A stretch of DNA of 57,752 bases from Planctomycetaceae bacterium (GTDB lineage: Bacteria > Planctomycetota > Planctomycetia > Pirellulales > Pirellulaceae): positions 1 through 57,752 of the forward strand of contig SKKK01000262.1 of assembly GCA_007121535.1 (NCBI GenBank). Direction: 5' to 3'. Of this stretch, positions 1 through 57,752 are shown piece by piece. The notes below the pieces were generated by a model. It worked only from the letters and a program-made list of their open reading frames with translations. It was not told where the DNA came from and did no database searches. Numbering within the stretch: the stretch's first letter is position 1; every line of letters starts with the position of its first letter. The position numbers were made by a program, and so were the translations under genes.

Positions 1-139
1 AACGCCCTCCTACCGCTTGTAAAACACGGCGAGACCCGCTAGGTTAGGGGTTTGTTTACTTGTCCGCCCGGTTGTCCACCCGGCGGTCCGTACCCGTTGC
101 GAATCGAATCGAGGCTTCTTCCACAATGGTCGCTGCGTC

Positions 140-2587
140 ATGAAAGCCATCCTTGCTGAAAAACCGTCGGTTGCCCGCGAAATCGCTCAGGTGCTGCGCG
201 CTAGCGCACGCCACGAGGGATACTTCGAGGGCCAGGGTTACCAAGTGACCTGGGCCTACGGGCACTTGGTGACGCTGAAGGAACCGGACGAATACGACCC
301 GGCGTGGAAGAAGTGGACGCTGGACGCGCTGCCGATCCTGCCCGAGCGGTTCGAGCTGAAGACGGTCGACGACAAACGTTCCCGCCAGCAATTCGCGATC
401 GTCAAGCGCGTGTTCGCCGCCGCCGACGAAATCATCTGCGCGACCGACGCGGGCCGCGAGGGCGAGCTGATCTTCCGGTACATCCTGACGCTGACCGGAT
501 GCGCGAAAAAGCCGTTTCGCCGTCTGTGGCTTAGTTCGCTGACGACCAAGGCGATCCGCGATGCGTTTGCCCGTTTACGGCCGGGACACGATTACGACAA
601 CCTGTACGCGGCGGCCCGTTGTCGCAGCCAGGCGGATTGGATCGTCGGGATGAACGGCACGCGTTGCTTCACCGTCCGATTCGGCGGCAGCGGGATGCTG
701 TGGAGCGTCGGACGGGTGCAGACCCCCGTGCTGGCCATGATCGTGCGACGCGACGACCAGATCCGCACGTTCCGCCCCGAGCCCTTCTGGGAACTGACGA
801 CCGAGTATCGCGAGGCGTTGTTTCGATTCGCGGGCGATCGGTTCACCGACGAAGCGGCCGCGCAAGAGATGCTGGATCGAGTCGTCGGCCAGTTGCTAAC
901 GATCACCAAGATCGGAAAACGCCGCGAGCGGGTTCAGCCTCCGCAGCTTTACGATCTGACCGAGCTGCAACGCGACATGAATCGCCGCTTCGGACTGTCG
1001 GCAGCCGCAACGCTGCAAGCCGCCCAAGCCTTGTACGAGGCCAAGCTGATCACGTACCCCCGCACCGACTCGCGGTACCTGAGCAAAGACATGCAAGGCG
1101 AGGTGCCGCAGATCCTGGAACAGCTCCGCACCCTGCGTCCCGAAGACATCGGACGTTTGCAACTGGACTCGCTGCGCTTCACCAGCCGGATCGTCAACGA
1201 TGCCAAGGTCACCGACCATCATGCGATCTTGCCGACCGGGAAGCTGCCCGACGGACTGGCCGGCCCGCAAGCTCGCGTGTTCGAATCGATCGTGACCCGT
1301 TTGATCGCCGCGTTTTATCCGCCGTGCGAAAAGGAGGTAACCACGGTAGACGCTCAGTCAGCCGACGTGCCGTTTCGCGCTCGAGGATACTGCGTCCTCG
1401 AACCCGGGTGGACGATCCTCGAGCCCCGCAAACCGAAAAAGCCGACCAAGCAGGACGACGACAGCGAAGACGACGCGCAGACGTTGCCCGAATTCACCGT
1501 CGGCGAAAGCGGACCGCACAAACCGTCGATCCGTCGCGGCGAGACATCGCCGCCCAAAGCCTACACAGAGAACACGCTGCTGGGCGCCATGGAGACGGCC
1601 GGTCGTATGGTGGAAGAGGAAGCGTTGCGCGAAGCGCTGAAAGAAAAAGGGCTGGGCACCCCCGCCACCCGTGCGGCGATCATCGAAACGCTGCTGAAAC
1701 GGGACTATATCCGACGCGAAAAGAAGAACTTGACGGCCACCGATCTGGGACGCTACCTGATCGCGGTGGTCCAAGATCCGGATCTGAAGAGCCCCGAAAT
1801 GACCGGGCAATGGGAGTCGAAGCTGCGACAGATCGAGGCCGGTCGATTGGAACCGCGGCGATTCATGGACGAGATCGCGGACTACACGCGACGCATCGTG
1901 GCCGTCCGCCAATCCGATCCCGTCGACCAGCAGCATTGGGGACCGTGCCCACGTTGCGGCCGACCGGTGATCCAAGGCAAACAGGCTTTCGGTTGCAGCG
2001 GCTGGCGCGACGGCTGCTCGTTCGTCCTACCACCTGAATGGCAAGACCAGCCGCTGAACCATGACGAGATCCGTTGCCTGCTGCAGCGGCGATCATTGTT
2101 GACCCCTCGCCCCAGTCCCGACGGGGGCGACGTGGTCCTGACTCTGACCGACACGGGCTGTTTGATTGAAATCCCGTTGCCACAGGCTCGCCCGCGAAAA
2201 AAGGGGCATACGAAATCGTCGGGCTCCACCCGCCGCAAAACGAAGTCCGATTCGGGAAGGAGCGAAGGCCGCCGAAGGCGCGATGGCGGTAGCGATGCTG
2301 ATACCGTTACCGATCCGGCATCGAAGAAGTTGGGGGTTTGCCCCTGTTGTGGGGCCGAGGTGATCGAGCAGAAGAAATCGTATAGCTGCAGCAGATGGCG
2401 CGAGGGCTGTAAAATGGTGATCTGGAAGACGATCGCCGGAAAACGGATCTCGTTGCGCTTGGCCCAAACGTTGCTGAAAGAAGGCCAGACCGTGATGCAA
2501 AAGGGCTTCCGCTCCAAGGCGGGCAAGCCCTTCCAGGCACGCCTGAAATTGGTCGATGGCCGAGTTGAATTCGATTTCTCCGATTGA
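140..2587 (+). CDS. topB: DNA topoisomerase III (type IA)
   Basis: This cytoplasmic type IA topoisomerase relaxes or decatenates DNA by cutting one strand through a tyrosine link. The 815-residue protein opens with the TOPRIM signature AEKPSVA (Glu7) and has the acidic DAGREGE motif at residues 103-109. The catalytic tyrosine lies in ITYPRTDSRYL (Tyr306). The C-terminus has two Cys-containing topoisomerase repeats, GPCPRCGRPVI and GVCPCCGAEVI, separated by a basic Arg/Lys/Ser-rich linker at about 680-725. The length is somewhat above E. coli TopB because of this tail. The ATG start gives the family-typical MKAILAEKPSVA beginning. It converges on the AbgT-type transporter gene with only 2 bases between the stop codons. 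The choice of TopB over TopA rests on the N-terminal motif and overall order. Confidence 0.95.
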   Translation: MKAILAEKPSVAREIAQVLRASARHEGYFEGQGYQVTWAYGHLVTLKEPDEYDPAWKKWTLDALPILPERFELKTVDDKRSRQQFAIVKRVFAAADEIICATDAGREGELIFRYILTLTGCAKKPFRRLWLSSLTTKAIRDAFARLRPGHDYDNLYAAARCRSQADWIVGMNGTRCFTVRFGGSGMLWSVGRVQTPVLAMIVRRDDQIRTFRPEPFWELTTEYREALFRFAGDRFTDEAAAQEMLDRVVGQLLTITKIGKRRERVQPPQLYDLTELQRDMNRRFGLSAAATLQAAQALYEAKLITYPRTDSRYLSKDMQGEVPQILEQLRTLRPEDIGRLQLDSLRFTSRIVNDAKVTDHHAILPTGKLPDGLAGPQARVFESIVTRLIAAFYPPCEKEVTTVDAQSADVPFRARGYCVLEPGWTILEPRKPKKPTKQDDDSEDDAQTLPEFTVGESGPHKPSIRRGETSPPKAYTENTLLGAMETAGRMVEEEALREALKEKGLGTPATRAAIIETLLKRDYIRREKKNLTATDLGRYLIAVVQDPDLKSPEMTGQWESKLRQIEAGRLEPRRFMDEIADYTRRIVAVRQSDPVDQQHWGPCPRCGRPVIQGKQAFGCSGWRDGCSFVLPPEWQDQPLNHDEIRCLLQRRSLLTPRPSPDGGDVVLTLTDTGCLIEIPLPQARPRKKGHTKSSGSTRRKTKSDSGRSEGRRRRDGGSDADTVTDPASKKLGVCPCCGAEVIEQKKSYSCSRWREGCKMVIWKTIAGKRISLRLAQTLLKEGQTVMQKGFRSKAGKPFQARLKLVDGRVEFDFSD

Positions 2588-2589
2588 AG

Positions 2590-4119
2590 TCAATTCAACA
2601 ACAAACCGGCGCCCGGCCCCACGGGCAGACCGGCCAGCATCCAGACGCTCAACAGGATGATCCACAGAATCAAAAACACCACCGAATACGGCAGCATGGT
2701 GGCGACCACCGTCCCGATCCCGGCCCGAGGCTCGTAGCGTTCGAAGAAAGCCACGATCAACGCAAAGTACGACATCATGGGCGAGATGATGTTCGTGGTC
2801 GAATCGCCGATACGATACGCCGTCTGAACCAACTCGGGCGAGTACCCCAACAGCATGAACATCGGGATGAAGATCGGCGCCATGATCGCCCACTTGGCCG
2901 ACGCGCTGCCCATCACCAGATTGATCGCAGCGGTCAATAGGATGAATGTCGTCAACAGCGGAATCGGCCCCAACCCCGAGGCACGTAGCAGTTCGGCGCC
3001 TCGAACGGCCAGGATCAAACCCAGATTGGTCCAACGGAAATAGGCCACGAATTGAGCGGCGAAAAACACCAGCACCATGTACGTGCCCATGGTCTGCATG
3101 GCCTTGCCCATGCACTGGATCACCTCGGTATCGTTGCGCAGGGTCCCGGCCGCCCATCCGTAGACGATCCCGGCCAAAGCGCCCAGGATGAAAATCGCCG
3201 TCACGATGCCCTGCAACAAAGGCGACTGCAACACGCTGCCCGTTTCCGCATGACGCAAAAATCCCTGTTGCGGAATCAAACCGATCAGCACCAGGACGAC
3301 CAGAAGTCCGGTAACCAACCCTGCCAGCACCAAACCGATCTTCTCCCGACGTTCCAAGGGCCGCAACGGCTCGGGCACCTGATCACCGCGATATTCGCCC
3401 AGCCGCGGAACCACCATCCGCTCGGTGACCCAAGTCCCGGCGGCCGCGATCATGAAGGTCGAAGCGACCATGAAGTAATAATTGCACGCCGGGTTGACCG
3501 AGTACGATGGATCGATGATCCGAGCGGCTTCTTCGGACAGCCCGGACAAGAGTGGGTCGATTGTGCCCAGCAGCAGATTGGCGCTGTACCCACCGGAAAC
3601 CCCGGCGAACGCCGCAGCCAGACCCGCCATCGGATGCCGACCGACCGCCAAGAAGATCGTCGCTGCCAGCGGAACCAGCAAAACGTACCCCACCTCGCTG
3701 GCCGCGTTGGAAAGCACCCCGGCCATCACGATCACAAATGTCAGCAGCCGTGGCGGCGCGGACAACACCAACAGCCGCAAAAGGGCGCTGACCAACCCGC
3801 TGCCCTCGGCCACGCCGATGCCCAGCATGGCGACCAACACCGTACCCAACGGCGCAAAACTGGTGAAATTATCGATCGTTTCCGTCAAAATGCGATGCAG
3901 ACCGTCCACCGAAATCAGATTCACCGGCCGGATCGTCTCGCTCGTCGACGGGTGCTGTACCGAAACGTCCCATAGGCTGAACCCCCAGGACAGAACCAGC
4001 ACCCCGGCAGCCAGCAGCGCAAACAACGTTGCCGGATGCGGCAGCGCATTGCCCAACCGTTCGATCACGGTCAAGCATCGATCGACGATCGTTCGTGAAG
4101 AACCAGCTTGATCAGTCAC
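2590..4119 (-). CDS. AbgT-family transporter
   Basis: This is a polytopic inner-membrane transporter of the AbgT family. Characterised members take up p-aminobenzoyl-glutamate or export sulfonamides, but the substrate here is not readable from sequence. The diagnostic N-terminal segment [13 protein letters not shown] leads into the first helix. Later family motifs are visible in [17 protein letters not shown] and in the [20 protein letters not shown] hairpin region. About ten hydrophobic helices run to the C-terminus, giving roughly 509 residues, a normal length. I chose the GTG at 4119 because an AGGAGG lies about 11 bases upstream; the frame stays open to a TTG at 4185, which has no better ribosome site. 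No AbgA/AbgB hydrolase neighbours are present. The 5' side holds a copy of repeat family A. Confidence 0.9.
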
Positions 4120-4256
4120 CCGGGACGCGACCTCCTCGAGATATAGACGGAAAAGTTCCGACCTCGCAACGTCTTCATTCGACAAACTTCAGTGCATTGG
4201 TCAACAGGCATCGCTCAGGCTCTGTCAGATGAGGCCTTGATCGCAATCTTGCGAAA

Positions 4257-4368
4257 TAAGCACCCGGCCAGATATTTCTTGTTGGAATCGGGCGAAAGGG
4301 GTCGGGAGTCGTTTTCGGGTGAACCGCTTCCCATATGGTAGATCGTTGGCCGAAAACGACTCCCGACC
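4257..4368. repeat. Family A interspersed repeat, copy 1
   Basis: The copy starts TAAGCACCCGGCCAGATATT and contains an inverted repeat, GGTCGGGAGTCGTTTTCGG at about 4300-4318 against CCGAAAACGACTCCCGACC at 4350-4368, with a loop of about 30 bases. Related copies lie at 16761, 24217, 28108, 31229 and 42598. The arms could form a strong hairpin in RNA. No transposase is nearby. Confidence 0.85.
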
Positions 4369-4421
4369 AAAAACCGAACCACTCAAACCGCGAGCTTCCT
4401 GGCTTAGTTCAACGACTACGA

Positions 4422-4634
4422 TTACCGGGGCCGCCCCAGTGACGTTTCCCCTTGTGAGGAGGTCGTCGCGGCCTCCGGGGCATCGTTTTGTTCTGCCTTC
4501 GTGCCGGGGTCGATGATACGATCCGCAACCTGAACTCGCCGATCATTGAACATCGCGGCCAATTTGCGAACATCATGCCCTGCGGCGATCGACATTTCTT
4601 TGCGCACGCGACGGACTTCGCTGTAGCTATCCAT
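4422..4634 (-). CDS. Small hypothetical protein, possible antitoxin partner of the PIN remnant
   Basis: The 70-residue product is charged and soluble, with no signal peptide or membrane segment. It begins MDSYSEVRRVRKEM and contains HDVRKLAAMF and VADRIIDPG. That kind of short Arg-rich protein is often encoded next to PIN-domain toxins, which is an inference from context. Its ATG follows the stop of the truncated PIN gene after only 2 bases (TGACAATG), so the two were probably cotranscribed. The last 20 residues run into low-complexity sequence near a family A repeat, so the true C-terminus may be altered. It may be an orphan of a dead toxin-antitoxin pair. Confidence 0.45.
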   Translation of the reverse strand: MDSYSEVRRVRKEMSIAAGHDVRKLAAMFNDRRVQVADRIIDPGTKAEQNDAPEAATTSSQGETSLGRPR

Positions 4635-4636
4635 TG

Positions 4637-4858
4637 TCAGTACGCCTCGACTGCCTCGATCACAGCATCGTTGACATCCAGCAATGGGAGACGCGATACC
4701 AATGCCAGCATATCGGCCTTGTTCGGGAACTCGCCGGCACTGAGTTCCGTTTCCACGGCGAGGCTTGTCACGAGTTCGTCAGCTCCTGACTGTGCAGCGT
4801 CGAGCCAGCGGCGCGTCCAATGCTCACGAGCCACCAAACGATGCCCAAGGGCAACCAT
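4637..4858 (-). pseudogene. Truncated PIN-domain (VapC-like) toxin remnant
   Basis: The 73-codon frame reads like the middle of a PIN-domain RNase toxin: MVALGHRLVAREHWTRRW, then DELVTSLAVETELSAG and LPLLDVNDAVIEAVEAY, then a stop. The usual N-terminal strand with the first catalytic Asp (an IYLDT-like motif) is absent. So is the C-terminal half, which should carry the later acidic residues and the SWN-type segment. An intact family member would be about 140-160 residues. With at least one catalytic Asp and the C-terminal fold missing, it should not be active. The next gene, 2 bases downstream, may be its former antitoxin. The family identification comes from recognition of the motif order; a profile search would settle it. 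Confidence 0.5.
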
Positions 4859-4905
4859 GCATTGATTGTACCACAGGACACTCCGGAAGCAACAGCAGGA
4901 AACCG

Positions 4906-5254
4906 TACCCAGGCGGGCATTCGATCTTCTTCTACACCAAGGATACCGGCAAGCCGATCCGCTTCACCTCGCCGGCCTTCGCCCTGACCGACATCCAGCG
5001 GATTCCCAAGTACCGGCGTTTCAACACCCGCGAGCACGTTTGCCAGTTGTGGTGACTCGAATACGGCAGCCGGCTCGATACCGTCCACGACACCGAACGG
5101 ATCAAGTGGGAGCTGTGGCGGGTGATCTACGGTGTGTGGAACTATATCAAGAACTCCGGCCATTTCCCGGAGGCGGACACGATGACCCTGGAATGGGTAG
5201 GTTCGATTCCGGGCAAGCGCGAAAGCCGCCGCTTCGAGGGCGACGATACGCGCC
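4906..5254 (+). pseudogene. FAD-dependent oxidoreductase remnant with in-frame TGA
   Basis: The translated fragment YPGGHSIFFYTKDTG, TDIQRIPKYRRFNTREHVC and WELWRVIYGVWNYIKNSG, ending GSIPGKRESRRFEGD, resembles an interior segment of the large FAD-dependent oxidoreductases common in planctomycetes (the group often labelled xanthan-lyase-like). It lacks the N-terminal nucleotide-binding GxGxxG region. It is interrupted by TGA at 5053-5055, where TGG would be expected (QLW-stop-LEYG), and the same frame continues after the stop. After about 5254 the match dissolves. No start codon or ribosome site is credible. I read it as an isolated, non-functional piece left by a deletion or insertion. Confidence 0.6.
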
Positions 5255-5577
5255 AGCAGCAGTTTCGTGCTGGGGGAACTGCCGCCGTCAGGCGATTCGA
5301 TTCCTCTGGATGCCTCGCGGGCGATGCTGCTGCCCGTGGCGGCCGCCCCTTTCTTCGCGGGCTATTCGGACCCCCGTTGCTACCGTTAACAAGCGTTCCA
5401 TTTTCTCGTCGCCTGTCTTGCAGCACGATGAATCGTGGACTCCAACGAAACCTTCTCCCGACCCACTTCGCTGACCTCGATTGCGTCGACCAGTCGGCTA
5501 TACCGATGGGATCAACGGCGGTATGATAGACGCCTGCGATTTTTGACCGTTTCCGACCTGGATGCTTCGAACCAACG
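5255..5577. other. Intergenic stretch upstream of alaS, no gene seen
   Basis: The stretch continues the decayed DNA. Short open frames exist in several phases (for example one ending FFAGYSDPRCYR near 5390), but none has a start, a ribosome site or a recognisable domain. The last 60 bases should hold the alaS promoter; I see a TATGAT at 5522-5527 without a convincing -35 partner. Confidence 0.5.
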
Positions 5578-8391
5578 ATGAAGACCGACGAACTCCGCGA
5601 AAAATACCTCGCCTTTTTCCAATCCAAAGGCCACAGTCGCCAGCCCAGCGATGTCTTGGTGCCGACTTGGGATCCCTCGGTCCTGTTCACACCGGCCGGG
5701 ATGAACCAATTCAAGGACCATTTCCTGGGCAAGGTCAAACTCGAGTTCACTCGGGCCACCACCTGCCAGAAATGCTTGCGAACCGGCGATATCGAAAACG
5801 TGGGGCGAACCGCCTATCACCACACGTTTTTCGAGATGCTGGGAAACTTCAGCTTCGGAGACTATTTCAAACGCGAAGCCATTTTGTGGGCCTGGGAGTT
5901 CCTGACGGACAAGGAGTGGTTGGGCATCGATCCCGATCGTTTGACGGTCTCGGTCTATCTGAACGACGACCAGGCTGCCGAGATCTGGCAACGCGACGTG
6001 GGGCTTTCGTCAGACCGGATCGAACGGATGGACGAATTCGACAACTTTTGGCCTGCCGGTGCGCCAAGCGAAGGCCCCGACGGCGTGTGCGGTCCGTGCA
6101 GCGAGATCTTCTACCACGATGATTTCGGTGATTCGGTCGAGATCTGGAATCTGGTGTTCACGCAGTTCCACCGAGTCGGTGATCCGCCCGACAACCTGCG
6201 TCCGCTGCCCAGCAAGAACATCGACACGGGGATGGGGCTGGAACGCGCCGCCGCTTGTTTGCAGGGAGTCCGGACGAATTATCATATCGACATCCTGCGA
6301 CCGATCGTCGATGCCGCGGCCGAAGTCTGCGGGACAACGTACGAATTCGAATCGGATTCCGGTCGCCGTCTGCGAAGGATCACCGATCACGTTCGAGCCT
6401 GTGCGATGGCCGTTCACGAAAACGTGTACCCGGGTCCGCAAAAGGAAAAATACGTGATCCGCCGCCTGCTGCGGCGGGCGGTGTTGGATGGCCATCACAT
6501 GGGTTTGCGCGACCCGTTCCTGTATCAACTGGTGCCGGTGGTGGCCCAGACGATGGAGGTTCCCTATCCCGAGCTGCAAGGCACGGTCGGGCGAGTGATG
6601 GAAGTGATCCGCAACGAAGAGGCGAATTTCTTCGGCACGATCGACGCCGGTCTGGCTCGCATCGAGAAGATCTTCGCCGAAATGAAGTCCGCCAACCGGG
6701 CCACGGTCGACGGCGCGGAAGCGGCCGACCTGTATCAAACCTATGGGGTGCCCCCCGAGGTCTTCGAGACCCTGGCGGCCGAAAGCAATCTGGCGTTCGA
6801 TTGGGACGGGTATCGGCGAGCGATGGTCGAGCACGGCCAGGCGTCGGGCAAGGTGGTGCATACCGTGATGGGCGATCGCGGGCCGATCGATGCGGTCAAA
6901 AAGGTGCTGCACGAGACCGAGTTTGTGGGCTACGACACGATCGAAACGCAGGCCGAACTAAGGTTCATCGTGGCTCAGGGCCAGTTGTGCGATCATCTGG
7001 CCGAACAAGGACACGACCGGGAGATCATCCTGATCCTGAATCGGTCGCCCTTCTACGGCGAATCCGGCGGTCAGGTCGGCGATAGCGGAGAAATCGTGGG
7101 CAGCGATTTTCGCTTTCTGGTGCGCGATACGCAAAAGAACGGCTCGCTGCTGCTGCATCACGGCCATCTGGTCCAGGGCGAATTGCGCACCGGCGCCACC
7201 GTGACCGCTCGCGTCGATGAATCACGCCGCCAGGGCATCCGCCGCGCTCATTCAGCGACGCACATCCTGCATCATGCCCTGCAAAAAAATTTGGGCTCGC
7301 ACGCCCAGCAACAAGGCTCGAAAGTGGACCAGGACTGGCTGCGATTCGATTTCACGAACATGGCGCCCGTGACGACCGAACAATTGGCTGCGATCGAGCG
7401 GGACGTGAATACCCGGATCGCGTCCGCCGAACCGATCGAGTGGCGGGTCGTGCCGCTGGCCGAGGCGCGCCAGGCAGGCGCGATGATGCTGTTCGGGGAA
7501 AAGTATCCCGATCCCGTGCGCATGGTGACCATGGGCGACTTTAGCCGCGAATTATGCGGCGGTACCCATCTGAACAACACCGGCCAGATCGGACCCTTGG
7601 AGATCGTTGGCGAAGAAGCCGTGGCGGCGGGCGTGCGAAGGATCATCGCCTTGACCGGCGACCGAGCCCAACAGTACCTCGATCAAACGCGATCGGCGCT
7701 GACCGAGGCGGCTCGCATCCTGGAAGCGGGGCTGCTGGCGGTTCCCCGGGCGGCCAATGCGCTGATCGCCGACGTCCGCGATTTGCGCAAGCTGCTGGCC
7801 AGCGGCGGAACGCTTCCGGGCGACCAGTCGCAGGCCTCGCCGTCCGGCGACGACGCCGAACTGAGTCCGGCGCAGATCAAAGCCGCGCTGCGCGACGCGG
7901 CTCGAGCCCTGAACGTCGCGCCGTTCGATGTCCCGCAACGATTGGCCGCACTGAAGAACGAAGCCCAGGATTTGCGTCGACAGATCGGCCAACTGGCTCA
8001 GTCCGGGGACCTGACCGCCGACGGGTTGCTGGAGCGGGCGGAAAAGATCGGCGACACCAAGGTGATCGTCACCCAGACGCCGGGAATCAACCCCAACTTG
8101 ATGCGGCAATTGATCGACCAGATCCGCAAGAAAGCCGATTCTACCGCCGTTCTATTCGGTACGGCGATGGGCGACGATAAAGTCACCCTGATCGCTGGTA
8201 TTAGCCGCGACCTGGTCCAACGGGGCTTGCGTGCCGGTGATTGGGTCCGCGACGTGGCTCAAGTGGTCGGCGGCGGCGGGGGCGGGAAACCCGATATGGC
8301 TCAGGCCGGCGGAAAACTGCCCGAGAAGCTGCCCGAGGCGATCGAGCTGGCCAAGACCAGAATTCGCGAACTGCTATCCACCGTGAAATGA
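5578..8391 (+). CDS. alaS: Alanyl-tRNA synthetase
   Basis: This cytoplasmic class II synthetase charges tRNA-Ala and edits mischarged Ser or Gly. The protein has 937 residues, slightly longer than E. coli AlaRS. It begins MKTDELREKYLAFFQSKGH, the standard N-terminus. The catalytic core holds TWDPSVLFTPAGMNQFK and the motif 2 region RTAYHHTFFEMLGNFSFGDYF. The editing-domain zinc ligands are visible: HSATH with His558 and His562, and CGGTH with Cys660 and His664. The C-Ala region ends with the glycine-rich VGGGGGGKPDMAQAGG and a final helix. The start is fixed by homology; the upstream bases show no strong Shine-Dalgarno sequence. It appears monocistronic, followed by a large palindromic repeat that could act as a terminator. 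Confidence 0.97.
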   Translation: MKTDELREKYLAFFQSKGHSRQPSDVLVPTWDPSVLFTPAGMNQFKDHFLGKVKLEFTRATTCQKCLRTGDIENVGRTAYHHTFFEMLGNFSFGDYFKREAILWAWEFLTDKEWLGIDPDRLTVSVYLNDDQAAEIWQRDVGLSSDRIERMDEFDNFWPAGAPSEGPDGVCGPCSEIFYHDDFGDSVEIWNLVFTQFHRVGDPPDNLRPLPSKNIDTGMGLERAAACLQGVRTNYHIDILRPIVDAAAEVCGTTYEFESDSGRRLRRITDHVRACAMAVHENVYPGPQKEKYVIRRLLRRAVLDGHHMGLRDPFLYQLVPVVAQTMEVPYPELQGTVGRVMEVIRNEEANFFGTIDAGLARIEKIFAEMKSANRATVDGAEAADLYQTYGVPPEVFETLAAESNLAFDWDGYRRAMVEHGQASGKVVHTVMGDRGPIDAVKKVLHETEFVGYDTIETQAELRFIVAQGQLCDHLAEQGHDREIILILNRSPFYGESGGQVGDSGEIVGSDFRFLVRDTQKNGSLLLHHGHLVQGELRTGATVTARVDESRRQGIRRAHSATHILHHALQKNLGSHAQQQGSKVDQDWLRFDFTNMAPVTTEQLAAIERDVNTRIASAEPIEWRVVPLAEARQAGAMMLFGEKYPDPVRMVTMGDFSRELCGGTHLNNTGQIGPLEIVGEEAVAAGVRRIIALTGDRAQQYLDQTRSALTEAARILEAGLLAVPRAANALIADVRDLRKLLASGGTLPGDQSQASPSGDDAELSPAQIKAALRDAARALNVAPFDVPQRLAALKNEAQDLRRQIGQLAQSGDLTADGLLERAEKIGDTKVIVTQTPGINPNLMRQLIDQIRKKADSTAVLFGTAMGDDKVTLIAGISRDLVQRGLRAGDWVRDVAQVVGGGGGGKPDMAQAGGKLPEKLPEAIELAKTRIRELLSTVK

Positions 8392-8424
8392 ATATCGGGA
8401 TGACCAACCCAAACCGCAGGGCCC

Positions 8425-8567
8425 TGATACGCAACGCTGTGGAGCATTTTCGTAGCCGAATTCGCCAGAATTCGGTTATTCTTGAACGTTCCGAATTCTG
8501 GCGAATTCGGCTACGATCCTCTTGCACGCTCCTTTCTGAGTCCGAAAATCTTTCACAGCGTTGCCTG
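8425..8567. repeat. Large palindromic repeat with perfect 25-bp arms
   Basis: A perfect inverted repeat has arms at 8451-8475 (CGTAGCCGAATTCGCC...) and 8491-8515, with a 15-base loop. Outside it a weaker outer pair flanks the hairpin: GCAACGCTGTG near 8431 and CACAGCGTTGC near 8554. The right outer arm runs up to the start codon of the HEAT lipoprotein gene. It follows alaS by about 60 bases and could terminate its transcript, but there is no T-run. The compound structure looks like a small mobile repeat. Confidence 0.85.
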
Positions 8568-9230
8568 ATGCGCCGCATGTTTCTCGCGATGCCCCTGATC
8601 GTGATTTCTTGCCTGGCAACCGTCGGTTGTGGGTGCAGTGGGTATCCGGAGAGCCGGTTTCGACCGATCGAGATCCCTGACGACGCGCCCGCCGAACTGA
8701 TGGAGACCTTCCAGCGTCTGAATGCACCGGAGGCGTTGTCGCGCGCTCATGCCGCTCGTCAACTGGGCAAAGCACCCGAACCGCACCCGGCGATCATCAC
8801 GTGCTTGCTGGCTGCCTTGGAGGACGAGAACATGATGGTGCGGATGGCGGCTGCCGAAGGACTGGGCAACGCGGGCAGCCCAAGGGCGATCGAAGCCTTG
8901 ATCCAGCGGTTGCGGGACCGTCAGGAAGATCGTGAAGTTCGAGCGCGGGCGGCCGAATCGCTGGGACAACTACGGGCCGATCAGGCCGTGGACGTGCTGA
9001 TCGCGGCGTTGAACGACAGCGTGTGGTACATCCGGCTGCAAGCGGTGAATTCGCTGGCCGCCATCAGAGATCCGGCGGCCGTGCCGCACTTGGAAATCGT
9101 GGCTCGTTACGACTCGGATTACTCGGTTCGTTCAGCGGCCGATCAGGCGTTGCAGGTTGTAAAGGTAGCGAATCAGCAGAAGGACGAGGATGACAAGGAC
9201 GTTCACGATGGGGGTCACTCCGATTCGTAG
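8568..9230 (+). CDS. HEAT-repeat lipoprotein
   Basis: The 220-residue protein starts MRRMFLAMPLIVISCLATVGC, a signal peptide with a lipobox-like ATVGC, so it is probably lipid-anchored in the cell envelope. From about residue 55 to 200 it is a run of HEAT/PBS-lyase-type helical repeats. The repeated cores are EDENMMVRMAAAEGLGNAGS, DREVRARAAESLGQLRADQA, DSVWYIRLQAVNSLAAIRDP and DSDYSVRSAADQAL. Such repeats bind proteins; no catalytic motif is present. The tail is charged (EDDKDVHDGGHSDS). The start is uncertain between 8568 and the ATG at 8577, because a palindromic repeat extends right up to this point and no Shine-Dalgarno sequence is clear. It is a common planctomycete arrangement with unknown partner. 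Confidence 0.75.
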   Translation: MRRMFLAMPLIVISCLATVGCGCSGYPESRFRPIEIPDDAPAELMETFQRLNAPEALSRAHAARQLGKAPEPHPAIITCLLAALEDENMMVRMAAAEGLGNAGSPRAIEALIQRLRDRQEDREVRARAAESLGQLRADQAVDVLIAALNDSVWYIRLQAVNSLAAIRDPAAVPHLEIVARYDSDYSVRSAADQALQVVKVANQQKDEDDKDVHDGGHSDS

Positions 9231-9248
9231 TCTTGATGGTTAAGGTTC

Positions 9249-9423
9249 GGCGAAGAAACCACTGAGCGGAATGGCGCTAGCCACCGGTTCCCGTGCAGCG
9301 GAATGGCGCTAGCCACCGGTTCCCGTGCAGCGGAATGGCGCTAGCCACCGGTTCCCGTGCCGTGAACAAACCGGCGGCTAGCGCCGTGCCGCTCACGGGA
9401 TAACCGACGGTTATTTCTCTGCC
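9249..9423. repeat. Family B repeat with three 32-bp tandem units
   Basis: The copy is bounded by GGCGAAGAAA (9249-9258) and its inverse TTTCTCTGCC (9414-9423). Inside are three identical 32-bp units at 9265-9296, 9297-9328 and 9329-9360, each containing GGCGCTAGCCACCGGTTCCC. A single inverse copy with CCGGCGGCTAGCGCCGTGCC follows (about 9370-9389). The element can fold into a long hairpin and lies between convergent genes. Confidence 0.85.
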
Positions 9424-9446
9424 GATCGTAGACGCAGCGGACGGGA

Positions 9447-10088
9447 TTACCGAGCATCCTTCAGCTTGCGCGTCAAGCGTGCGATGCGTTCGCCCAAACG
9501 GCGAGCCGCGTCGCGCTGACCTTCGCTGACGCCCGGATCCAGCGGACCGGTCATGGCCGACGAGCCCATTTCGCCCCACTCGGTGCCGCGCTCGACCGCT
9601 TCATAAAGTGGACCGGCAACGATCATCCGATTGCTGAGCATGAACAACAGCAGCGTAATCACCGTGTGCTCCTTGCCCCCGGTCTGGCCGCCTCCGGTCG
9701 AGAAGGCGCCGCCCACTTTGTTCGTAAAATCGACTTTCCACTTCCAGTTCCAATCGTCCATTGCCAGCTTCATCGTGCCGGGGATGCTGGCAAAATAGGT
9801 GGGACACCCCAGAATCAAACCGTCCGCCGCTTGCAGATCTTCGGCGGTACAATCCTCGACGCGTCGTATTCGAACCGCCACGCCGTCCACCCGCTGGACG
9901 CCCTCAGCAACCGCCTTGGCCATCTGCTGTGTGTTTCCCTGCAGCGAATAGTAGACAATCAACACCTGCGCCTGCGAAGCGTCAGACGCCGCATTCGCAG
10001 TCGGTTCCGCCGCCCTGCTGGCCATCGTCCAACCCATCAAGCACAGCAGCATACATCCGCCCAAACGACTGCGGCTTGTCTTCATCAT
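9447..10088 (-). CDS. Exported flavodoxin/WrbA-like protein
   Basis: The 213-residue protein has an N-terminal signal sequence (GGCMLLCLMGWTMASRAAEP) followed by a flavodoxin fold. The FMN phosphate loop is VYYSLQGNTQQMA at about residues 46-58. LILGCPTYFASIPGTMK and GGAFSTGGGQTGGKE resemble the WrbA/NAD(P)H:quinone reductase loops that contact FMN. A secretion signal on a flavodoxin is unusual because FMN is loaded in the cytoplasm; Tat-type Arg residues are absent, and residues 4-7 (SRSR) are only weakly suggestive. AAGGAG lies 7 bases before the ATG pair. The gene starts 30 bases after the stop of the GAF-PP2C phosphatase on the same strand, so cotranscription is likely. Electron partner and substrate are unknown. 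Confidence 0.8.
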   Translation of the reverse strand: MMKTSRSRLGGCMLLCLMGWTMASRAAEPTANAASDASQAQVLIVYYSLQGNTQQMAKAVAEGVQRVDGVAVRIRRVEDCTAEDLQAADGLILGCPTYFASIPGTMKLAMDDWNWKWKVDFTNKVGGAFSTGGGQTGGKEHTVITLLLFMLSNRMIVAGPLYEAVERGTEWGEMGSSAMTGPLDPGVSEGQRDAARRLGERIARLTRKLKDAR

Positions 10089-10118
10089 ACCGATCGCTCC
10101 TTAAGAGTTTCCCCAGGA

Positions 10119-11618
10119 TCAAACCACCGTCCGCTTGATCACCAACCACGTCCGGTCTTCGGACACCTGCTCGCGGCAATGCTGCCCGGCGAAGGCTTCG
10201 ATTCGGTCGACCAGGCCGTTGGCCGATATAGCATGGTGGCGTTGCACCAAACGCCATAACAATTTCGCTTTGCCCACCTTCAGCGACCGCTTGAAGCCTT
10301 GGCTGAAAACGACCAACGAATCGCCCACCTGCATCTGTTCCCGCTGAAGCGGATAGACCGCGTCGGGCTGCATACCAAGCGGCGAATCGTCGACCGTTGC
10401 CAGCGGTCGAGCCTGCGGGCCGACGATCGAGGCGTCGATCGGCCCTGCGGAGGCACATTCGATACGTCCCGACGCGGGCTGGATCTTGGCGTAAAACAAC
10501 GCGGCGAACTGGTCGCCCGCCGAAGCCGACCAGAGCGTCTCGTTGGTTCGCTCGACCAACTGTTGCGCCGAGTGCCGATAGTTGGCGTGAGCCTTGACCG
10601 TCGAGTGGAGCGCCGCAGAGGTCAATCCGGCTTCGACCAACCTGCCTTGCGCGTCGCCCACAACGATGCCCAACGTGCCGTCAGGCAGCACGAACCAGTC
10701 ATGAAAATCGCCGCCCAAATAGTCGCCTTGAATCGTCTTGCCCGCGATCTCCCAACCGTGCAACAGCGGCTTGATTCGCGGCAGTCGCTGGTCCTGCCAG
10801 CGACCCGCATGACGCAATTGCCGCCTGATCGAACGGACGTCCATCGCTTGATGCAACAGCATCTCGCGTTCCAGATCGGCCGCAAGCCGACCTGAGACGA
10901 TCTCCATCAGATTGGACTCGTCCTTCGAAAACGTACGTGGTCGATCGCAGAACATCCAGAGCGTGCCTAGCAGGGTGGTCGGCGTCGAAATGGGAACGCA
11001 AATGGCCGAGCGGAACTCCTCGGGTACGCTCCAGTCGGACATCAACAATGTGTCTTCCAGCATCACGGCATGACCGACCAAGGCTTCCAAATCCGCCACC
11101 GCACCACGTAAAGGACGCGGCGCATCCAAGAAGCGACTCTTGGGAAGCCCCCAGCAGGATCGCAACTTCAAATGCTTGCTGGTCTCGTCCAGCATGTACA
11201 TGGCCACGGCCTGGCAGCCGATCGCTTGAGCGCCGGCCTTCAAGACGGCTTCCAGCCGCACTGCCAAATGATGCTGCTCATCCGGATGGATCGTTACCGG
11301 AACTCCGGCCGCCAGCTCCGCCTCGCGATGCCACAATGCCTTTCGCGTGTCGTCAAGCTGCTGGACGATCTGCCCGATCGCCCCGGCCAACGCCTCCCAT
11401 TCGCCCGCGGACGCCTCCGTTACCGACGCCGATCCGCTCGGAACCGACATCAACTCAACACCGGTCGCGCGACGAAACGTATCGCGCAATCGAGCCAAAC
11501 CCGGAACCTCCTCGTGCCGCGGCCTTGACGGCGCTGGATTCTCTACATGTAATTTCAAATAGCCTGGTAATTTGGGGGCCACAATGGTCACCTCGCACAA
11601 ATCGTTCGGGACCAGCAT
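10119..11618 (-). CDS. GAF-domain PP2C (SpoIIE-type) protein phosphatase
   Basis: This is a cytoplasmic Ser/Thr phosphatase with a sensory GAF domain. Counting from the ATG at 11618 the protein has about 499 residues. A short N-terminal region (LVPNDLCEVTIVAPKLPGYL) precedes a GAF domain at about 105-265 (QAVAMYMLDETSKHLKLRSC, then AICVPISTPTTLLGTLWMFC). The SpoIIE/PP2C domain fills the rest. Metal-binding positions are visible as GDYLGGDFHDWF, GIVVGDAQGRLVEAGLTSAA and the terminal EDRTWLVIK. The frame stays open upstream to a GTG at 11708, adding 30 residues; neither start has a good ribosome site. It lies between a chemosensory cluster carrying a cheB remnant and a secreted flavodoxin. It probably dephosphorylates an anti-sigma-antagonist-like partner, which is not encoded here. 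Confidence 0.85.
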   Translation of the reverse strand: MLVPNDLCEVTIVAPKLPGYLKLHVENPAPSRPRHEEVPGLARLRDTFRRATGVELMSVPSGSASVTEASAGEWEALAGAIGQIVQQLDDTRKALWHREAELAAGVPVTIHPDEQHHLAVRLEAVLKAGAQAIGCQAVAMYMLDETSKHLKLRSCWGLPKSRFLDAPRPLRGAVADLEALVGHAVMLEDTLLMSDWSVPEEFRSAICVPISTPTTLLGTLWMFCDRPRTFSKDESNLMEIVSGRLAADLEREMLLHQAMDVRSIRRQLRHAGRWQDQRLPRIKPLLHGWEIAGKTIQGDYLGGDFHDWFVLPDGTLGIVVGDAQGRLVEAGLTSAALHSTVKAHANYRHSAQQLVERTNETLWSASAGDQFAALFYAKIQPASGRIECASAGPIDASIVGPQARPLATVDDSPLGMQPDAVYPLQREQMQVGDSLVVFSQGFKRSLKVGKAKLLWRLVQRHHAISANGLVDRIEAFAGQHCREQVSEDRTWLVIKRTVV

Positions 11619-12309
11619 CAAGCGGTTGTTGGCACGAGCAAATACCCTAACCGAAAACAGCCACTCAATCTTTTCATGTCCCTTGAATTTCCCGGTCTTC
11701 CTATGCACCGCAAATTAACATCGGGAGGGCGATGCGGTGCAATCGAGCCATTTTGGTTAACCAGTACGAACTTACACGAGGCACGGCCCAAACGGTCATC
11801 GCAATCGTCACAACCGGCCCGCTGACGGTATCGCGTTCGGTTGCTAGACGATTGGTCACCAGCCGGACGATCGACTGACCCCTGCCGGAACCGCCGACCG
11901 AAGGTCTCCCGCCGCCACTGGGCATCTTCATGGTCGCACTCCTCGTTTGCATCGAGTCCAAACGGTCCACACACCTTTTGGGCGAACGAGTGACATTCTG
12001 GCCGGCAAGCAAAGGTTGCCTGAATCCATTGGATCGAACGCCCGAAGAGGCGGTTACAAAACTGGTCTGGGAGACCTGCGGTCGGTGGTTTCGGCGGGGC
12101 CAGAGCCCCGCGCCGAACCGTCTTTGTTACAGCGTCAAAGATGTACTCGTAAAGCGATATGGGCACCCGAAGCTCTTTGTGCTTTTATTTCGAGTTGGCC
12201 GGACGGTTTCTGGCAGGCGGTAAGATGGCGATCAGCAAACTCGCCTGCAACCCGAAGCGTTAGCGAGGGTATTGGGTGCATTCTTCGCTGACGCTTCGCG
12301 TTACGATGA
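11619..12309. other. Gene-poor stretch between the phosphatase and the cheB remnant
   Basis: The stretch of about 600 bases holds no frame with a convincing start and domain. A minus-strand frame near 11701-12012 (LATERDTVSGPVVTIAMTVW) looks protein-like but has no family I recognise and no ribosome site; it could be another eroded gene. Its right end overlaps a family C repeat. Confidence 0.4.
12248..12305. repeat. Family C inverted repeat (GAAGCGTTAGCGAG type)
   Basis: AACCCGAAGCGTTAGCGAGG is followed after about 16 bases by its imperfect inverse TTCGCTGACGCTTCGCGTTA. Translated, it gives the TRSVSEE tail on the cheB remnant, a signature of a repeat widespread in planctomycete genomes. Another half copy sits at 40186-40207. 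Confidence 0.8.
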
Positions 12310-12562
12310 CAAACGCACGATCGAGGCCAGCCGGGGCCTCGATCACGGTGCTGTGTGACAGCCGTGCGAGACTGGCTGCCAGCGAACGGGTGAAGTCCGG
12401 TGGCATGTGTTGCACGACCAGGATCGGTACGTCCGTGTGTTGGCGGAGTCCCGGGAGCAAGGTCTCCAGCGCTTTGGGGCCGCCGGTCGACGCGGCGATG
12501 GCCACAGCCTGAACCGATTGGCCGGCAGTCGCCCCCAAGCCACTGAAGAGGCCTGACGGCAA
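12310..12562 (-). pseudogene. cheB: cheB methylesterase remnant
   Basis: The translation VQAVAIAASTGGPKALETLL, HTDVPILVVQHMPPDFTRSL and ASLARLSHSTVIEAPAG matches the start of the CheB catalytic domain. It includes the nucleophile Ser of ASTGG and the catalytic His of VQHMPP. The receiver domain upstream and the last half of the esterase domain (with its catalytic Asp) are gone. The frame runs into a family C repeat and stops. The remnant sits on the same strand as, and downstream of, the cheA-cheW-mcp group, so it is probably what is left of that pathway's methylesterase. It cannot encode a working enzyme. Confidence 0.8.
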
Positions 12563-12597
12563 AAAGACGCAATAGAATACGAAGGGGGGGTTCCAAT

Positions 12598-12626
12598 ATG
12601 GCGAAACTGCAGCAATTGGCTATAAT
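12598..12626 (+). promoter_or_regulatory. Candidate promoter for the DUF4058 gene
   Basis: A perfect TATAAT at 12621-12626 lies about 70 bases before the DUF4058 start. The -35 region at about 12598-12603 is a poor match, so only the -10 box is persuasive. Confidence 0.3.
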
Positions 12627-12694
12627 CCAGTGTTGGAGAGATCGTAAAGAGTACCGGAGCAGACTGCTTCAATTGATTCCTGGAGACGCCAGTT

Positions 12695-13468
12695 ATGAAA
12701 AGCCCGTTTCCTGGTATGGACCCTTACCTTGAGAAGAAGTGGGGTGAAGTCCACACCAGCCTGATTGTGTATGCGCGAAATCAATTGAACTCGCAGTTGC
12801 CGGATGACCTGCAAGCGACGATCGAGCAATACGTTGCCGTGCAGGTAAACGACGAATACAGCCACTCGTTGCGGCCGGATATGCACGTGGTCGAGCAGGC
12901 TGGGCCCGGTTCGCAAGCGGTCAAGGGGGGCGTTACTGTTGCCGAACCATTGGTGTTGCCAATGGTCCCACACACGGAGCGGCATGTTTCGATTGTGGAC
13001 TCGGGAGACAAGGTCATTACGGCCATTGAATTCGTGAGCCCCTGGAACAAGGTCGGAATCAAAGGCCAGGAAAAATACGCTCGTAAGCAGACCAACTACC
13101 TCGCTGCGGGAATTAACCTTGTCGAGATCGATCTGGTGCGGCAGGGAAGTTATGTGTTGGTCGCCCCCGACGAGATGATTCCCGAGGAACTGCGGACTCC
13201 CTACCTGGCGTGCGTCTACCGGAACGCAAAGCCTGATCAGGTCGAGGTCTTCCGCATCCCTCTACGCGAGCGTCTGCCGAACATTCCGGTCCCACTTCGT
13301 CCGGGCGAAACGGACGCAGTTCTTCAGCTTCAATCTCTGATCGACGACTGTTACCGTGACGGGCGACACCACCGCACGAATTATCGCGTCGAGCCGAAAC
13401 CGCCGCTTGCCAAGGAAGATGCTGATTGGGCCGATACCCTGCTGCGCGAGCAGGGATACCGCACGTAA
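12695..13468 (+). CDS. DUF4058 family protein
   Basis: The 257-residue protein begins MKSPFPGMDPYLEKKWGEVH, the hallmark start of DUF4058, a family common in planctomycetes and cyanobacteria with no known activity. Conserved-looking stretches follow: SLRPDMHVVEQ, AIEFVSPWNKVG, GQEKYARKQTNYLAAGINLVEIDLVRQG and LPNIPVPLRPGETDAVLQLQ. The order of acidic and lysine residues in IEFVSPWNK and EIDLVRQG suggests a PD-(D/E)XK-like fold, which is inference. There is no signal peptide. It lies alone on the plus strand between the minus-strand cheB remnant and MCP gene and probably was inserted between them. Confidence 0.85.
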   Translation: MKSPFPGMDPYLEKKWGEVHTSLIVYARNQLNSQLPDDLQATIEQYVAVQVNDEYSHSLRPDMHVVEQAGPGSQAVKGGVTVAEPLVLPMVPHTERHVSIVDSGDKVITAIEFVSPWNKVGIKGQEKYARKQTNYLAAGINLVEIDLVRQGSYVLVAPDEMIPEELRTPYLACVYRNAKPDQVEVFRIPLRERLPNIPVPLRPGETDAVLQLQSLIDDCYRDGRHHRTNYRVEPKPPLAKEDADWADTLLREQGYRT

Positions 13469-13684
13469 GGACGAAACGGCAGAACGTCACTTACGCGCGC
13501 ATCGGTCTGCCGAAACCGTTCGAGTCCATTTGACAAGCCACCCGTGCCGTGTCTCGAACTAGAATGCAATATAACACTCATCCATCAATCTCCCGTGGAG
13601 AATCAGAACGAGTCAAGCTGGGCGTATTGTCCACCCCGTTGCGTACCGCTCAACCAAGTCCGACGCCTACTGTTTTGCCGATCC

Positions 13685-15937
13685 TTACACCTTGAACGGT
13701 TCGACCAGTTGCTGCAGTTGGGCGGCGATCTCCGTCAGATGTTGGGCGGCCGTGTTCACCTGATGGGCGCTGGCCGTGTTATCGCGCGTCGCCTGGCTGA
13801 CGCCGTGGATATTGGCCGAGATGTCGCGTACGGCGTGAGCGGCTTCGTTGGCGTTGCGGGACATGTCGTTGGCGGCGGTGGCCGCTTCGCTGGCGTTGCG
13901 GGACATGTCGTTGGCGCCCTTGGCGACCTCGGCGATCGAATGGGCGATGTGCTGGACCCCTTGACTGGCTTCGGCCAGGTTGGCAGCGCTGGTCTTGGCG
14001 GACAGGCTTTGGCGATCGATGGACTCGGAGATCCGCGTGGACGAAGCGTTCAGCGTGTAGATGATCTCTTGCACCTCGCGGATCACGCTGACCGCGTCCC
14101 GCGTGCTGCTTTGGACGCCCTCGATCTTGCGGGCGATATCCTCCGCAGCTCGAGCGCTCTGGTTCGCCAATTCTTTGATCTCGTGCGCCACCACGGCAAA
14201 GCCCTTGCCGGCCTCTCCCGCCGAAGTCGCTTCGATCGTGGCGTTCAATGCCAGCAGATTCGTTTGCATCGCGATCATCTTGATCGCTTCGGTCACCTTG
14301 CCGATTTCCGCGGCGGACCGTTCCAAGTCTGTCATGGTGTTGCCGGCCCCGTCGGCCATGTTCATGGCGCGATCGGCCACTTGCGATCCATCCCGAGCGT
14401 CGTGCAAGATCGCCTCGAACGCCTGCGTCGACTCCTGCAGCGCGGTGGCCACCGTGGTCACGTTGCGGGATGTTGCTTCGGCGGCCGACGAGATCGTGCC
14501 GACATTGACGCTGATCTGCTCGCTGGCCGACGAGATCGAAGCCACATTCATGCTCATCTCCTCGGCAGCCGCCGCCATCGTCGTGATGTTCGTGGCCATC
14601 TGCTCGGTGCCGCTGGCAACCTGCCCGGCCTGCGTGGTCATCTGCTCGCTCTGCGTCAACACTTGATGCGAAACGGACGAGAGTTCCCCGGCCGATCTGC
14701 CGATGTTCTGGGAAACCGTGCGGATCTGGCCGACGACATTACCGAAGGCGGCGGCGACCTGATCCAACGCTCCGGCCAGCACGCCTACCTCGTCGCGTTG
14801 GACAAGATTCAAACGCCGGGTCAGATCACCCTGGGCAAGGGCTTCAGAAAACGTCACACCTTGTTCCATCGGCTGGACGATCGAACGAGTTAAGATAAAG
14901 GCCAACGCGGTGCTGATGGCGATGCCGACCAAGGGTACCAGGACCATCAGCCATTGAGACCAACGCGTGGTGGCCTGAACACCGCTCAAGATGTCGAACA
15001 TCTGATTACGGAGTTCGTCTTGCAAGGCGACGAGTGCGTTCATGCCTTCGTTGACCTCGTCGTTGGAAGACTCGGCAAGTTTGGCAGACTGATCGTTGGA
15101 GTTTATCCGCAGCCATTGCCGCATACGTGGCAATTTACCGCGGACCGCCTGCCACGAGGCGTTCAGCAAGTCCAAACGCGACCGGTCGTGAACGTCCACA
15201 AGCGAGGCCAGCTCTAGCAGCAAAGCCTCCATCTCTTTCGAATATGCATCAATCTGCTCGTCCAATCGGTCCATCCATTCGTCAGACGAATCGAAGATCT
15301 TCTGGTTCAACCGTCGATGCAAATCCAGCGCGATCACCTGAACGCGCGAGACCGCCGAATAGAGCCGTGTCGAGGTCAGGCGTTGGCCGTTCTCGGCCGC
15401 AGGCGTCTCGGCCAGCAGTCGTTCCATTTGCCGCAGCCAGGCGCTGGTCGTTTCGTCGATCTCGTCGATTCGGTTACCCAGATCGCCGGTCGTCAACTGG
15501 AACGCTTTTACGTTCGTGTTCTCCAGGCTCAATCTCAGGCACGCATCCAGGTTTTCTTTGTAGCTTTCCCAGGTCGCGTAGAAGGCATCAAGCAGCTTCC
15601 GCTCGTCAGGGAATTGACGCCCATCCAGCGACGCCGACAACTCGGCGTACGTCGCATCCACCTGTTTGGCCGCGTTGCGTGCCAGCTTGACAAACTCTTG
15701 CGATCTGACATCGTCTTGCGAGATGACCGCGCGAAACTGCGTCCTTCTTGTTAACGCAACGTCATCGCGCAGGTGAGCGGCCAGTGTGGATTTCCTGGCG
15801 GTCTCCTCGACCAATTGCTGTAACTGGCGGCTCACTCTGCCCAGCCCTCGATAGCCAACCACTGCTACCGCGATCACGCAGACGACAAGAATGCCGACGA
15901 TCAGTCCAAGCTTCGTGGGAAGTCGCAAATCGTTCAC
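13685..15937 (-). CDS. Methyl-accepting chemotaxis protein
   Basis: This membrane chemoreceptor has about 750 residues. The GTG at 15937 overlaps the cheW stop (CAGTGA), with AAGGAG about 9 bases upstream inside cheW. One transmembrane helix lies at about residues 9-29 ([20 protein letters not shown]) and a second near 310-330 ([20 protein letters not shown]). They bracket a long helical periplasmic sensor of the four-helix type. A HAMP domain follows ([11 protein letters not shown]), then the signalling hairpin with its tip at [20 protein letters not shown]. Candidate methylation segments include [11 protein letters not shown] duplicated ANDMSRNA(S/N)EAA motif lies near the C-terminus. No pentapeptide tether for CheR/CheB is present. 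No CheR is in the window and cheB is broken, so adaptation may be lost or supplied from elsewhere. Confidence 0.92.
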
Positions 15938-16500
15938 TGGTAGTTCTCCTTGGATGCGTTGCCATGCGAAGACGGCTCCTGACACCTTTTCGCGATGATT
16001 TGTTCTAAACAGGACGGCAGTCGGTGTGCGTCGAGGATCAACAACAGATGTCCGTCGAGCTTGCCGACGCCTTGAATCAGTTCTTCTTCGGGTAACAGGC
16101 CAGCGTCCTGACTGTCGGCTTCGCTGCCCGTGCGATAGGATTCGATCTGCGCCGCGTCCAGTTCCACCATGTCGCCGATGCGCTGGACCAGGATGCTGCA
16201 GGCATCCCCCAGTTGCGGTTTGAAGACGATCAACCGAGTATCCGCGTCCAGGTCTTCGGGACAGCGATACAGCAAGAAGTTCAAGTCGACGACCAGGACG
16301 ATGTGGCCGCGCAAATTCACATAGCCACGCACCGCGCCCGGTGCGTGCGGAACGGGAGTCAGCGGCGGTACCAACGTGACCTCCTTGACCACGGCGGTCG
16401 GAACGCCGAACCAATGAGCGCGCAGCCGAAATGTGGTGTAGCTCTGCAGTTCCGCGGTGCGAATACTGACGGTGTCTGGTTCGATCGTCATGGTGGTCAT
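15934..16500 (-). CDS. cheW: CheW coupling protein
   Basis: The 188-residue CheW scaffold links the chemoreceptor to CheA. The fold is recognisable from [41 protein letters not shown] (the conserved RG.V region) and [15 protein letters not shown] chose the ATG at 16500 ([18 protein letters not shown]). The frame stays open upstream to 16632, but that extension translates a family B repeat array and is unlikely to be coding. The stop overlaps the start of the MCP gene by 4 bases, which suggests translational coupling. It lies about 370 bases downstream of cheA, separated by repeat arrays. Confidence 0.9.
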
Positions 16501-16542
16501 GGGTTTTTTGTGCTCTCGTAAGCGTTGCTCGGGGTTAGGGTC

Positions 16543-16750
16543 GGCAAAGAAGTAACGGTTGTGTCTTCGTGTGAGCGGCAAGGCGCTAGCCTCCGGTTTT
16601 TCCGTCGTTTTGGGAACGGTGGCGAGTGCCATTCCGCTCAGTTATTCGGGAACGGTGGCTAGCGCCAGTCCGCTCAGTTATTCGGGAACGGTGGCTAGCG
16701 CCAGTCCGCTCAGTTTCTTGGAAACGGTGGCTAGCGCCATTCCGCTCAGG
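16543..16750. repeat. Family B repeat with 36-bp tandem units
   Basis: The copy starts GGCAAAGAAG at 16543 and contains GGCAAGGCGCTAGCCTCCGG. It then has 3.8 tandem units of 36 bp starting at 16614, 16650, 16686 and 16722. Each unit carries GGTGGCTAGCGCCA(G/T)TCCGC or a close variant. It lies between cheA and cheW on the cheA transcript. Confidence 0.85.
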
Positions 16751-16760
16751 TCCATGGAAC

Positions 16761-16833
16761 GGGGTCGGGAGCCGTTTTCGGGCGAGCCGCATTGCAGGTG
16801 GTTGGTCGTTGCCCGAAAACGACTCCCGCCCCC
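16761..16833. repeat. Family A repeat core, copy 2
   Basis: Only the palindromic core is present: GGGGTCGGGAGCCGTTTTCG against CGAAAACGACTCCCGCCCC, with the typical internal GGTTGGTCGTTG. The TAAGCACCCGG head is missing. It follows the family B array directly, downstream of cheA. Confidence 0.8.
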
Positions 16834-16866
16834 TGAAAGACACCCGATCCCGGTTGGTTGCGTTCT

Positions 16867-19800
16867 TCATGATTTGGCTGCCTCACTTTGTTTGGCTAAC
16901 AACGCGGCCACCTTGTGCAGGAACTGCTGGCGGTTCAGTTTCACTTCGTAGCCATCGAATCCACAGGTTCTGGCTCGGTCGCGATCGGCGTCGCTGCTGA
17001 GCGTCGTCAGTGCCAGCAGCGGCAAACGCGCAAACTCAGAGCGTTGACGGAGCGTCTTGGCCAGCGTCCAGCCGTCCATGACCGGCATCTCGATGTCGGA
17101 AACCACCAGATCGAACGGAGACTGTTCCAGTTCCCGGACCGCCTGGGCACCGTCCGCCACCGACACCGCCTGGTAGCCCGCCTCGTCCAGATACCCTCGC
17201 ACCAATTCTCGGAAGAATTCCGTATCGTCCACGACCAAGATTCTGTGCTTCCGAATCCGGGCATCGCTGGCTGATGACGAAGCTCCCGTCCGATCGGTCG
17301 GGTCGCTCCGCTGAGCCAACCGGCCCAGATCCAACAGCATCGTCATCCGACCACGGAGAACGGCCGAGCCGACGACACCATCGGCCTGAAGTACGTCGCG
17401 CTCGATTCGGGCCGGCAAGGCATCCGTATCGATGATCGACGTGGCCAGCAGTCCCAGCGGCCGACCGATGTTCTTGGGCAGCAGAAGAAAGAGCGGATGG
17501 ACCGGGGCGGCGGGCGATACGGGCAGCACTTGGTCCGGACGCAACAGCCGCGTAGTTTCCCCGTCGACCTGTAGGAATTCGCGCGAGCCCACTTGTTCGA
17601 TGTGCTCGGGATCAACCATCACCAAGCGCCGGATCATGGCCAATGGCACCGCGAATTGCTCTTCCGCCCCGTAACGGAACAGCAGCACCTGAGCACTCTC
17701 ACCTCGTTGCGAAGGTTCGTCTGAGGGGTGATCCTCGATATGATCGACGTGCTCGCCGAAGCGAACGCCTGCGTGATGGACAATGCCTTCCATGTTCAGA
17801 ATCAAAGCGACTTGACCGTCGCCCAGGATGGTCGCTCCCGAGAAACAAGTCAACGGCTTGAGCAGGCCGTGCATCGGCTTGACGACAATCTCTTCGTTCT
17901 TCAGGATTTCGTCGACGATCAAACCGAAACGCCGTTGGCCGACTTTCACCACGGCGAACAAGGTCGCCGCCTGTGCCCCGTGCTTTCGCACGATGGACTC
18001 CCGGGTTTTCACGTCGAACGGCCGGGGGTGATCGAGCACTTCGCTTAACCTTACCAACGGCAGCAATCGGCCGCGCAATCGCACGACTTCCTGCTCCAAG
18101 GTACTTTCGATCCGGGTTTGCCCTTGGTCCGGATGCAGGCACACCAGTTCTTCCAAGTCCTTCTGCGGGATGGCGTAACACTGATCCTGTACGCGGACCA
18201 GCAAGCAAGGAATAATGGCCAGCGTCAGCGGTACACACAGCGAGAACGTGGTGCCTTGCCCGGGCGTCGAATCGATCTCCAGCGCGCCACCCAACCGGTC
18301 CAGATTCGTCTTGACCACGTCCATGCCGACTCCGCGTCCCGAGAGATCGGTCACCTCGCTGGCCGTGGAAAACCCGGGCAACGTGATCAGTCCCAGGGTC
18401 TCCTTGTCACTCAAACGGACCAAGTCGGCCGCCGTCCGCAAGCCGCCATCGACCACCTTGCGTCGTATCCGTTCGACCTCGATACCTCGCCCGTCGTCAC
18501 GGATCTCGATATAGATCTGACCGCCCTGCTGCCGCGCGCTCAGCACGATGCGGCCCGTCGCTGGTTTGCCCGCGCGCACACGCTGTTCAGCCGTTTCCAG
18601 CCCATGATCGCAGCAGTTGCGGATCAAATGAGTCAACGGATCGGACAGCAATTCCAGCACACTCTTGTCCAACTCGACCTCTGTCCCGCCCATCTCCAGC
18701 TCGATCGATTTCCCCATCTGCCGAGCCATATCGCGAACCGTCCTCGGGAACCGGGCGAACAGATTCCCCACCGGCTGCATGCGGGTTTGCGTCACCGCGC
18801 TTTGCAGTTGGCTGGTCAAGGCATCCAGCCGCTGCAAGACCGGTCGGATCGCCGCATCGCCCGATTCGATCGACCGCAGCGCTTGATTTCGCACCAGAAC
18901 CAGTTCGCCCGCCAGCGTCATCAGCCGGTCGACCAGCGGAACCGAAATCCGTACGGACGCCGATCGGTCCCCGCTTCGCGGGAGTTCGCCCCCGGATGTC
19001 GCAGTGCCTTTTGCGGCGACGGGTGCCTGGGACGAAAGTTGTTGGGTGGCTGCTTGGACCGGGGGCCGGTCGGCAGGTGCGGGCGTGGACGCTTCCAAGC
19101 ACTGTCGAAGGCGCTGCATGATTTCGCTCACGTCGGCCTCGTCGCTGTGCTGGGCGTCGTCCACCAGCGCCTGGACGCGGTCGGTTCCTGCCAGCAGCGT
19201 GTCGACCACGGTGGAATCGATTCCCGTACCCGTTTGAGACAACGATTCCAGCACGTTCTCCATCGCGTGTGCCAGTTGTTCGATCGTCCGGCAGCCGACG
19301 AAACCGGCGCCGCCCTTGATCGAGTGCATGGCCCGGAACAACCGATGCAAACATTCGGCATCCGCTTCGCCAGGCCGCTGCTCCAAGGTCAAAAGATCCT
19401 GGACAACGTTGGCCAAGTGCTCCCTGGCCTCGCTGACAAACTCGTGGACGGCCGCTTCGGATGCGACTGGGGGCGAAGGGTCGGGCGCAAGCTTTGGCGC
19501 AGGCTCGGACGCGAGCTTGGGCGCAGGCTCGGGCGTGGGCGGCAGTTGACCGCTGCGCACGGCTGCGATCTCGGCGATGCAAGCATCGAGTTCCTCGATG
19601 CGCACCGCATCGCTTCCTTCCGCATCGCCGGGCGTGCCCAAACGCCCTAGCGCGTCGACGCCCCGCAAAAGCACATCGACCCCGTCGCTGGTCAGTGCGA
19701 TCTGCCCGCGCTGGGCGGCGACGAAACAGTCCTCCAAGTGATGCGAGATCTGGACCGCCGCGTCGAAGCCGACGATTCGAGCGGCCCCCTTGATCGAGTG

Positions 19801-19950
19801 GGCTGCGCGCATCAGCGACTCGAGTTGCCGGGAATCATCCGGCGTCTTCTCCAGCGCAAGCACTCCGGAACTCAAAGTCGCCAAATGCGTCTCGAGTTCG
19901 GCGCGAAATAACTCCAGCAGCGCCGGATCGGCAGGCGTTCGATCAGTCAT
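16867..19950 (-). CDS. cheA: Hybrid CheA histidine kinase with two Hpt, two CheW-like and one receiver domain
   Basis: This is the central kinase of the chemosensory complex, 1027 residues, cytoplasmic. In order: Hpt1 with phosphoacceptor His51 (AAHSIKGAARIVG); a Pro/Ala linker with APKLASEP-type repeats; Hpt2 with His209 (AMHSIKGGAGFVG); a dimerisation helix pair (VDRLMTLAGELVLVRNQALR); an ATPase domain with HLIRNCCDHGLE, DDGRGI, LSGRGVGMDVV and GQGTTFSL. Then come a CheW-like regulatory domain, a second CheW-like segment (VLLFRYGAEEQFAVPLAMIR) and a C-terminal receiver with VVDD, Asp952 (VVSDIEMPVMDG) and a VKL lysine. No P2 domain is visible. The attached receiver can act as sink or relay. 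Divergently transcribed 171 bases away is a receiver-phosphatase, its likely phosphorylation target. Confidence 0.95.
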   Translation of the reverse strand: MTDRTPADPALLELFRAELETHLATLSSGVLALEKTPDDSRQLESLMRAAHSIKGAARIVGFDAAVQISHHLEDCFVAAQRGQIALTSDGVDVLLRGVDALGRLGTPGDAEGSDAVRIEELDACIAEIAAVRSGQLPPTPEPAPKLASEPAPKLAPDPSPPVASEAAVHEFVSEAREHLANVVQDLLTLEQRPGEADAECLHRLFRAMHSIKGGAGFVGCRTIEQLAHAMENVLESLSQTGTGIDSTVVDTLLAGTDRVQALVDDAQHSDEADVSEIMQRLRQCLEASTPAPADRPPVQAATQQLSSQAPVAAKGTATSGGELPRSGDRSASVRISVPLVDRLMTLAGELVLVRNQALRSIESGDAAIRPVLQRLDALTSQLQSAVTQTRMQPVGNLFARFPRTVRDMARQMGKSIELEMGGTEVELDKSVLELLSDPLTHLIRNCCDHGLETAEQRVRAGKPATGRIVLSARQQGGQIYIEIRDDGRGIEVERIRRKVVDGGLRTAADLVRLSDKETLGLITLPGFSTASEVTDLSGRGVGMDVVKTNLDRLGGALEIDSTPGQGTTFSLCVPLTLAIIPCLLVRVQDQCYAIPQKDLEELVCLHPDQGQTRIESTLEQEVVRLRGRLLPLVRLSEVLDHPRPFDVKTRESIVRKHGAQAATLFAVVKVGQRRFGLIVDEILKNEEIVVKPMHGLLKPLTCFSGATILGDGQVALILNMEGIVHHAGVRFGEHVDHIEDHPSDEPSQRGESAQVLLFRYGAEEQFAVPLAMIRRLVMVDPEHIEQVGSREFLQVDGETTRLLRPDQVLPVSPAAPVHPLFLLLPKNIGRPLGLLATSIIDTDALPARIERDVLQADGVVGSAVLRGRMTMLLDLGRLAQRSDPTDRTGASSSASDARIRKHRILVVDDTEFFRELVRGYLDEAGYQAVSVADGAQAVRELEQSPFDLVVSDIEMPVMDGWTLAKTLRQRSEFARLPLLALTTLSSDADRDRARTCGFDGYEVKLNRQQFLHKVAALLAKQSEAAKS

Positions 19951-20121
19951 GCGGAAACCAAGGCCTGGGGTGTTACGGAAAAGCTTCCTCTTTATTATAG
20001 TTGCGGTTTGAACCTTTCGGATAGAACCGCCTGAGATTCGGAGGCGTTTTATGACGATGCGGGCGAATCGAACGAATAAGGGGATCGAGGGGGCTCATGG
20101 GAATCATCAGGAAGGGCAGCA
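19951..20121. promoter_or_regulatory. Divergent promoter region between cheA and the receiver-phosphatase
   Basis: The gap must hold both promoters. On the minus strand a TATAAT occurs at 19994-19999, about 45 bases upstream of cheA, without a clear -35 box. On the plus strand GGAAGGGCAGCA-like purine-rich sequence precedes the ATG at 20122 and can serve as ribosome site. No operator repeat is obvious. Confidence 0.35.
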
Positions 20122-21348
20122 ATGACTGATCGATCGTCACATGACTCGCATAACTCGCATGGTGCCCACGATCCTCATAACTCTCACCAGCCGGTGACGG
20201 TCTTGTTGGTGGACGACCAGCCGATCGTCGCCGAGGCCGTTCGGCGGATGCTGGCCCCGGAGAGCGACATCGCTTTCCACTACTGCCAGGACCCGACGCT
20301 GGCCATCTCTCAAGCCAACTCGCTTCAGCCCACCGTGATCCTGCAAGATCTGGTGATGCCCGAACTGGACGGTCTAACATTGGTGAAGTTCTTCCGGGCC
20401 AACCCGGCCACTCGCGAGGTTCCGTTGATCGTCCTGTCGACCAAGGAAGAGCCGATTGTCAAGGCCGAGGCGTTCAGCGTGGGCGCCAACGACTATTTGG
20501 TCAAACTGCCGGACCGCCTGGAATTGGTCGCTCGCGTTCGGTATCACTCCAAGGGCTACATCGCGCAACTGGAACGTAACGAAGCGTACCGAGCATTGGC
20601 CGAGAGCCGTCGTCTGCTGGCCGACGAAGTGGCCGAAGCGGCGAAGTACGTCCGGTCGCTGCTGCCCGCGCCGCTGACAGATGGCCCCGTCCGCGTGGAC
20701 TGGCGATTCGTTCCCAGTACCCAACTGGGCGGCGATTCCTTCAGCTATCACTGGCTGGATGACGACCATTTTGCCATCTTCCTGTTAGACGTCAGTGGGC
20801 ACGGTGTCGGATCGTCGTTGATGTCGGTCTCGGCCCTGAATATCCTCCGTTCGCAGGCGTTGCCGAACACCGACTTCCGCGATCCGGGGCAAGTCCTGGC
20901 GGGATTGAACCTGGCGTTTGAAATGGAGCATCATGACAACAAGTTCTTTACCATCTGGTACGGCGTCTATCGTCCCGCGACCCGTCAATTGACGTTTGCT
21001 GGCGGCGGCCATCCTCCGGGCTTGCTGCTAAGCGATCCCTCGCAGCCGGAACTGTCGCTGTCGCTGCTGGAATCGCAGGGGCCGATGATCGGCATGTTAC
21101 CCGACGAAGAGTTCGAGACGGGAACGATCGAGGTGCCTGCGGCGTCCAGGCTGTTGATCTTCAGCGACGGGGTTTTCGAGATCGACAAACCTGACGACAC
21201 CATGTGGAAGTTCGAAGACTTTGTGGAATACCTCCGCACCATCCCACCCGGCGAACCCTTGATGGACCGACTGTTGCGGCATGCCCAAACGCTTCACGGG
21301 TCCGATCAACTGTCGGACGATTATTCCATCGTTCAGGCGGAATTCTAG
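20122..21348 (+). CDS. Response regulator with SpoIIE-type PP2C output domain
   Basis: The 408-residue protein joins a receiver to a phosphatase. A His-rich tail (HDSHNSHGAHDPHNSH, residues 7-22) precedes the receiver (VLLVDDQPIV), with phosphoacceptor Asp76 in ILQDLVMPELDG and Lys in DYLVKLPDR. A coiled-coil helix (ERNEAYRALAESRRLLADEV) leads to the SpoIIE/PP2C domain, with GGDSFSYHW, LLDVSGHGVGSSLMS, GGGHPPGLL and SDDYSIVQAEF supplying the metal and phosphate residues. RsbU-like phosphatases of this type usually dephosphorylate an STAS-domain antagonist to release a sigma factor or other output. Being divergent from cheA, it is the probable output of this chemosensory system. The His-rich tail might bind metal; that is speculation. 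Confidence 0.9.
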   Translation: MTDRSSHDSHNSHGAHDPHNSHQPVTVLLVDDQPIVAEAVRRMLAPESDIAFHYCQDPTLAISQANSLQPTVILQDLVMPELDGLTLVKFFRANPATREVPLIVLSTKEEPIVKAEAFSVGANDYLVKLPDRLELVARVRYHSKGYIAQLERNEAYRALAESRRLLADEVAEAAKYVRSLLPAPLTDGPVRVDWRFVPSTQLGGDSFSYHWLDDDHFAIFLLDVSGHGVGSSLMSVSALNILRSQALPNTDFRDPGQVLAGLNLAFEMEHHDNKFFTIWYGVYRPATRQLTFAGGGHPPGLLLSDPSQPELSLSLLESQGPMIGMLPDEEFETGTIEVPAASRLLIFSDGVFEIDKPDDTMWKFEDFVEYLRTIPPGEPLMDRLLRHAQTLHGSDQLSDDYSIVQAEF

Positions 21349-21450
21349 TCGCCCGGCCACACGTTTCGTGTCAATCAAGGCAGCCTTGCGTGGGTGACAG
21401 GAAAGATCGCTTCTTGGTGGCACGGGCGAAACGGACCGGGCAGCGGTGAC

Positions 21451-21478
21451 TTGAAATCTTAGCCCCTGAGCGTATAAT
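21451..21478 (+). promoter_or_regulatory. Sigma-70-like promoter
   Basis: TTGAAA at 21451-21456 and TATAAT at 21473-21478 are separated by 16 bases, a near-consensus housekeeping promoter. Transcription would start around 21485, about 95 bases before the small membrane protein gene. It is the clearest promoter in the window. Confidence 0.55.
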
Positions 21479-21581
21479 GGGACCAAGCGTTGAATCTTGG
21501 TTCGCTCTGTGCCCTTCCGGGCGGCGGATCGCATTCGCCGAGATTGTCCACCCGTTTTGTCTTTCCATAAGGAGAGCGATC

Positions 21582-21878
21582 ATGTGGTTCAGTGTCGGTA
21601 TGCTTGAATTGGGCATGGTTGGTGTTCTACTTCTGACCGTAGCGATGCTCGCAGCCATCCGTCTGCCGGCGTGGCGATGGGCGATGATTGTGGTTGCATG
21701 CACGATCGTTGCAACGATTCTCTCGCCAGCCGATCCGCTCAGCACCATCCTTTTGGGCGTAGTGCTTCTGATTTTCTTCGTCAGCGGAATTTGGGCCACG
21801 GTGACCCTTCGACGGATCGGGACTCTCGAACCCACGGGCACTCAGCAGCCGAAATTCGGGGAGGACTTACACAAATAG
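21582..21878 (+). CDS. Small three-helix membrane protein
   Basis: The 98-residue product is almost entirely membrane-spanning. Helices lie at about 5-27 (VGMLELGMVGVLLLTVAMLA), 33-50 (WAMIVVACTIVATIL) and 55-77 (LSTILLGVVLLIFFVSGIWA), followed by a short basic then acidic tail. AAGGAGAG lies about 7 bases before the ATG, which fixes the start; the frame is open further upstream but without a site. A good promoter precedes it. I do not recognise the family; similar small proteins are common next to other planctomycete membrane proteins without known role. It converges on the metallophosphoesterase gene. Confidence 0.75.
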   Translation: MWFSVGMLELGMVGVLLLTVAMLAAIRLPAWRWAMIVVACTIVATILSPADPLSTILLGVVLLIFFVSGIWATVTLRRIGTLEPTGTQQPKFGEDLHK

Positions 21879-21903
21879 ATTGCGACACGATTGATGCCGG
21901 CGT

Positions 21904-22980
21904 TCACCCCCAGTTGGCGTGATAGGCGGGGACGGCAGGTTCGCCCTCCACCCCAGCCGGCGGAATGCGGTTCTCGATGCGGACCTCGTTGGCCGCAAGG
22001 CACAGCTCGAACATCTTTACCATCGCCGCTTGATACTCGCCCTCGCGGCGCGTATTGAAAAGCCGCCCATCGCGATAGCCCCAATTTTGGTAGTTCCAAA
22101 AATGACTGTGGACCATGTTCCCGGCTTCGCCAATCTGTTCCAGGTAGTTCTGCCGCGGTTCATCGATAAAATGCCCGCTGGATATCAGACGCAGCCCGGG
22201 CCACGTTTTGAAGAACTTGTTCCACAGTTCCTGCCCGTCGTTGGAGTATTCGGGGCCGGGCTCTCGTGAAAACCCGTCATAGCTGACACCCGTGCACAGA
22301 TGGCCCTGCCGGTGCAGGTAGGCGTGCGTGGTGACGATCACCTCATGATCCGGAAACCGTTCTTTCACCAGTTGATCCGCCCAAGCCATGACCTTGTCGC
22401 GTGCAAACAATTCGAGGGTCAAGAAAAGGAACCGGCGTCCCGCGATTCGTTGGGTCAAATAGTGATTGGCCGTGCCGCCAGGATCGGGCCCCGGGTCGGC
22501 TGTTTCGGCCTGGAAGGTTCCTCCGAACCACGGTTGCCCGTTGTAAAAGGCCCGGCCAAATGCATCCGCGTGATTGAAGGCCTCGCACGGACGCGTATCG
22601 CTCCCTTGATCGTAGTCGTGATTGCCGATCGCCACGGACAACGGGATACCCGCGTCCATGACCGGCTGCAAGGCTTCCCGGCTGGCCTTCAGCATTTCGC
22701 CGATACTGCCCGTACCTCGCCGATCGCCTACATCTCCCTGATGTGCCACAAAGCGGATATTAAGTTCCCGAGCGCGCTCGGTGATCCAATGCGCGATGCC
22801 GCTCAGGTTCGCTTTGCTGCACTTCATGTCCAGATGGGTGTCTGTCAAGAAGACGAAACGCACCCTCTCCGGGGTTGCCCCTTCGGCGGTCCCCGCTCGG
22901 GAAAACCCCGCAGTTGCCGCCAATGCCGCCGCAGTCGATTTCAAGACGGATCGTCTCGTCCAAGCCTTTTCACACGTCAT
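21904..22980 (-). CDS. Tat-exported calcineurin-like metallophosphoesterase
   Basis: The 358-residue protein has a twin-arginine signal (TRRSVLKSTAAALAATAGFS, residues 8-27), so it is exported folded with its metals. The metallophosphoesterase motifs appear in order: D47-x-H49 in FLTDTHLDMKC, GDVGD (Asp83), GNHDYDQG (Asn120, His121), VTTHAYLHRQGH and SSGHFID. Planctomycete relatives act on unknown phosphoesters at the cell surface. An AGGTACGAGG lies just before the ATG as a weak ribosome site. It is the last gene before a small gap to the TctC-like gene on the same strand, about 140 bases, so it may share its transcript. Confidence 0.88.
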   Translation of the reverse strand: MTCEKAWTRRSVLKSTAAALAATAGFSRAGTAEGATPERVRFVFLTDTHLDMKCSKANLSGIAHWITERARELNIRFVAHQGDVGDRRGTGSIGEMLKASREALQPVMDAGIPLSVAIGNHDYDQGSDTRPCEAFNHADAFGRAFYNGQPWFGGTFQAETADPGPDPGGTANHYLTQRIAGRRFLFLTLELFARDKVMAWADQLVKERFPDHEVIVTTHAYLHRQGHLCTGVSYDGFSREPGPEYSNDGQELWNKFFKTWPGLRLISSGHFIDEPRQNYLEQIGEAGNMVHSHFWNYQNWGYRDGRLFNTRREGEYQAAMVKMFELCLAANEVRIENRIPPAGVEGEPAVPAYHANWG

Positions 22981-23119
22981 GCCTCGTACCTCGCTACTAG
23001 AAATCTCCGTTGCCCATCGCTATCCCGCCCGGAGCAATCCTTGCAGCAGGCAGCATGATCGGAGGTTACAACAATCGCTCCCGGTTGCCAAGCAGCGTTT
23101 CCGAGCTGGAAGATCGGCT

Positions 23120-24154
23120 TCAATCCTCGGGCCTTGGATCGAGCCGAGGGATGCCCAACGTTTCCGGCGAAACTTCGGCCAGACCGAGGTCGTCAAGCAG
23201 CCAAGCGTCGCTCTGGACGGTTTCCCAAACGCGGCGCCGCGCTTCCTCGCCGTAGTACGGTGTTACGACCGCCCCCTGCCGGCGAGCGTAATCGCGCAGG
23301 GCTTCCGAATCGGCAAGGGTCTCCTTCCAGACCTGCTGCAGGGTCCGGATCACCTGGTCGGGTACTTCACGGCGAGTCCAAATGCCGAAGTAATCGGTCA
23401 AGATATGTACGTCGGGCAACCAGTCGGTTACCGGCGGGATCCGACCGTAGCCTTCGATTTCGAGTGGTTCGCGGGAAAAAGCTGCCAGCGGTCGCAGTTG
23501 CCCCCGGCGGATGAGTTCGGCTTGCTCGGAGGCCAACTGGGCCGTCACGTCGCTTTCACCGGCCACCACGGAGGCCACGGCCGGTTGGCCGCCATCGTAA
23601 CCCGCGTGTTGATACTGTCCACCGGCGGCTTGGCAGATCAGTTCCATCACCTTGTGCCCCGTCGAGCCCGTCCCCGAGGTGGCCACGCGTAATCGTCCGG
23701 GGTAAGCTTTCAGATGGGCCATAAGATCGCCGAAGTCCTGGTGCGCGGAATCGGCTCGAACGCTGATTACCGGCGTGTTAACCACCGTCAGGAACAGGTG
23801 CCAATCGTCGAGCTTTGTTTCCAGCATGCCAAGCACCGGATAGACGCCCAGCGGAGCCGCCGAACCCGACGCCCAGGTGTAGCCATCGGGCTTGGCCTCA
23901 AGCGCTCTTGCCGTTCCCACCGAACCCGTGCGGCCGGGCTTGTTCACCACGACAACGCGGCATTGAAGGGCCGCTTCGATCTCTCCCGCGACCAAGCGGA
24001 CCATTTGATCGGTCGAACCGCCCCTCGCCCAAGGTACGATGATCGTGATCGGCCGCTCGGGAGCCCAAGCATCGTCGGCGGGTTCCCCGGCGAAACCGCC
24101 CCCCGTCAGCCAGGCAGCCAGGCATAAGGCAAGCGGAAACAGGATGATGCGCAT
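23120..24154 (-). CDS. TctC-type tripartite tricarboxylate transporter binding protein
   Basis: This periplasmic solute-binding protein has about 344 residues from the ATG at 24154. The ATG is preceded 9 bases away by AAGGAGG (24164-24170), so the open frame further upstream is not used. A signal peptide (MRIILFPLALCLAAWLTGGG) is followed by the TctC/Bug fold: ERPITIIVPWARGGSTDQMV, VVVNKPGRTGSVGTARALEA, PDGYTWASGS and the RVATSGTGSTGHKVMELI ligand loop. Family members bind carboxylates such as citrate, glutarate or aromatic acids. The TctA and TctB membrane subunits are not in the window, so it is an orphan here. Confidence 0.88.
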   Translation of the reverse strand: MRIILFPLALCLAAWLTGGGFAGEPADDAWAPERPITIIVPWARGGSTDQMVRLVAGEIEAALQCRVVVVNKPGRTGSVGTARALEAKPDGYTWASGSAAPLGVYPVLGMLETKLDDWHLFLTVVNTPVISVRADSAHQDFGDLMAHLKAYPGRLRVATSGTGSTGHKVMELICQAAGGQYQHAGYDGGQPAVASVVAGESDVTAQLASEQAELIRRGQLRPLAAFSREPLEIEGYGRIPPVTDWLPDVHILTDYFGIWTRREVPDQVIRTLQQVWKETLADSEALRDYARRQGAVVTPYYGEEARRRVWETVQSDAWLLDDLGLAEVSPETLGIPRLDPRPED

Positions 24155-24216
24155 GACGTCGAACCTCCTTTCAGGTACATTTGCCGGATCGTGTTGGTTA
24201 CGTCGGGAAGCCGTTC

Positions 24217-24528
24217 TAAGCACCCGACCAGAAGTTTTTTTGCCAATTTAGGCAGCCTTGCATGCGGCACGCAACGGGGTCGGGAGTGGGGTGTTCAATT
24301 TGTGCTTGTCAAGGCCAATCGTTTTGATCCCATTCTTGTTCCCGTTTCACGACGTGCTGCGGCGCAAAAATCGTTGGCTGGCGGCTCAAAAAATGGCACG
24401 AAAATGTCGACGCCAAAAGATTGAAAATATCGTGAAAATCGAACAAATTGAACACCCCACTCCCGACCCCGTTGCGTCCCCCATGCAAGGCTACCTGAAT
24501 TGGCAAGAAACTTCTGGCCGGGTGCTTG
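24217..24528. repeat. Family A element, long form with about 82-bp inverted ends
   Basis: Left arm 24220-24302 and right arm 24445-24525 are near-perfect inverses. They begin GCACCCGACCAGAAGTTTTT and GCACCCGGCCAGAAGTTTCT and both end in the GGGGTGTTCAATTT side. They enclose a 142-bp centre with no open frame. It is the longest member of family A and resembles a non-autonomous element (MITE). It lies between the TctC-like gene and the sigma factor gene, which point away from it. Confidence 0.85.
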
Positions 24529-24577
24529 TTGCCGTCTGGGAACCAAGCTGTGAAAGATTCGCAAAGGACTCGTGTGT

Positions 24578-24583
24578 TATAAT
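24578..24583 (+). promoter_or_regulatory. Candidate -10 box for the ECF sigma operon
   Basis: A TATAAT lies 32 bases before the sigma factor ATG, just outside the family A element. I see no good -35 match at the right spacing (AGATTC). Confidence 0.3.
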
Positions 24584-24614
24584 CGGGGGGAAAGATTAAC
24601 CGTGAACGAGCCCG

Positions 24615-25208
24615 ATGCCGAGCATTCCTGAAACTCGTGTCAGTTTGATTCTCCGTCTACCCGACTCGCACGATGTCGAGGCGTGGGACGAGTTTGTCGC
24701 GATCTACCAACCGCTGGTCTACCGGATCGCCCGCAAGCGGGGATTTCAAGACGCAGATGCCAATGATTTGGCTCAGGAGGTCCTGGTCGCGGTGGCGCGA
24801 TCCGTCGATCGCTGGGTACCTGACCGGACGCAGGGCCGATTCCGTGATTGGCTGTTTCGAATCGCGCGCAATCTGATGATCAATTTTCTGACCCGGCCCA
24901 AGCATCGGCCGCTGGGCACCGGAGACACCAATGTCGCTCGACTGCTGGAGCAACAGTGCGACCCGTCCAGCGAGTCGGCCGAATGGTTTGATGGGGAGTA
25001 TCGCCGCGAGGTTTTCCGGTGGGCAGCGGCACGCGTCCGGCCGGCGGTGACCGAGAAGACATGGGCCGCGTTCTGGCAGAGCAGCGTACTCGATCGCTCG
25101 ATCCGGGAGGTGGCGGCTGAATTGGGAATGAGTTGCGGCAGCGTGTACATCGCCCGCAGCCGGGTGATGGCCAGACTGCGGGATGAGGTGCGGCGTTTCG
25201 AATCGTGA
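24615..25208 (+). CDS. ECF-type RNA polymerase sigma factor
   Basis: The 197-residue protein carries sigma-70 region 2 ([55 protein letters not shown]) and region 4 ([37 protein letters not shown]), without region 3. This is the planctomycete ECF class that is genetically linked to Ser/Thr kinases. Its stop codon overlaps the GTG that opens the kinase frame, and the kinase ATG is 50 bases on, so the three genes form one operon. No separate anti-sigma factor is present; the zinc-finger-like N-terminus of the kinase may fill that role (inference). Confidence 0.92.
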
Positions 25209-25258
25209 ACGGACCACAATGGGGTCGGCGGAACCTTTTTGACTCAAATGAGGAAGAC

Positions 25259-26827
25259 ATGACCGTCAAGCCGATGGCAGCTTGTGACGAATCGAAGCTG
25301 AAAGTGTTGTTGTTCGGCCAGGAGGACAGCGATGCGTTCCGCGCCGCGGCCCAGCACGTCGAGTCGTGCGCGACCTGCCAGCAGCGGTTGACCGAGTTGG
25401 CGGGCGAGAATCGTTTGTGGAGCGACTTGCGGCAGTTACTGGTTGACGACGACGATGCCTTGCCCAACGGCAAAGAGGTTCGCGGACCCGTCGTTCCGGA
25501 TCGTCTGCATCCAAACCCCGCCGAGACGGCCACGCATCCGCCGCTCGATTTCCTCGGCGCAGGATCCCACCCGGAGCTACTAGGTCGATTGGGACGCTAC
25601 GAGATCGAGCGAATGATCGGCGCGGGCGGAATGGGGATCGTCCTGAAGGGCTTCGATACCGAACTGAACCGCCCGGTCGCCGTCAAGGTGCTGGCGCCTC
25701 ACCTGGCCCACAACGGCGCCGCTCGCCAGCGCTTTGCTCGCGAAGGACGCGCCGCGGCGGCCGTCGTTCACGAACACGTCGTGGCGATCCACAACGTCGA
25801 GTCTGAAGGCGAGGTTCCCTTTCTGGTGATGCAATACATCGCCGGCCAGTCGCTGCAGACTCGCGTCGAGCAGCAGGGGCCGCTGGGGATCTGTGAGCTG
25901 TTGCGCATCGGCGTCCAGGCAGCCGCCGGCTTGGCCGCCGCCCATCAACAGGGTTTGATTCACCGCGACATCAAGCCCGCGAACCTGTTGCTAGAAACGG
26001 GCGTCGAGCGAGCGTTGCTGACCGACTTCGGGTTGGCTCGGGCCATCGATGATGCCAGTCTGACGCAGACCGGAGTCGTGGCCGGTACCCCGCACTACAT
26101 GTCGCCCGAACAGGCGGACGGCCGCACGGTCGATCATCGTTCGGACCTGTTCAGCCTGGGGGCCGTGTTGTACTTCATGGCGACCGGTCACCCGCCGTTC
26201 CGAGCCGAGCGGCCGATGGCCGTGCTGCACCGGATCTGCAACGGCCGTCACCGCCCGGTGCGGGAAAGCAACCCGGAGATTCCGGAACAGTTGTCCGCGA
26301 TCGTCGATCGGCTGTTGGAAAAAAAGCCGTCACGACGTCCCAGCAGCGCCGCCGAAGTACAGCGCTGGTTGGAAGAACTGCTGGCCGCTATCCAGCAGGG
26401 CCGTTTGCCCGGCCGGTCGCGTTGGCGGCCTGGTGCAAAGCGGCGCATCGTGGCCGTACTGTTGGCGTCTGGAGTGGTGGCGGCATCGATGCTGTGGCTG
26501 CTTGCTTGGTTCGGGTGGCCGGATGCGGCAGGACCACGAACAACGCTGCCGCCCAGCCGTGTGGTACCGAGTGGCCATGCGTCGGGCGGCGATCGAATCT
26601 CGCAACTGCTTTCCTTCGGACCCGGGACAACCGTGGACTTTGCCGAAGCCACGACGGAAATCCGTAGGGAACTCGACCGCCTGGAAGCGCCGACCGACAT
26701 CGGCAGAGCATTCGAAGGCCCGGCCGTTCATCCGTGGCACGACGAAGTCCAGACCGTCCGACGCGACCTGACCCGATTGCAAAACACTCCTTTTCTCGAA
26801 CTCGTTCCCTATGGAGAAAACCGATGA
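25259..26827 (+). CDS. Transmembrane Ser/Thr protein kinase with Cys-rich N-terminus
   Basis: The 522-residue kinase has an N-terminal segment with H-x3-C-x2-C (HVESCATCQQRL, about residues 34-45) resembling the anti-sigma zinc finger. The kinase domain spans about 110-385: glycine loop GAGGMGIVLKGF, VAVK with Lys143, HRDIKPANLLLE with Asp237, LTDFGLAR and GTPHYMSPEQA. One transmembrane helix (IVAVLLASGVVAASMLWLLAWF) leads to a short extracytoplasmic tail. The ATG at 25259 has GAGGAAG in front; a GTG at 25205 overlapping the sigma stop would add 18 residues. Its stop overlaps the next start (ATGA). It probably passes an envelope signal to the upstream ECF factor by phosphorylation, as inferred from linkage. 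Confidence 0.93.
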   Translation: MTVKPMAACDESKLKVLLFGQEDSDAFRAAAQHVESCATCQQRLTELAGENRLWSDLRQLLVDDDDALPNGKEVRGPVVPDRLHPNPAETATHPPLDFLGAGSHPELLGRLGRYEIERMIGAGGMGIVLKGFDTELNRPVAVKVLAPHLAHNGAARQRFAREGRAAAAVVHEHVVAIHNVESEGEVPFLVMQYIAGQSLQTRVEQQGPLGICELLRIGVQAAAGLAAAHQQGLIHRDIKPANLLLETGVERALLTDFGLARAIDDASLTQTGVVAGTPHYMSPEQADGRTVDHRSDLFSLGAVLYFMATGHPPFRAERPMAVLHRICNGRHRPVRESNPEIPEQLSAIVDRLLEKKPSRRPSSAAEVQRWLEELLAAIQQGRLPGRSRWRPGAKRRIVAVLLASGVVAASMLWLLAWFGWPDAAGPRTTLPPSRVVPSGHASGGDRISQLLSFGPGTTVDFAEATTEIRRELDRLEAPTDIGRAFEGPAVHPWHDEVQTVRRDLTRLQNTPFLELVPYGENR

Positions 26828-28110
26828 ACCGACGAAACAAGATCACGCTGACCTGCACTTTGGCAGCAATCGCCGTTTGGGGACTGACGTTTACACGCGC
26901 TCAGATTCCGTCCGGCAGCGACATGTACGGATATGATGAATACAGCAGCGTCATGTACGAGGATGCGTACGATATGGCTGGCGGCGAGAGCTACGACATG
27001 TATGGCAGCGGCATGATGCCCGGCGGTATGCCCGGTATGCCGTCGATGGGCTACGGCATGGGCTACGGCATGGGCGGGCCAGAGCCCGAACCACCGGGAG
27101 CCCGAGCGTTGAATGCTCGGCTGGCCCCCGTATTGCAGCGGTTGCGCGATGCGGGTGACGACCAAGAAAAAGAGGCGATCCAAGGCCAATTGTCGAGCAT
27201 CCTTGAGGACTATTTCGAGCGCGACCTGCAACGGCGCACCAGCGAGATCGATGCGATCGAACAGCGGGTTCAGCGATTGCGCGATCAGTTGGAACAGCGG
27301 CAGCAGGCCAAGGAAGAAATCCTTCAACTGCAGTTAAGAGTGCTGGAAAACGAAGCGGCCGGTTTGGGCTTCTTCAGCCGCAGACCCGCACGCCCTGGCT
27401 ACGGCACCGGGATGATGGGAGACATGGGCATGGGCATGAGCGGCGGGATGATGACGACTGGAAGAACCCCCTTGCCTGCCATTCCGGCGAAGTTCCAAAA
27501 GCGGGTCTCGCTGGATTTCCAGGAGATCAGCTTGGACGACGCGTTTGAATTCCTGCGCGATCACACGGGCGCTAACATTTATGTCGACCAACATGCTTTC
27601 AAGGAAGCCGGGGTGGATTCCGACGCGTTGCTCAGTTTAACGCTGAACGACGCGTCGGTCGCGACGGTGCTGGAATTGATTACCGAAAGCCTCAGTGGTT
27701 CCTTGGGCGTGCGATACGAGGACGGCATCGCGGTGCTCGGAACGCGCCGCATCCAGTCACTGCCACAACAGTTCCAATGGGGCAGTGATGGCACGCAACC
27801 CAGCCAACAGACGGAAAGTCGGCTCGCCGATTCGGTCACCGATTACCACTTCATCGAGACCCCCTTGTCGCAGGTGCTGGAGTTCTTCCGTCTCGAGGCG
27901 GAAGTTGATGTGTTTGTGAATGAACGCACCTTGGACCAAGCAGGCGTCTCGGTGGATGCCCCGGTAACGATCGATTTGCGAAGCGTCCGACATAGGACCG
28001 CATTGCGTTTGATTCTCGATTCGGTGGACAAGTCCTTACATTTTGCTGTGGTCGATGGACTGGTCGTCGTGTCTGCACTGCAGCAGCCCGCGCCCGGGCC
28101 GCCCGGATAA
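26824..28110 (+). CDS. Exported protein with two secretin N-domain/STN-like modules
   Basis: The 428-residue protein has a signal peptide (KITLTCTLAAIAVWGLTFTRA) and a Tyr/Met/Gly-rich low-complexity region (residues 30-85, GMPGMPSMGYGMGYGMGG). A coiled coil follows at about 130-175 (RVQRLRDQLEQRQQAKEEIL) and a second Met-Gly patch. Two similar modules are then seen: VSLDFQEISLDDAFEFLRDH with DDALLSLTLND-like continuation, and YHFIETPLSQVLEFFRLEAE with VTIDLRSVRHRTALRLIL. These match the beta-alpha pattern of secretin/TonB short N-terminal domains, without the pore domain. It is translationally coupled to the kinase. It may be a periplasmic partner or substrate of the kinase signal path. Its TAA stop is also the first three bases of a family A repeat. 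Confidence 0.8.
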   Translation: MNRRNKITLTCTLAAIAVWGLTFTRAQIPSGSDMYGYDEYSSVMYEDAYDMAGGESYDMYGSGMMPGGMPGMPSMGYGMGYGMGGPEPEPPGARALNARLAPVLQRLRDAGDDQEKEAIQGQLSSILEDYFERDLQRRTSEIDAIEQRVQRLRDQLEQRQQAKEEILQLQLRVLENEAAGLGFFSRRPARPGYGTGMMGDMGMGMSGGMMTTGRTPLPAIPAKFQKRVSLDFQEISLDDAFEFLRDHTGANIYVDQHAFKEAGVDSDALLSLTLNDASVATVLELITESLSGSLGVRYEDGIAVLGTRRIQSLPQQFQWGSDGTQPSQQTESRLADSVTDYHFIETPLSQVLEFFRLEAEVDVFVNERTLDQAGVSVDAPVTIDLRSVRHRTALRLILDSVDKSLHFAVVDGLVVVSALQQPAPGPPG

Positions 28111-28220
28111 GCACCCGGCCAGATATTTCTTGGTGGAATCGGGCGAAAGGGGTCGGGAATCGTTTTCGGGTGACCCGCTTCCCATGTGGTAGATCGTTGC
28201 GCGAAAACGACTCCCGACCC
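28108..28220. repeat. Family A repeat, copy 4, starting on a stop codon
   Basis: TAAGCACCCGGCCAGATATT begins with the stop codon of the STN-like gene. The palindromic core (GGGTCGGGAATCGTTTTCGG to CGAAAACGACTCCCGACCC) follows. The copy ends where the P-loop ATPase remnant begins, so it probably truncates that gene's 5' end. Confidence 0.85.
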
Positions 28221-28501
28221 GAGCCGCTTGAGCCGGATGATCCCCGCTACGTCGATCTTCGCGGCGGCCGCGTCACGACCGATCTGCGACAGATGCGAAT
28301 TCACCTGGAAGACCAGGACGCCAACGATAACCTGTTCGGCAAAGTGGCTTTCGTCGGTTCCTGCGGGAATTGCTGTTCAACGGGGCCGTGATCGAGTACA
28401 ACGGCGATGAGTGTTGGTACGACGTCCATCCCGCCATCATGGAAATCCAGGCGTTCCAAGATGCCCTTGCAGCCCTCGACACACCCGGCAACGCTGATTG
28501 A
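28221..28501 (+). pseudogene. P-loop ATPase remnant (5'-truncated, internally deleted)
   Basis: The first frame reads EPDDPRYVDLRGG, then MRIHLEDQDANDNLFGKVAF and VGSCGNCCSTG, which resembles the segment up to a Walker A of the GHRGSGKSTEL kind, here corrupted. A second frame, shifted, gives RELLFNGAVIEYNGDECWYD, VHPAIMEIQAFQDAL and ends at 28501, which looks like the C-terminus of the same ATPase type. About a whole ATPase domain is missing between them. The C-terminal fragment overlaps the start of the TPR gene by 41 bases, as expected if the two were once a coupled pair. Identification rests on pattern recognition only. Confidence 0.6.
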
Positions 28502-29657
28502 ACCCGCCGGGCTTGACCGTCCCGATCCGGAGCTGGAACTGCGCGGTCTTTACCTCGCACTCAGCGAAGGGGAAGGCTTTCGCCTGATCCTGGCTACCTA
28601 CGACGTACCACGCGTCCGCAACCTGATGATCGATCGGCTGCGCGCCGATCTGGAAAAGCAGGGAGTACGCTTGACCTGTCTGGACGCGAGTGTTTGCCCG
28701 ACTGATGGTGATCTGCTCGAATCGTTGCAAGAACACCTGGCCGTGGGTGACGCACCGTCAGACGATGGCTTGCGGCCCGCGGTCGCCATCGTGAACCTGG
28801 AAACCTGCCTGGAGTACCAGCGTCAAGCTCCGGTGGGAGGGCGCATCCTGAGGCGTGCCAATCTGCAACGTGACGCGTTCGCCGAGCGTATCCGCTGCCC
28901 TGTGGTGTTCTGGCTCATGCCTGTCGCGACCAGCCGGTTCGCCCTGGAGGCGCCCGACCTCTGGCATTGGCGGATCGCCACGTTTGATTTCACGGGCAAC
29001 CCGAAGGAGACGGTCGAGCCATCCGATCTCACCAGAGCGACATCCTTCCAGCAGTTTCGTGGCCTGCCATCAGGAAAACAGCACGAAGGGATTGCGGCCC
29101 TTCAAGACCGGCTACTCCAACTCGAGCACTCATCCGATGGTCGACCGATCACGCCCCGAGAGCAGGCCCAGCGTGCCGCACTGCTCGACGAATTGGGTCG
29201 CGCTTGCGCCGCCATGGGCCGCCGGGACCGGGCACTGCCAGCGACTGCGGAGGCGGTGGAGATCTGTCGTGGTCTGGCCGCGCAGCGTCCCGACGCCTTC
29301 CTGCCGGATTTGGCGGCGAGCCTGAACAATCTGGGCGTCGTGCTACGTGCTTTGGGCCAGCCCGAGGCGGCGCGCGACGCTCTCCAGGAGGCGTTGTCGA
29401 TCCGACGGCATCTAGCGCAGGCTCATCCCGCCGCGTTCGAGCAAGACGTGGCCGATACGCTGAACAACCTGGGCATCGTGCTGAGTGATTTGGGCCGGCG
29501 CGATGCGGCCCGTGACGTTTTCGAGGAGGCCGTTCGGATCTATGAACCGTTGGCTGAACGTTGGCCGGAAGCCTTCGGCGGCGCTCTGGCAATCGCCCGG
29601 CGGAACTATGGCTCCGTGGCCGGAGCAGACGATGGAGACGCAGCTTCCGAACCTTGA
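28461..29657 (+). CDS. TPR-repeat protein, partner of a broken P-loop ATPase
   Basis: The 398-residue protein has an N-terminal domain (residues about 20-190) that reads like the nucleotide-binding-associated module of planctomycete ATPase/TPR proteins: ELELRGLYLALSEGEGFRLI, LIDRLRADLEKQGVRLTCLD, VVFWLMPVATSRFALEAPDL. It has no Walker A. Tetratricopeptide repeats follow at about 240-370 with FLPDLAASLNNLGVVLRALG and FEQDVADTLNNLGIVLSDLG. The ATG at 28461 lies inside the C-terminal fragment of the ATPase remnant. It has no signal peptide. With its partner destroyed, it may be a surviving orphan or itself on the way out. Confidence 0.7.
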   Translation: MPLQPSTHPATLIEPAGLDRPDPELELRGLYLALSEGEGFRLILATYDVPRVRNLMIDRLRADLEKQGVRLTCLDASVCPTDGDLLESLQEHLAVGDAPSDDGLRPAVAIVNLETCLEYQRQAPVGGRILRRANLQRDAFAERIRCPVVFWLMPVATSRFALEAPDLWHWRIATFDFTGNPKETVEPSDLTRATSFQQFRGLPSGKQHEGIAALQDRLLQLEHSSDGRPITPREQAQRAALLDELGRACAAMGRRDRALPATAEAVEICRGLAAQRPDAFLPDLAASLNNLGVVLRALGQPEAARDALQEALSIRRHLAQAHPAAFEQDVADTLNNLGIVLSDLGRRDAARDVFEEAVRIYEPLAERWPEAFGGALAIARRNYGSVAGADDGDAASEP

Positions 29658-29863
29658 ACCCCTTCAGAAAGGCCTCCGTCCGTGTCGGGCGAACGGGAGG
29701 CGGCGGGAGTGGCTATTTCGCTCTTTGGCCCCAGCTCGAGCCGTTACTGGCGGCGCTTGGCTCGCGGGACCTACCGTTGTCCCCATGGATCCGGCTGGCG
29801 AACATGATCAGTGTGCAGCCTGTCTTCGGCCTGCAGGTTGACCGCCTGGTTAGGCTCACTATT

Positions 29864-30340
29864 TCAGGGACGCTGTCTTTGGAACCCAATGCGAAAACGC
29901 CTCTTCTGGTCCGCTTGGACACTCAAGCTTTCTGGACGCGTTTTTTCATCCCCAATGCTTAGGTAGAGCCGTCCGTCCCTGATTTCATACACGCCCAAAA
30001 GCGGTTTCTCCTGGTCGATCAGGAAGTCGATCGCTTTGGGGCTCTTGGTCGGGTCCAGTTTGACGTCGACACGCTTCTCATGCTGGTGATTCCGAAACGT
30101 GAATCGATCACCTTCGACCAGCAAGACGGCACGATTGACGAAAAGGTCCGCCAGATTGTCCGTTGAAAGTTCGCGCCCATAAATCATCTTCCAGATCGCC
30201 GAGTTTGGCTCGTAGAAGGTGAGTTCGCTCTGTATCCATCGGCCCTGCAGTTTCGTTTCTGTTGCCCGGGCGTCGTCGTCCCGAGTGCCGGGATTTAGGA
30301 GCCCCGTCAGGATGCAGCAGAAAATGTAGAATCGGCTCAT
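29864..30340 (-). CDS. TIGR03067-family secreted protein
   Basis: The 158-residue protein has a hydrophobic N-terminus (MSRFYIFCCILTGLLN), probably a signal or lipoprotein peptide. It is followed by the planctomycete TIGR03067 domain: KLQGRWIQSELTF, LLVEGDRFTFRNH, LDPTKSPKAIDFLI and LLGVYEIRDGRLYLSIG with the closing TRPESL. The domain is lipocalin-like and of unknown function. GGAGG lies 6 bases before the ATG at 30340, which decides against the in-frame TTG at 30352. It starts 31 bases downstream of the carboxypeptidase-regulatory-like gene on the same strand, so the two probably form an operon. Confidence 0.82.
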   Translation of the reverse strand: MSRFYIFCCILTGLLNPGTRDDDARATETKLQGRWIQSELTFYEPNSAIWKMIYGRELSTDNLADLFVNRAVLLVEGDRFTFRNHQHEKRVDVKLDPTKSPKAIDFLIDQEKPLLGVYEIRDGRLYLSIGDEKTRPESLSVQADQKRRFRIGFQRQRP

Positions 30341-30371
30341 GTTTGCCTCCAAAAATCTGCCACACGGTGCG

Positions 30372-31160
30372 TCATTGGGCGAACAGACGCGGAGAGAGCA
30401 GCAGATCGCCTAGATCCTTTTCGCCTGACGAGATGTGAAAGGCGGATCGACCTCGTGCCCAGCGGGTCTGTTGGCCGTCAAGCGTGACGTCGTCCAAGTT
30501 ACCGGCTTGTTCGTGCCAGAATTGGAAGGTCCATTCGCCGACCGGCAGGTTCTCGATTCGGAAGTAGCCGTTTTCGTCCGATACGGCCATGTACGGAAGC
30601 TCCTTGACCAGCAACCATCCGGATTCCCACGGATGAATCCCGCAACTGACTCGCGCCGGCAAACGCTCTTCGATCGTGAACCGGTGCCGGACTTGGGTAC
30701 GAGCAGGCAGCGTGATGTTAATGGGTGGATTGAACAGCGTGTCGATTTTGATGTTGTCCCCGATCGGATCACTGTTGCGAAGGATCAACGTCTGCGATGT
30801 CCGCAACAACGAAACATGGGGCTCGAATCGACAGCCGACGGTATCCAGCACGACTTCCGACTTGGCAGTGCTGGCGTACGATTCGTGGATGATCGGCGGC
30901 TCGTCGCCTCGTCCCACAAAAAGCCAGACCACCACATTGGCCACGCCGCTATTTTCCGGATGCACGATCAGATGTTCTTCCAACAGTTCCTGCCTGCCGC
31001 AGTATTCCACATCTGCCGTAACCACCAGCGGTCTGCGTGGCGGCGCCTGCCCATCGTACACAAAACGCCCCGTCAGGTCGCCCCACGGTTCCGCTTGGAC
31101 CATGGTTCCCCACACGACGATCATCCCGCAAAAGACTCGGGCCAGCTTAGTAAAACGCAT
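30372..31160 (-). CDS. Secreted carboxypeptidase-regulatory-like / cupredoxin-like protein
   Basis: The 262-residue protein has a signal peptide (FCGMIVVWGTMVQAEP). The mature part begins with a beta module (LTGRFVYDGQAPPRRPLVVT) and continues with YCGRQELLEEHLIVHPENSG and VANVVVWLFV. RNSDPIGDNIKIDTLFNPPI and RVSCGIHPWESGWLLVK follow, then DENGYFRIENLPVGEWTFQF, a typical carboxypeptidase regulatory-like beta sandwich. The Cys-Gly-Ile-His segment recalls the copper loop of cupredoxin-like methylamine-utilisation proteins, but a full copper site is not evident. It is the first gene of a two-gene unit with the TIGR03067 protein. Confidence 0.72.
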   Translation of the reverse strand: MRFTKLARVFCGMIVVWGTMVQAEPWGDLTGRFVYDGQAPPRRPLVVTADVEYCGRQELLEEHLIVHPENSGVANVVVWLFVGRGDEPPIIHESYASTAKSEVVLDTVGCRFEPHVSLLRTSQTLILRNSDPIGDNIKIDTLFNPPINITLPARTQVRHRFTIEERLPARVSCGIHPWESGWLLVKELPYMAVSDENGYFRIENLPVGEWTFQFWHEQAGNLDDVTLDGQQTRWARGRSAFHISSGEKDLGDLLLSPRLFAQ

Positions 31161-31228
31161 CGGTCGACTCCTTTAGGATCGCGAAATAGTCTACTGACGG
31201 ATTACGTTTAGTGGTACCGTGCGCGTAC

Positions 31229-31301
31229 GGGGTCGGGAGTCGTTTTCGGGCAACGACCAACCACATGGTACATGCCTTCTCCGAAAACGACTCCCGACCC
31301 C
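31229..31301. repeat. Family A repeat core, copy 5
   Basis: Core only: GGGGTCGGGAGTCGTTTTCG and CGAAAACGACTCCCGACCCC, with the internal CAACGACCAACCACATGG also seen in copy 6. It lies in the 179-base gap between the ceramidase-like gene and the carboxypeptidase-like gene on the same strand. Confidence 0.85.
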
Positions 31302-31339
31302 TTCCCGCAAAACGCCACGGTAATTCAATTGCCGATCCT

Positions 31340-34036
31340 TTATTGTTGAACTTCGGTTGCATCGGTTGCTGTCAATTGGGCGGATGCGGTGCGGTTGGGG
31401 GAGGTCCATTTCAGGCGGGCGACGTGCAGCATGTTGTCGCTGCCGTATCGTTCGACGCCCGGCGGTTGCATCCACTCGGCCGCCGTCACCCAGGTTTCGT
31501 GAGGGCTGATGTCGACGACGCCGAAATTGCCCAAGCGGGCGCCTCGTTCGGGGACGATGATCTGTTCGGTGGCTTCGATGATCTGTAAGGACTGGGGATC
31601 GACTTTCGCTAAGAACAGCGGGGCGCGGTGGCGGAAGACGTGATCGTTGTTCGCTCCGCGACGGGTATAGGCCAAATAGAGTGCATCGCTGTGCGTGACC
31701 CAATGCTGTTGCGTGTTGTAGCTGCCCAACGATCGGCCGTCGTCAAAGGTCCACGGTCGCGGTTCGTCGAAATGCAGACCATCCTGGCTGCGTGCAACGT
31801 AAGCGTCTTCGTCGTTGCGCATCGTCAGATAATACGCACCGTCGAAAAAGGTCAGGCTGGGCTCGTACAGCCCGCGGCCGACGTCGATCGTCAGCTCCGA
31901 ACCATGCTCCAAGTACTCCAGCGTCTGACCGTCGAAGCGGCATCGCAGTACGGTCGAGTGGTATTGCCGGGCTTCCTTTTCCTTGAAGTAGATGGGCAGC
32001 AGCACCGTACCGTCCGGTTGATCGAATCGCTGGACCGATCCGGCACCGGCATTGGCGAAGCGAGGTTCGTCGGGCAGTTCCAACTTTTTCCAAGGTCGCC
32101 ACTGAAAGTTCTCGACATCGTACACGGTGTACGCGGTGGCTCGAGGCCGAACGGGCATGACCCGATTGTTCTTGTACTTGACCGTGTGGCCGATGCCCAG
32201 CATCGTGCCGCTGGCCGCGTGCCATTGGGGCGTAAAGTCGCTGACGACTCGTTCCCGATCATCGTCGATGGTTTCGCGGCGCAGGGCGGGTTCTTCAAAC
32301 GGGCCTTCCCACGTCAGGCCCAGGTCGCGAGTGCGGAAGGTGTGCAAGCCGTGGAAGACATCCGATCCGGCTAACTCCAGCGGTTGAGCGGTCATCAGCA
32401 CCGTTGGCAGTCCGATGGGATTATCGCCGGATTCCACCGGCATCACTCCGGCTCGCGCGTGGACCCAGCACCTTATCCCGTCGAAGCCGCGGTCGACGTA
32501 AAATCGCTCCAGCCGGTACCCGACGCGACGGACGCATTCTTCGCTGGGCTGGAAGTCATCGAATTCCAGCAATCGGGCGATCGCGGGCAGCAAGGTTTGC
32601 TGGACTCGGGACGCGACTCGCGAGGCGCGGGGGCTGGCTTCGTAACCACCTTGGAAGTAGGCGATTTCCGGTGCGATGTAGCCGGGTGCGTATTCACCGT
32701 AGGCGGCCAAGGCGACGAAGTCGTCCGGATACATCGCGGCGGCGGCCAGTTGAAACTCGATGTTCAATTCGCCCGGCATGTGCAGGATGCGAGCGGGCCC
32801 GAGTCGCAACGAGGTCAGGTCGATCCGATGACCCTCCAGACAACGGTTCAGCCAGGCGAGCGCTCGTGCCGCCGATCGACGCTGGTCGGCGGGCTGATCT
32901 GCGTCCGCCAGTAGCTGACGCAACTGGTCGGCATCCAAGTGTTCGGCTGGCTGCAGCGCCACCGGCACAACCCGCCACTGGACCTGGTCGGGGGTCACCG
33001 GCGTCCGCTCGGTGGTTTCCCAGGCTCGCCGCATCCCGTCGGCCAGACGGTCGGCCAGGATCTGGCGGTAAGGCGGCGATCCATCGTTCCATTTCCCGGC
33101 GGCCACGTTTCCGGCCGCACCGGTAAAGTACAGATGCATGGCCCCCGTGGCCTGTTGCCGAGCCGCTCGGGCAATGCCCGGAAAATCCGGATTCGCGCCG
33201 CCCGTCCGGTAGTAGCTCATCGGATGCGACGCGAAATAGCTCAGCACCGCCAGAGGCTGCTGTTCGTGCCACAGGCTGACCAGTCGGACTTCCGGGTCGA
33301 CTCGACCGACCGGCGCTTGCCGAGCTTCCTCGTTGCGCGACGCGCTGAAACGCGTCAATCGCACTCTTCCACTGCGATCCAACAATCGCCGATTCGATGC
33401 CACACGATCCACCACGGCGCTGCCCGTGCCGACGTGGGTGACCGGCCGAGCGTCTTCGATCGCCTCGCGAGCGGCCTCGGCGGCTCGCTGTATCGTGTCC
33501 TCGACAAATTGCCGATCGAACATCTGGCCGCCCAGTCCGTGTTCGGCCAGCAGATCATCCGCGCTGAAATCGACGAACGGGGCGTCATGCTGGTGAACGG
33601 TATGCACGGTGACTCGTTCGACTCGAGTCCCTGCGGCATCGGCCAAGGCCGCTCGCCATGCGTCATGAGCCTGGTTGCCGATCCCGATCCAATCCACCGC
33701 GCACAACAGGATGGGTTCTTCGGCGCCCAGCAGCACCAACCCCCGTGCGCTCAGCGGCTTGACGATCTCTTTCGTCGGATCGTAAGCCAACGGAGATCCG
33801 ATCGGCGGCGAGGCATCCACTTCGAAAGTCGCCACGCGCAGATCCTGCGATTGGGCCTGGACGGCCGTCGCCAGCACCAGGACGAGCAGCCCCAGCGTCG
33901 TTAGAGTGCTCGGATGAAAGATGCGGGCACGGTGCGGGCATCTTCGTAGGTTGGGACTCTGTCCCGACCGGGTCGGGTCGGTGACCCAACCTACTTCGGT
34001 TGCAACCGGAGGCCGCGTTCGGTTATATCGTTTCAT
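31340..34036 (-). CDS. Neutral-ceramidase-like domain fused to a sialidase-like domain
   Basis: The 898-residue secreted protein has two parts. Residues about 70-480 match the neutral/alkaline ceramidase fold: LRVATFEVDASPPIGSPL, the zinc-type VTVHTVHQHDAPF, SYFASHPMSYY and FTGAAGNVAAGKWNDG. Residues about 560-880 look like a sialidase/BNR-type beta-propeller: FRTRDLGLTWEGPFEEPA, GRGLYEPSLTFFDGAYYLTM and VARSQDGLHFDEPRPW. A hydrophobic signal segment (TLGLLVLVLATAVQAQSQ) only begins near residue 46. The 45 residues before it are encoded partly by a dispersed repeat (VTDPTRSGQSPNLRR). The start at 34036 has GGAGAG upstream and overlaps the esterase stop (TGATG), implying translational coupling. 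Substrate is unknown; relatives sit in polysaccharide or glycolipid degradation regions. Confidence 0.8.
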   Translation of the reverse strand: MKRYNRTRPPVATEVGWVTDPTRSGQSPNLRRCPHRARIFHPSTLTTLGLLVLVLATAVQAQSQDLRVATFEVDASPPIGSPLAYDPTKEIVKPLSARGLVLLGAEEPILLCAVDWIGIGNQAHDAWRAALADAAGTRVERVTVHTVHQHDAPFVDFSADDLLAEHGLGGQMFDRQFVEDTIQRAAEAAREAIEDARPVTHVGTGSAVVDRVASNRRLLDRSGRVRLTRFSASRNEEARQAPVGRVDPEVRLVSLWHEQQPLAVLSYFASHPMSYYRTGGANPDFPGIARAARQQATGAMHLYFTGAAGNVAAGKWNDGSPPYRQILADRLADGMRRAWETTERTPVTPDQVQWRVVPVALQPAEHLDADQLRQLLADADQPADQRRSAARALAWLNRCLEGHRIDLTSLRLGPARILHMPGELNIEFQLAAAAMYPDDFVALAAYGEYAPGYIAPEIAYFQGGYEASPRASRVASRVQQTLLPAIARLLEFDDFQPSEECVRRVGYRLERFYVDRGFDGIRCWVHARAGVMPVESGDNPIGLPTVLMTAQPLELAGSDVFHGLHTFRTRDLGLTWEGPFEEPALRRETIDDDRERVVSDFTPQWHAASGTMLGIGHTVKYKNNRVMPVRPRATAYTVYDVENFQWRPWKKLELPDEPRFANAGAGSVQRFDQPDGTVLLPIYFKEKEARQYHSTVLRCRFDGQTLEYLEHGSELTIDVGRGLYEPSLTFFDGAYYLTMRNDEDAYVARSQDGLHFDEPRPWTFDDGRSLGSYNTQQHWVTHSDALYLAYTRRGANNDHVFRHRAPLFLAKVDPQSLQIIEATEQIIVPERGARLGNFGVVDISPHETWVTAAEWMQPPGVERYGSDNMLHVARLKWTSPNRTASAQLTATDATEVQQ
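33943..33993. repeat. Family D repeat inside the ceramidase gene's N-terminal codons
   Basis: GTAGGTTGGGACTCTGTCCC and GGTCGGTGACCCAACCTAC form an inverted pair within the coding sequence, upstream of the signal-peptide codons. Similar GGTCGGTATCTCCGAGACCG units occur at 46841-46902. Confidence 0.6.
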
Positions 34037-36240
34037 CAGTTCTCTCCTGTCACGGGAAGGAAATCGTGCATGTCTTCGCTCGAATCTGCGGGTTGGATGA
34101 CCAATCGGTCGTCCGCATCGGCCCGCTCGTACGCCTGTCGCACGATGCGCCATTGAGCTTGGACCAGATCTTCGGCAGCCGACTGAAGCTGCTGGTCTTG
34201 AAGATCGATCACGGTCAGCGGCCGAGGCGCCAGCGAGGCGGCCAGATCGGGCAGATCGTAGGCGGTCAGGGCACTGGCCACCACGTCGCCGGCGGTCACG
34301 TTGTAGAAGCGGTTCATGACGACTTCTTGAAACGAGATCAGCGGCTGGACCAACAGCAGCCGGCGCAGCGAATCGTCGAACGCGGCGGCGTGTAACGCGG
34401 GAATGCACGTCGCGCCGTGAGCCACCACGGCCAACTGACGGGTATCGACGTCGGGGCGTTGGTCCAGCAGCGCGGCACAGCGCACGATATCCGCCGCGCG
34501 GATCGCCACCACGCTACGACCGATCTGGACGCCCAGGAAGGCGATGGCATTGTTGACCTGACCTAATTCCCCGATGCCGGACAGATCCGGTGCAAGCACC
34601 GCGTAGCCTTGTTGGACCCATTTCTCCATCTGACCGCCGGGGGCTGCTTCCGCCGCTTTCCCATCGGGGTGCAGGAAGATCAGGCCGGGATGCCGTTCAC
34701 CTTGGTCGGGCACCATCAGCAGCAACGGCAGGATCAATTCGCCTTCGCCGCCGATCACGTACTTTTCCACCACATAGCCCGGCCGTTGATATCGGCCACG
34801 AAAGATGGGCTGCGGTTCGGTCTCGGGCGGCAGGTAGCCCGCGATGTCTTTGGCTGCCGCAACGGCCTGTTGCAGATGACCGCTCAAGTCGCTCTGTCGG
34901 GCCCGGTCGAGCTGGGCGACCCGCTCGATCGCCTCTTGGCGGTTCAGTGAAAACACCGTCTCGCCGCCCAACGAGGTGCTGAGCTGGCCGGTGGGCGTGA
35001 TCGTCAGTTCCTGTTCGCTCAGGATTTCCCGTTCGATGTGTTCCGGGTCGCCCGGCGCTTGCAGGTGCTCTTGGAAGAAAGCGTAGGTCGCCGAATTGTT
35101 CTTGGGCGTAAAGCCGTGTCGATAATCGTCTTCGGCCAGCGATAGATTGGATTCGGCTCCGAGAGCGGCGAACGCGCGGTCGGCTTCCCGAACCACTTCG
35201 CGCGTTCCGTGGATACTGAAAAAGTCGCGTGTCGTCGCCACGACCAAGGTTGGCTTCGGTGCTCGCGCGATCAGCAAATCTCCGTGATCGATGCCATGGG
35301 CCACTCCGTGCAAGAAGTTCTGCTCGGCATCTTGCGGTCCGATGGATGCGAACAGCCAAGCCAGACCGGTGATGTAGCAGGCTGGCGAAGCTGCCGCGAC
35401 GCGATCGTCCATCGCCGCGATGTAACTGGTCTGGGTTCCGCCGCCCGACAGGCCTGTCACGCCGATGCGATCCGGGTCGACTTCATCGCGAGACACCAGA
35501 TAATCGATCGCTCGAATCCCGTCCCACGTAAAGTAACGCGCCGCGCTGCTGCCCGTCAGGAACGCCTGGATGCCCAGATACGAATGTTCGGCCGTCGCAC
35601 CGCCGATCACCGACCGGCCCAGATCCGGATCGTAGTACTGCAATCGCTCGCCTTGCCCGATCGGATCGATCGCGAACACGATGAAGCCCTTGTCCACCAT
35701 GTTCAGCAGGAATTGCTGATACCCGGCGCCGCGAAACGCGATCCCCGTGTGCCCGATCACGTTCAGGATCGTTGGCGCCGGATCCTGCCGTTGGTCGGGG
35801 ATGAACAGGCATCCGGTGACGTAAAAATCCGGCAGCGATTCGAAGACGATCCGCTCGACACGATACCCGTCCTTTTGCAGCACGCTTTTGACTTGGGCAT
35901 TCAGCGGCGTGCGTTCCGGAAAAGGTCCCACGATCCGGTCCAGGGTCTCACGGATCTGCTGCTGATGCTGTTGCCACTGATCCGCCGATTCCAGTTGTTG
36001 CAAGGCCTGGCTTCGCCGATCCAAATGCTCGAAAGCCAGAGAATTCAGGTGCCGCTGCAACCTTTGCGGTGCATCGGACCATTCGATCCACCGTTGAAGG
36101 ACGGTCAGATCCTCCTTCTGGCCCACGGCCGTCGTGGGAACTGCGAACCACGACAGCAGCACGATGACCAAGCTGATTCCCCGGCACAGTCGGCGGGTAT
36201 CGATCCCACCGTTGGACTTTAACACCGCTTTTTGGATCAT
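34036..36240 (-). CDS. Secreted esterase with tandem alpha/beta-hydrolase domains
   Basis: The 734-residue protein carries a signal peptide (LCRGISLVIVLLSWFAVPTTAVG). The first hydrolase domain (about 130-420) is of the acetyl-xylan-esterase/dienelactone-hydrolase-like type. It has TILNVIGHTGIAFRGAG, FIVFAIDPIGQGER and the nucleophile elbow GLSGGG (Ser265), and FTPKNN offers a His region. A second, weaker hydrolase domain (about 500-720) contains PGLIFLHPDG and VVAHGATCIPALHA, in which the usual GxSxG serine is replaced, so it is probably inactive. The ATG at 36240 has AGGAGGAAAG 4 bases upstream. It is the first gene of a coupled pair with the ceramidase-sialidase protein, so both are likely exported for the same substrate. 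Confidence 0.82.
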   Translation of the reverse strand: MIQKAVLKSNGGIDTRRLCRGISLVIVLLSWFAVPTTAVGQKEDLTVLQRWIEWSDAPQRLQRHLNSLAFEHLDRRSQALQQLESADQWQQHQQQIRETLDRIVGPFPERTPLNAQVKSVLQKDGYRVERIVFESLPDFYVTGCLFIPDQRQDPAPTILNVIGHTGIAFRGAGYQQFLLNMVDKGFIVFAIDPIGQGERLQYYDPDLGRSVIGGATAEHSYLGIQAFLTGSSAARYFTWDGIRAIDYLVSRDEVDPDRIGVTGLSGGGTQTSYIAAMDDRVAAASPACYITGLAWLFASIGPQDAEQNFLHGVAHGIDHGDLLIARAPKPTLVVATTRDFFSIHGTREVVREADRAFAALGAESNLSLAEDDYRHGFTPKNNSATYAFFQEHLQAPGDPEHIEREILSEQELTITPTGQLSTSLGGETVFSLNRQEAIERVAQLDRARQSDLSGHLQQAVAAAKDIAGYLPPETEPQPIFRGRYQRPGYVVEKYVIGGEGELILPLLLMVPDQGERHPGLIFLHPDGKAAEAAPGGQMEKWVQQGYAVLAPDLSGIGELGQVNNAIAFLGVQIGRSVVAIRAADIVRCAALLDQRPDVDTRQLAVVAHGATCIPALHAAAFDDSLRRLLLVQPLISFQEVVMNRFYNVTAGDVVASALTAYDLPDLAASLAPRPLTVIDLQDQQLQSAAEDLVQAQWRIVRQAYERADADDRLVIQPADSSEDMHDFLPVTGEN

Positions 36241-36307
36241 GACTTTCCTCCTGTAGTTTTTTCGTGCGTGCGTCTGTTTCACCGAGCCAACCGATTTTGT
36301 AAGGATC

Positions 36308-36418
36308 GGCAAAGAAATCAGCGAGCGGAATGACATTAGCCGTCGTTTCGGAAGGTACCGAAAACCGGCGGCTAGCGCCTTGCCGCTCACGTGTGATCCC
36401 GAACGTCATTTCTTTGCC
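36308..36418. repeat. Family B repeat, single-unit form
   Basis: This is the cleanest copy: left end GGCAAAGAAA (36308-36317), right end TTTCTTTGCC (36409-36418), exact inverses. Between them are GAGCGGAATGACATTAGCCG and AACCGGCGGCTAGCGCCTTG, which pair imperfectly. It occupies part of a 316-base intergenic region between divergent genes. The rest of that gap (36419-36556) contains GC-rich CCCGCAGGCGTTGCCCG and no gene. Confidence 0.85.
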
Positions 36419-36556
36419 AGTCCGAAACAACCCGCAGGCGTTGCCCGTAGTGCCGTACTGCGGGACTTGACGACCGCACGGGTTGCCTTCGGGCGGTAAT
36501 GGATTATTCTAACAGAGAACTTCGCGTCGTTCCAAGCAAGGGGAAAGGACACAGCC

Positions 36557-37273
36557 ATGACCACACAACGCCCTGTTCGCATCGTTCTCGCGCTGGCTCA
36601 CGCCTGTTTGCTTTTGATGCTGTCCGTCGCGCCGGCCTTGGGGACGGATGAAGCCGACGACGGTTTCGTCTCGATGTTCAACGGCCGGGACCTGACCGGC
36701 TGGCAGGGGATGCCCGGCTGGTGGACCGTCGAGGACGGTGCGATCGTCGCCGAGAGTACGCCCGACAAGCCGAGCGATCGGACACACTATTTGTACTGGA
36801 AAGGCGGGGAACCGGCGGATTTCGAGATGATTTGTCTCTATCGTATCGGCGGGGACGGAGGCAACTCGGGAATTCAGTTCCGCAGCGAGCCACGACCGAA
36901 TTGGGACACCTGGGGCTACCAGGCGGATCTGGACACCAACCACGAGTATACGGGCTTCTTGTACCAGCATGGGCGCGGTCTGGTCGCGGGGCGCGGCCAG
37001 CAGGTCGTGATCGATCGCGAGGGCACGAAGACGGTCACCACGTTCGCCGACGGGGATGAGTTGTTGAAGGCAGTCAATGACGACGATTGGAACGAGTATC
37101 GCATCTTGGCGAAAGGCAATCGTATCACGCTGTGGATCAACGGGCAGAAGATGTGCCAAGTGGAAGATCACGAGCCCAAGTACGCGTTGCCCAAAGGCAT
37201 CATTGCCCTGCAGATGCATCGGGGGCCTCCGATGCGCATCGAGTTCAAAGACCTGAGAATCCGTCAGTTTTGA
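36557..37273 (+). CDS. Secreted DUF1080 (3-keto-disaccharide hydrolase-type) protein
   Basis: The 238-residue protein has a signal peptide (IVLALAHACLLLMLSVAPALG) and one DUF1080 domain, a concanavalin-like beta sandwich. It begins GFVSMFNGRDLTGWQG and continues WWTVEDGAIVAES, DFEMICLYRIGGDGGNSGIQ and NEYRILAKGNRITLWINGQK, ending RGPPMRIEFKDLRIRQF, all typical of the family. Members from several phyla cleave 3-keto-glycosides; planctomycete genomes carry dozens, so substrate cannot be inferred. GGAAAGGA precedes the ATG. The stop lies 6 bases from the convergent mnmG stop. Confidence 0.9.
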   Translation: MTTQRPVRIVLALAHACLLLMLSVAPALGTDEADDGFVSMFNGRDLTGWQGMPGWWTVEDGAIVAESTPDKPSDRTHYLYWKGGEPADFEMICLYRIGGDGGNSGIQFRSEPRPNWDTWGYQADLDTNHEYTGFLYQHGRGLVAGRGQQVVIDREGTKTVTTFADGDELLKAVNDDDWNEYRILAKGNRITLWINGQKMCQVEDHEPKYALPKGIIALQMHRGPPMRIEFKDLRIRQF

Positions 37274-37279
37274 CTGGAA

Positions 37280-39124
37280 TCAGTCTAACGAACCAGCCGG
37301 CCTGCCACCGCTCGACAGATTCGCCATCAGCAGCGCGATGTCGGCCGGGGTGATGCCGCTGATTCGACTGGCTTGGTCTAAACTGACGGGTCGAATACGC
37401 GACAGCTTCTGGCGAGCTTCGGCTCGCAAATGAACGATGCGGTCGTAGTCGAATCCGTCGGGGATGCGTTTTTCGGCCAGCCGTTGTTGGCGATCGATCT
37501 GCTGTTGCTGGCGAAAAACGTAACCCGCGTACTTGATGTCGAACGTCACCTGGTCGGCGATCTCGGACGGGACGGTGGCCAGTTCGGGCAGTCGAGCAAC
37601 GATGATTTCCCAGGAGGTGTCCGGGCGTTTCAGCCATTGCGTCAGCGACAGTCCTTCGGTTCGATGGGCGTCCAGCAACTGGCAGACGTGCTGCATCGCC
37701 CGGATCTTCGTCTGCAACCGCTGCCAGCGGTGGTCGTCTACCAAGCCCGCGTCGCGCCCCAGCGGTGTCAGTCGCCGATCGGCGTTGTCGTGCCGCAGCA
37801 ACAGGCGGTACTCGGCGCGGCTGGTGAACATGCGATACGGTTCGTCCACTCCCCGCGTCACCAGATCGTCGATCAGCACCCCCATGTAAGCCTGGTCGCG
37901 ACCCAATACCAACGGCTCGCGGCCTTGCAATTTCAACGCGGCGTTCGCACCGGCGACCAATCCCTGGGCGGCAGCTTCCTCGTAGCCGGTCGTGCCGTTG
38001 ATCTGGCCCGCGAAATAGAGGCCCTCGACCGCTTTGGTCTCCAACGTCGGACGCAACTGGTCGGGAGGACAATAGTCGTATTCGACCGCGTAGCCATAAC
38101 GCATCACGCAAGCTTGCTGCAGGCCGTCGATCTGCCGAAACATTTCGTCTTGGATATCGCGTGGCAGGCTGGTGGAAATGCCGTTTACGTAGATCTCCAG
38201 CGTGTTGCGTCCTTCGGGTTCCAGGAACAACTGGTGACGTTCTTTTTCCGCGAAACGCACCACTTTGTCTTCGATCGACGGACAATAGCGAGGCCCGCTG
38301 GTGTGGATCTGGCCGCTGTACATCGGTGCTCGATGCAGATTGTTACGGATCAGTTCGTGGACCTTGGGGTTGGTATACGTGATCCAACAAGGCACCTGCT
38401 GGACCTCCAGCCGATCGGTCAAGAACGAGAAGGGGCTCGGTGGCTCGTCTCCCGGGTGAAGCTCAAGGCGTCGAAAATCGATCGTCCGGGCGTTTAAGCG
38501 AGCCGGTGTGCCGGTCTTGAAACGCTCGATACGGAATCCGGCTCGGTGCAACGCCCGGCTCAACCCCGACGTCGTGCCCTCGCCGGCTCGGCCTCCGGGC
38601 GTCTTTGCATCGCCGGTATGCATCAATGCCTGCAAGAATGTCCCGGTGGTCAGGATCACCGCATCGGCTCGGTACTCCGCATCTCCCCGGACCACGACAC
38701 CTCGCACACAATCCTGGCCGCCCCGTCGTTCGATCCGCAGATCCTCGACCGTCTCTTGACGCAAGTCCAACCCTTGCTGACTTTCGACGATACGTTTCAT
38801 CTCTGCCTGATAGGCTCTCTTGTCCGCTTGGGCTCGCGGGCCGTGCATGGCGGGGCCTTTGCGACGATTCAACAGGCGGAATTGGATGCCGGTTGCATCG
38901 ATCGCCCGGGCCATCGCACCGCCCAATGCGTCGATTTCGCGAACGATATGACCCTTCGCCACGCCGCCGATCGCCGGATTGCAGCTCATCTGCGCCACGG
39001 TATCCAGATTGGTCGTCAGCAAGGCGACTCGTGCCCCCAGCCGAGCAGCGGCCAGAGCGGCTTCGGTCCCCGCATGACCGGCCCCGATCACCAGCACGTC
39101 ATAATCGTAGACGCAGGCCGTCAT
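37280..39124 (-). CDS. mnmG: tRNA uridine-5-carboxymethylaminomethyl modification enzyme MnmG
   Basis: With MnmE this FAD enzyme installs the cmnm5 group on U34 of certain tRNAs. The 614-residue protein shows the N-terminal FAD loop [21 protein letters not shown], then [20 protein letters not shown] and [20 protein letters not shown] (family signature). [25 protein letters not shown], the second signature [20 protein letters not shown], and a helical C-terminus that interacts with MnmE ([13 protein letters not shown]) follow. The length is normal. The NRDE/TANGO2 gene ends 4 bases upstream, so they share a transcript. MnmE is not in this window. Confidence 0.97.
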
Positions 39125-39128
39125 CCCA

Positions 39129-39905
39129 CTACGTCTTCGCCGCCTTGGTCCGCGCCTCGCGCAATCCGCGGCTCAAGATGTCCCGCAACATGGGCGAGTA
39201 GTCTTCGAATTTCACCTGGTCCGGCGATCCGTTGGCGAATTGATAAATCGCATCGCGTGGCTTGATACCCAACGCCAACAACGTCGAGCTGACCGTTCCA
39301 TGATCCTCGCTACGGACGATCATCGTCGCACGACCCGGTGGGGATGGCGCCCGCGAAAACACCTTGCTGGCCACCGCCAAAAACTTGACGGGCGAATCCA
39401 GTGTTTGCAGCGTCAGCAGACGATGAGCCAACTGGACGCGATCGTCGCGAGGATCATTGACGTCTTGGCTGGCGATGATGCTCAATCCCTCGTCCAATTC
39501 CACCACATTGGGCTCGTCACCGCCGTGGACGGCCCATGCACTTTCCGCGTCCGCGATGATGTAATTGACGCCCTGGTAGTTTCCCGTCGACAACTCATCC
39601 ATCGCTTTATCCACCGCCTGACGAGACGACTGGGCTCGCAACAGCTCACGGCAAAGTACGCCTCGCGAACGAGGCGCGATCGTGGGCGTCAATTTCGTCC
39701 GGTTACAGCAGGCAACAAACATCCCGTTCTGGTTGACCCCCAACCACGTGCCGCCCGCCTGTTGATCGATGCCGCACAGAACCCGTGGCTTACCCGACTG
39801 GATCGAAGGAACCTGTGATGGTCGATCGTAGAACTCCTCGCGGTTGGCAGCGACAAGGACGGGGGATTCTGGAACCAAACGAAACTGAATCGCAAGTATG
39901 CACAT
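39129..39905 (-). CDS. NRDE/TANGO2 family protein
   Basis: The 258-residue protein starts MCILAIQFR. Cys2 follows the initiator Met, as in the NRDE family, where it is thought to become an N-terminal nucleophile. Then come [15 protein letters not shown] (the NRDE motif), [36 protein letters not shown] and [21 protein letters not shown] selected the ATG at 39905 because it yields the Met-Cys beginning; the frame is open 23 codons further upstream. Bacterial members have unknown roles; the animal homologue TANGO2 is linked to lipid or heme handling. It is the upstream gene of a pair with mnmG. Confidence 0.85.
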
Positions 39906-40267
39906 ATGGCCGATAGTGTCTTCTAAGGTTGAGGGGAGACTGAAAAAATTCTCGTGCTGTCGCAGCGAACACAAACCTTTCCGGTACGAATTTCTTGAGT
40001 TTCACGTCAATGTATTCGGAAAATCAAAGCTCCGACACCTTCTCTCAGGGGGCAAGTATTAGTTTTTTCCATTGTATATGTGGATGTTTCGTGAAACGAC
40101 CGACTTGTTAAACAGGGAAAGATCGCTTAACCTTTAGACGGCCCGGCCTGGGCACCTGCACGGACTCGGTCGGTATCTAGCGATCGTAACCCGAAGCGTT
40201 GGCGAGGAAAGCTACCCCCCAAGAACATTATAAGCCGTCGAAAACGACAGGAAAACATAAACCCGCA
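39906..40267. other. Divergent intergenic region
   Basis: The 362-base region separates the NRDE-mnmG pair from the oxidoreductase gene and should contain promoters for both. Around 40060-40130 it is AT-rich (TTAGTTTTTTCCATTGTATA). A half copy of family C (TAACCCGAAGCGTTGGCGAG) lies at 40186-40207. The frame open from a TTG at 40199 translates that repeat and is not used. No small gene or RNA is evident. Confidence 0.5.
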
Positions 40268-41389
40268 ATGACTGTTCCCGCTCATCAACCGCCGATCCGG
40301 ATCGCCATCGTGGGTGGGGGTGCTGTCAGCGATTACCACCACGTACCGGCGATCCGCTTGGATCCTCGGGCATCGCTGGTTGCTGCCTGCGATGCCGATC
40401 GGCGACTACTTCAAAAGAGGGGATTAGATTGGGGAGTCGACTTGCTGACGACGGACTATCACGAGGTTTGTCGATCGGATCAAGTCGATGCGGTGGTGAT
40501 TGCGACGCCCAATGATACGCACTGTCCGATCGTGATCGAGGCAGCTCGAAATGGCAAGCACATCTTGTGTGAAAAGCCGTTGGGCTTGAATGCCGATCAG
40601 GTTCGTACCATGTACCTTGCGGCCCGCGACGCGGGCGTGGTTCACATGACCGCGTTCACCTACCGATTCGCCCCTTCGATGAGATACATGCGAGACTTGG
40701 CGAAATCCGGGGCGTTAGGGCAATTGCGTCACTTTCGTAGCCAGCGGTTCTTGGATCTTCCAGAGACCAGTTGGGGTTGGCGTCAGTATCAGGACCGAGC
40801 AGGGGCTGGCGATCTGTTCGATATGACCATCCATCGAATCGATTTCGCCATCGATCTGCTCGGGCCACTAAAGTGCATCTGTGGGTCGGTAGCTCGTTTT
40901 GCTGCCAGGGATTGCACGGCAAGTGGCGAACCATGCCCGCCATCTGAGGTAGATGATTGGTCGGCGTTGATTGGTCAGTTCGCCAGTGGCGCGGTCGGCG
41001 TGTGGGAAGGAACCACGCTGGCCAAAGGGTACGGACTGGACGGGTTTGGCCATGAATGGGCGGAAGTCAACGGATCGGACCAATCGGCTGTGTACCGATT
41101 ACACGAGCCGAATAAGCTGTGGTTGGGACGAACCGGGTCCGATTTGGCGCCGGTCGACGTACCGGCGCAATATTTGGTGCCTGCGGGAAGCCCGCGCGAT
41201 CCGAAGTTTGGAGTTCCAGCTACCGTTTTCCGATACGATTTGATGTGGGAATTCGTCTCGGCGATCACCCAGCAGCGGGAAGCGGTCCCCAGTTTTTATG
41301 ACGGTTTGCGGGCTCAGTTGGTCGCTGACGCGGTGCTGCAGTCGCATCAGCGTCGCGTGTGGGTCGAGATTCCCGACGAGCCACGCTAG
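40268..41389 (+). CDS. Gfo/Idh/MocA family oxidoreductase
   Basis: The 373-residue NAD(P)-dependent sugar or cyclitol dehydrogenase has the Rossmann loop RIAIVGGGAVSDYHHVPAI at its N-terminus. AVVIATPNDTHCPIVIEAAR and the signature EKPLGLNADQ, with the conserved Lys of EKP, follow. The C-terminal domain has TAFTYRFAPSMRYMRDL, GDLFDMTIHRIDFAIDLLGP with the DxxxH pattern around the catalytic His, and HEWAEVNGSDQSAVY. The ATG at 40268 gives a normal N-terminus. No signal peptide is present, although some planctomycete relatives have one. Substrate is not predictable. It precedes the FabH-like gene by about 120 bases on the same strand. Confidence 0.9.
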   Translation: MTVPAHQPPIRIAIVGGGAVSDYHHVPAIRLDPRASLVAACDADRRLLQKRGLDWGVDLLTTDYHEVCRSDQVDAVVIATPNDTHCPIVIEAARNGKHILCEKPLGLNADQVRTMYLAARDAGVVHMTAFTYRFAPSMRYMRDLAKSGALGQLRHFRSQRFLDLPETSWGWRQYQDRAGAGDLFDMTIHRIDFAIDLLGPLKCICGSVARFAARDCTASGEPCPPSEVDDWSALIGQFASGAVGVWEGTTLAKGYGLDGFGHEWAEVNGSDQSAVYRLHEPNKLWLGRTGSDLAPVDVPAQYLVPAGSPRDPKFGVPATVFRYDLMWEFVSAITQQREAVPSFYDGLRAQLVADAVLQSHQRRVWVEIPDEPR

Positions 41390-41508
41390 GGAATGCTGGT
41401 ACTGGTTGGATGTTTTGTCGCCGGGTAGGATGATGACACTCGGACGGTAAGGATTTGGGGAAACTTAACCGATGAAGCTCGACCGGAGACGTTCGAGGCA
41501 AATAATAC

Positions 41509-42600
41509 ATGATTACCGAGAATAACACCACGATTCCGACTGCTCGCGCCGGCAAGCGTCGTCGTCGCGTTGATTTGTTGCAGACCAATCACCGAGCCCT
41601 TTCGGGGCGCAGCCGAATCGGTACGTTGATGGGCGTCTGTATCCAAGGAACGGGATCTTTTCTGCCCGAGAACGTGGTAACCAACGGCGACTTGGCAAAG
41701 CTGGGGTATGACGAACAGTGGATCGTTCAGCGAACGGGGATTCACCAGCGACGGCAGGCCCCCCCAGAAATGGCGACCAGCGATATGGCATATCAGGCTG
41801 CGCTTCGGTGTTTGGCCGATGCGCAAGTCGAACCGCACCAGGTCGATTTGATTCTGGTCGCGACGATGACACCCGACAGTCCCATGCCGACGACGGCTTG
41901 CTTGTTACAGCAACGTCTGGGGTGCATTGCCCCGGCGATCGAGTTGAATGCGGCTTGCGCGGGGTTCACGTACGCGCTGGTCACCGGGATGCAGTATGTC
42001 AGGACGGGTTGCAGTCGCTGTGCATTGGTGGTCGGCGCCGACCTGATGTCACGGGCGGTGAATCCAGCAGACGTGCGGACGTATCCGTTGTTCGGCGATG
42101 GGGCCGGCGCCGTCTTGTTGACGGCGGCCAGTGAAGACTGTGGCCTACTGTCGTTCACTTTGGGCACCGAGGGTGATTCGGGTGGTCTGTTGTGTCAGCC
42201 CGGCGGCGGAAGCCGCGAACCGTTGACCGAAGGCGCGTTGGCAGCGGGCCGCCAATACATCCACATGGAAGGCCGATCGGTTTTCAAGTGGGCGGTGCGA
42301 GTGCTGATCGATTCGACTCGCGATGTAATGACGCATGCCCAGCTTGGTCACGAGGATTTAGACTCAGCGATCCTGCACCAGGCGAACGCGCGAATCATCG
42401 AGGCGGCGATCCAGGACCTGGAAATCCCGCGTGAAAAAGTATTGATCAATCTGGATCGGTACGGCAACACTTCGGCGGGCAGCATCCCGATCGTCCTGGA
42501 CGAAGCATGTCGCGCCGGTGGCATCGCTTCGGGAGACCACGTGCTGCTGAACGGTTTCGGCGGCGGCTTCAGTTGGGGAACGGCCATCATGCGGTGGTAA
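41509..42600 (+). CDS. fabH: Beta-ketoacyl-ACP synthase III with N-terminal extension
   Basis: FabH condenses acetyl-CoA (or another acyl-CoA) with malonyl-ACP to start fatty acid synthesis. The protein has 363 residues. The catalytic triad is in place: Cys150 in ELNAACAGFTYAL, His290 in ILHQANARI and Asn320 in RYGNTSAGS. Other family marks are TGIHQRRQAPPEMATSDMA, FGDGAGAVLL and the ending GFGGGFSWGTAIMRW. The core would begin MGVCIQGTGSFLPENVV at residue 41. The extra 40 residues (KRRRRVDLLQTNHRALSGRS) are basic. I kept the upstream ATG because GAGG lies about 12 bases before it and none before the inner ATG. The TAA stop is also the first triplet of a family A repeat. No acpP, fabD or plsX adjoins. 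Confidence 0.9.
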   Translation: MITENNTTIPTARAGKRRRRVDLLQTNHRALSGRSRIGTLMGVCIQGTGSFLPENVVTNGDLAKLGYDEQWIVQRTGIHQRRQAPPEMATSDMAYQAALRCLADAQVEPHQVDLILVATMTPDSPMPTTACLLQQRLGCIAPAIELNAACAGFTYALVTGMQYVRTGCSRCALVVGADLMSRAVNPADVRTYPLFGDGAGAVLLTAASEDCGLLSFTLGTEGDSGGLLCQPGGGSREPLTEGALAAGRQYIHMEGRSVFKWAVRVLIDSTRDVMTHAQLGHEDLDSAILHQANARIIEAAIQDLEIPREKVLINLDRYGNTSAGSIPIVLDEACRAGGIASGDHVLLNGFGGGFSWGTAIMRW

Positions 42601-42732
42601 GCACCCGGCCAGAAGTTTCTTGCCGATTGCGGTAGCCTTGCATAGGGGGACGTAACGGGGGTCGGGAGTCGTTTTCGGCCAACGACCAACCATACAGACA
42701 CGAGTTTACCCGAAAACGACTCCCGACCCCTT
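42598..42732. repeat. Family A repeat, copy 6, starting on the fabH stop
   Basis: TAAGCACCCGGCCAGAAGTT overlaps the fabH stop codon. TTGCCGATTGCGGTAGCC and GGGGGTCGGGAGTCGTTTTC follow, with the inverse CGAAAACGACTCCCGACCCC ending the copy. The head matches the arms of the long element at 24217 closely, including GGTAGCCTTGCAT. It may serve as the fabH terminator. Confidence 0.85.
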
Positions 42733-42775
42733 CCCTTCCGCGCGATTCCACCAAGGAACAGGTAGCCGAGTGCTT

Positions 42776-42867
42776 GAGCGGCACGGCGCTAGACGCCGAC
42801 GTAGGCCGAAAACCGGCGGCTAGTGCCGTGCCGCTCATGTGAAGACCCGAAAACGTCTTTCTTTGCC
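42776..42867. repeat. Family B repeat, left end missing
   Basis: GAGCGGCACGGCGCTAGACG pairs with AACCGGCGGCTAGTGCCGTG and CCGCTCA, and the copy ends with TTTCTTTGCC at 42858-42867. The expected left GGCAAAGAAA was not found, so the copy is probably truncated. It follows copy 6 of family A within the gap to 43020, which otherwise holds nothing recognisable. Confidence 0.8.
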
Positions 42868-43029
42868 ATGATCAGCAGAGTTCGCCTTCCGCTCGCCCAG
42901 TTGCACCGCGAAGTCACCGCGTTGCTCTGTGACCAAGCCATCGCGGCAAGCCGCTGTTCGGGACGTCCCTTCGATTATCTTAAACCGCATCCTGAAACAG
43001 CTATTTCGGGTCATTAGCAAATCAGCGTA

Positions 43030-43745
43030 ACGGCCGGCTTGGGGTTCCTGGATGTGTCGGTCGACAACGGCCAGGTAATGTTGACTTGTCCAGGCGAACC
43101 TGCCGATCAGCGTAGCGTTGGCCGGGATCGAATTGACCGGCGAACCCGCTTTGACGTTGCAATGGATGGAGCCGGACGAGCACGATTCCAACCAGGATCT
43201 GTTCGCGGGCCGTCTCGAGCTGGTCCCCAACCAGGAGATCCTCTCGCAACTGGGCGGGTTCCTGGACGTTACGCCTCAAGGCGTGCTGACCGGACTGCGG
43301 CAATTGTCCACGTGGCTGACCGGCTTGAGCGACAGCGAAACGCTGAATCGCAACATTCCCCTGACCGGCAAGAACGTCGGCCAGACGTTGGACTGGGGAA
43401 CCGGTCTGGCCGATTCTATCGTCGATCGTTTGGAACGAATCCGGCTGGTGGCCGGCGATCAGGTGTCGCTGGTCGGCGGCCGGGCGACAGACTTGCCTCA
43501 GCGACGGAACTTCGTTCTCGGTAGACCTGGACTGCGTACAGACGATCGCCGACGTGCGGTCGAAGACCGAGCAGGCATCGGATATCGGCAACGGTCCGGT
43601 TGTGGGTCGAAATCAACCAGGACCAAAACGGACTGGCGCTCAGCATGCTGACCGCACCCCACGCGGTGGCTTTCTTGCAGCAAACCCTGTTCGACGGACT
43701 GCACACGGCAGGTCTCGGCGGCAGCGGCTTTTTGCGCGACGCCAA
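43030..43745 (+). pseudogene. Frameshifted remnant of a giant surface protein
   Basis: Protein-like segments appear in changing frames. GLGFLDVSVDNGQVMLTC is near 43035. MAGIELTGEPALTLQWMEPD, QEILSQLGGFLDVTPQGVLT and LRQLSTWLTGLSDSETLNRN, then PLTGKNVGQTLDWGTGLADS, run from 43118 to about 43495. WVEINQDQNGLALSMLT is near 43600. Such Leu/Gly/Asp-rich modules with TWL-GLSDS and GLADSIVDRL occur in the very long repeat proteins of planctomycetes. There is no start, and at least two frame changes, so this is debris. It may be a displaced part of the adhesin region at 48.5-57.6 kb, but the modules are different. Confidence 0.5.
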
Positions 43746-43842
43746 CGACGGACCCCGATGCCACCCGCAACGTGCTACCAGCCGGCACACGTCAAGGACC
43801 ACGCGATGGTTGGCAAGAAAACACAGAAGTATGGATTCTGCA

Positions 43843-46540
43843 TCACGGCGCCAGATCGAACTCGGCCAGCCTGTCGATGGTCGCTTGCATGTCGCAAACG
43901 AATATGGTACCGCTTTCATTGCCCCAGGCGAAAAACCGTCCGTCGGGACTGAATTCCGATTGCAAGCAACTGGTGGGTCCGGTCCCTGCCAGATCAAGCA
44001 ACGCGACATCCAACTCTTCGCCTAACCGGTAGATCCGGAACCCGCCTCGCTGGTGCTTGGCACCGTATATTCCACCGGAACTCAAGGCGCGGTACTCCTG
44101 CATCTCGCCCAACAACTCACCCGTCAGTGGATGGATTCGGCGCGCCGTGCCGTCGCGGCGTCCCACCTGGACAAACCCATACTTCGGATCGACCAGCAGG
44201 TTCGACGCAGTGTCGTCCGTCGGATTCTCCAACGTCCATAACTCGCGGCCGTCCACGCTGTCATAGGCACGAACGGATCGAGAGGTGGATTCCCCCTCGC
44301 TTCGAAGCCCCTCGATGAAAGTCTGCTGGCCGTCGGGAGAGGCCCGGATTTCGAAAAAATACCAATCGAAATCCGTAATCTCCGCCAAGAGCTTTTCAGA
44401 ATCCGGTCTGAACAGAACCCGAATCCGGCAAACCCGCGGATGTTGGTCGGGACGAGCGTGGCTGAAGGGTCCTTCCTGCATGTCAAGAGTCTCGCAACGT
44501 ATCAATAGCAGTCTCCCGTCCGGATGAAAGCGGATGCGGTCGATCAACCCCGGCGGCAACTTCCATTTGCCTTTCAAAACTCCGGATTGCACGTCCCACA
44601 GTGTGGCCCACCTGCCCGACGCGAACGCGATCTGCTTGCCCTCCAGATCGAAGAACAGGTCCGAATTGTCGGTGAAATAGCCTTCTGGAACCCGGAGCAC
44701 GCACATCAAGCGTCCAGATTCCAATTCCCAGATCCCCACTTTCCAGTCGTGAGACAAACCCGCTAACCATCGGCCGTCCGGGGAAAAACAGACTTTGATC
44801 ACCGCCGTCGGTAACCCCCGCAAGGTTTGGATCCCTCGGCCATCTTCCAGTTCCAGAACCGCCACCCGCCCCGGACTGCTGAACGCCTCGATGCACCCGA
44901 ATACCAACTCCCTACCGTCCGGCGAAAAGGCCAGCCCATAGATTGTGTTGCCAGCAGCGATATCGAGCAGCAGTTGGCCGCTGGCGACATCCCAGAGTCT
45001 AACCAAGTAACGCCCGCAGGAGGCGAGTGTGACGCCATCGGGACTGAATTCGACACGATAGATGTGATGCTGAGATCCGCGACTGTAGCTCCGTGGGATC
45101 CGGCGGTTCAGATCCCAGACCGTAACGGTCCCACCGGCATCGCCCGTTGCCAGCAGCCATGGGATGGTGTCCGGGCCGGCGGTGTGGAACACGTCTCGAC
45201 CGAATCCCAGCGCCGTGATACTGACCGAATCGCTGGCCAACTCGACGATGACCTCGCCCGTCGCTACCGCCCAGAGTTGGATTTGGCCCTCGGCATCTCC
45301 CACCGCCATCAGTTTGCCATCCGGGCTGAACGCGATAGACCGGGCTTTCATCGGCCACTGCCGGATCAGCCGCCTTTGCGACACGTTCCACAAGGCGATG
45401 GTCGGCGATCCGTCCGGCAGCACGGGTGATGCGGCCAGCAACGTCCCGGCAGCCGACATGGCCATCACCGGCAGCGTCTGCAACCGCTCCGGCAAATCGA
45501 CTTGATCGAAAGGGATCTCCAATTCGCAGACCATCGTCCGGCTCTCCACGTTCCAAATCTCGTAACTCAGGGAGGAACGGGAAACCACCTGCCAAGGCGC
45601 CCCATCGGTTGCAAAGCCGACCGGGCCTGGGCCAAGCGGCAGCGGAGGCGACAATTCGTCCTGACGACGGTCCCACCAACGAGTTCCGTCCGAGCCGTAA
45701 CCGCCGATCAGCAAGCGTTCGCCATCGGGGCTGAAGGCCACCGAATAAGTTTCGAAGTCGAAGCTCTTGACCCGCCGGACATCGAGGCCCGACAAAGCGG
45801 CCACTGCGGCGTCACTCAGATCAGCTCCCACTCGCACCCCAGCGGCTTGTTCGACCAGTTCCCAGCTACGGACCGACCAACCCTCCCGCCGCTGGCCGGC
45901 TCGAATCCGGTGCAATTCTTGCAACGCCACCTCTCGTCGCTCGTTGCGGACCGCGTTGTAGCCGGCCAGCGAGGCGGCCAGCAGCAGTAGGATCACCAAG
46001 GCGGCGGTCGCGATCACCGCTCCCGTATGCCGCCGGAACTGCCGAGCCAGGCGATGGTGGATTCGGTTGGGATACACCGACACAGGCTCGTCGGCCAACC
46101 AACGCCGCAGATCGTCCGCCAGCGACAACGCCTCGGGATAACGATCCTCGACGCGCCATGACATGGCCTTCAGGCACACGGCTTCCAGTGGCCGCGGTAC
46201 GGATTGGCGCACCTGCCGCGGACGCCGGTAATCGCCCGCTCGCACCCGGCACAATACGTCGTCCAGCGTTTCTCCGGGACGCGGTTCGTACGGCGGATGT
46301 CCGGTAAGGATTTCGTACAAGATGGCCCCTAACCCGAAGATGTCGCTGCTCTTTTCAGCGGACCCCGCGGCCTGCTCCGGAGACATGTAGCGGAGACATG
46401 TAGGGTATCGTACCCACGATCGATAGCTCTAGCCCCGTTCGCGTCAGCGTCGCGGATGGGTCGTCGACGACGAAGGCTCGGGAAGCGATCCAGTTCGAAC
46501 GCCGCACGTTCATCCCCGTCCCGCCAATCGTGCACCGCAT
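43843..46540 (-). pseudogene. Ser/Thr kinase-WD40 protein, N-lobe lost and frameshifted
   Basis: The long open part (46386 to 43843, 847 codons) begins in the kinase activation segment, MSPEQAAGSAEKSSDIFGLG, and finishes the C-lobe. It then has a transmembrane helix (AVIATAALVILLLLAASLAG) and about ten WD40-like blades with repeated VAFSPDGERLLIGG, IAFSPDGKLMAVGD, VEFSPDGVTLASCG and LAFSPDGRELVFG motifs. Upstream, another frame holds FVVDDPSATLTRTGLE and VGTIPYMSP, the DFG-to-APE region. The two frames are separated by a 13-bp tandem duplication at 46378-46403. Further upstream, the glycine loop, lysine and HRD loop are absent. The catalytic domain is therefore dead even without the frameshift. 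The WD40 part could be translated from 46386, but no ribosome site supports that. Confidence 0.8.
46378..46403. repeat. 13-bp tandem duplication causing a frameshift
   Basis: CGGAGACATGTAG occurs twice in a row (46378-46390 and 46391-46403). On the coding strand this duplicates the codons for YMSP of the kinase YMSPEQ motif and moves the frame by one base. Removing one copy rejoins VGTIPYMSP to EQAAGSAEKSSDI. Confidence 0.9.
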
Positions 46541-46603
46541 GCGTGATGGAATGCGTCATCCAATCGACTCCGGAAAAGAACATGCGAAGTGGCAGGGTTG
46601 ATG

Positions 46604-47411
46604 ACTACCCAATCCAATGGTGCATTAGACCGTTCGCCCGAGCCGGTGTCAAGCACCCGTAGAGCTGCCGGTCCGCTGTCGAACCGGCGGTGGACCGCGA
46701 ATGACACGAGCTAGGGAAATTCGGATCGTCAAACGCGATTTCCTTCGCGCGCTCTGGCGGTCAGTCGGTTGCGCTGCTGAGCCGCCCCGATCGGGACAGA
46801 GGCTCAACCCACGAAGATGCGTACACCGTGCGGCGACATTTCACGTGGGTCGGTATCTCCGAGACCGACAATCACGTGGGTCGGTATCTCCGAGACCGAC
46901 GCATTTCTTTCTCGCATTCGCGTTAGATTTTCTCCCCAGCCGCGTACTCTTTCACGGAAAACGAGAAAGGACGTGATTCCCAGTGCGCATCGCTCCCTCG
47001 ATTGCGATGAATTAGGTAGCCACCGGTACGTTCAACCGCGATCAAACGACCAGACGAAAACCCAGCAATCACCCGAACTATTTTGCCACAAACTCAGCAA
47101 ACCCGCAATCTATTGGAAAAATACACGCACAACAGGTGCTGACCAGATACCCCGAAAAATGCTACATAACACCCCCTTGACGAATGACACGTTGACTGGA
47201 TATATCTAATTTAACACCCAATTCTCTTCATAAACACGGAGCGATGGTGATGGTGATGCTGCTGGTAAACGAGATCCAAGCTCGGCAAATGCTGGTCGCC
47301 ATCCACGATTTAGCCGCTCCACGCCAAATCTGCAACCAGCACCTCGCCCGCGCGCGATACCACACTGCTCAACGCGTAAACCACCAGAGCGAACCCCCGC
47401 GCAATCTGAGG
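46604..47411. other. Gene-free stretch upstream of the Rpn gene
   Basis: About 800 bases without a credible gene. It includes a family D-like unit (GGGACAGAGGCTCAACCCAC near 46793) and two 31-bp tandem units. From 46980 to 47220 it is AT-richer (ATACACGCACAACAGGTGC, TGGATATATCTAATTTAAC). No RNA gene or transposase was recognised. Confidence 0.5.
46841..46902. repeat. 31-bp tandem repeat, two units
   Basis: Two units at 46841-46871 and 46872-46902 differ only in the last two bases. Each contains CGTGGGTCGGTATCTCCGAG. The GGTCGGTATCTCCGAGACCG part is itself an imperfect palindrome. Confidence 0.9.
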
Positions 47412-47413
47412 AT

Positions 47414-47450
47414 TCACCACTGACCACTGACTGATCACCAATGACCAATG
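47414..47450. repeat. TGACCAC heptamer array, upstream
   Basis: CACCACTGACCACTGACTGA followed by TCACCAATGACCAATGA. The last part supplies the ATG and the first codons (MTNE) of the Rpn gene. Confidence 0.8.
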
Positions 47451-48412
47451 AACCCCTAACCGAACGTGCCTCGGACGATCTTGTGCAGGACAGCGACTAC
47501 GACGGGGCCTGGAAAGAGGCTTTGCGGCAGTTTTTGCCCGCGATCCTGGAATGCTATTTCCCGGCCATCGCCGCAGCGGTTGACTGGGAGCATCCGCCGG
47601 AGTGGTTCAACAAGGAGTTGAGCCAGATCCTGGGCCAGACCGGCCGGCGCAACCGTACGGTCGACGTATTGGTCAAGTTGTGGTTGCGGGATGGCAGCGA
47701 GCAATGGATCTTGTTGCACGTCGAGGTCCAAACGGGCTACGAGGAGGGTTTTACCCAACGGTTGGCGCTGTACAACAGCGGGCTGTTTTGGATCTTCAAG
47801 CAGCGGGTGGTCACGCTGGCCGTCTTGGCCGATTTGCGCGAAGGCTGGCTGCCGACGGAGGATCGCTTCCAGTTGGCCGATTTCGAGAGCTTGACGCGGT
47901 TCCCGGTGTGCAAATTGATCGACCGTTTGCGGATCGACTGGAAAGACGACCATTCGTTGCCCGTCCAGTTGGCCCGTGCCCAGATTGCCGCTCTGCGCAC
48001 GGCCGGCGATCCGGAGGGCCGGTACCGCGCCAAGTGGCAGCTTGTCCGCAACCTGTACGAAATCGGATACAATGCGGAACAGGTCCGCGAGATGTTCGGG
48101 CTGATCGACTGGATGATGCATCTGCGCGTCGATTTGGAAAAACGATTCAAACAAGAACTGGACGAATTTGAGGAGAGTCTTGAAATGCCGTATGTCACCT
48201 CCGTAGAACGAATTGCCAAAGCCGAAGGCAAGGCCGAACTCTTGCTGGATCAGCTAGCCGAGCGATTCGGAACTGTGCCCGAGGAACTCCAGCAGCGCAT
48301 CCAGGATTTGCCGATGGACCAACTGACGGCCCTCGGGAAAGCCATCCTGCGCTTCCAAGCCATCAAGGATCTGGAGGCCTGGCTCGACGGCCAATCTGCT
48401 TTGGACGACTGA
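47441..48412 (+). CDS. Rpn-family PD-(D/E)XK nuclease / putative transposase with DUF4351
   Basis: The 323-residue protein belongs to the Rpn/PD-(D/E)XK transposase-like group. The nuclease core is RRNRTVDVLVKLWLRDGS with the catalytic Asp, then WILLHVEVQTGYEEGF with the E-x-Q pair, and RLALYNSGLFWIFKQRVVTL. The C-terminus (LLLDQLAERFGTVPEELQQR, DQLTALGKAILRFQAIKDLE) is a DUF4351 domain. E. coli RpnA-type proteins are DNA endonucleases that raise recA-independent recombination; many homologues are phase- or copy-variable. The ATG at 47441 arises from the heptamer repeat, and an upstream ribosome site is not visible. The stop is also inside the downstream heptamer array. It has no signal peptide. 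Confidence 0.85.
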   Translation: MTNEPLTERASDDLVQDSDYDGAWKEALRQFLPAILECYFPAIAAAVDWEHPPEWFNKELSQILGQTGRRNRTVDVLVKLWLRDGSEQWILLHVEVQTGYEEGFTQRLALYNSGLFWIFKQRVVTLAVLADLREGWLPTEDRFQLADFESLTRFPVCKLIDRLRIDWKDDHSLPVQLARAQIAALRTAGDPEGRYRAKWQLVRNLYEIGYNAEQVREMFGLIDWMMHLRVDLEKRFKQELDEFEESLEMPYVTSVERIAKAEGKAELLLDQLAERFGTVPEELQQRIQDLPMDQLTALGKAILRFQAIKDLEAWLDGQSALDD

Positions 48413-48473
48413 CCACTAACCACCGACCACTGACCACTGACCACTGACCACTGACTACTGACCAATGACCAAT
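48410..48473. repeat. TGACCAC heptamer array, downstream
   Basis: About nine units of TGACCAC and variants (TGACTAC, CGACCAC, TGACCAA). It begins with the TGA stop of the Rpn gene. The minus-strand translation is the spurious SVVSGQW repeat. Confidence 0.9.
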
Positions 48474-48571
48474 CTGAGGTGACATCATAGCGCACCGGAC
48501 GAACACCGACACGTTACGGGGCAGAGTGCCAAGGCGTAAGTCGCGCGGGCACATCCGTCAAACGGAGGCTT

Positions 48572-51500
48572 TTGTTTGAGCCGTTGGAATCACGCTGGCT
48601 GTTGACTGGATACTCCGGCCCCGCCCTGGCGTTGGACGGTGTCAACGACTACGCGACCGCCCCCGACCATCCGACCCTGGATCTGGGCGTTGGCAGTGAG
48701 GAGGACTTCACCATCGAGGCCTTCGCGTATGTCCCAAGCGACGACTACACGGGCAACAAGACGCTGATCTACAAGCAGAACGCCTACGCGCTGTTCTTCA
48801 ACCAGAACGGCACCTTTTTCCGGCTCTGGTCCAGTCCGATCAGCACCGACTACGTCACCCTATCGAGCGAGCAAAAGCCTGCCGCCGGCTGGAACCACAT
48901 CGCTGCGGTGTTCGACAACGAATACACCCCCAGCCAGGACCGGATCGCGATCTACCTGAACGGAACCTTGGCAGCCGCTTCGACCGCCGTGAAGTGGACG
49001 CCAGGAATCAACAACTCAACCTCGGCCCTAAACGTCGGGGCCTACCTCGGCGTCAATCCGTTCGGGGGCTCGATCGACGAGCTTCGGTTCTCCGACGTGG
49101 TCCGCTACAGTGGGTCTTCGTACACCGTGCCGACCAGTCCCTTCACACCCGACGCGCACACGCGCGCCCTTTGGCACTTCGACGAACCCGTGGGCTCGAC
49201 CGTCTTTCTCGACTCATCGGGCAACGGCAACACCCTGACCGGAGTCAACGGTGCCCAGACCGGCTATCCGCCCAGCGACGACACGACGCCGCCGACCGTC
49301 GTCAGCCTGTCCCCACCGGACAACGCCACGGGCGTCGCGCTGAACACCAACTTGATCATCACGTTCAACGAGAACGTCCAGAAGGGCACGGGGAATATCG
49401 TTCTGAAGAAATCCAGCGACAACTCGGTGGTGGAAACCATCGCCGTGACCAACGCCGCGGTGAGCATCTCGGGCGCCACGGCCACCATCGTCCGGAGCAC
49501 GACGCTCGCGGAGACCACCGGATACTACGTCGAGGTAGCCAGCGGGGCGTTCAAGGACTTGGCCGGAAACAATTTCGCCGGCATCACCGGTCCCACGGCC
49601 TGGAACTTCACCACGGGCGACTTCACCGCACCGACCGTCGTCAGTCTCTCCCCGCCGGATGATGCTACGGACGTGGAGTTGGACGCCAACTTGATCATCA
49701 CGTTCAACGAGAACGTCCAGAAGGGCACGGGGAATATCGTTCTGAAGAAATCCAGCGACAACTCGGTGGTGGAAACCATCGCCGTGACGAGCGCTGCCGT
49801 GACCGTGTTAGGCGCGACGGCCACGATTGACCTTAGCACGACGCTGGCCGCGAGCACGGGCTACTATGTGGAGGTTGCCAGCGGGGCGTTTGCGGATCTG
49901 GCAGGAAACGCCTTCGGCGGGATCAGCGGCAGCACCGCGTGGAGCTTTACGACGACGGGCGGGATTCCCCCAACAGTCATCGATGTCTCACCATCCTTAG
50001 CTGGTGGAACGCTCGCCGCAGGCACCACCAAGTTGCGAATCACCTTCAGCGAGCCTGTCACGGGGGGCGATCTGGCGGAGAATTACCAACTGCAGAGTCT
50101 CGGCCCCGACGGCCTGCTGGGCACGGTGGACGACGTGATTGTCCCGCTGAGCGTCGGCTACTCCGGCACTACGGCCACGCTCACCTTCGCCCCGCTGACC
50201 GAAAGCGTCTACCGGCTGACCCTGCGCGACACCATCACCGACCTTGACGGAAACCCCTTGGACGGCGACCGCGACGGGAATCCTGGCGGACAGGACCAAC
50301 GCCATTTCGTTGCGATACCCCCCACGGGTGTTATTTTTGTGTCCGGTGCTACGCACCCAACGGGAAACCTTCCCTTCTCGGTGACCGTCGGCGACTTCAA
50401 CGGCGACGGATTTCCCGACCTCGCCGTCGCAAACTCATGGAGTGATAACGTCGTCGTCCTCTTGGGAAATGATAGGCGCACACTTGCCGACTTCGATTCG
50501 CCGGGTGGGTTCCGGTTCGGCGTGCAGCGGCGCGGATTCGGAGCGGGACAACTGGTGAAAGGCTCGGGGAACGCTTTCGACGGACTGGGCCGGCTGGAGG
50601 TCGCCGGGCAGACGTACGGGCCGACGGCGGTCGACGATTTTCTGATCGATGGCGGCCGTACGCTCCTCACACAGGCGGCGGTCATTGCGCAATTGTACGT
50701 ATCGCGCAAGATTACCGTCCCCGCCGCAGGCAGCCAGGACTTCGCCCGCACGGTGGAGGTGCTCGCAAATCCGACCGATGACGCAATCACAACGACCGTC
50801 CGCATCGTAGGGAACCTCGGTTCCGACGGCAAGACAACCGTATTTGCGACCTCCAGTGGCGATACATTGGTGGAAACCGGCGACTGGTGGATCGGTACGG
50901 ACGACGATATCGACGGCGGCGGCACGCCCGCGATTGTTCACTTGATCCACGGTCCGGCGGGGATGCAACCGACGATGGTCGGACTGGCCGGCGACCTGGG
51001 GGACAACATCGCGTGGGAGTACGAGATCACCGTACCCGCCCGCGAAACGGTGCGTCTGGCGCATTTCACGATCCTGGCCGACACACAGGCAGCAGCCAAG
51101 GCAGCGGCCGAGGTGCTGGTCACGCCCGGCGGCTTCGGCGGCCAGGCAGCGGCGTTCTTGAACCAAGACGAACTGGACTCGCTGCTCAACTTCCAGTTCG
51201 AGTTGGGCTCGCTTTCCGCCGAGTTGGGCTCGCTTTCCGCCGAGTTGGACTCGCTTTCCGCCGAGTTGGACGACAACGACAACTTGACCATCACCGACAT
51301 CGACGCAACCGGCAAGGATAACCAGTTGTCGATCCACAACGACGGCGCGGGCAACCTGGTCATTAGCGACGCCAACGAACAATTCACGGGAACTGGCGGC
51401 ATCCCAGGGGCCAGTCTCAGCAACGCCAACAGAACCCTGACCGTGCCGCTGGCGTCGATCACCGGTACGAAGATCATCATCCACGGCGCTGGCGGCGATG

Positions 51501-52837
51501 ATACGCTGACCGTGGACCTGACCCATCCGCTGGGCAAAGCGCTGGATTTCCACGGCGGGGACGGCGACGACACCCTTGTGCTGACCGGCGGCAGTACGCA
51601 TACCAGCACGTTTACGTATCTCAGCGCCAGCGACGGCAGCGTGGCCCTCGATCCGGACGGCCCCGGACCGCTGGACCCGTGGACCGTGACGTACACAGGA
51701 CTGGCCCCGATCACTTCCAGCATCGCCAGCGACGTGGTGGAACTGATCTATACCGGCGGAGACGAGACGATCAGCATCAGCGACGCGGGCGGCGGGCAAA
51801 CCACGGCCGTCAGTACGCTGGGCGGACTGACCACGTTTACCAACCCCACCGAGTCGTTGCGGATCGTCGCCACCAGCGGCACGGACACCGTCAACATCGG
51901 CGCACTGACGGCCGACTACGCCTCGATCGAGATCGTTGGCGACGACTCCACCGACGTGGTCAACTTCAACGGCCCGATCACCTTCGCCGCCGACCACAGC
52001 CTGACAGTCCTGGACGTCGGCACGGTCAACCTGCCCAATACGACCAGCAACATCACCGCCAGCGGCAGCGGAGCGGTGAACATCACGGCGCTGGGCAACA
52101 TCGCCCTGGCGTCCGGTGCCAGCATCACAACGGTCGACGGCGATATCAGCCTGTCCGCCAACCAGCAGGCGACCCCGACGGCGGGAACGTTTACCGGAAT
52201 CTCGCTTAACGGTGCGAGCGTGACGGCTACGGGAGCCGGCAGCATTACCCTCGCAGGACGCGGCGGCACGGAAGGCGAGAATCTCGGAATCCAAATCCAG
52301 AACGACGGGCAGGTGAACGGCACAACAGGAACGTCCAGCATCACGCTCGTAGCCGACTCGATGACGCTGACTTCCAACCTATCGGTCAATGCCGGATCGA
52401 ATGCGGTCGTCCTCCGGCCTCACACGGCCGGAACGCGGATCGACTTGGGCGGCGCGGATGTATTAAGCGGCACACCGCTCACACTGGGCCTGACCGATGC
52501 CGAACTCGACCGCATCATTGCGGGAACGCTGACCATCGGCGATGCAGCCAGCGGCCCGATCACCATCAGCGCGGCGATCAATCGCCCCTCGGCGACCAAC
52601 GTCCACCTAATCAGCGGCGGAGGTATCGTTTTCGATCCTGGTTCGATCGACACCGGCGGCGGCACACTAGTGCTCGACCCCGGCACCGCGGTCCAGCCGC
52701 TGACGGCCGGGACGGACGTAACAGCCAGCACCCTCTCGTTCGCCGACGGGGCACAATTGGCCATCCAGATCAACGGCACGTCGGTCGACACCGGGTACTC
52801 TCAACTGAACCAACGGGGACGGTTCAGTTCTTGGTGA
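48572..52837 (+). CDS. Giant LEPR-XLL surface protein, fragment 1 (N-terminal)
   Basis: This is the 1421-residue N-terminal piece of a large exported protein. It starts at a [16 protein letters not shown], a variant of the LEPR-XLL motif found at the N-terminus of giant planctomycete surface proteins. The same frame is open upstream to 48491 with [13 protein letters not shown], so the real start may be lost. A LamG-like domain occupies about 15-215 ([20 protein letters not shown]). Two nearly identical bacterial Ig-like domains follow at 236-349 and 350-464, then a third, diverged (465-590). An FG-GAP-like calcium motif ([20 protein letters not shown]) is cut short at about 633. Next come a domain with [19 protein letters not shown], a heptapeptide repeat and filamentous beta-repeat regions. 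It ends [11 protein letters not shown] after a frameshift near 52815; the next frame continues the protein. Confidence 0.75.
49348..49788. repeat. 102-bp identical segments in two Ig-like domains
   Basis: Bases 49348-49449 and 49687-49788 are identical, offset by 339 bases, while the surrounding parts of the two domains differ. Both encode [20 protein letters not shown] and the following residues. Confidence 0.9.
51200..51271. repeat. 21-bp minisatellite in the adhesin gene
   Basis: The unit GAGTTGGGCTCGCTTTCCGC(C) is present at 51200, 51221 and 51242, with a partial fourth at 51263. It encodes [21 protein letters not shown] and ELD. Whole-unit changes would keep the frame. Confidence 0.9.
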
Positions 52838-54516
52838 ACGAGACGAATCTGGGAGAACCGGTGCCGCTGGTGGACGGAGTTGCGCAGAGCGCGCCCGTTT
52901 CGGCTTGGAACGCCGATACGTATCAGATTACAGCTCAATACCAGCCCGAGCAGTCCTCAGGTTACGGCAGCAGTTCGGGGACCGTGATCCAAGTGATCAA
53001 TCGAGCCGAGCTGACGGTGAACGCGGACGACCAGACCGTGACGTACGGGGACGCCGTGCCGGACTTGACGTACACGATCTCGGGCTTTGTCGCCGGGGAT
53101 ACCAGTGCGGTAGTCACGGGGACACCGTCGCTGTCCACGGATTACGTCGCCGGCACGCCAGTGGCTTCCAGTCCGGTGGCGATCACTGTGGCGGCGGGCA
53201 CGCTGGCAGCCGACAACTACACGTTCGCGCTGCAGAACGGCCAGATCACGATCGTCGCGGCCGAGCTGACGGTGACCGGCATCACGGCCGAGGACAAGTA
53301 CTACGATGGGACGACAGACGCTACGATCGATGTCAGCGGTGCGTCGCTGGTCGGGGTCTTCGAAGGCGACGACGTGACGTTAGACACAACGGGTGCTGTG
53401 GGCGTCTTCGAGGATTCGAGCGTTGGTTCTGACAAAAGGGTGGTTGTCTCGGGATTGGAGATCCAGGGCGGTGATATGGGGAATTACACCCTGGTTCAGC
53501 CGGAGACCACGGCCAGTATTCTCGAACAGGCGGGTACCCTGTCCGCCACGCTTGTCGATGGAGAACTGCTGATCGTAGACAGCTCGCCGGATGGTGCGGC
53601 CAACAGCATGACCGTGACGCGCGACGGTACGGATCTGGTCATCCGCGATGCGAACGAGCCGTTTATCGCTGCGCCGGCGGGCGGAACGCTGAGCGGCGAC
53701 AAAAAGACGCTGACCATCCCGTTGTCGCTGGTCACCGGTTCGCTGATCGTCGATTTGGCCGGTGGTACCGACTTGATGAACGTCGGCTCGTTGGGAACCG
53801 GTTTCCCTTCGTTCCAGATCATGGGCGAGAATGTCACCGACGTGGTCAACTTCAACGGCTCGATCACCTTTGCCGCCGACCACGGCCTGACAGTCGTAGA
53901 CGTCGGGACGGTCAACCTGCCCAACGCGGCCAGCGAGATCGTCGCCACTGGCACCGGAGCGGTGAGTATGACGGCGCTGCGCAACATCGCGCTGGGGTCC
54001 GGTTCGAGCATTACCACGGCTGACGGCGACATCACGCTGGACGCCAACCAGCAGACCCAGGCAACCGACGGCAATTTCGTAGGTATTGACGTCGATGGCG
54101 GGACGATCGAAGTGACCGGTAGCGGCACGGTGACGCTCCGCGGAAGGGGCGGAGATGACGCTGGCGGGAATCAGTACGGCGTCCACGTGCGCAATGGCGG
54201 GCAAGTCATCGGCGGCGACAGCGGTGACGGCGTGGTGATCATCGGGACAGGCGGCGATGGCACAGGCAACGCCAATCATGGTGTGCAGTTGTCTGGCTCT
54301 GGAGCGTATTTATTCTCCACTCCTATTCGCGTCGCTTATCCAGGCTGCACGAACCATGAGTGGCGTAATAACTCTGCGTTCGCCGGGTTGAAAAGCGACG
54401 GCTCGGTGGTTACCTGGGCAGTTCGGGAAGTGGCGGTAACAGCAGCAGCGTGGCAGGCGAACTGGAAGGCGACGTTTCGCAGATTTTCTCGACCTGGACC
54501 GCGTTTGCGGCGTTGA
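52831..54516 (+). CDS. Giant surface protein, fragment 2
   Basis: This frame continues fragment 1. The protein context actually begins at about 52817 with [20 protein letters not shown], an Ig-like module, so the ATG-like start is not a true translation start. MBG-type domains follow ([40 protein letters not shown], then [20 protein letters not shown]). A beta-repeat region like that of fragment 1 comes next ([36 protein letters not shown]). It enters the first [15 protein letters not shown] unit (here [15 protein letters not shown]) and leaves frame at a G run, 54416-54418, where one G is missing relative to the next unit. The last 30 residues ([15 protein letters not shown]) are out of frame. 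Confidence 0.65.
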
Positions 54517-54990
54517 AGAGCGACGGCTCGGTGGTTACTTGGGGCAGTTCCTCCTGGGGTGGAGACAGCAGCAGTGTGGCGGACGAGCTGGAAAGCGGCG
54601 TCTCCCAGATCTTCTCCACTGCTCATGCCTTCGCCGCGTTGAAGAGGGACGGCTCGGTGGTCACTTGGGGCGCTTCCTCGTTTGGCGGAGACAGTAGCAG
54701 CGTTGCGGGCCAACTGCAAAGCGGCGTCTCTGAGGTCTTCTCTACGAAAAATGCCTTTGCCGCACTCAAGAGCGACGGCTCGGTGATCACGTGGGGCCTT
54801 TCCAGCAGCGGCGGCGACAGCAGCAGTGTGGCGGACCAACTGCAAAGCGACGTCACCGAAATCTTCTCGACTCACCAAGCCTTCGCCGCACTGAAGAATG
54901 ACGGTTCAGTGGTCACCTGGGGCTATCCACCTTCAGGCGGCGACAGCAGTAGCGTGGCGGCCGAATTGCAGAGCGGCGTGGTGGGCTTTG
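54376..54990. repeat. 126-bp tandem repeats encoding [15 protein letters not shown] units
   Basis: Units begin at 54376 (125 bp, one base short), 54501, 54627, 54753 and 54879. Each encodes 42 residues: [15 protein letters not shown], then GGDSSSVADEL-like and SGVSQIFST. The motif resembles RCC1-like propeller blades or the related bacterial DGSVVTWG repeats. Confidence 0.9.
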
Positions 54991-55676
54991 CGAATCCCTT
55001 CACCGACGACTGGCTGATCATCCAAGGAGACGCGCGGATCGCTTCCCGTGGAGGCGCTGTGTCGATCACGGGTATCGCCGGAGACGGAACCGATAGCCTG
55101 GCGATCCACGTAGCCGACACAGGCGCGATCACGACCGAGCAGCACGGCGGCAACGTGACGCTCGCCGGTAACAGCGTGACAATCGGTGCCCTGGCGAACG
55201 TCTCGGCCGACAGCGCAAGCACTGTCACCATCCTGCCCTACGAATCCGGCGTAGCAATCGACCTGGGTAACAAGACCGGCGGCTCACTTGGCTTAACCGA
55301 CGCCGAACTCGACCGCATCACCGCCGGGACGCTGACTATCGGCGATCTAGCCAGCGGCCCGATCAACATCAGCGCGGCGATCACTCGCCCATCGGCGACT
55401 GACATGCACCTGATTAGCGGCGGGGCAATCGTTTTCGATCCTGGTTCAATCGACACGGGGAGCGGGACGCTCGTACTCGACCCCGGTACTGTGGTGCAGC
55501 CGCTGACGGCCGGGACGGACCTGACAGCTAGCACCGTCTCGTTCGTCGACGGGGCCCAATTGGCGATCCACATCGACGGCACGACGGTCGATATCCAGTG
55601 CCACGTCTCAGAGTATTTGGCGGAAAAGCGGGTGAAAATCTCGGAATCCGTGACCCCGCTACCCCGCCCCTCCTAA
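54450..55676 (+). CDS. Giant surface protein, fragment 3
   Basis: This frame picks up after the one-base loss at 54416-54418; translation in context starts near 54420, so the ATG at 54450 is incidental. It contains the remaining four DGSVVTWG repeats (to about 54990). A beta-helix-like stretch (IQGDARIASRGGAVSITGIA, then LAGNSVTIGALANVS) follows, and then copy B of a repeated block ([40 protein letters not shown]). After TTVD at about 55591 the sequence leaves the protein family: IQCHVSEYLAEKRVKISESV has no relation to the parallel place in fragment 4 (TTVDTEYSQLNVAGS). The frame therefore ends in foreign or rearranged DNA. Confidence 0.65.
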   Translation: MAGELEGDVSQIFSTWTAFAALKSDGSVVTWGSSSWGGDSSSVADELESGVSQIFSTAHAFAALKRDGSVVTWGASSFGGDSSSVAGQLQSGVSEVFSTKNAFAALKSDGSVITWGLSSSGGDSSSVADQLQSDVTEIFSTHQAFAALKNDGSVVTWGYPPSGGDSSSVAAELQSGVVGFANPFTDDWLIIQGDARIASRGGAVSITGIAGDGTDSLAIHVADTGAITTEQHGGNVTLAGNSVTIGALANVSADSASTVTILPYESGVAIDLGNKTGGSLGLTDAELDRITAGTLTIGDLASGPINISAAITRPSATDMHLISGGAIVFDPGSIDTGSGTLVLDPGTVVQPLTAGTDLTASTVSFVDGAQLAIHIDGTTVDIQCHVSEYLAEKRVKISESVTPLPRPS

Positions 55677-55817
55677 GAAAGAAATAGTACCCCGCCTGCG
55701 TCACAAGTGGCGATGTGCGTTGACGTTACGTGCGATTGGCGGCTATCGGAGGCGGGTCGACTATTTCAAGACACCACGCCACTTAATGTGGAACGGATTT
55801 GCCAAATAATCTGAGTC
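55592..55817. other. Foreign junction segment with an inverted repeat inside the adhesin locus
   Basis: This 226-base segment resembles neither flank. It contains an inverted pair: GAAATAGTACCCCGCCTGCG at 55681-55700 and CGGAGGCGGGTCGACTATTT at 55747-55766. The flanking protein blocks are not contiguous with each other: the left stops inside copy B and the right begins at an earlier point of the repeat. So it is more than a simple insertion. Confidence 0.6.
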
Positions 55818-57650
55818 TTGGCATTTACCGGAATCTCGCTCGACGGTGCTACCGTCTCGGCTGCGGGCGCCGGCAGCATTACCCTCGCTGGACGTGGCGG
55901 CACGGTGGGCGAGAATTTCGGAATCCAAATCCAGGACGACGGCCAAGTGATCGGCAACGCAGGAACGTCTAGTATCACGCTCGTAGCCGACTCGATGACG
56001 CTGACTTCCACCCCATCGGTCGATGCTGGATCAAATTCGGTCGTCCTGCGGCCTCACACTGCTGGGACGCGGATCGACTTGGGCGGTGCCGATGTATTGA
56101 GCGGTAGTCCTCTCACGCTGGGCCTTACCGATGCCGAACTCGACCGCATCACCGCAGGGACGTTGACGATCGGCGATGCGGCTAGCGGCCCGATCACCGT
56201 TAGCGCGGCGATCACTCGACCATCGGCGACCGACGTACGTCTGGTCGGCGCCGGTGGGATTGTCTTCGATCCTGGGTCTCTTGATACGGCCGGCGGCACA
56301 CTGGTACTCGACCCCGGCACCGCAGTCCATCCGCTGACGGCCGGGATGGACCTGACAGCCAGCACCGTCTCGTTTGCCGACGGCGCTCAATTGGCCATCC
56401 AGATCGACGGTACGACGGTCGATACCGAGTATTCCCAGTTGAACGTCGCAGGTAGCGTGGACTTGACCGGGGCAACGCTGGCGATCAGCGGTTCCTACTC
56501 GCCCGTGGTCGGTGACACGTTCACGATCGTCAATAGCGACGGCAGCGATCCGATCATCGGCACCTTCAGCGGGCTGCCTGAAGGGGCCGTGATCCCGGAT
56601 TTCCTGGGCAGCGGGATGGTTGCCGCGATCACCTACGTCGGGGGCGATGGCAATGACGTGGTGTTGGAAGTGCAGGCCGCCGAGGCCGTAGGCGTCCAGG
56701 TGGTCGCCGTTGCGGCGCCCTCGGCAGCGGGGGCGACAACCTTGCCTTCCAGCTTGGATATGGTGGCACTGGGCAGCACGTACTACGTCGAGGTCTGGGT
56801 TCAGGACCGCATGCTGCCTGGCGCCGGCATGTCCGGCGGCAAGGTGGACGTGAATTACACGACGGCCGTGGGCGATGCGATGAACGTGTTCAACTTGAAC
56901 TTCGATATGTTCCCGGACGGGGTGATCGATGACCCGAACGGCCTGGTGAAGAACTTGGGCGGCGGAACGTTGACCGGCGGACAAGGCATCGCTCCCCAGT
57001 GGACTCGGCTGGGCTACGTCGAGTACGTGGCGACAGACCTGGGCGAAGCGACGTTCGAGCTTGGTCCCGGCTCGTTACCTTTCAGCCGCTTCGGCGTAGG
57101 AAACGTGCCTTGGGATCTGGTGGATCTGGGCGCACCGATCATCGTGAATCAGATCGGGGCGACGCGGATTGATATGACAATTGTCCACGAGCCCAGCACG
57201 ACGGATGGCAACGGCGAGATAGCCAGCTTGCCTGCCAGTGCGGATTGGGTTCACGAATGGCAGTCGTTCTGGGTCGAGATCTGGGTCAGTACGCCGGGTT
57301 CGACGACGTTGGGCATCACCGAAGCGATGGTGGATCTGCATTATCACGCCGAGTATCTGACGGCTCAGGAGATCCAGCACGGGCCCGGCTTTGGGGGGGA
57401 CCTCACTGGCGAGATCCAAGACAACTTGGGCCGGGTCGATCAAATCGGCGGCAGCACGCTCGTAAGCGGGTTAGGCCAAGAAGGCTACGTGCTGCTGGCC
57501 CGAGTCCGGTTTGCTTCGACCGGCGACGACGACGTGCCGGTGGACGAAGAAGGGCGGAACATCGGTCCGTACGACATGCACATGGCATTGGCGAGCGGAC
57601 TGACGCGACTGGCCGGTGCCAATCCGAGCTTAGGATCAAGGGAAAAATAA
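55818..57650 (+). CDS. Giant surface protein, fragment 4 (C-terminal part)
   Basis: The 610-codon frame begins inside a repeat (AFTGISLDGATVSAAGAGSI, compare [20 protein letters not shown] in fragment 1), so its ATG-like start is accidental. It holds copy C of the repeated block ([20 protein letters not shown]) and an autotransporter-like ending module (GDTFTIVNSDGSDPIIGTFS, GVGDGNDVVLEV-like). Two related cohesin-like domains follow: YYVEVWVQDRMLPGAGMSGG with VDVNYTTAVGDAMNVFNLNF, and FWVEIWVSTPGSTTLGITEA with VDLHYHAEYLTAQEIQ. It stops at LAGANPSLGSREK, where homologous proteins usually run into a dockerin-type calcium repeat. None is found before 57752, so the C-terminus is missing or out of the window. 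Confidence 0.7.
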   Translation: MAFTGISLDGATVSAAGAGSITLAGRGGTVGENFGIQIQDDGQVIGNAGTSSITLVADSMTLTSTPSVDAGSNSVVLRPHTAGTRIDLGGADVLSGSPLTLGLTDAELDRITAGTLTIGDAASGPITVSAAITRPSATDVRLVGAGGIVFDPGSLDTAGGTLVLDPGTAVHPLTAGMDLTASTVSFADGAQLAIQIDGTTVDTEYSQLNVAGSVDLTGATLAISGSYSPVVGDTFTIVNSDGSDPIIGTFSGLPEGAVIPDFLGSGMVAAITYVGGDGNDVVLEVQAAEAVGVQVVAVAAPSAAGATTLPSSLDMVALGSTYYVEVWVQDRMLPGAGMSGGKVDVNYTTAVGDAMNVFNLNFDMFPDGVIDDPNGLVKNLGGGTLTGGQGIAPQWTRLGYVEYVATDLGEATFELGPGSLPFSRFGVGNVPWDLVDLGAPIIVNQIGATRIDMTIVHEPSTTDGNGEIASLPASADWVHEWQSFWVEIWVSTPGSTTLGITEAMVDLHYHAEYLTAQEIQHGPGFGGDLTGEIQDNLGRVDQIGGSTLVSGLGQEGYVLLARVRFASTGDDDVPVDEEGRNIGPYDMHMALASGLTRLAGANPSLGSREK

Positions 57651-57752
57651 CTTGGGTGTTTTAGGCTCAAACTTGTAGTTGAATTGTGGAAGTGTTTCGT
57701 CGCGAATGATAGTTGGGTTTGCCAGATATTCAGCGGAGGGTTTTTCGTTCGC

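Follow-up and report, generated by a model that had tools for sequence, protein, structure and literature searches.

WspR is an enzyme of biofilm control in Pseudomonas. It carries a GGDEF domain, is phosphorylated by WspE, a chemosensory CheA (PMC5812489), and forms the output of the Wsp system (WspABCDEF-WspR), while a Burkholderia variant has the histidine kinase WspH; all Wsp systems in the set of one study appear to use WspH or WspR (PMC8552884). Among the regulators described for the CheR-TPR che clusters of class ACF are a receiver joined to a family 2C Ser/Thr phosphatase and a receiver joined to a mononucleotidyl cyclase (PMC3447774), and HsbR from Pseudomonas aeruginosa is a receiver-PP2C-kinase protein that forms a partner switch with HsbA (PMC5812489). 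From these two sources, receiver-PP2C regulators in che clusters and a receiver-controlled PP2C are already known; the accessible text of PMC3447774 does not single out a WspR-type receiver, a phosphatase in the place of WspR, or STAS neighbours.

The planctomycete locus described here shares with Wsp a WspR-type receiver and a hybrid CheA with a C-terminal receiver, together with MCP and CheW; CheB and CheR are present in a sister genome of the same genus, and the Wsp gene order is found in 10 relatives. Unlike Wsp, its output domain is a SpoIIE PP2C rather than GGDEF or a histidine kinase, the regulator gene of this lineage points away from the CheA-CheW-MCP-CheB-CheR genes, a single separate CheW gene is present, and a first tree places CheA apart from the group with the Wsp references. 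We consider it probable (roughly 0.7) that the locus encodes a chemosensory pathway with a response-regulator phosphatase as output, in which CheA would phosphorylate Asp76 of the receiver, the stalk would dimerise and the PP2C domain would act on a STAS-type antagonist.

Gene content of the chemosensory cluster

The window, the whole stretch of 57,752 nucleotides that was analysed, contains a che cluster of CheA-REC, CheW, MCP and a divergent receiver-SpoIIE phosphatase, with a GAF-SpoIIE protein nearby:

10119..11708, minus strand: GAF-SpoIIE protein, judged not to be in the unit (no match around the sister cluster; Gln in DG motif)
12326..12559, minus strand: pseudogene, a truncated CheB methylesterase remnant (match to sister CheB and to the CheB_methylest profile)
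12695..13468, plus strand: DUF4058 gene beside the CheB remnant
13685..15937, minus strand: chemoreceptor (MCP) with 4HB sensor, HAMP and MCPsignal (domains; sister comparison)
15934..16632, minus strand: CheW (in both same-genus genomes, conserved below about 16446)
16867..19950, minus strand: CheA hybrid kinase (domain content; dN/dS)
19951..20121, no strand: divergent intergenic region of 171 bases between cheA and the receiver-SpoIIE gene
20122..21348, plus strand: receiver-SpoIIE (PP2C) response regulator (domains; invariant sites; WspR PDB matches)

The initial annotation had placed CheA, CheW and an MCP on one strand and a receiver-SpoIIE phosphatase divergent from them, as is indeed found; its observations were largely right and are confirmed in part. 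It also reported no flagellar gene, which for the FlhA family, the one covered, holds on the window contig; one FlhA match lies elsewhere in the genome, on contig C44 (E 1e-239). A second che cluster is located elsewhere in the genome, on contig C407.

CheA is composed of two Hpt domains, H-kinase_dim, HATPase_c, two CheW domains and the C-terminal receiver. Several Hpt domains and a C-terminal receiver point to class ACF or Tfp in the scheme of PMC10782961, which also describes two CheW domains in CheA as almost confined to class F5; a multidomain response regulator, present in this cluster, is a feature of class ACF (PMC3447774). In CheW, conservation in both same-genus genomes starts at residue 63. 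The GTG start of the MCP gene overlaps the CheW stop codon, and the listed open reading frame (13685-16414) exceeds the length of the conserved protein. A promoter scan found no sigma-70-like promoter in the divergent region.

The remnant missed by the initial annotation, which had listed no CheB, corresponds on the minus strand (12559-12326) to residues 166–243 of the 373-residue CheB of the sister genome, with 67% identity (E 1.6e-25), and matches positions 1–60 of the 174 of the CheB_methylest profile (E 1.2e-16); on these matches it is a truncated CheB remnant. Intact CheB and CheR are present in the che cluster of the sister genome (L045, cheB at 2046-3167), and their place is occupied in the window by the DUF4058 gene and others. 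The reported lack of CheR stands for the window contig, where neither profile nor sister-sequence comparison gave a match, but not as an original feature: with both genes intact in the sister, the missing adaptation arm is a secondary loss in the window species. A repeat element was considered as the cause of the CheB break and rejected, the candidate 16-mer occurring only twice in the genome.

These losses, with other genes standing in place of cheB-cheR, raise the alternative that the system is decaying in this species, its array locked in one state. We regard this as unlikely, although it survives better than the other alternatives. CheA, CheW, MCP and receiver-SpoIIE are intact, and pairwise YN00 dN/dS values, which are blind to recent loss, are 0.07–0.18 over the four genes (0.14–0.15 for CheA against two same-genus genomes), by which measure they are under purifying selection; moreover, CheR profiles match fully or nearly so on contigs C141, C407 and C579, and these proteins might act in trans. 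Decay would be compatible with the phosphatase-output pathway as the ancestral function.

The GAF-SpoIIE protein, read in the initial annotation as a second phosphatase of the cluster, is present, but its membership in the unit and its role as a second output were rejected, because the sister cluster holds no match (none in the 38 kb around it) and Gln replaces the Asp of the DG motif. The substitution probably leaves the protein catalytically impaired; among the fetched related loci its only matches are weak, with 21–28% identity.

The receiver-SpoIIE protein

The receiver-SpoIIE protein comprises a WspR-type receiver (residues ~23–140), a continuous helix (132–179) and a PP2C domain (191–408). 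Asp76, proposed earlier as the phospho-acceptor, occupies the corresponding receiver position and, like Asp31, Asp32 and Lys128, is invariant in all 25 aligned sequences. The two best sequence matches in the PDB are both WspR (3bre, E 7.5e-58; 3i5a, E 6.1e-56), and a receiver HMM separates WspR-type receivers (scores of 163–330) from other receivers (57 or less); on this evidence, the receiver of the window phosphatase is of WspR type. A structure model with a mean pLDDT of 90.6 predicts the stalk as a single helix, with hydrophobic residues at 155, 159, 166, 170, 173, 177 and 180.

The SpoIIE domain has the conserved Asp residues that mark partner-switch PPM phosphatases. It is similar to RsbU, SpoIIE and RssB in its PP2C fold, in these residues and in the helical linker from a sensory domain, and it differs from them in that gene linkage points to a chemosensory CheA as its input and that no STAS or anti-sigma gene lies beside it in the window. 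Compared by description only, it also resembles HsbR, in which the phosphorylated receiver activates the PP2C domain on an anti-anti-sigma factor; HsbR, however, receives its input from HptB, an Hpt protein, and from hybrid kinases rather than from a CheA array, and its C-terminal kinase domain is missing from the window protein (PMC5812489).

The closest fold match of the model is RssB from P. aeruginosa (3f7a), an adaptor for sigma-S degradation whose phosphatase domain is nevertheless active (PMC12143880). The window protein could accordingly be mainly an adaptor or sequestering partner, its phosphorylated receiver altering sigma factor or STAS binding. We find this improbable, somewhat more so than decay: Asp205, Asp223, Asp349 and Asp400 of the PP2C domain are invariant in 25/25 aligned sequences, and the NCBIfam equivalog model of Pseudomonas RssB (NF045505) gives the protein 105.5 bits where its cut-off is 700 bits.

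Linkage to CheA and phylogeny

The coupling of CheA to the phosphatase had been made to depend on conserved linkage in relatives, and this linkage is observed: CheA was present in the fetched stretch at 28 of the 30 loci with a WspR-type receiver-SpoIIE protein, versus no che gene at any of the 27 comparison loci, which carry a related SpoIIE domain without such a receiver; related genomes contribute to these counts, which are therefore not independent observations, and three of the comparison stretches measure less than 10 kb. The two exceptions (L052 and L141) show no che gene in about 20 kb. The interpretation of the initial annotation is thus partly supported, its central proposal gaining comparative support from gene content while inclusion of the GAF-SpoIIE protein falls away.

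The search gave 44 match places other than the window's own; G191:C59, G293:C10, G455:C219, G362:C205 and G248:C1 were left out. L171 and L173 were counted as WspR-type by 78% identity and added after the receiver HMM was built, the SpoIIE domain is only partly contained in L050 and L173, and two loci with che genes, L060 (receiver-GGDEF) and L160 (receiver-kinase), belong to neither the 30 nor the 27.

At 10 loci the order is MCP-CheW-CheR-CheW-CheA-CheB followed by receiver-SpoIIE, so that the phosphatase takes the end position of WspR; Azoarcus and Mesorhizobium operons have the same order and end in receiver-GGDEF. This order is found neither in the window nor in its sister. Clusters of this kind also contain WspR-type receivers with a GGDEF, histidine kinase, HD-GYP or class III cyclase domain instead.

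The least probable alternative, that the main outlet of CheA is its own C-terminal receiver or regulators elsewhere and the phosphatase gene is a hitch-hiking neighbour, draws on the divergent, non-operonic arrangement of the two genes and on the fetched stretches of 10 other planctomycete che clusters (L174-L183), none of which has a WspR-type receiver-SpoIIE gene, so that related CheAs can work without one; against it, receiver-SpoIIE stands beside CheA in all seven genomes of the 99* tree group of the window CheA (the window, L045, L050, L046, L171, L173 and L047), and across phyla, receivers of this type are linked to CheA. In L173 cheA is split over two contigs, and in L047 the pair has cheA beyond cheR.

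In the first CheA tree, the window CheA was placed among planctomycete CheAs, outside the 99* group containing the Wsp references, so the specificity of WspE for WspR is not automatically transferable. When the long-branch row L166 was omitted, all receiver-SpoIIE-linked and Wsp CheAs fell on one side of a branch with support 86, counting as linked L013 and L014, whose genomes carry the receiver-SpoIIE gene; the tree was already known when these two were reassigned. The first AU test on CheA lineages, with these two left among the unlinked rows, gave p 0.167. The idea that the phosphatase became attached to two distinct lineages of CheA was withdrawn; the CheA data speak neither for nor against it. 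A single origin of SpoIIE-fused receivers was rejected by the AU test (p 0.0024), and the receiver of L047 that is fused to HD-GYP nests with its SpoIIE neighbour.

Candidate signalling route and candidate substrate

For phosphotransfer, dimer activation, substrate identity and physiological role, we infer the following route. The MCP-CheW-CheA array would control CheA autophosphorylation, and CheA-P would pass its phosphate to Asp76, the CheA receiver probably serving as a phosphate sink or local brake. Phosphorylated receivers would then pair and align their helical stalks into a coiled coil, which would dimerise and activate the PP2C domains. Precedents are coiled-coil-linked PPM dimers (PMC12143880) and WspR stalk dimers, although the latter source also stresses control of WspR independent of phosphorylation (PMC2270323). 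The active phosphatase would remove phosphate from a serine in a STAS-domain anti-sigma-factor antagonist, or in a similar partner-switch protein, presumably encoded elsewhere in the genome.

The recurrence of an array with a WspR-type receiver phosphatase in very different bacteria suggests that evolution swaps array outputs. At even odds, we propose more broadly that arrays across phyla use the WspR-type receiver-stalk as a dedicated and interchangeable plug, through which they drive a diguanylate cyclase, a histidine kinase, an HD-GYP phosphodiesterase, a class III nucleotide cyclase or a PP2C phosphatase, and that in its PP2C form this plug connects Wsp-like sensing to sigma-factor partner switching. 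In this natural series a single type of receiver, found next to a single kind of sensor array, carries five different outputs. The series also offers a concrete candidate for how chemoreceptors could feed partner switching in bacteria in which both are poorly understood.

All STAS and HATPase_c_2 matches in the genome are on contigs other than that of the window. A first candidate substrate is the STAS protein at G000:C236:10484-10792, which shows 47% identity to the one in the L171 cluster, though a separate SpoIIE gene neighbours it. STAS genes occur near 5 of the 30 WspR-type receiver-SpoIIE loci (L048, L051, L131, L141 and L171); three of these (L048, L051 and L141) also have a small HATPase_c_2 gene, and L131 has a HATPase_c_2 fusion. 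They also occur near 5 of the 27 comparison loci (L059 and L162-L165), so the linkage is non-specific, and it was rejected as proof of a chemosensory route. In L171 the STAS gene adjoins cheR; by analogy with the STAS-only CheS proteins of alphaproteobacterial che clusters, which bind CheA (PMC12654446), its product could be CheS-like.

Chemosensory genes and the two phosphatases of the window

The chemosensory and phosphatase genes described in the initial annotation are present in the window, as established by Pfam matches and translation:

20122-21348, plus strand: receiver-SpoIIE gene, the divergent response-regulator PP2C phosphatase
16867-19950, minus strand: CheA gene, with two Hpt domains, two CheW domains and a C-terminal receiver
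15934-16632, minus strand: CheW gene
13685-15937, minus strand: MCP gene, whose GTG overlaps the CheW stop
10119-11708: GAF-SpoIIE gene, the second phosphatase

The receiver-SpoIIE, CheA, MCP and CheW genes, the four that remain, are under purifying selection: YN00 dN/dS is 0.07 in the single receiver-SpoIIE comparison and 0.14-0.18 in the two comparisons made for each of the other three, and NG86 gives 0.10-0.23 across the same set. Judged by the available part of PMC10782961, the several Hpt domains and the receiver of CheA fit ACF or Tfp, and its two CheW domains fit F5. GAF-SpoIIE had been counted in the same unit and is now set apart from it: the 38 kb retrieved around the che cluster of the sister, a same-genus genome, contain no match, and alignment with the receiver-SpoIIE family reveals a degraded GHG motif and a Gln in place of the DG-motif Asp, a metal-binding residue in SpoIIE.

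In the sister (G002; stretches L045, L062 and L063), the CheA, CheW, MCP and receiver-SpoIIE genes have the same order as in the window, and the cluster continues past them with CheB (374 bits in NCBIfam, cut-off 293) and then CheR (Pfam E 6.8e-52). In the window, 78 CheB residues are still encoded on the minus strand at 12559-12326, between the MCP and GAF-SpoIIE genes; in the sister's CheB, 373 residues long, they correspond to residues 166-243 (67%, E 1.6e-25), and in the CheB_methylest profile to positions 1-60 of 174. Since this remnant persists here and both genes are intact in the sister, the window lineage has lost the adaptation genes of this cluster. The MCP gene and the remnant are separated by a DUF4058 gene (12695-13468, plus strand, E 1.6e-59), which stands in the place expected for the N-terminal part of cheB and whose arrival may have broken cheB. 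The window genome carries a second che cluster (L166, G000:C407, 5500-15800) composed of CheW, CheR, CheW, MCP, CheA, CheB and then a multi-receiver protein; its CheA forms a very long branch in the CheA tree. On another contig (G000:C554:40623-41194, minus strand), a CheR match runs across two frames with a stop, adjoining a CheB domain; the gene is apparently broken, or the assembly is in error.

Linkage of CheA and receiver-SpoIIE

Named genome records gave 17 loci (nine receiver-SpoIIE, one receiver-GGDEF and seven in which only the SpoIIE part matched), and a phylum search of 392 genomes gave 43 with matches at 1e-40, the window's own included; 39 of the 44 match places outside that genome were fetched. 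The proposed conservation of the linkage in relatives is borne out: CheA lies within the fetched stretch at 28 of 30 receiver-SpoIIE loci whose receiver resembles that of WspR, the receiver-GGDEF regulator of the Pseudomonas Wsp system, the set including the window and two order-level relatives, L171 and L173. The stretches of L052 and L141 contain no CheA. By comparison, none of 27 loci with a related SpoIIE domain and another or no receiver has a CheA, CheB, CheR, CheW or MCP match at 1e-4, three of these stretches being under 10 kb (Fisher test 3e-14, a figure that is not a true probability as the genomes are related). The linked loci of named records, which are MAGs with possible binning errors, are assigned by their records to Planctomycetota (including Pirellulaceae and Planctomycetaceae), Bacteroidetes, Desulfobacteraceae, Melioribacteraceae and Parachlamydia. 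No receiver-SpoIIE gene was found in the stretches fetched for ten other planctomycete che clusters (L174-L183).

Two gene orders recur. Ten loci (L049, L127, L129, L130, L131, L134, L135, L138, L139 and L143) carry a complete MCP-CheW-CheR-CheW-CheA-CheB series followed by receiver-SpoIIE, with a receiver-cyclase and one further gene ahead of the phosphatase in L049; the operons annotated on Azoarcus pAZKH and Mesorhizobium pMLb share this order but end in a receiver-GGDEF gene. Other Wsp-like loci are cut by a contig end or lack a part. In the window lineage, receiver-SpoIIE is divergent from CheA-CheW-MCP-CheB-CheR, complete in the sister and L171; L173, L046 and L050 agree as far as their contigs reach, and the regulators of L047 are placed past cheR.

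In a CheA tree of 58 rows, the CheAs of these seven window-type genomes form one group (99*); it lies outside a second (99*), which contains the three Wsp references together with 21 further linked CheAs. Two separate recruitments of the phosphatase to CheA were considered and withdrawn: when the long-branch row L166 is removed, both groups lie on the same side of a branch (support 86), opposite 25 planctomycete CheAs that lack the linkage. This placement allows a single origin of the linkage.

The WspR-type receiver and its outputs

The window receiver is WspR-type. The best PDB sequence matches of receiver-SpoIIE are 3bre (E 7.5e-58), listed as PA3702, which is WspR according to a table in PMC5812489, and 3i5a (E 6.1e-56), the WspR of P. 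syringae (printed WpsR in the fold-match listing); the alignments span residues 23-171, the receiver and part of the stalk. Among receivers found at E 1e-10 and 75% coverage, an HMM of the window receiver sets apart 35 rows scoring 163-330, against at most 57 for other receivers. SpoIIE is the output of 28 of these 35 receivers; by Pfam, the other seven carry GGDEF (4; L060, L168, L169 and L170), histidine kinase (L160), HD-GYP (L047) and class III cyclase (L049). The receivers fused to SpoIIE are not a single clade (p 0.0024). In L047, two adjoining genes (8778-9944 and 9980-11149) both encode WspR-type receivers, the HD-GYP-fused one being sister to the SpoIIE-fused one (100/99), a clear case, from the tree, of local output swap by duplication. 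The cyclase fusion of L049 (7642-9129, a Desulfobacteraceae MAG) stands with receiver-SpoIIE in one Wsp-order cluster.

The general kind is already known, as the available part of a survey (PMC3447774) counts receiver-PP2C and receiver-cyclase proteins among the regulators found in CheR-TPR/ACF clusters. A literature search, with most subscription journals outside its reach, found no description of a WspR-type receiver on a phosphatase among the papers listed. The new elements are this receiver common to different outputs, a phosphatase in the place of WspR within Wsp-order clusters, the distribution of the pairing over different phyla, and adaptation genes that the window species has lost.

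Predicted stalk and candidate substrate neighbours

Asp31, Asp32, Asp76 and Lys128 of the receiver-SpoIIE protein and PP2C residues Asp205, 223, 349 and 400 are invariant in all 25 aligned sequences. In an AlphaFold2 monomer model (mean pLDDT 90.6, pTM 0.69), a single continuous helix (132-179) is predicted to join the receiver and PP2C. Positions 155, 159, 166, 170, 173, 177 and 180 are hydrophobic in all rows with a residue there, in a coiled-coil-like spacing broken at Ser162. The model matches the fold of RssB over the whole protein, with WspR lower in the ranking. A stalk dimer has been proposed as the active form of WspR in the available part of PMC2270323, which emphasises phosphorylation-independent control, and a coiled-coil linker dimerises and activates the phosphatase domains of RsbU in that of PMC12143880. 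Because of this predicted helix and these two analogies, the simplest mechanism would be that phosphorylation of the receiver drives pairing of the stalks.

STAS and HATPase_c_2 have no match on the window contig, with 13 and 15 matches, respectively, elsewhere in the genome. STAS lies near 5 of 30 WspR-type receiver-SpoIIE loci: directly adjoining the phosphatase gene in L141, with a HATPase_c_2 gene; 2-6 kb downstream in L051 and L048, with HATPase_c_2 genes; about 4 kb off in L131, where a HATPase_c_2 fusion protein is closer; and, in L171, 96 bases beyond cheR. As it is also near 5 of 27 comparison loci, STAS supports a substrate class for phosphatases of this kind and not the chemosensory link. 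By analogy with the available part of PMC12654446, the L171 protein could be a CheS-like partner of CheA; its nearest counterpart in the window genome (C236, 47%) lies beside another SpoIIE gene.

An ECF-like gene (Sigma-70 region 2/4) overlaps a Ser/Thr protein kinase gene at 24615-26827 on the plus strand, 3.3 kb from receiver-SpoIIE; nothing within the 38 kb around the sister cluster matches the pair. A protein of about 500 residues with an N-terminal HATPase_c_2 domain recurs near che-linked receiver-SpoIIE genes (L048, 17035-18516; L051, 13910-15391; L131, 8091-9599), with a GNAT-like stretch in L051 and, weakly, in L131.
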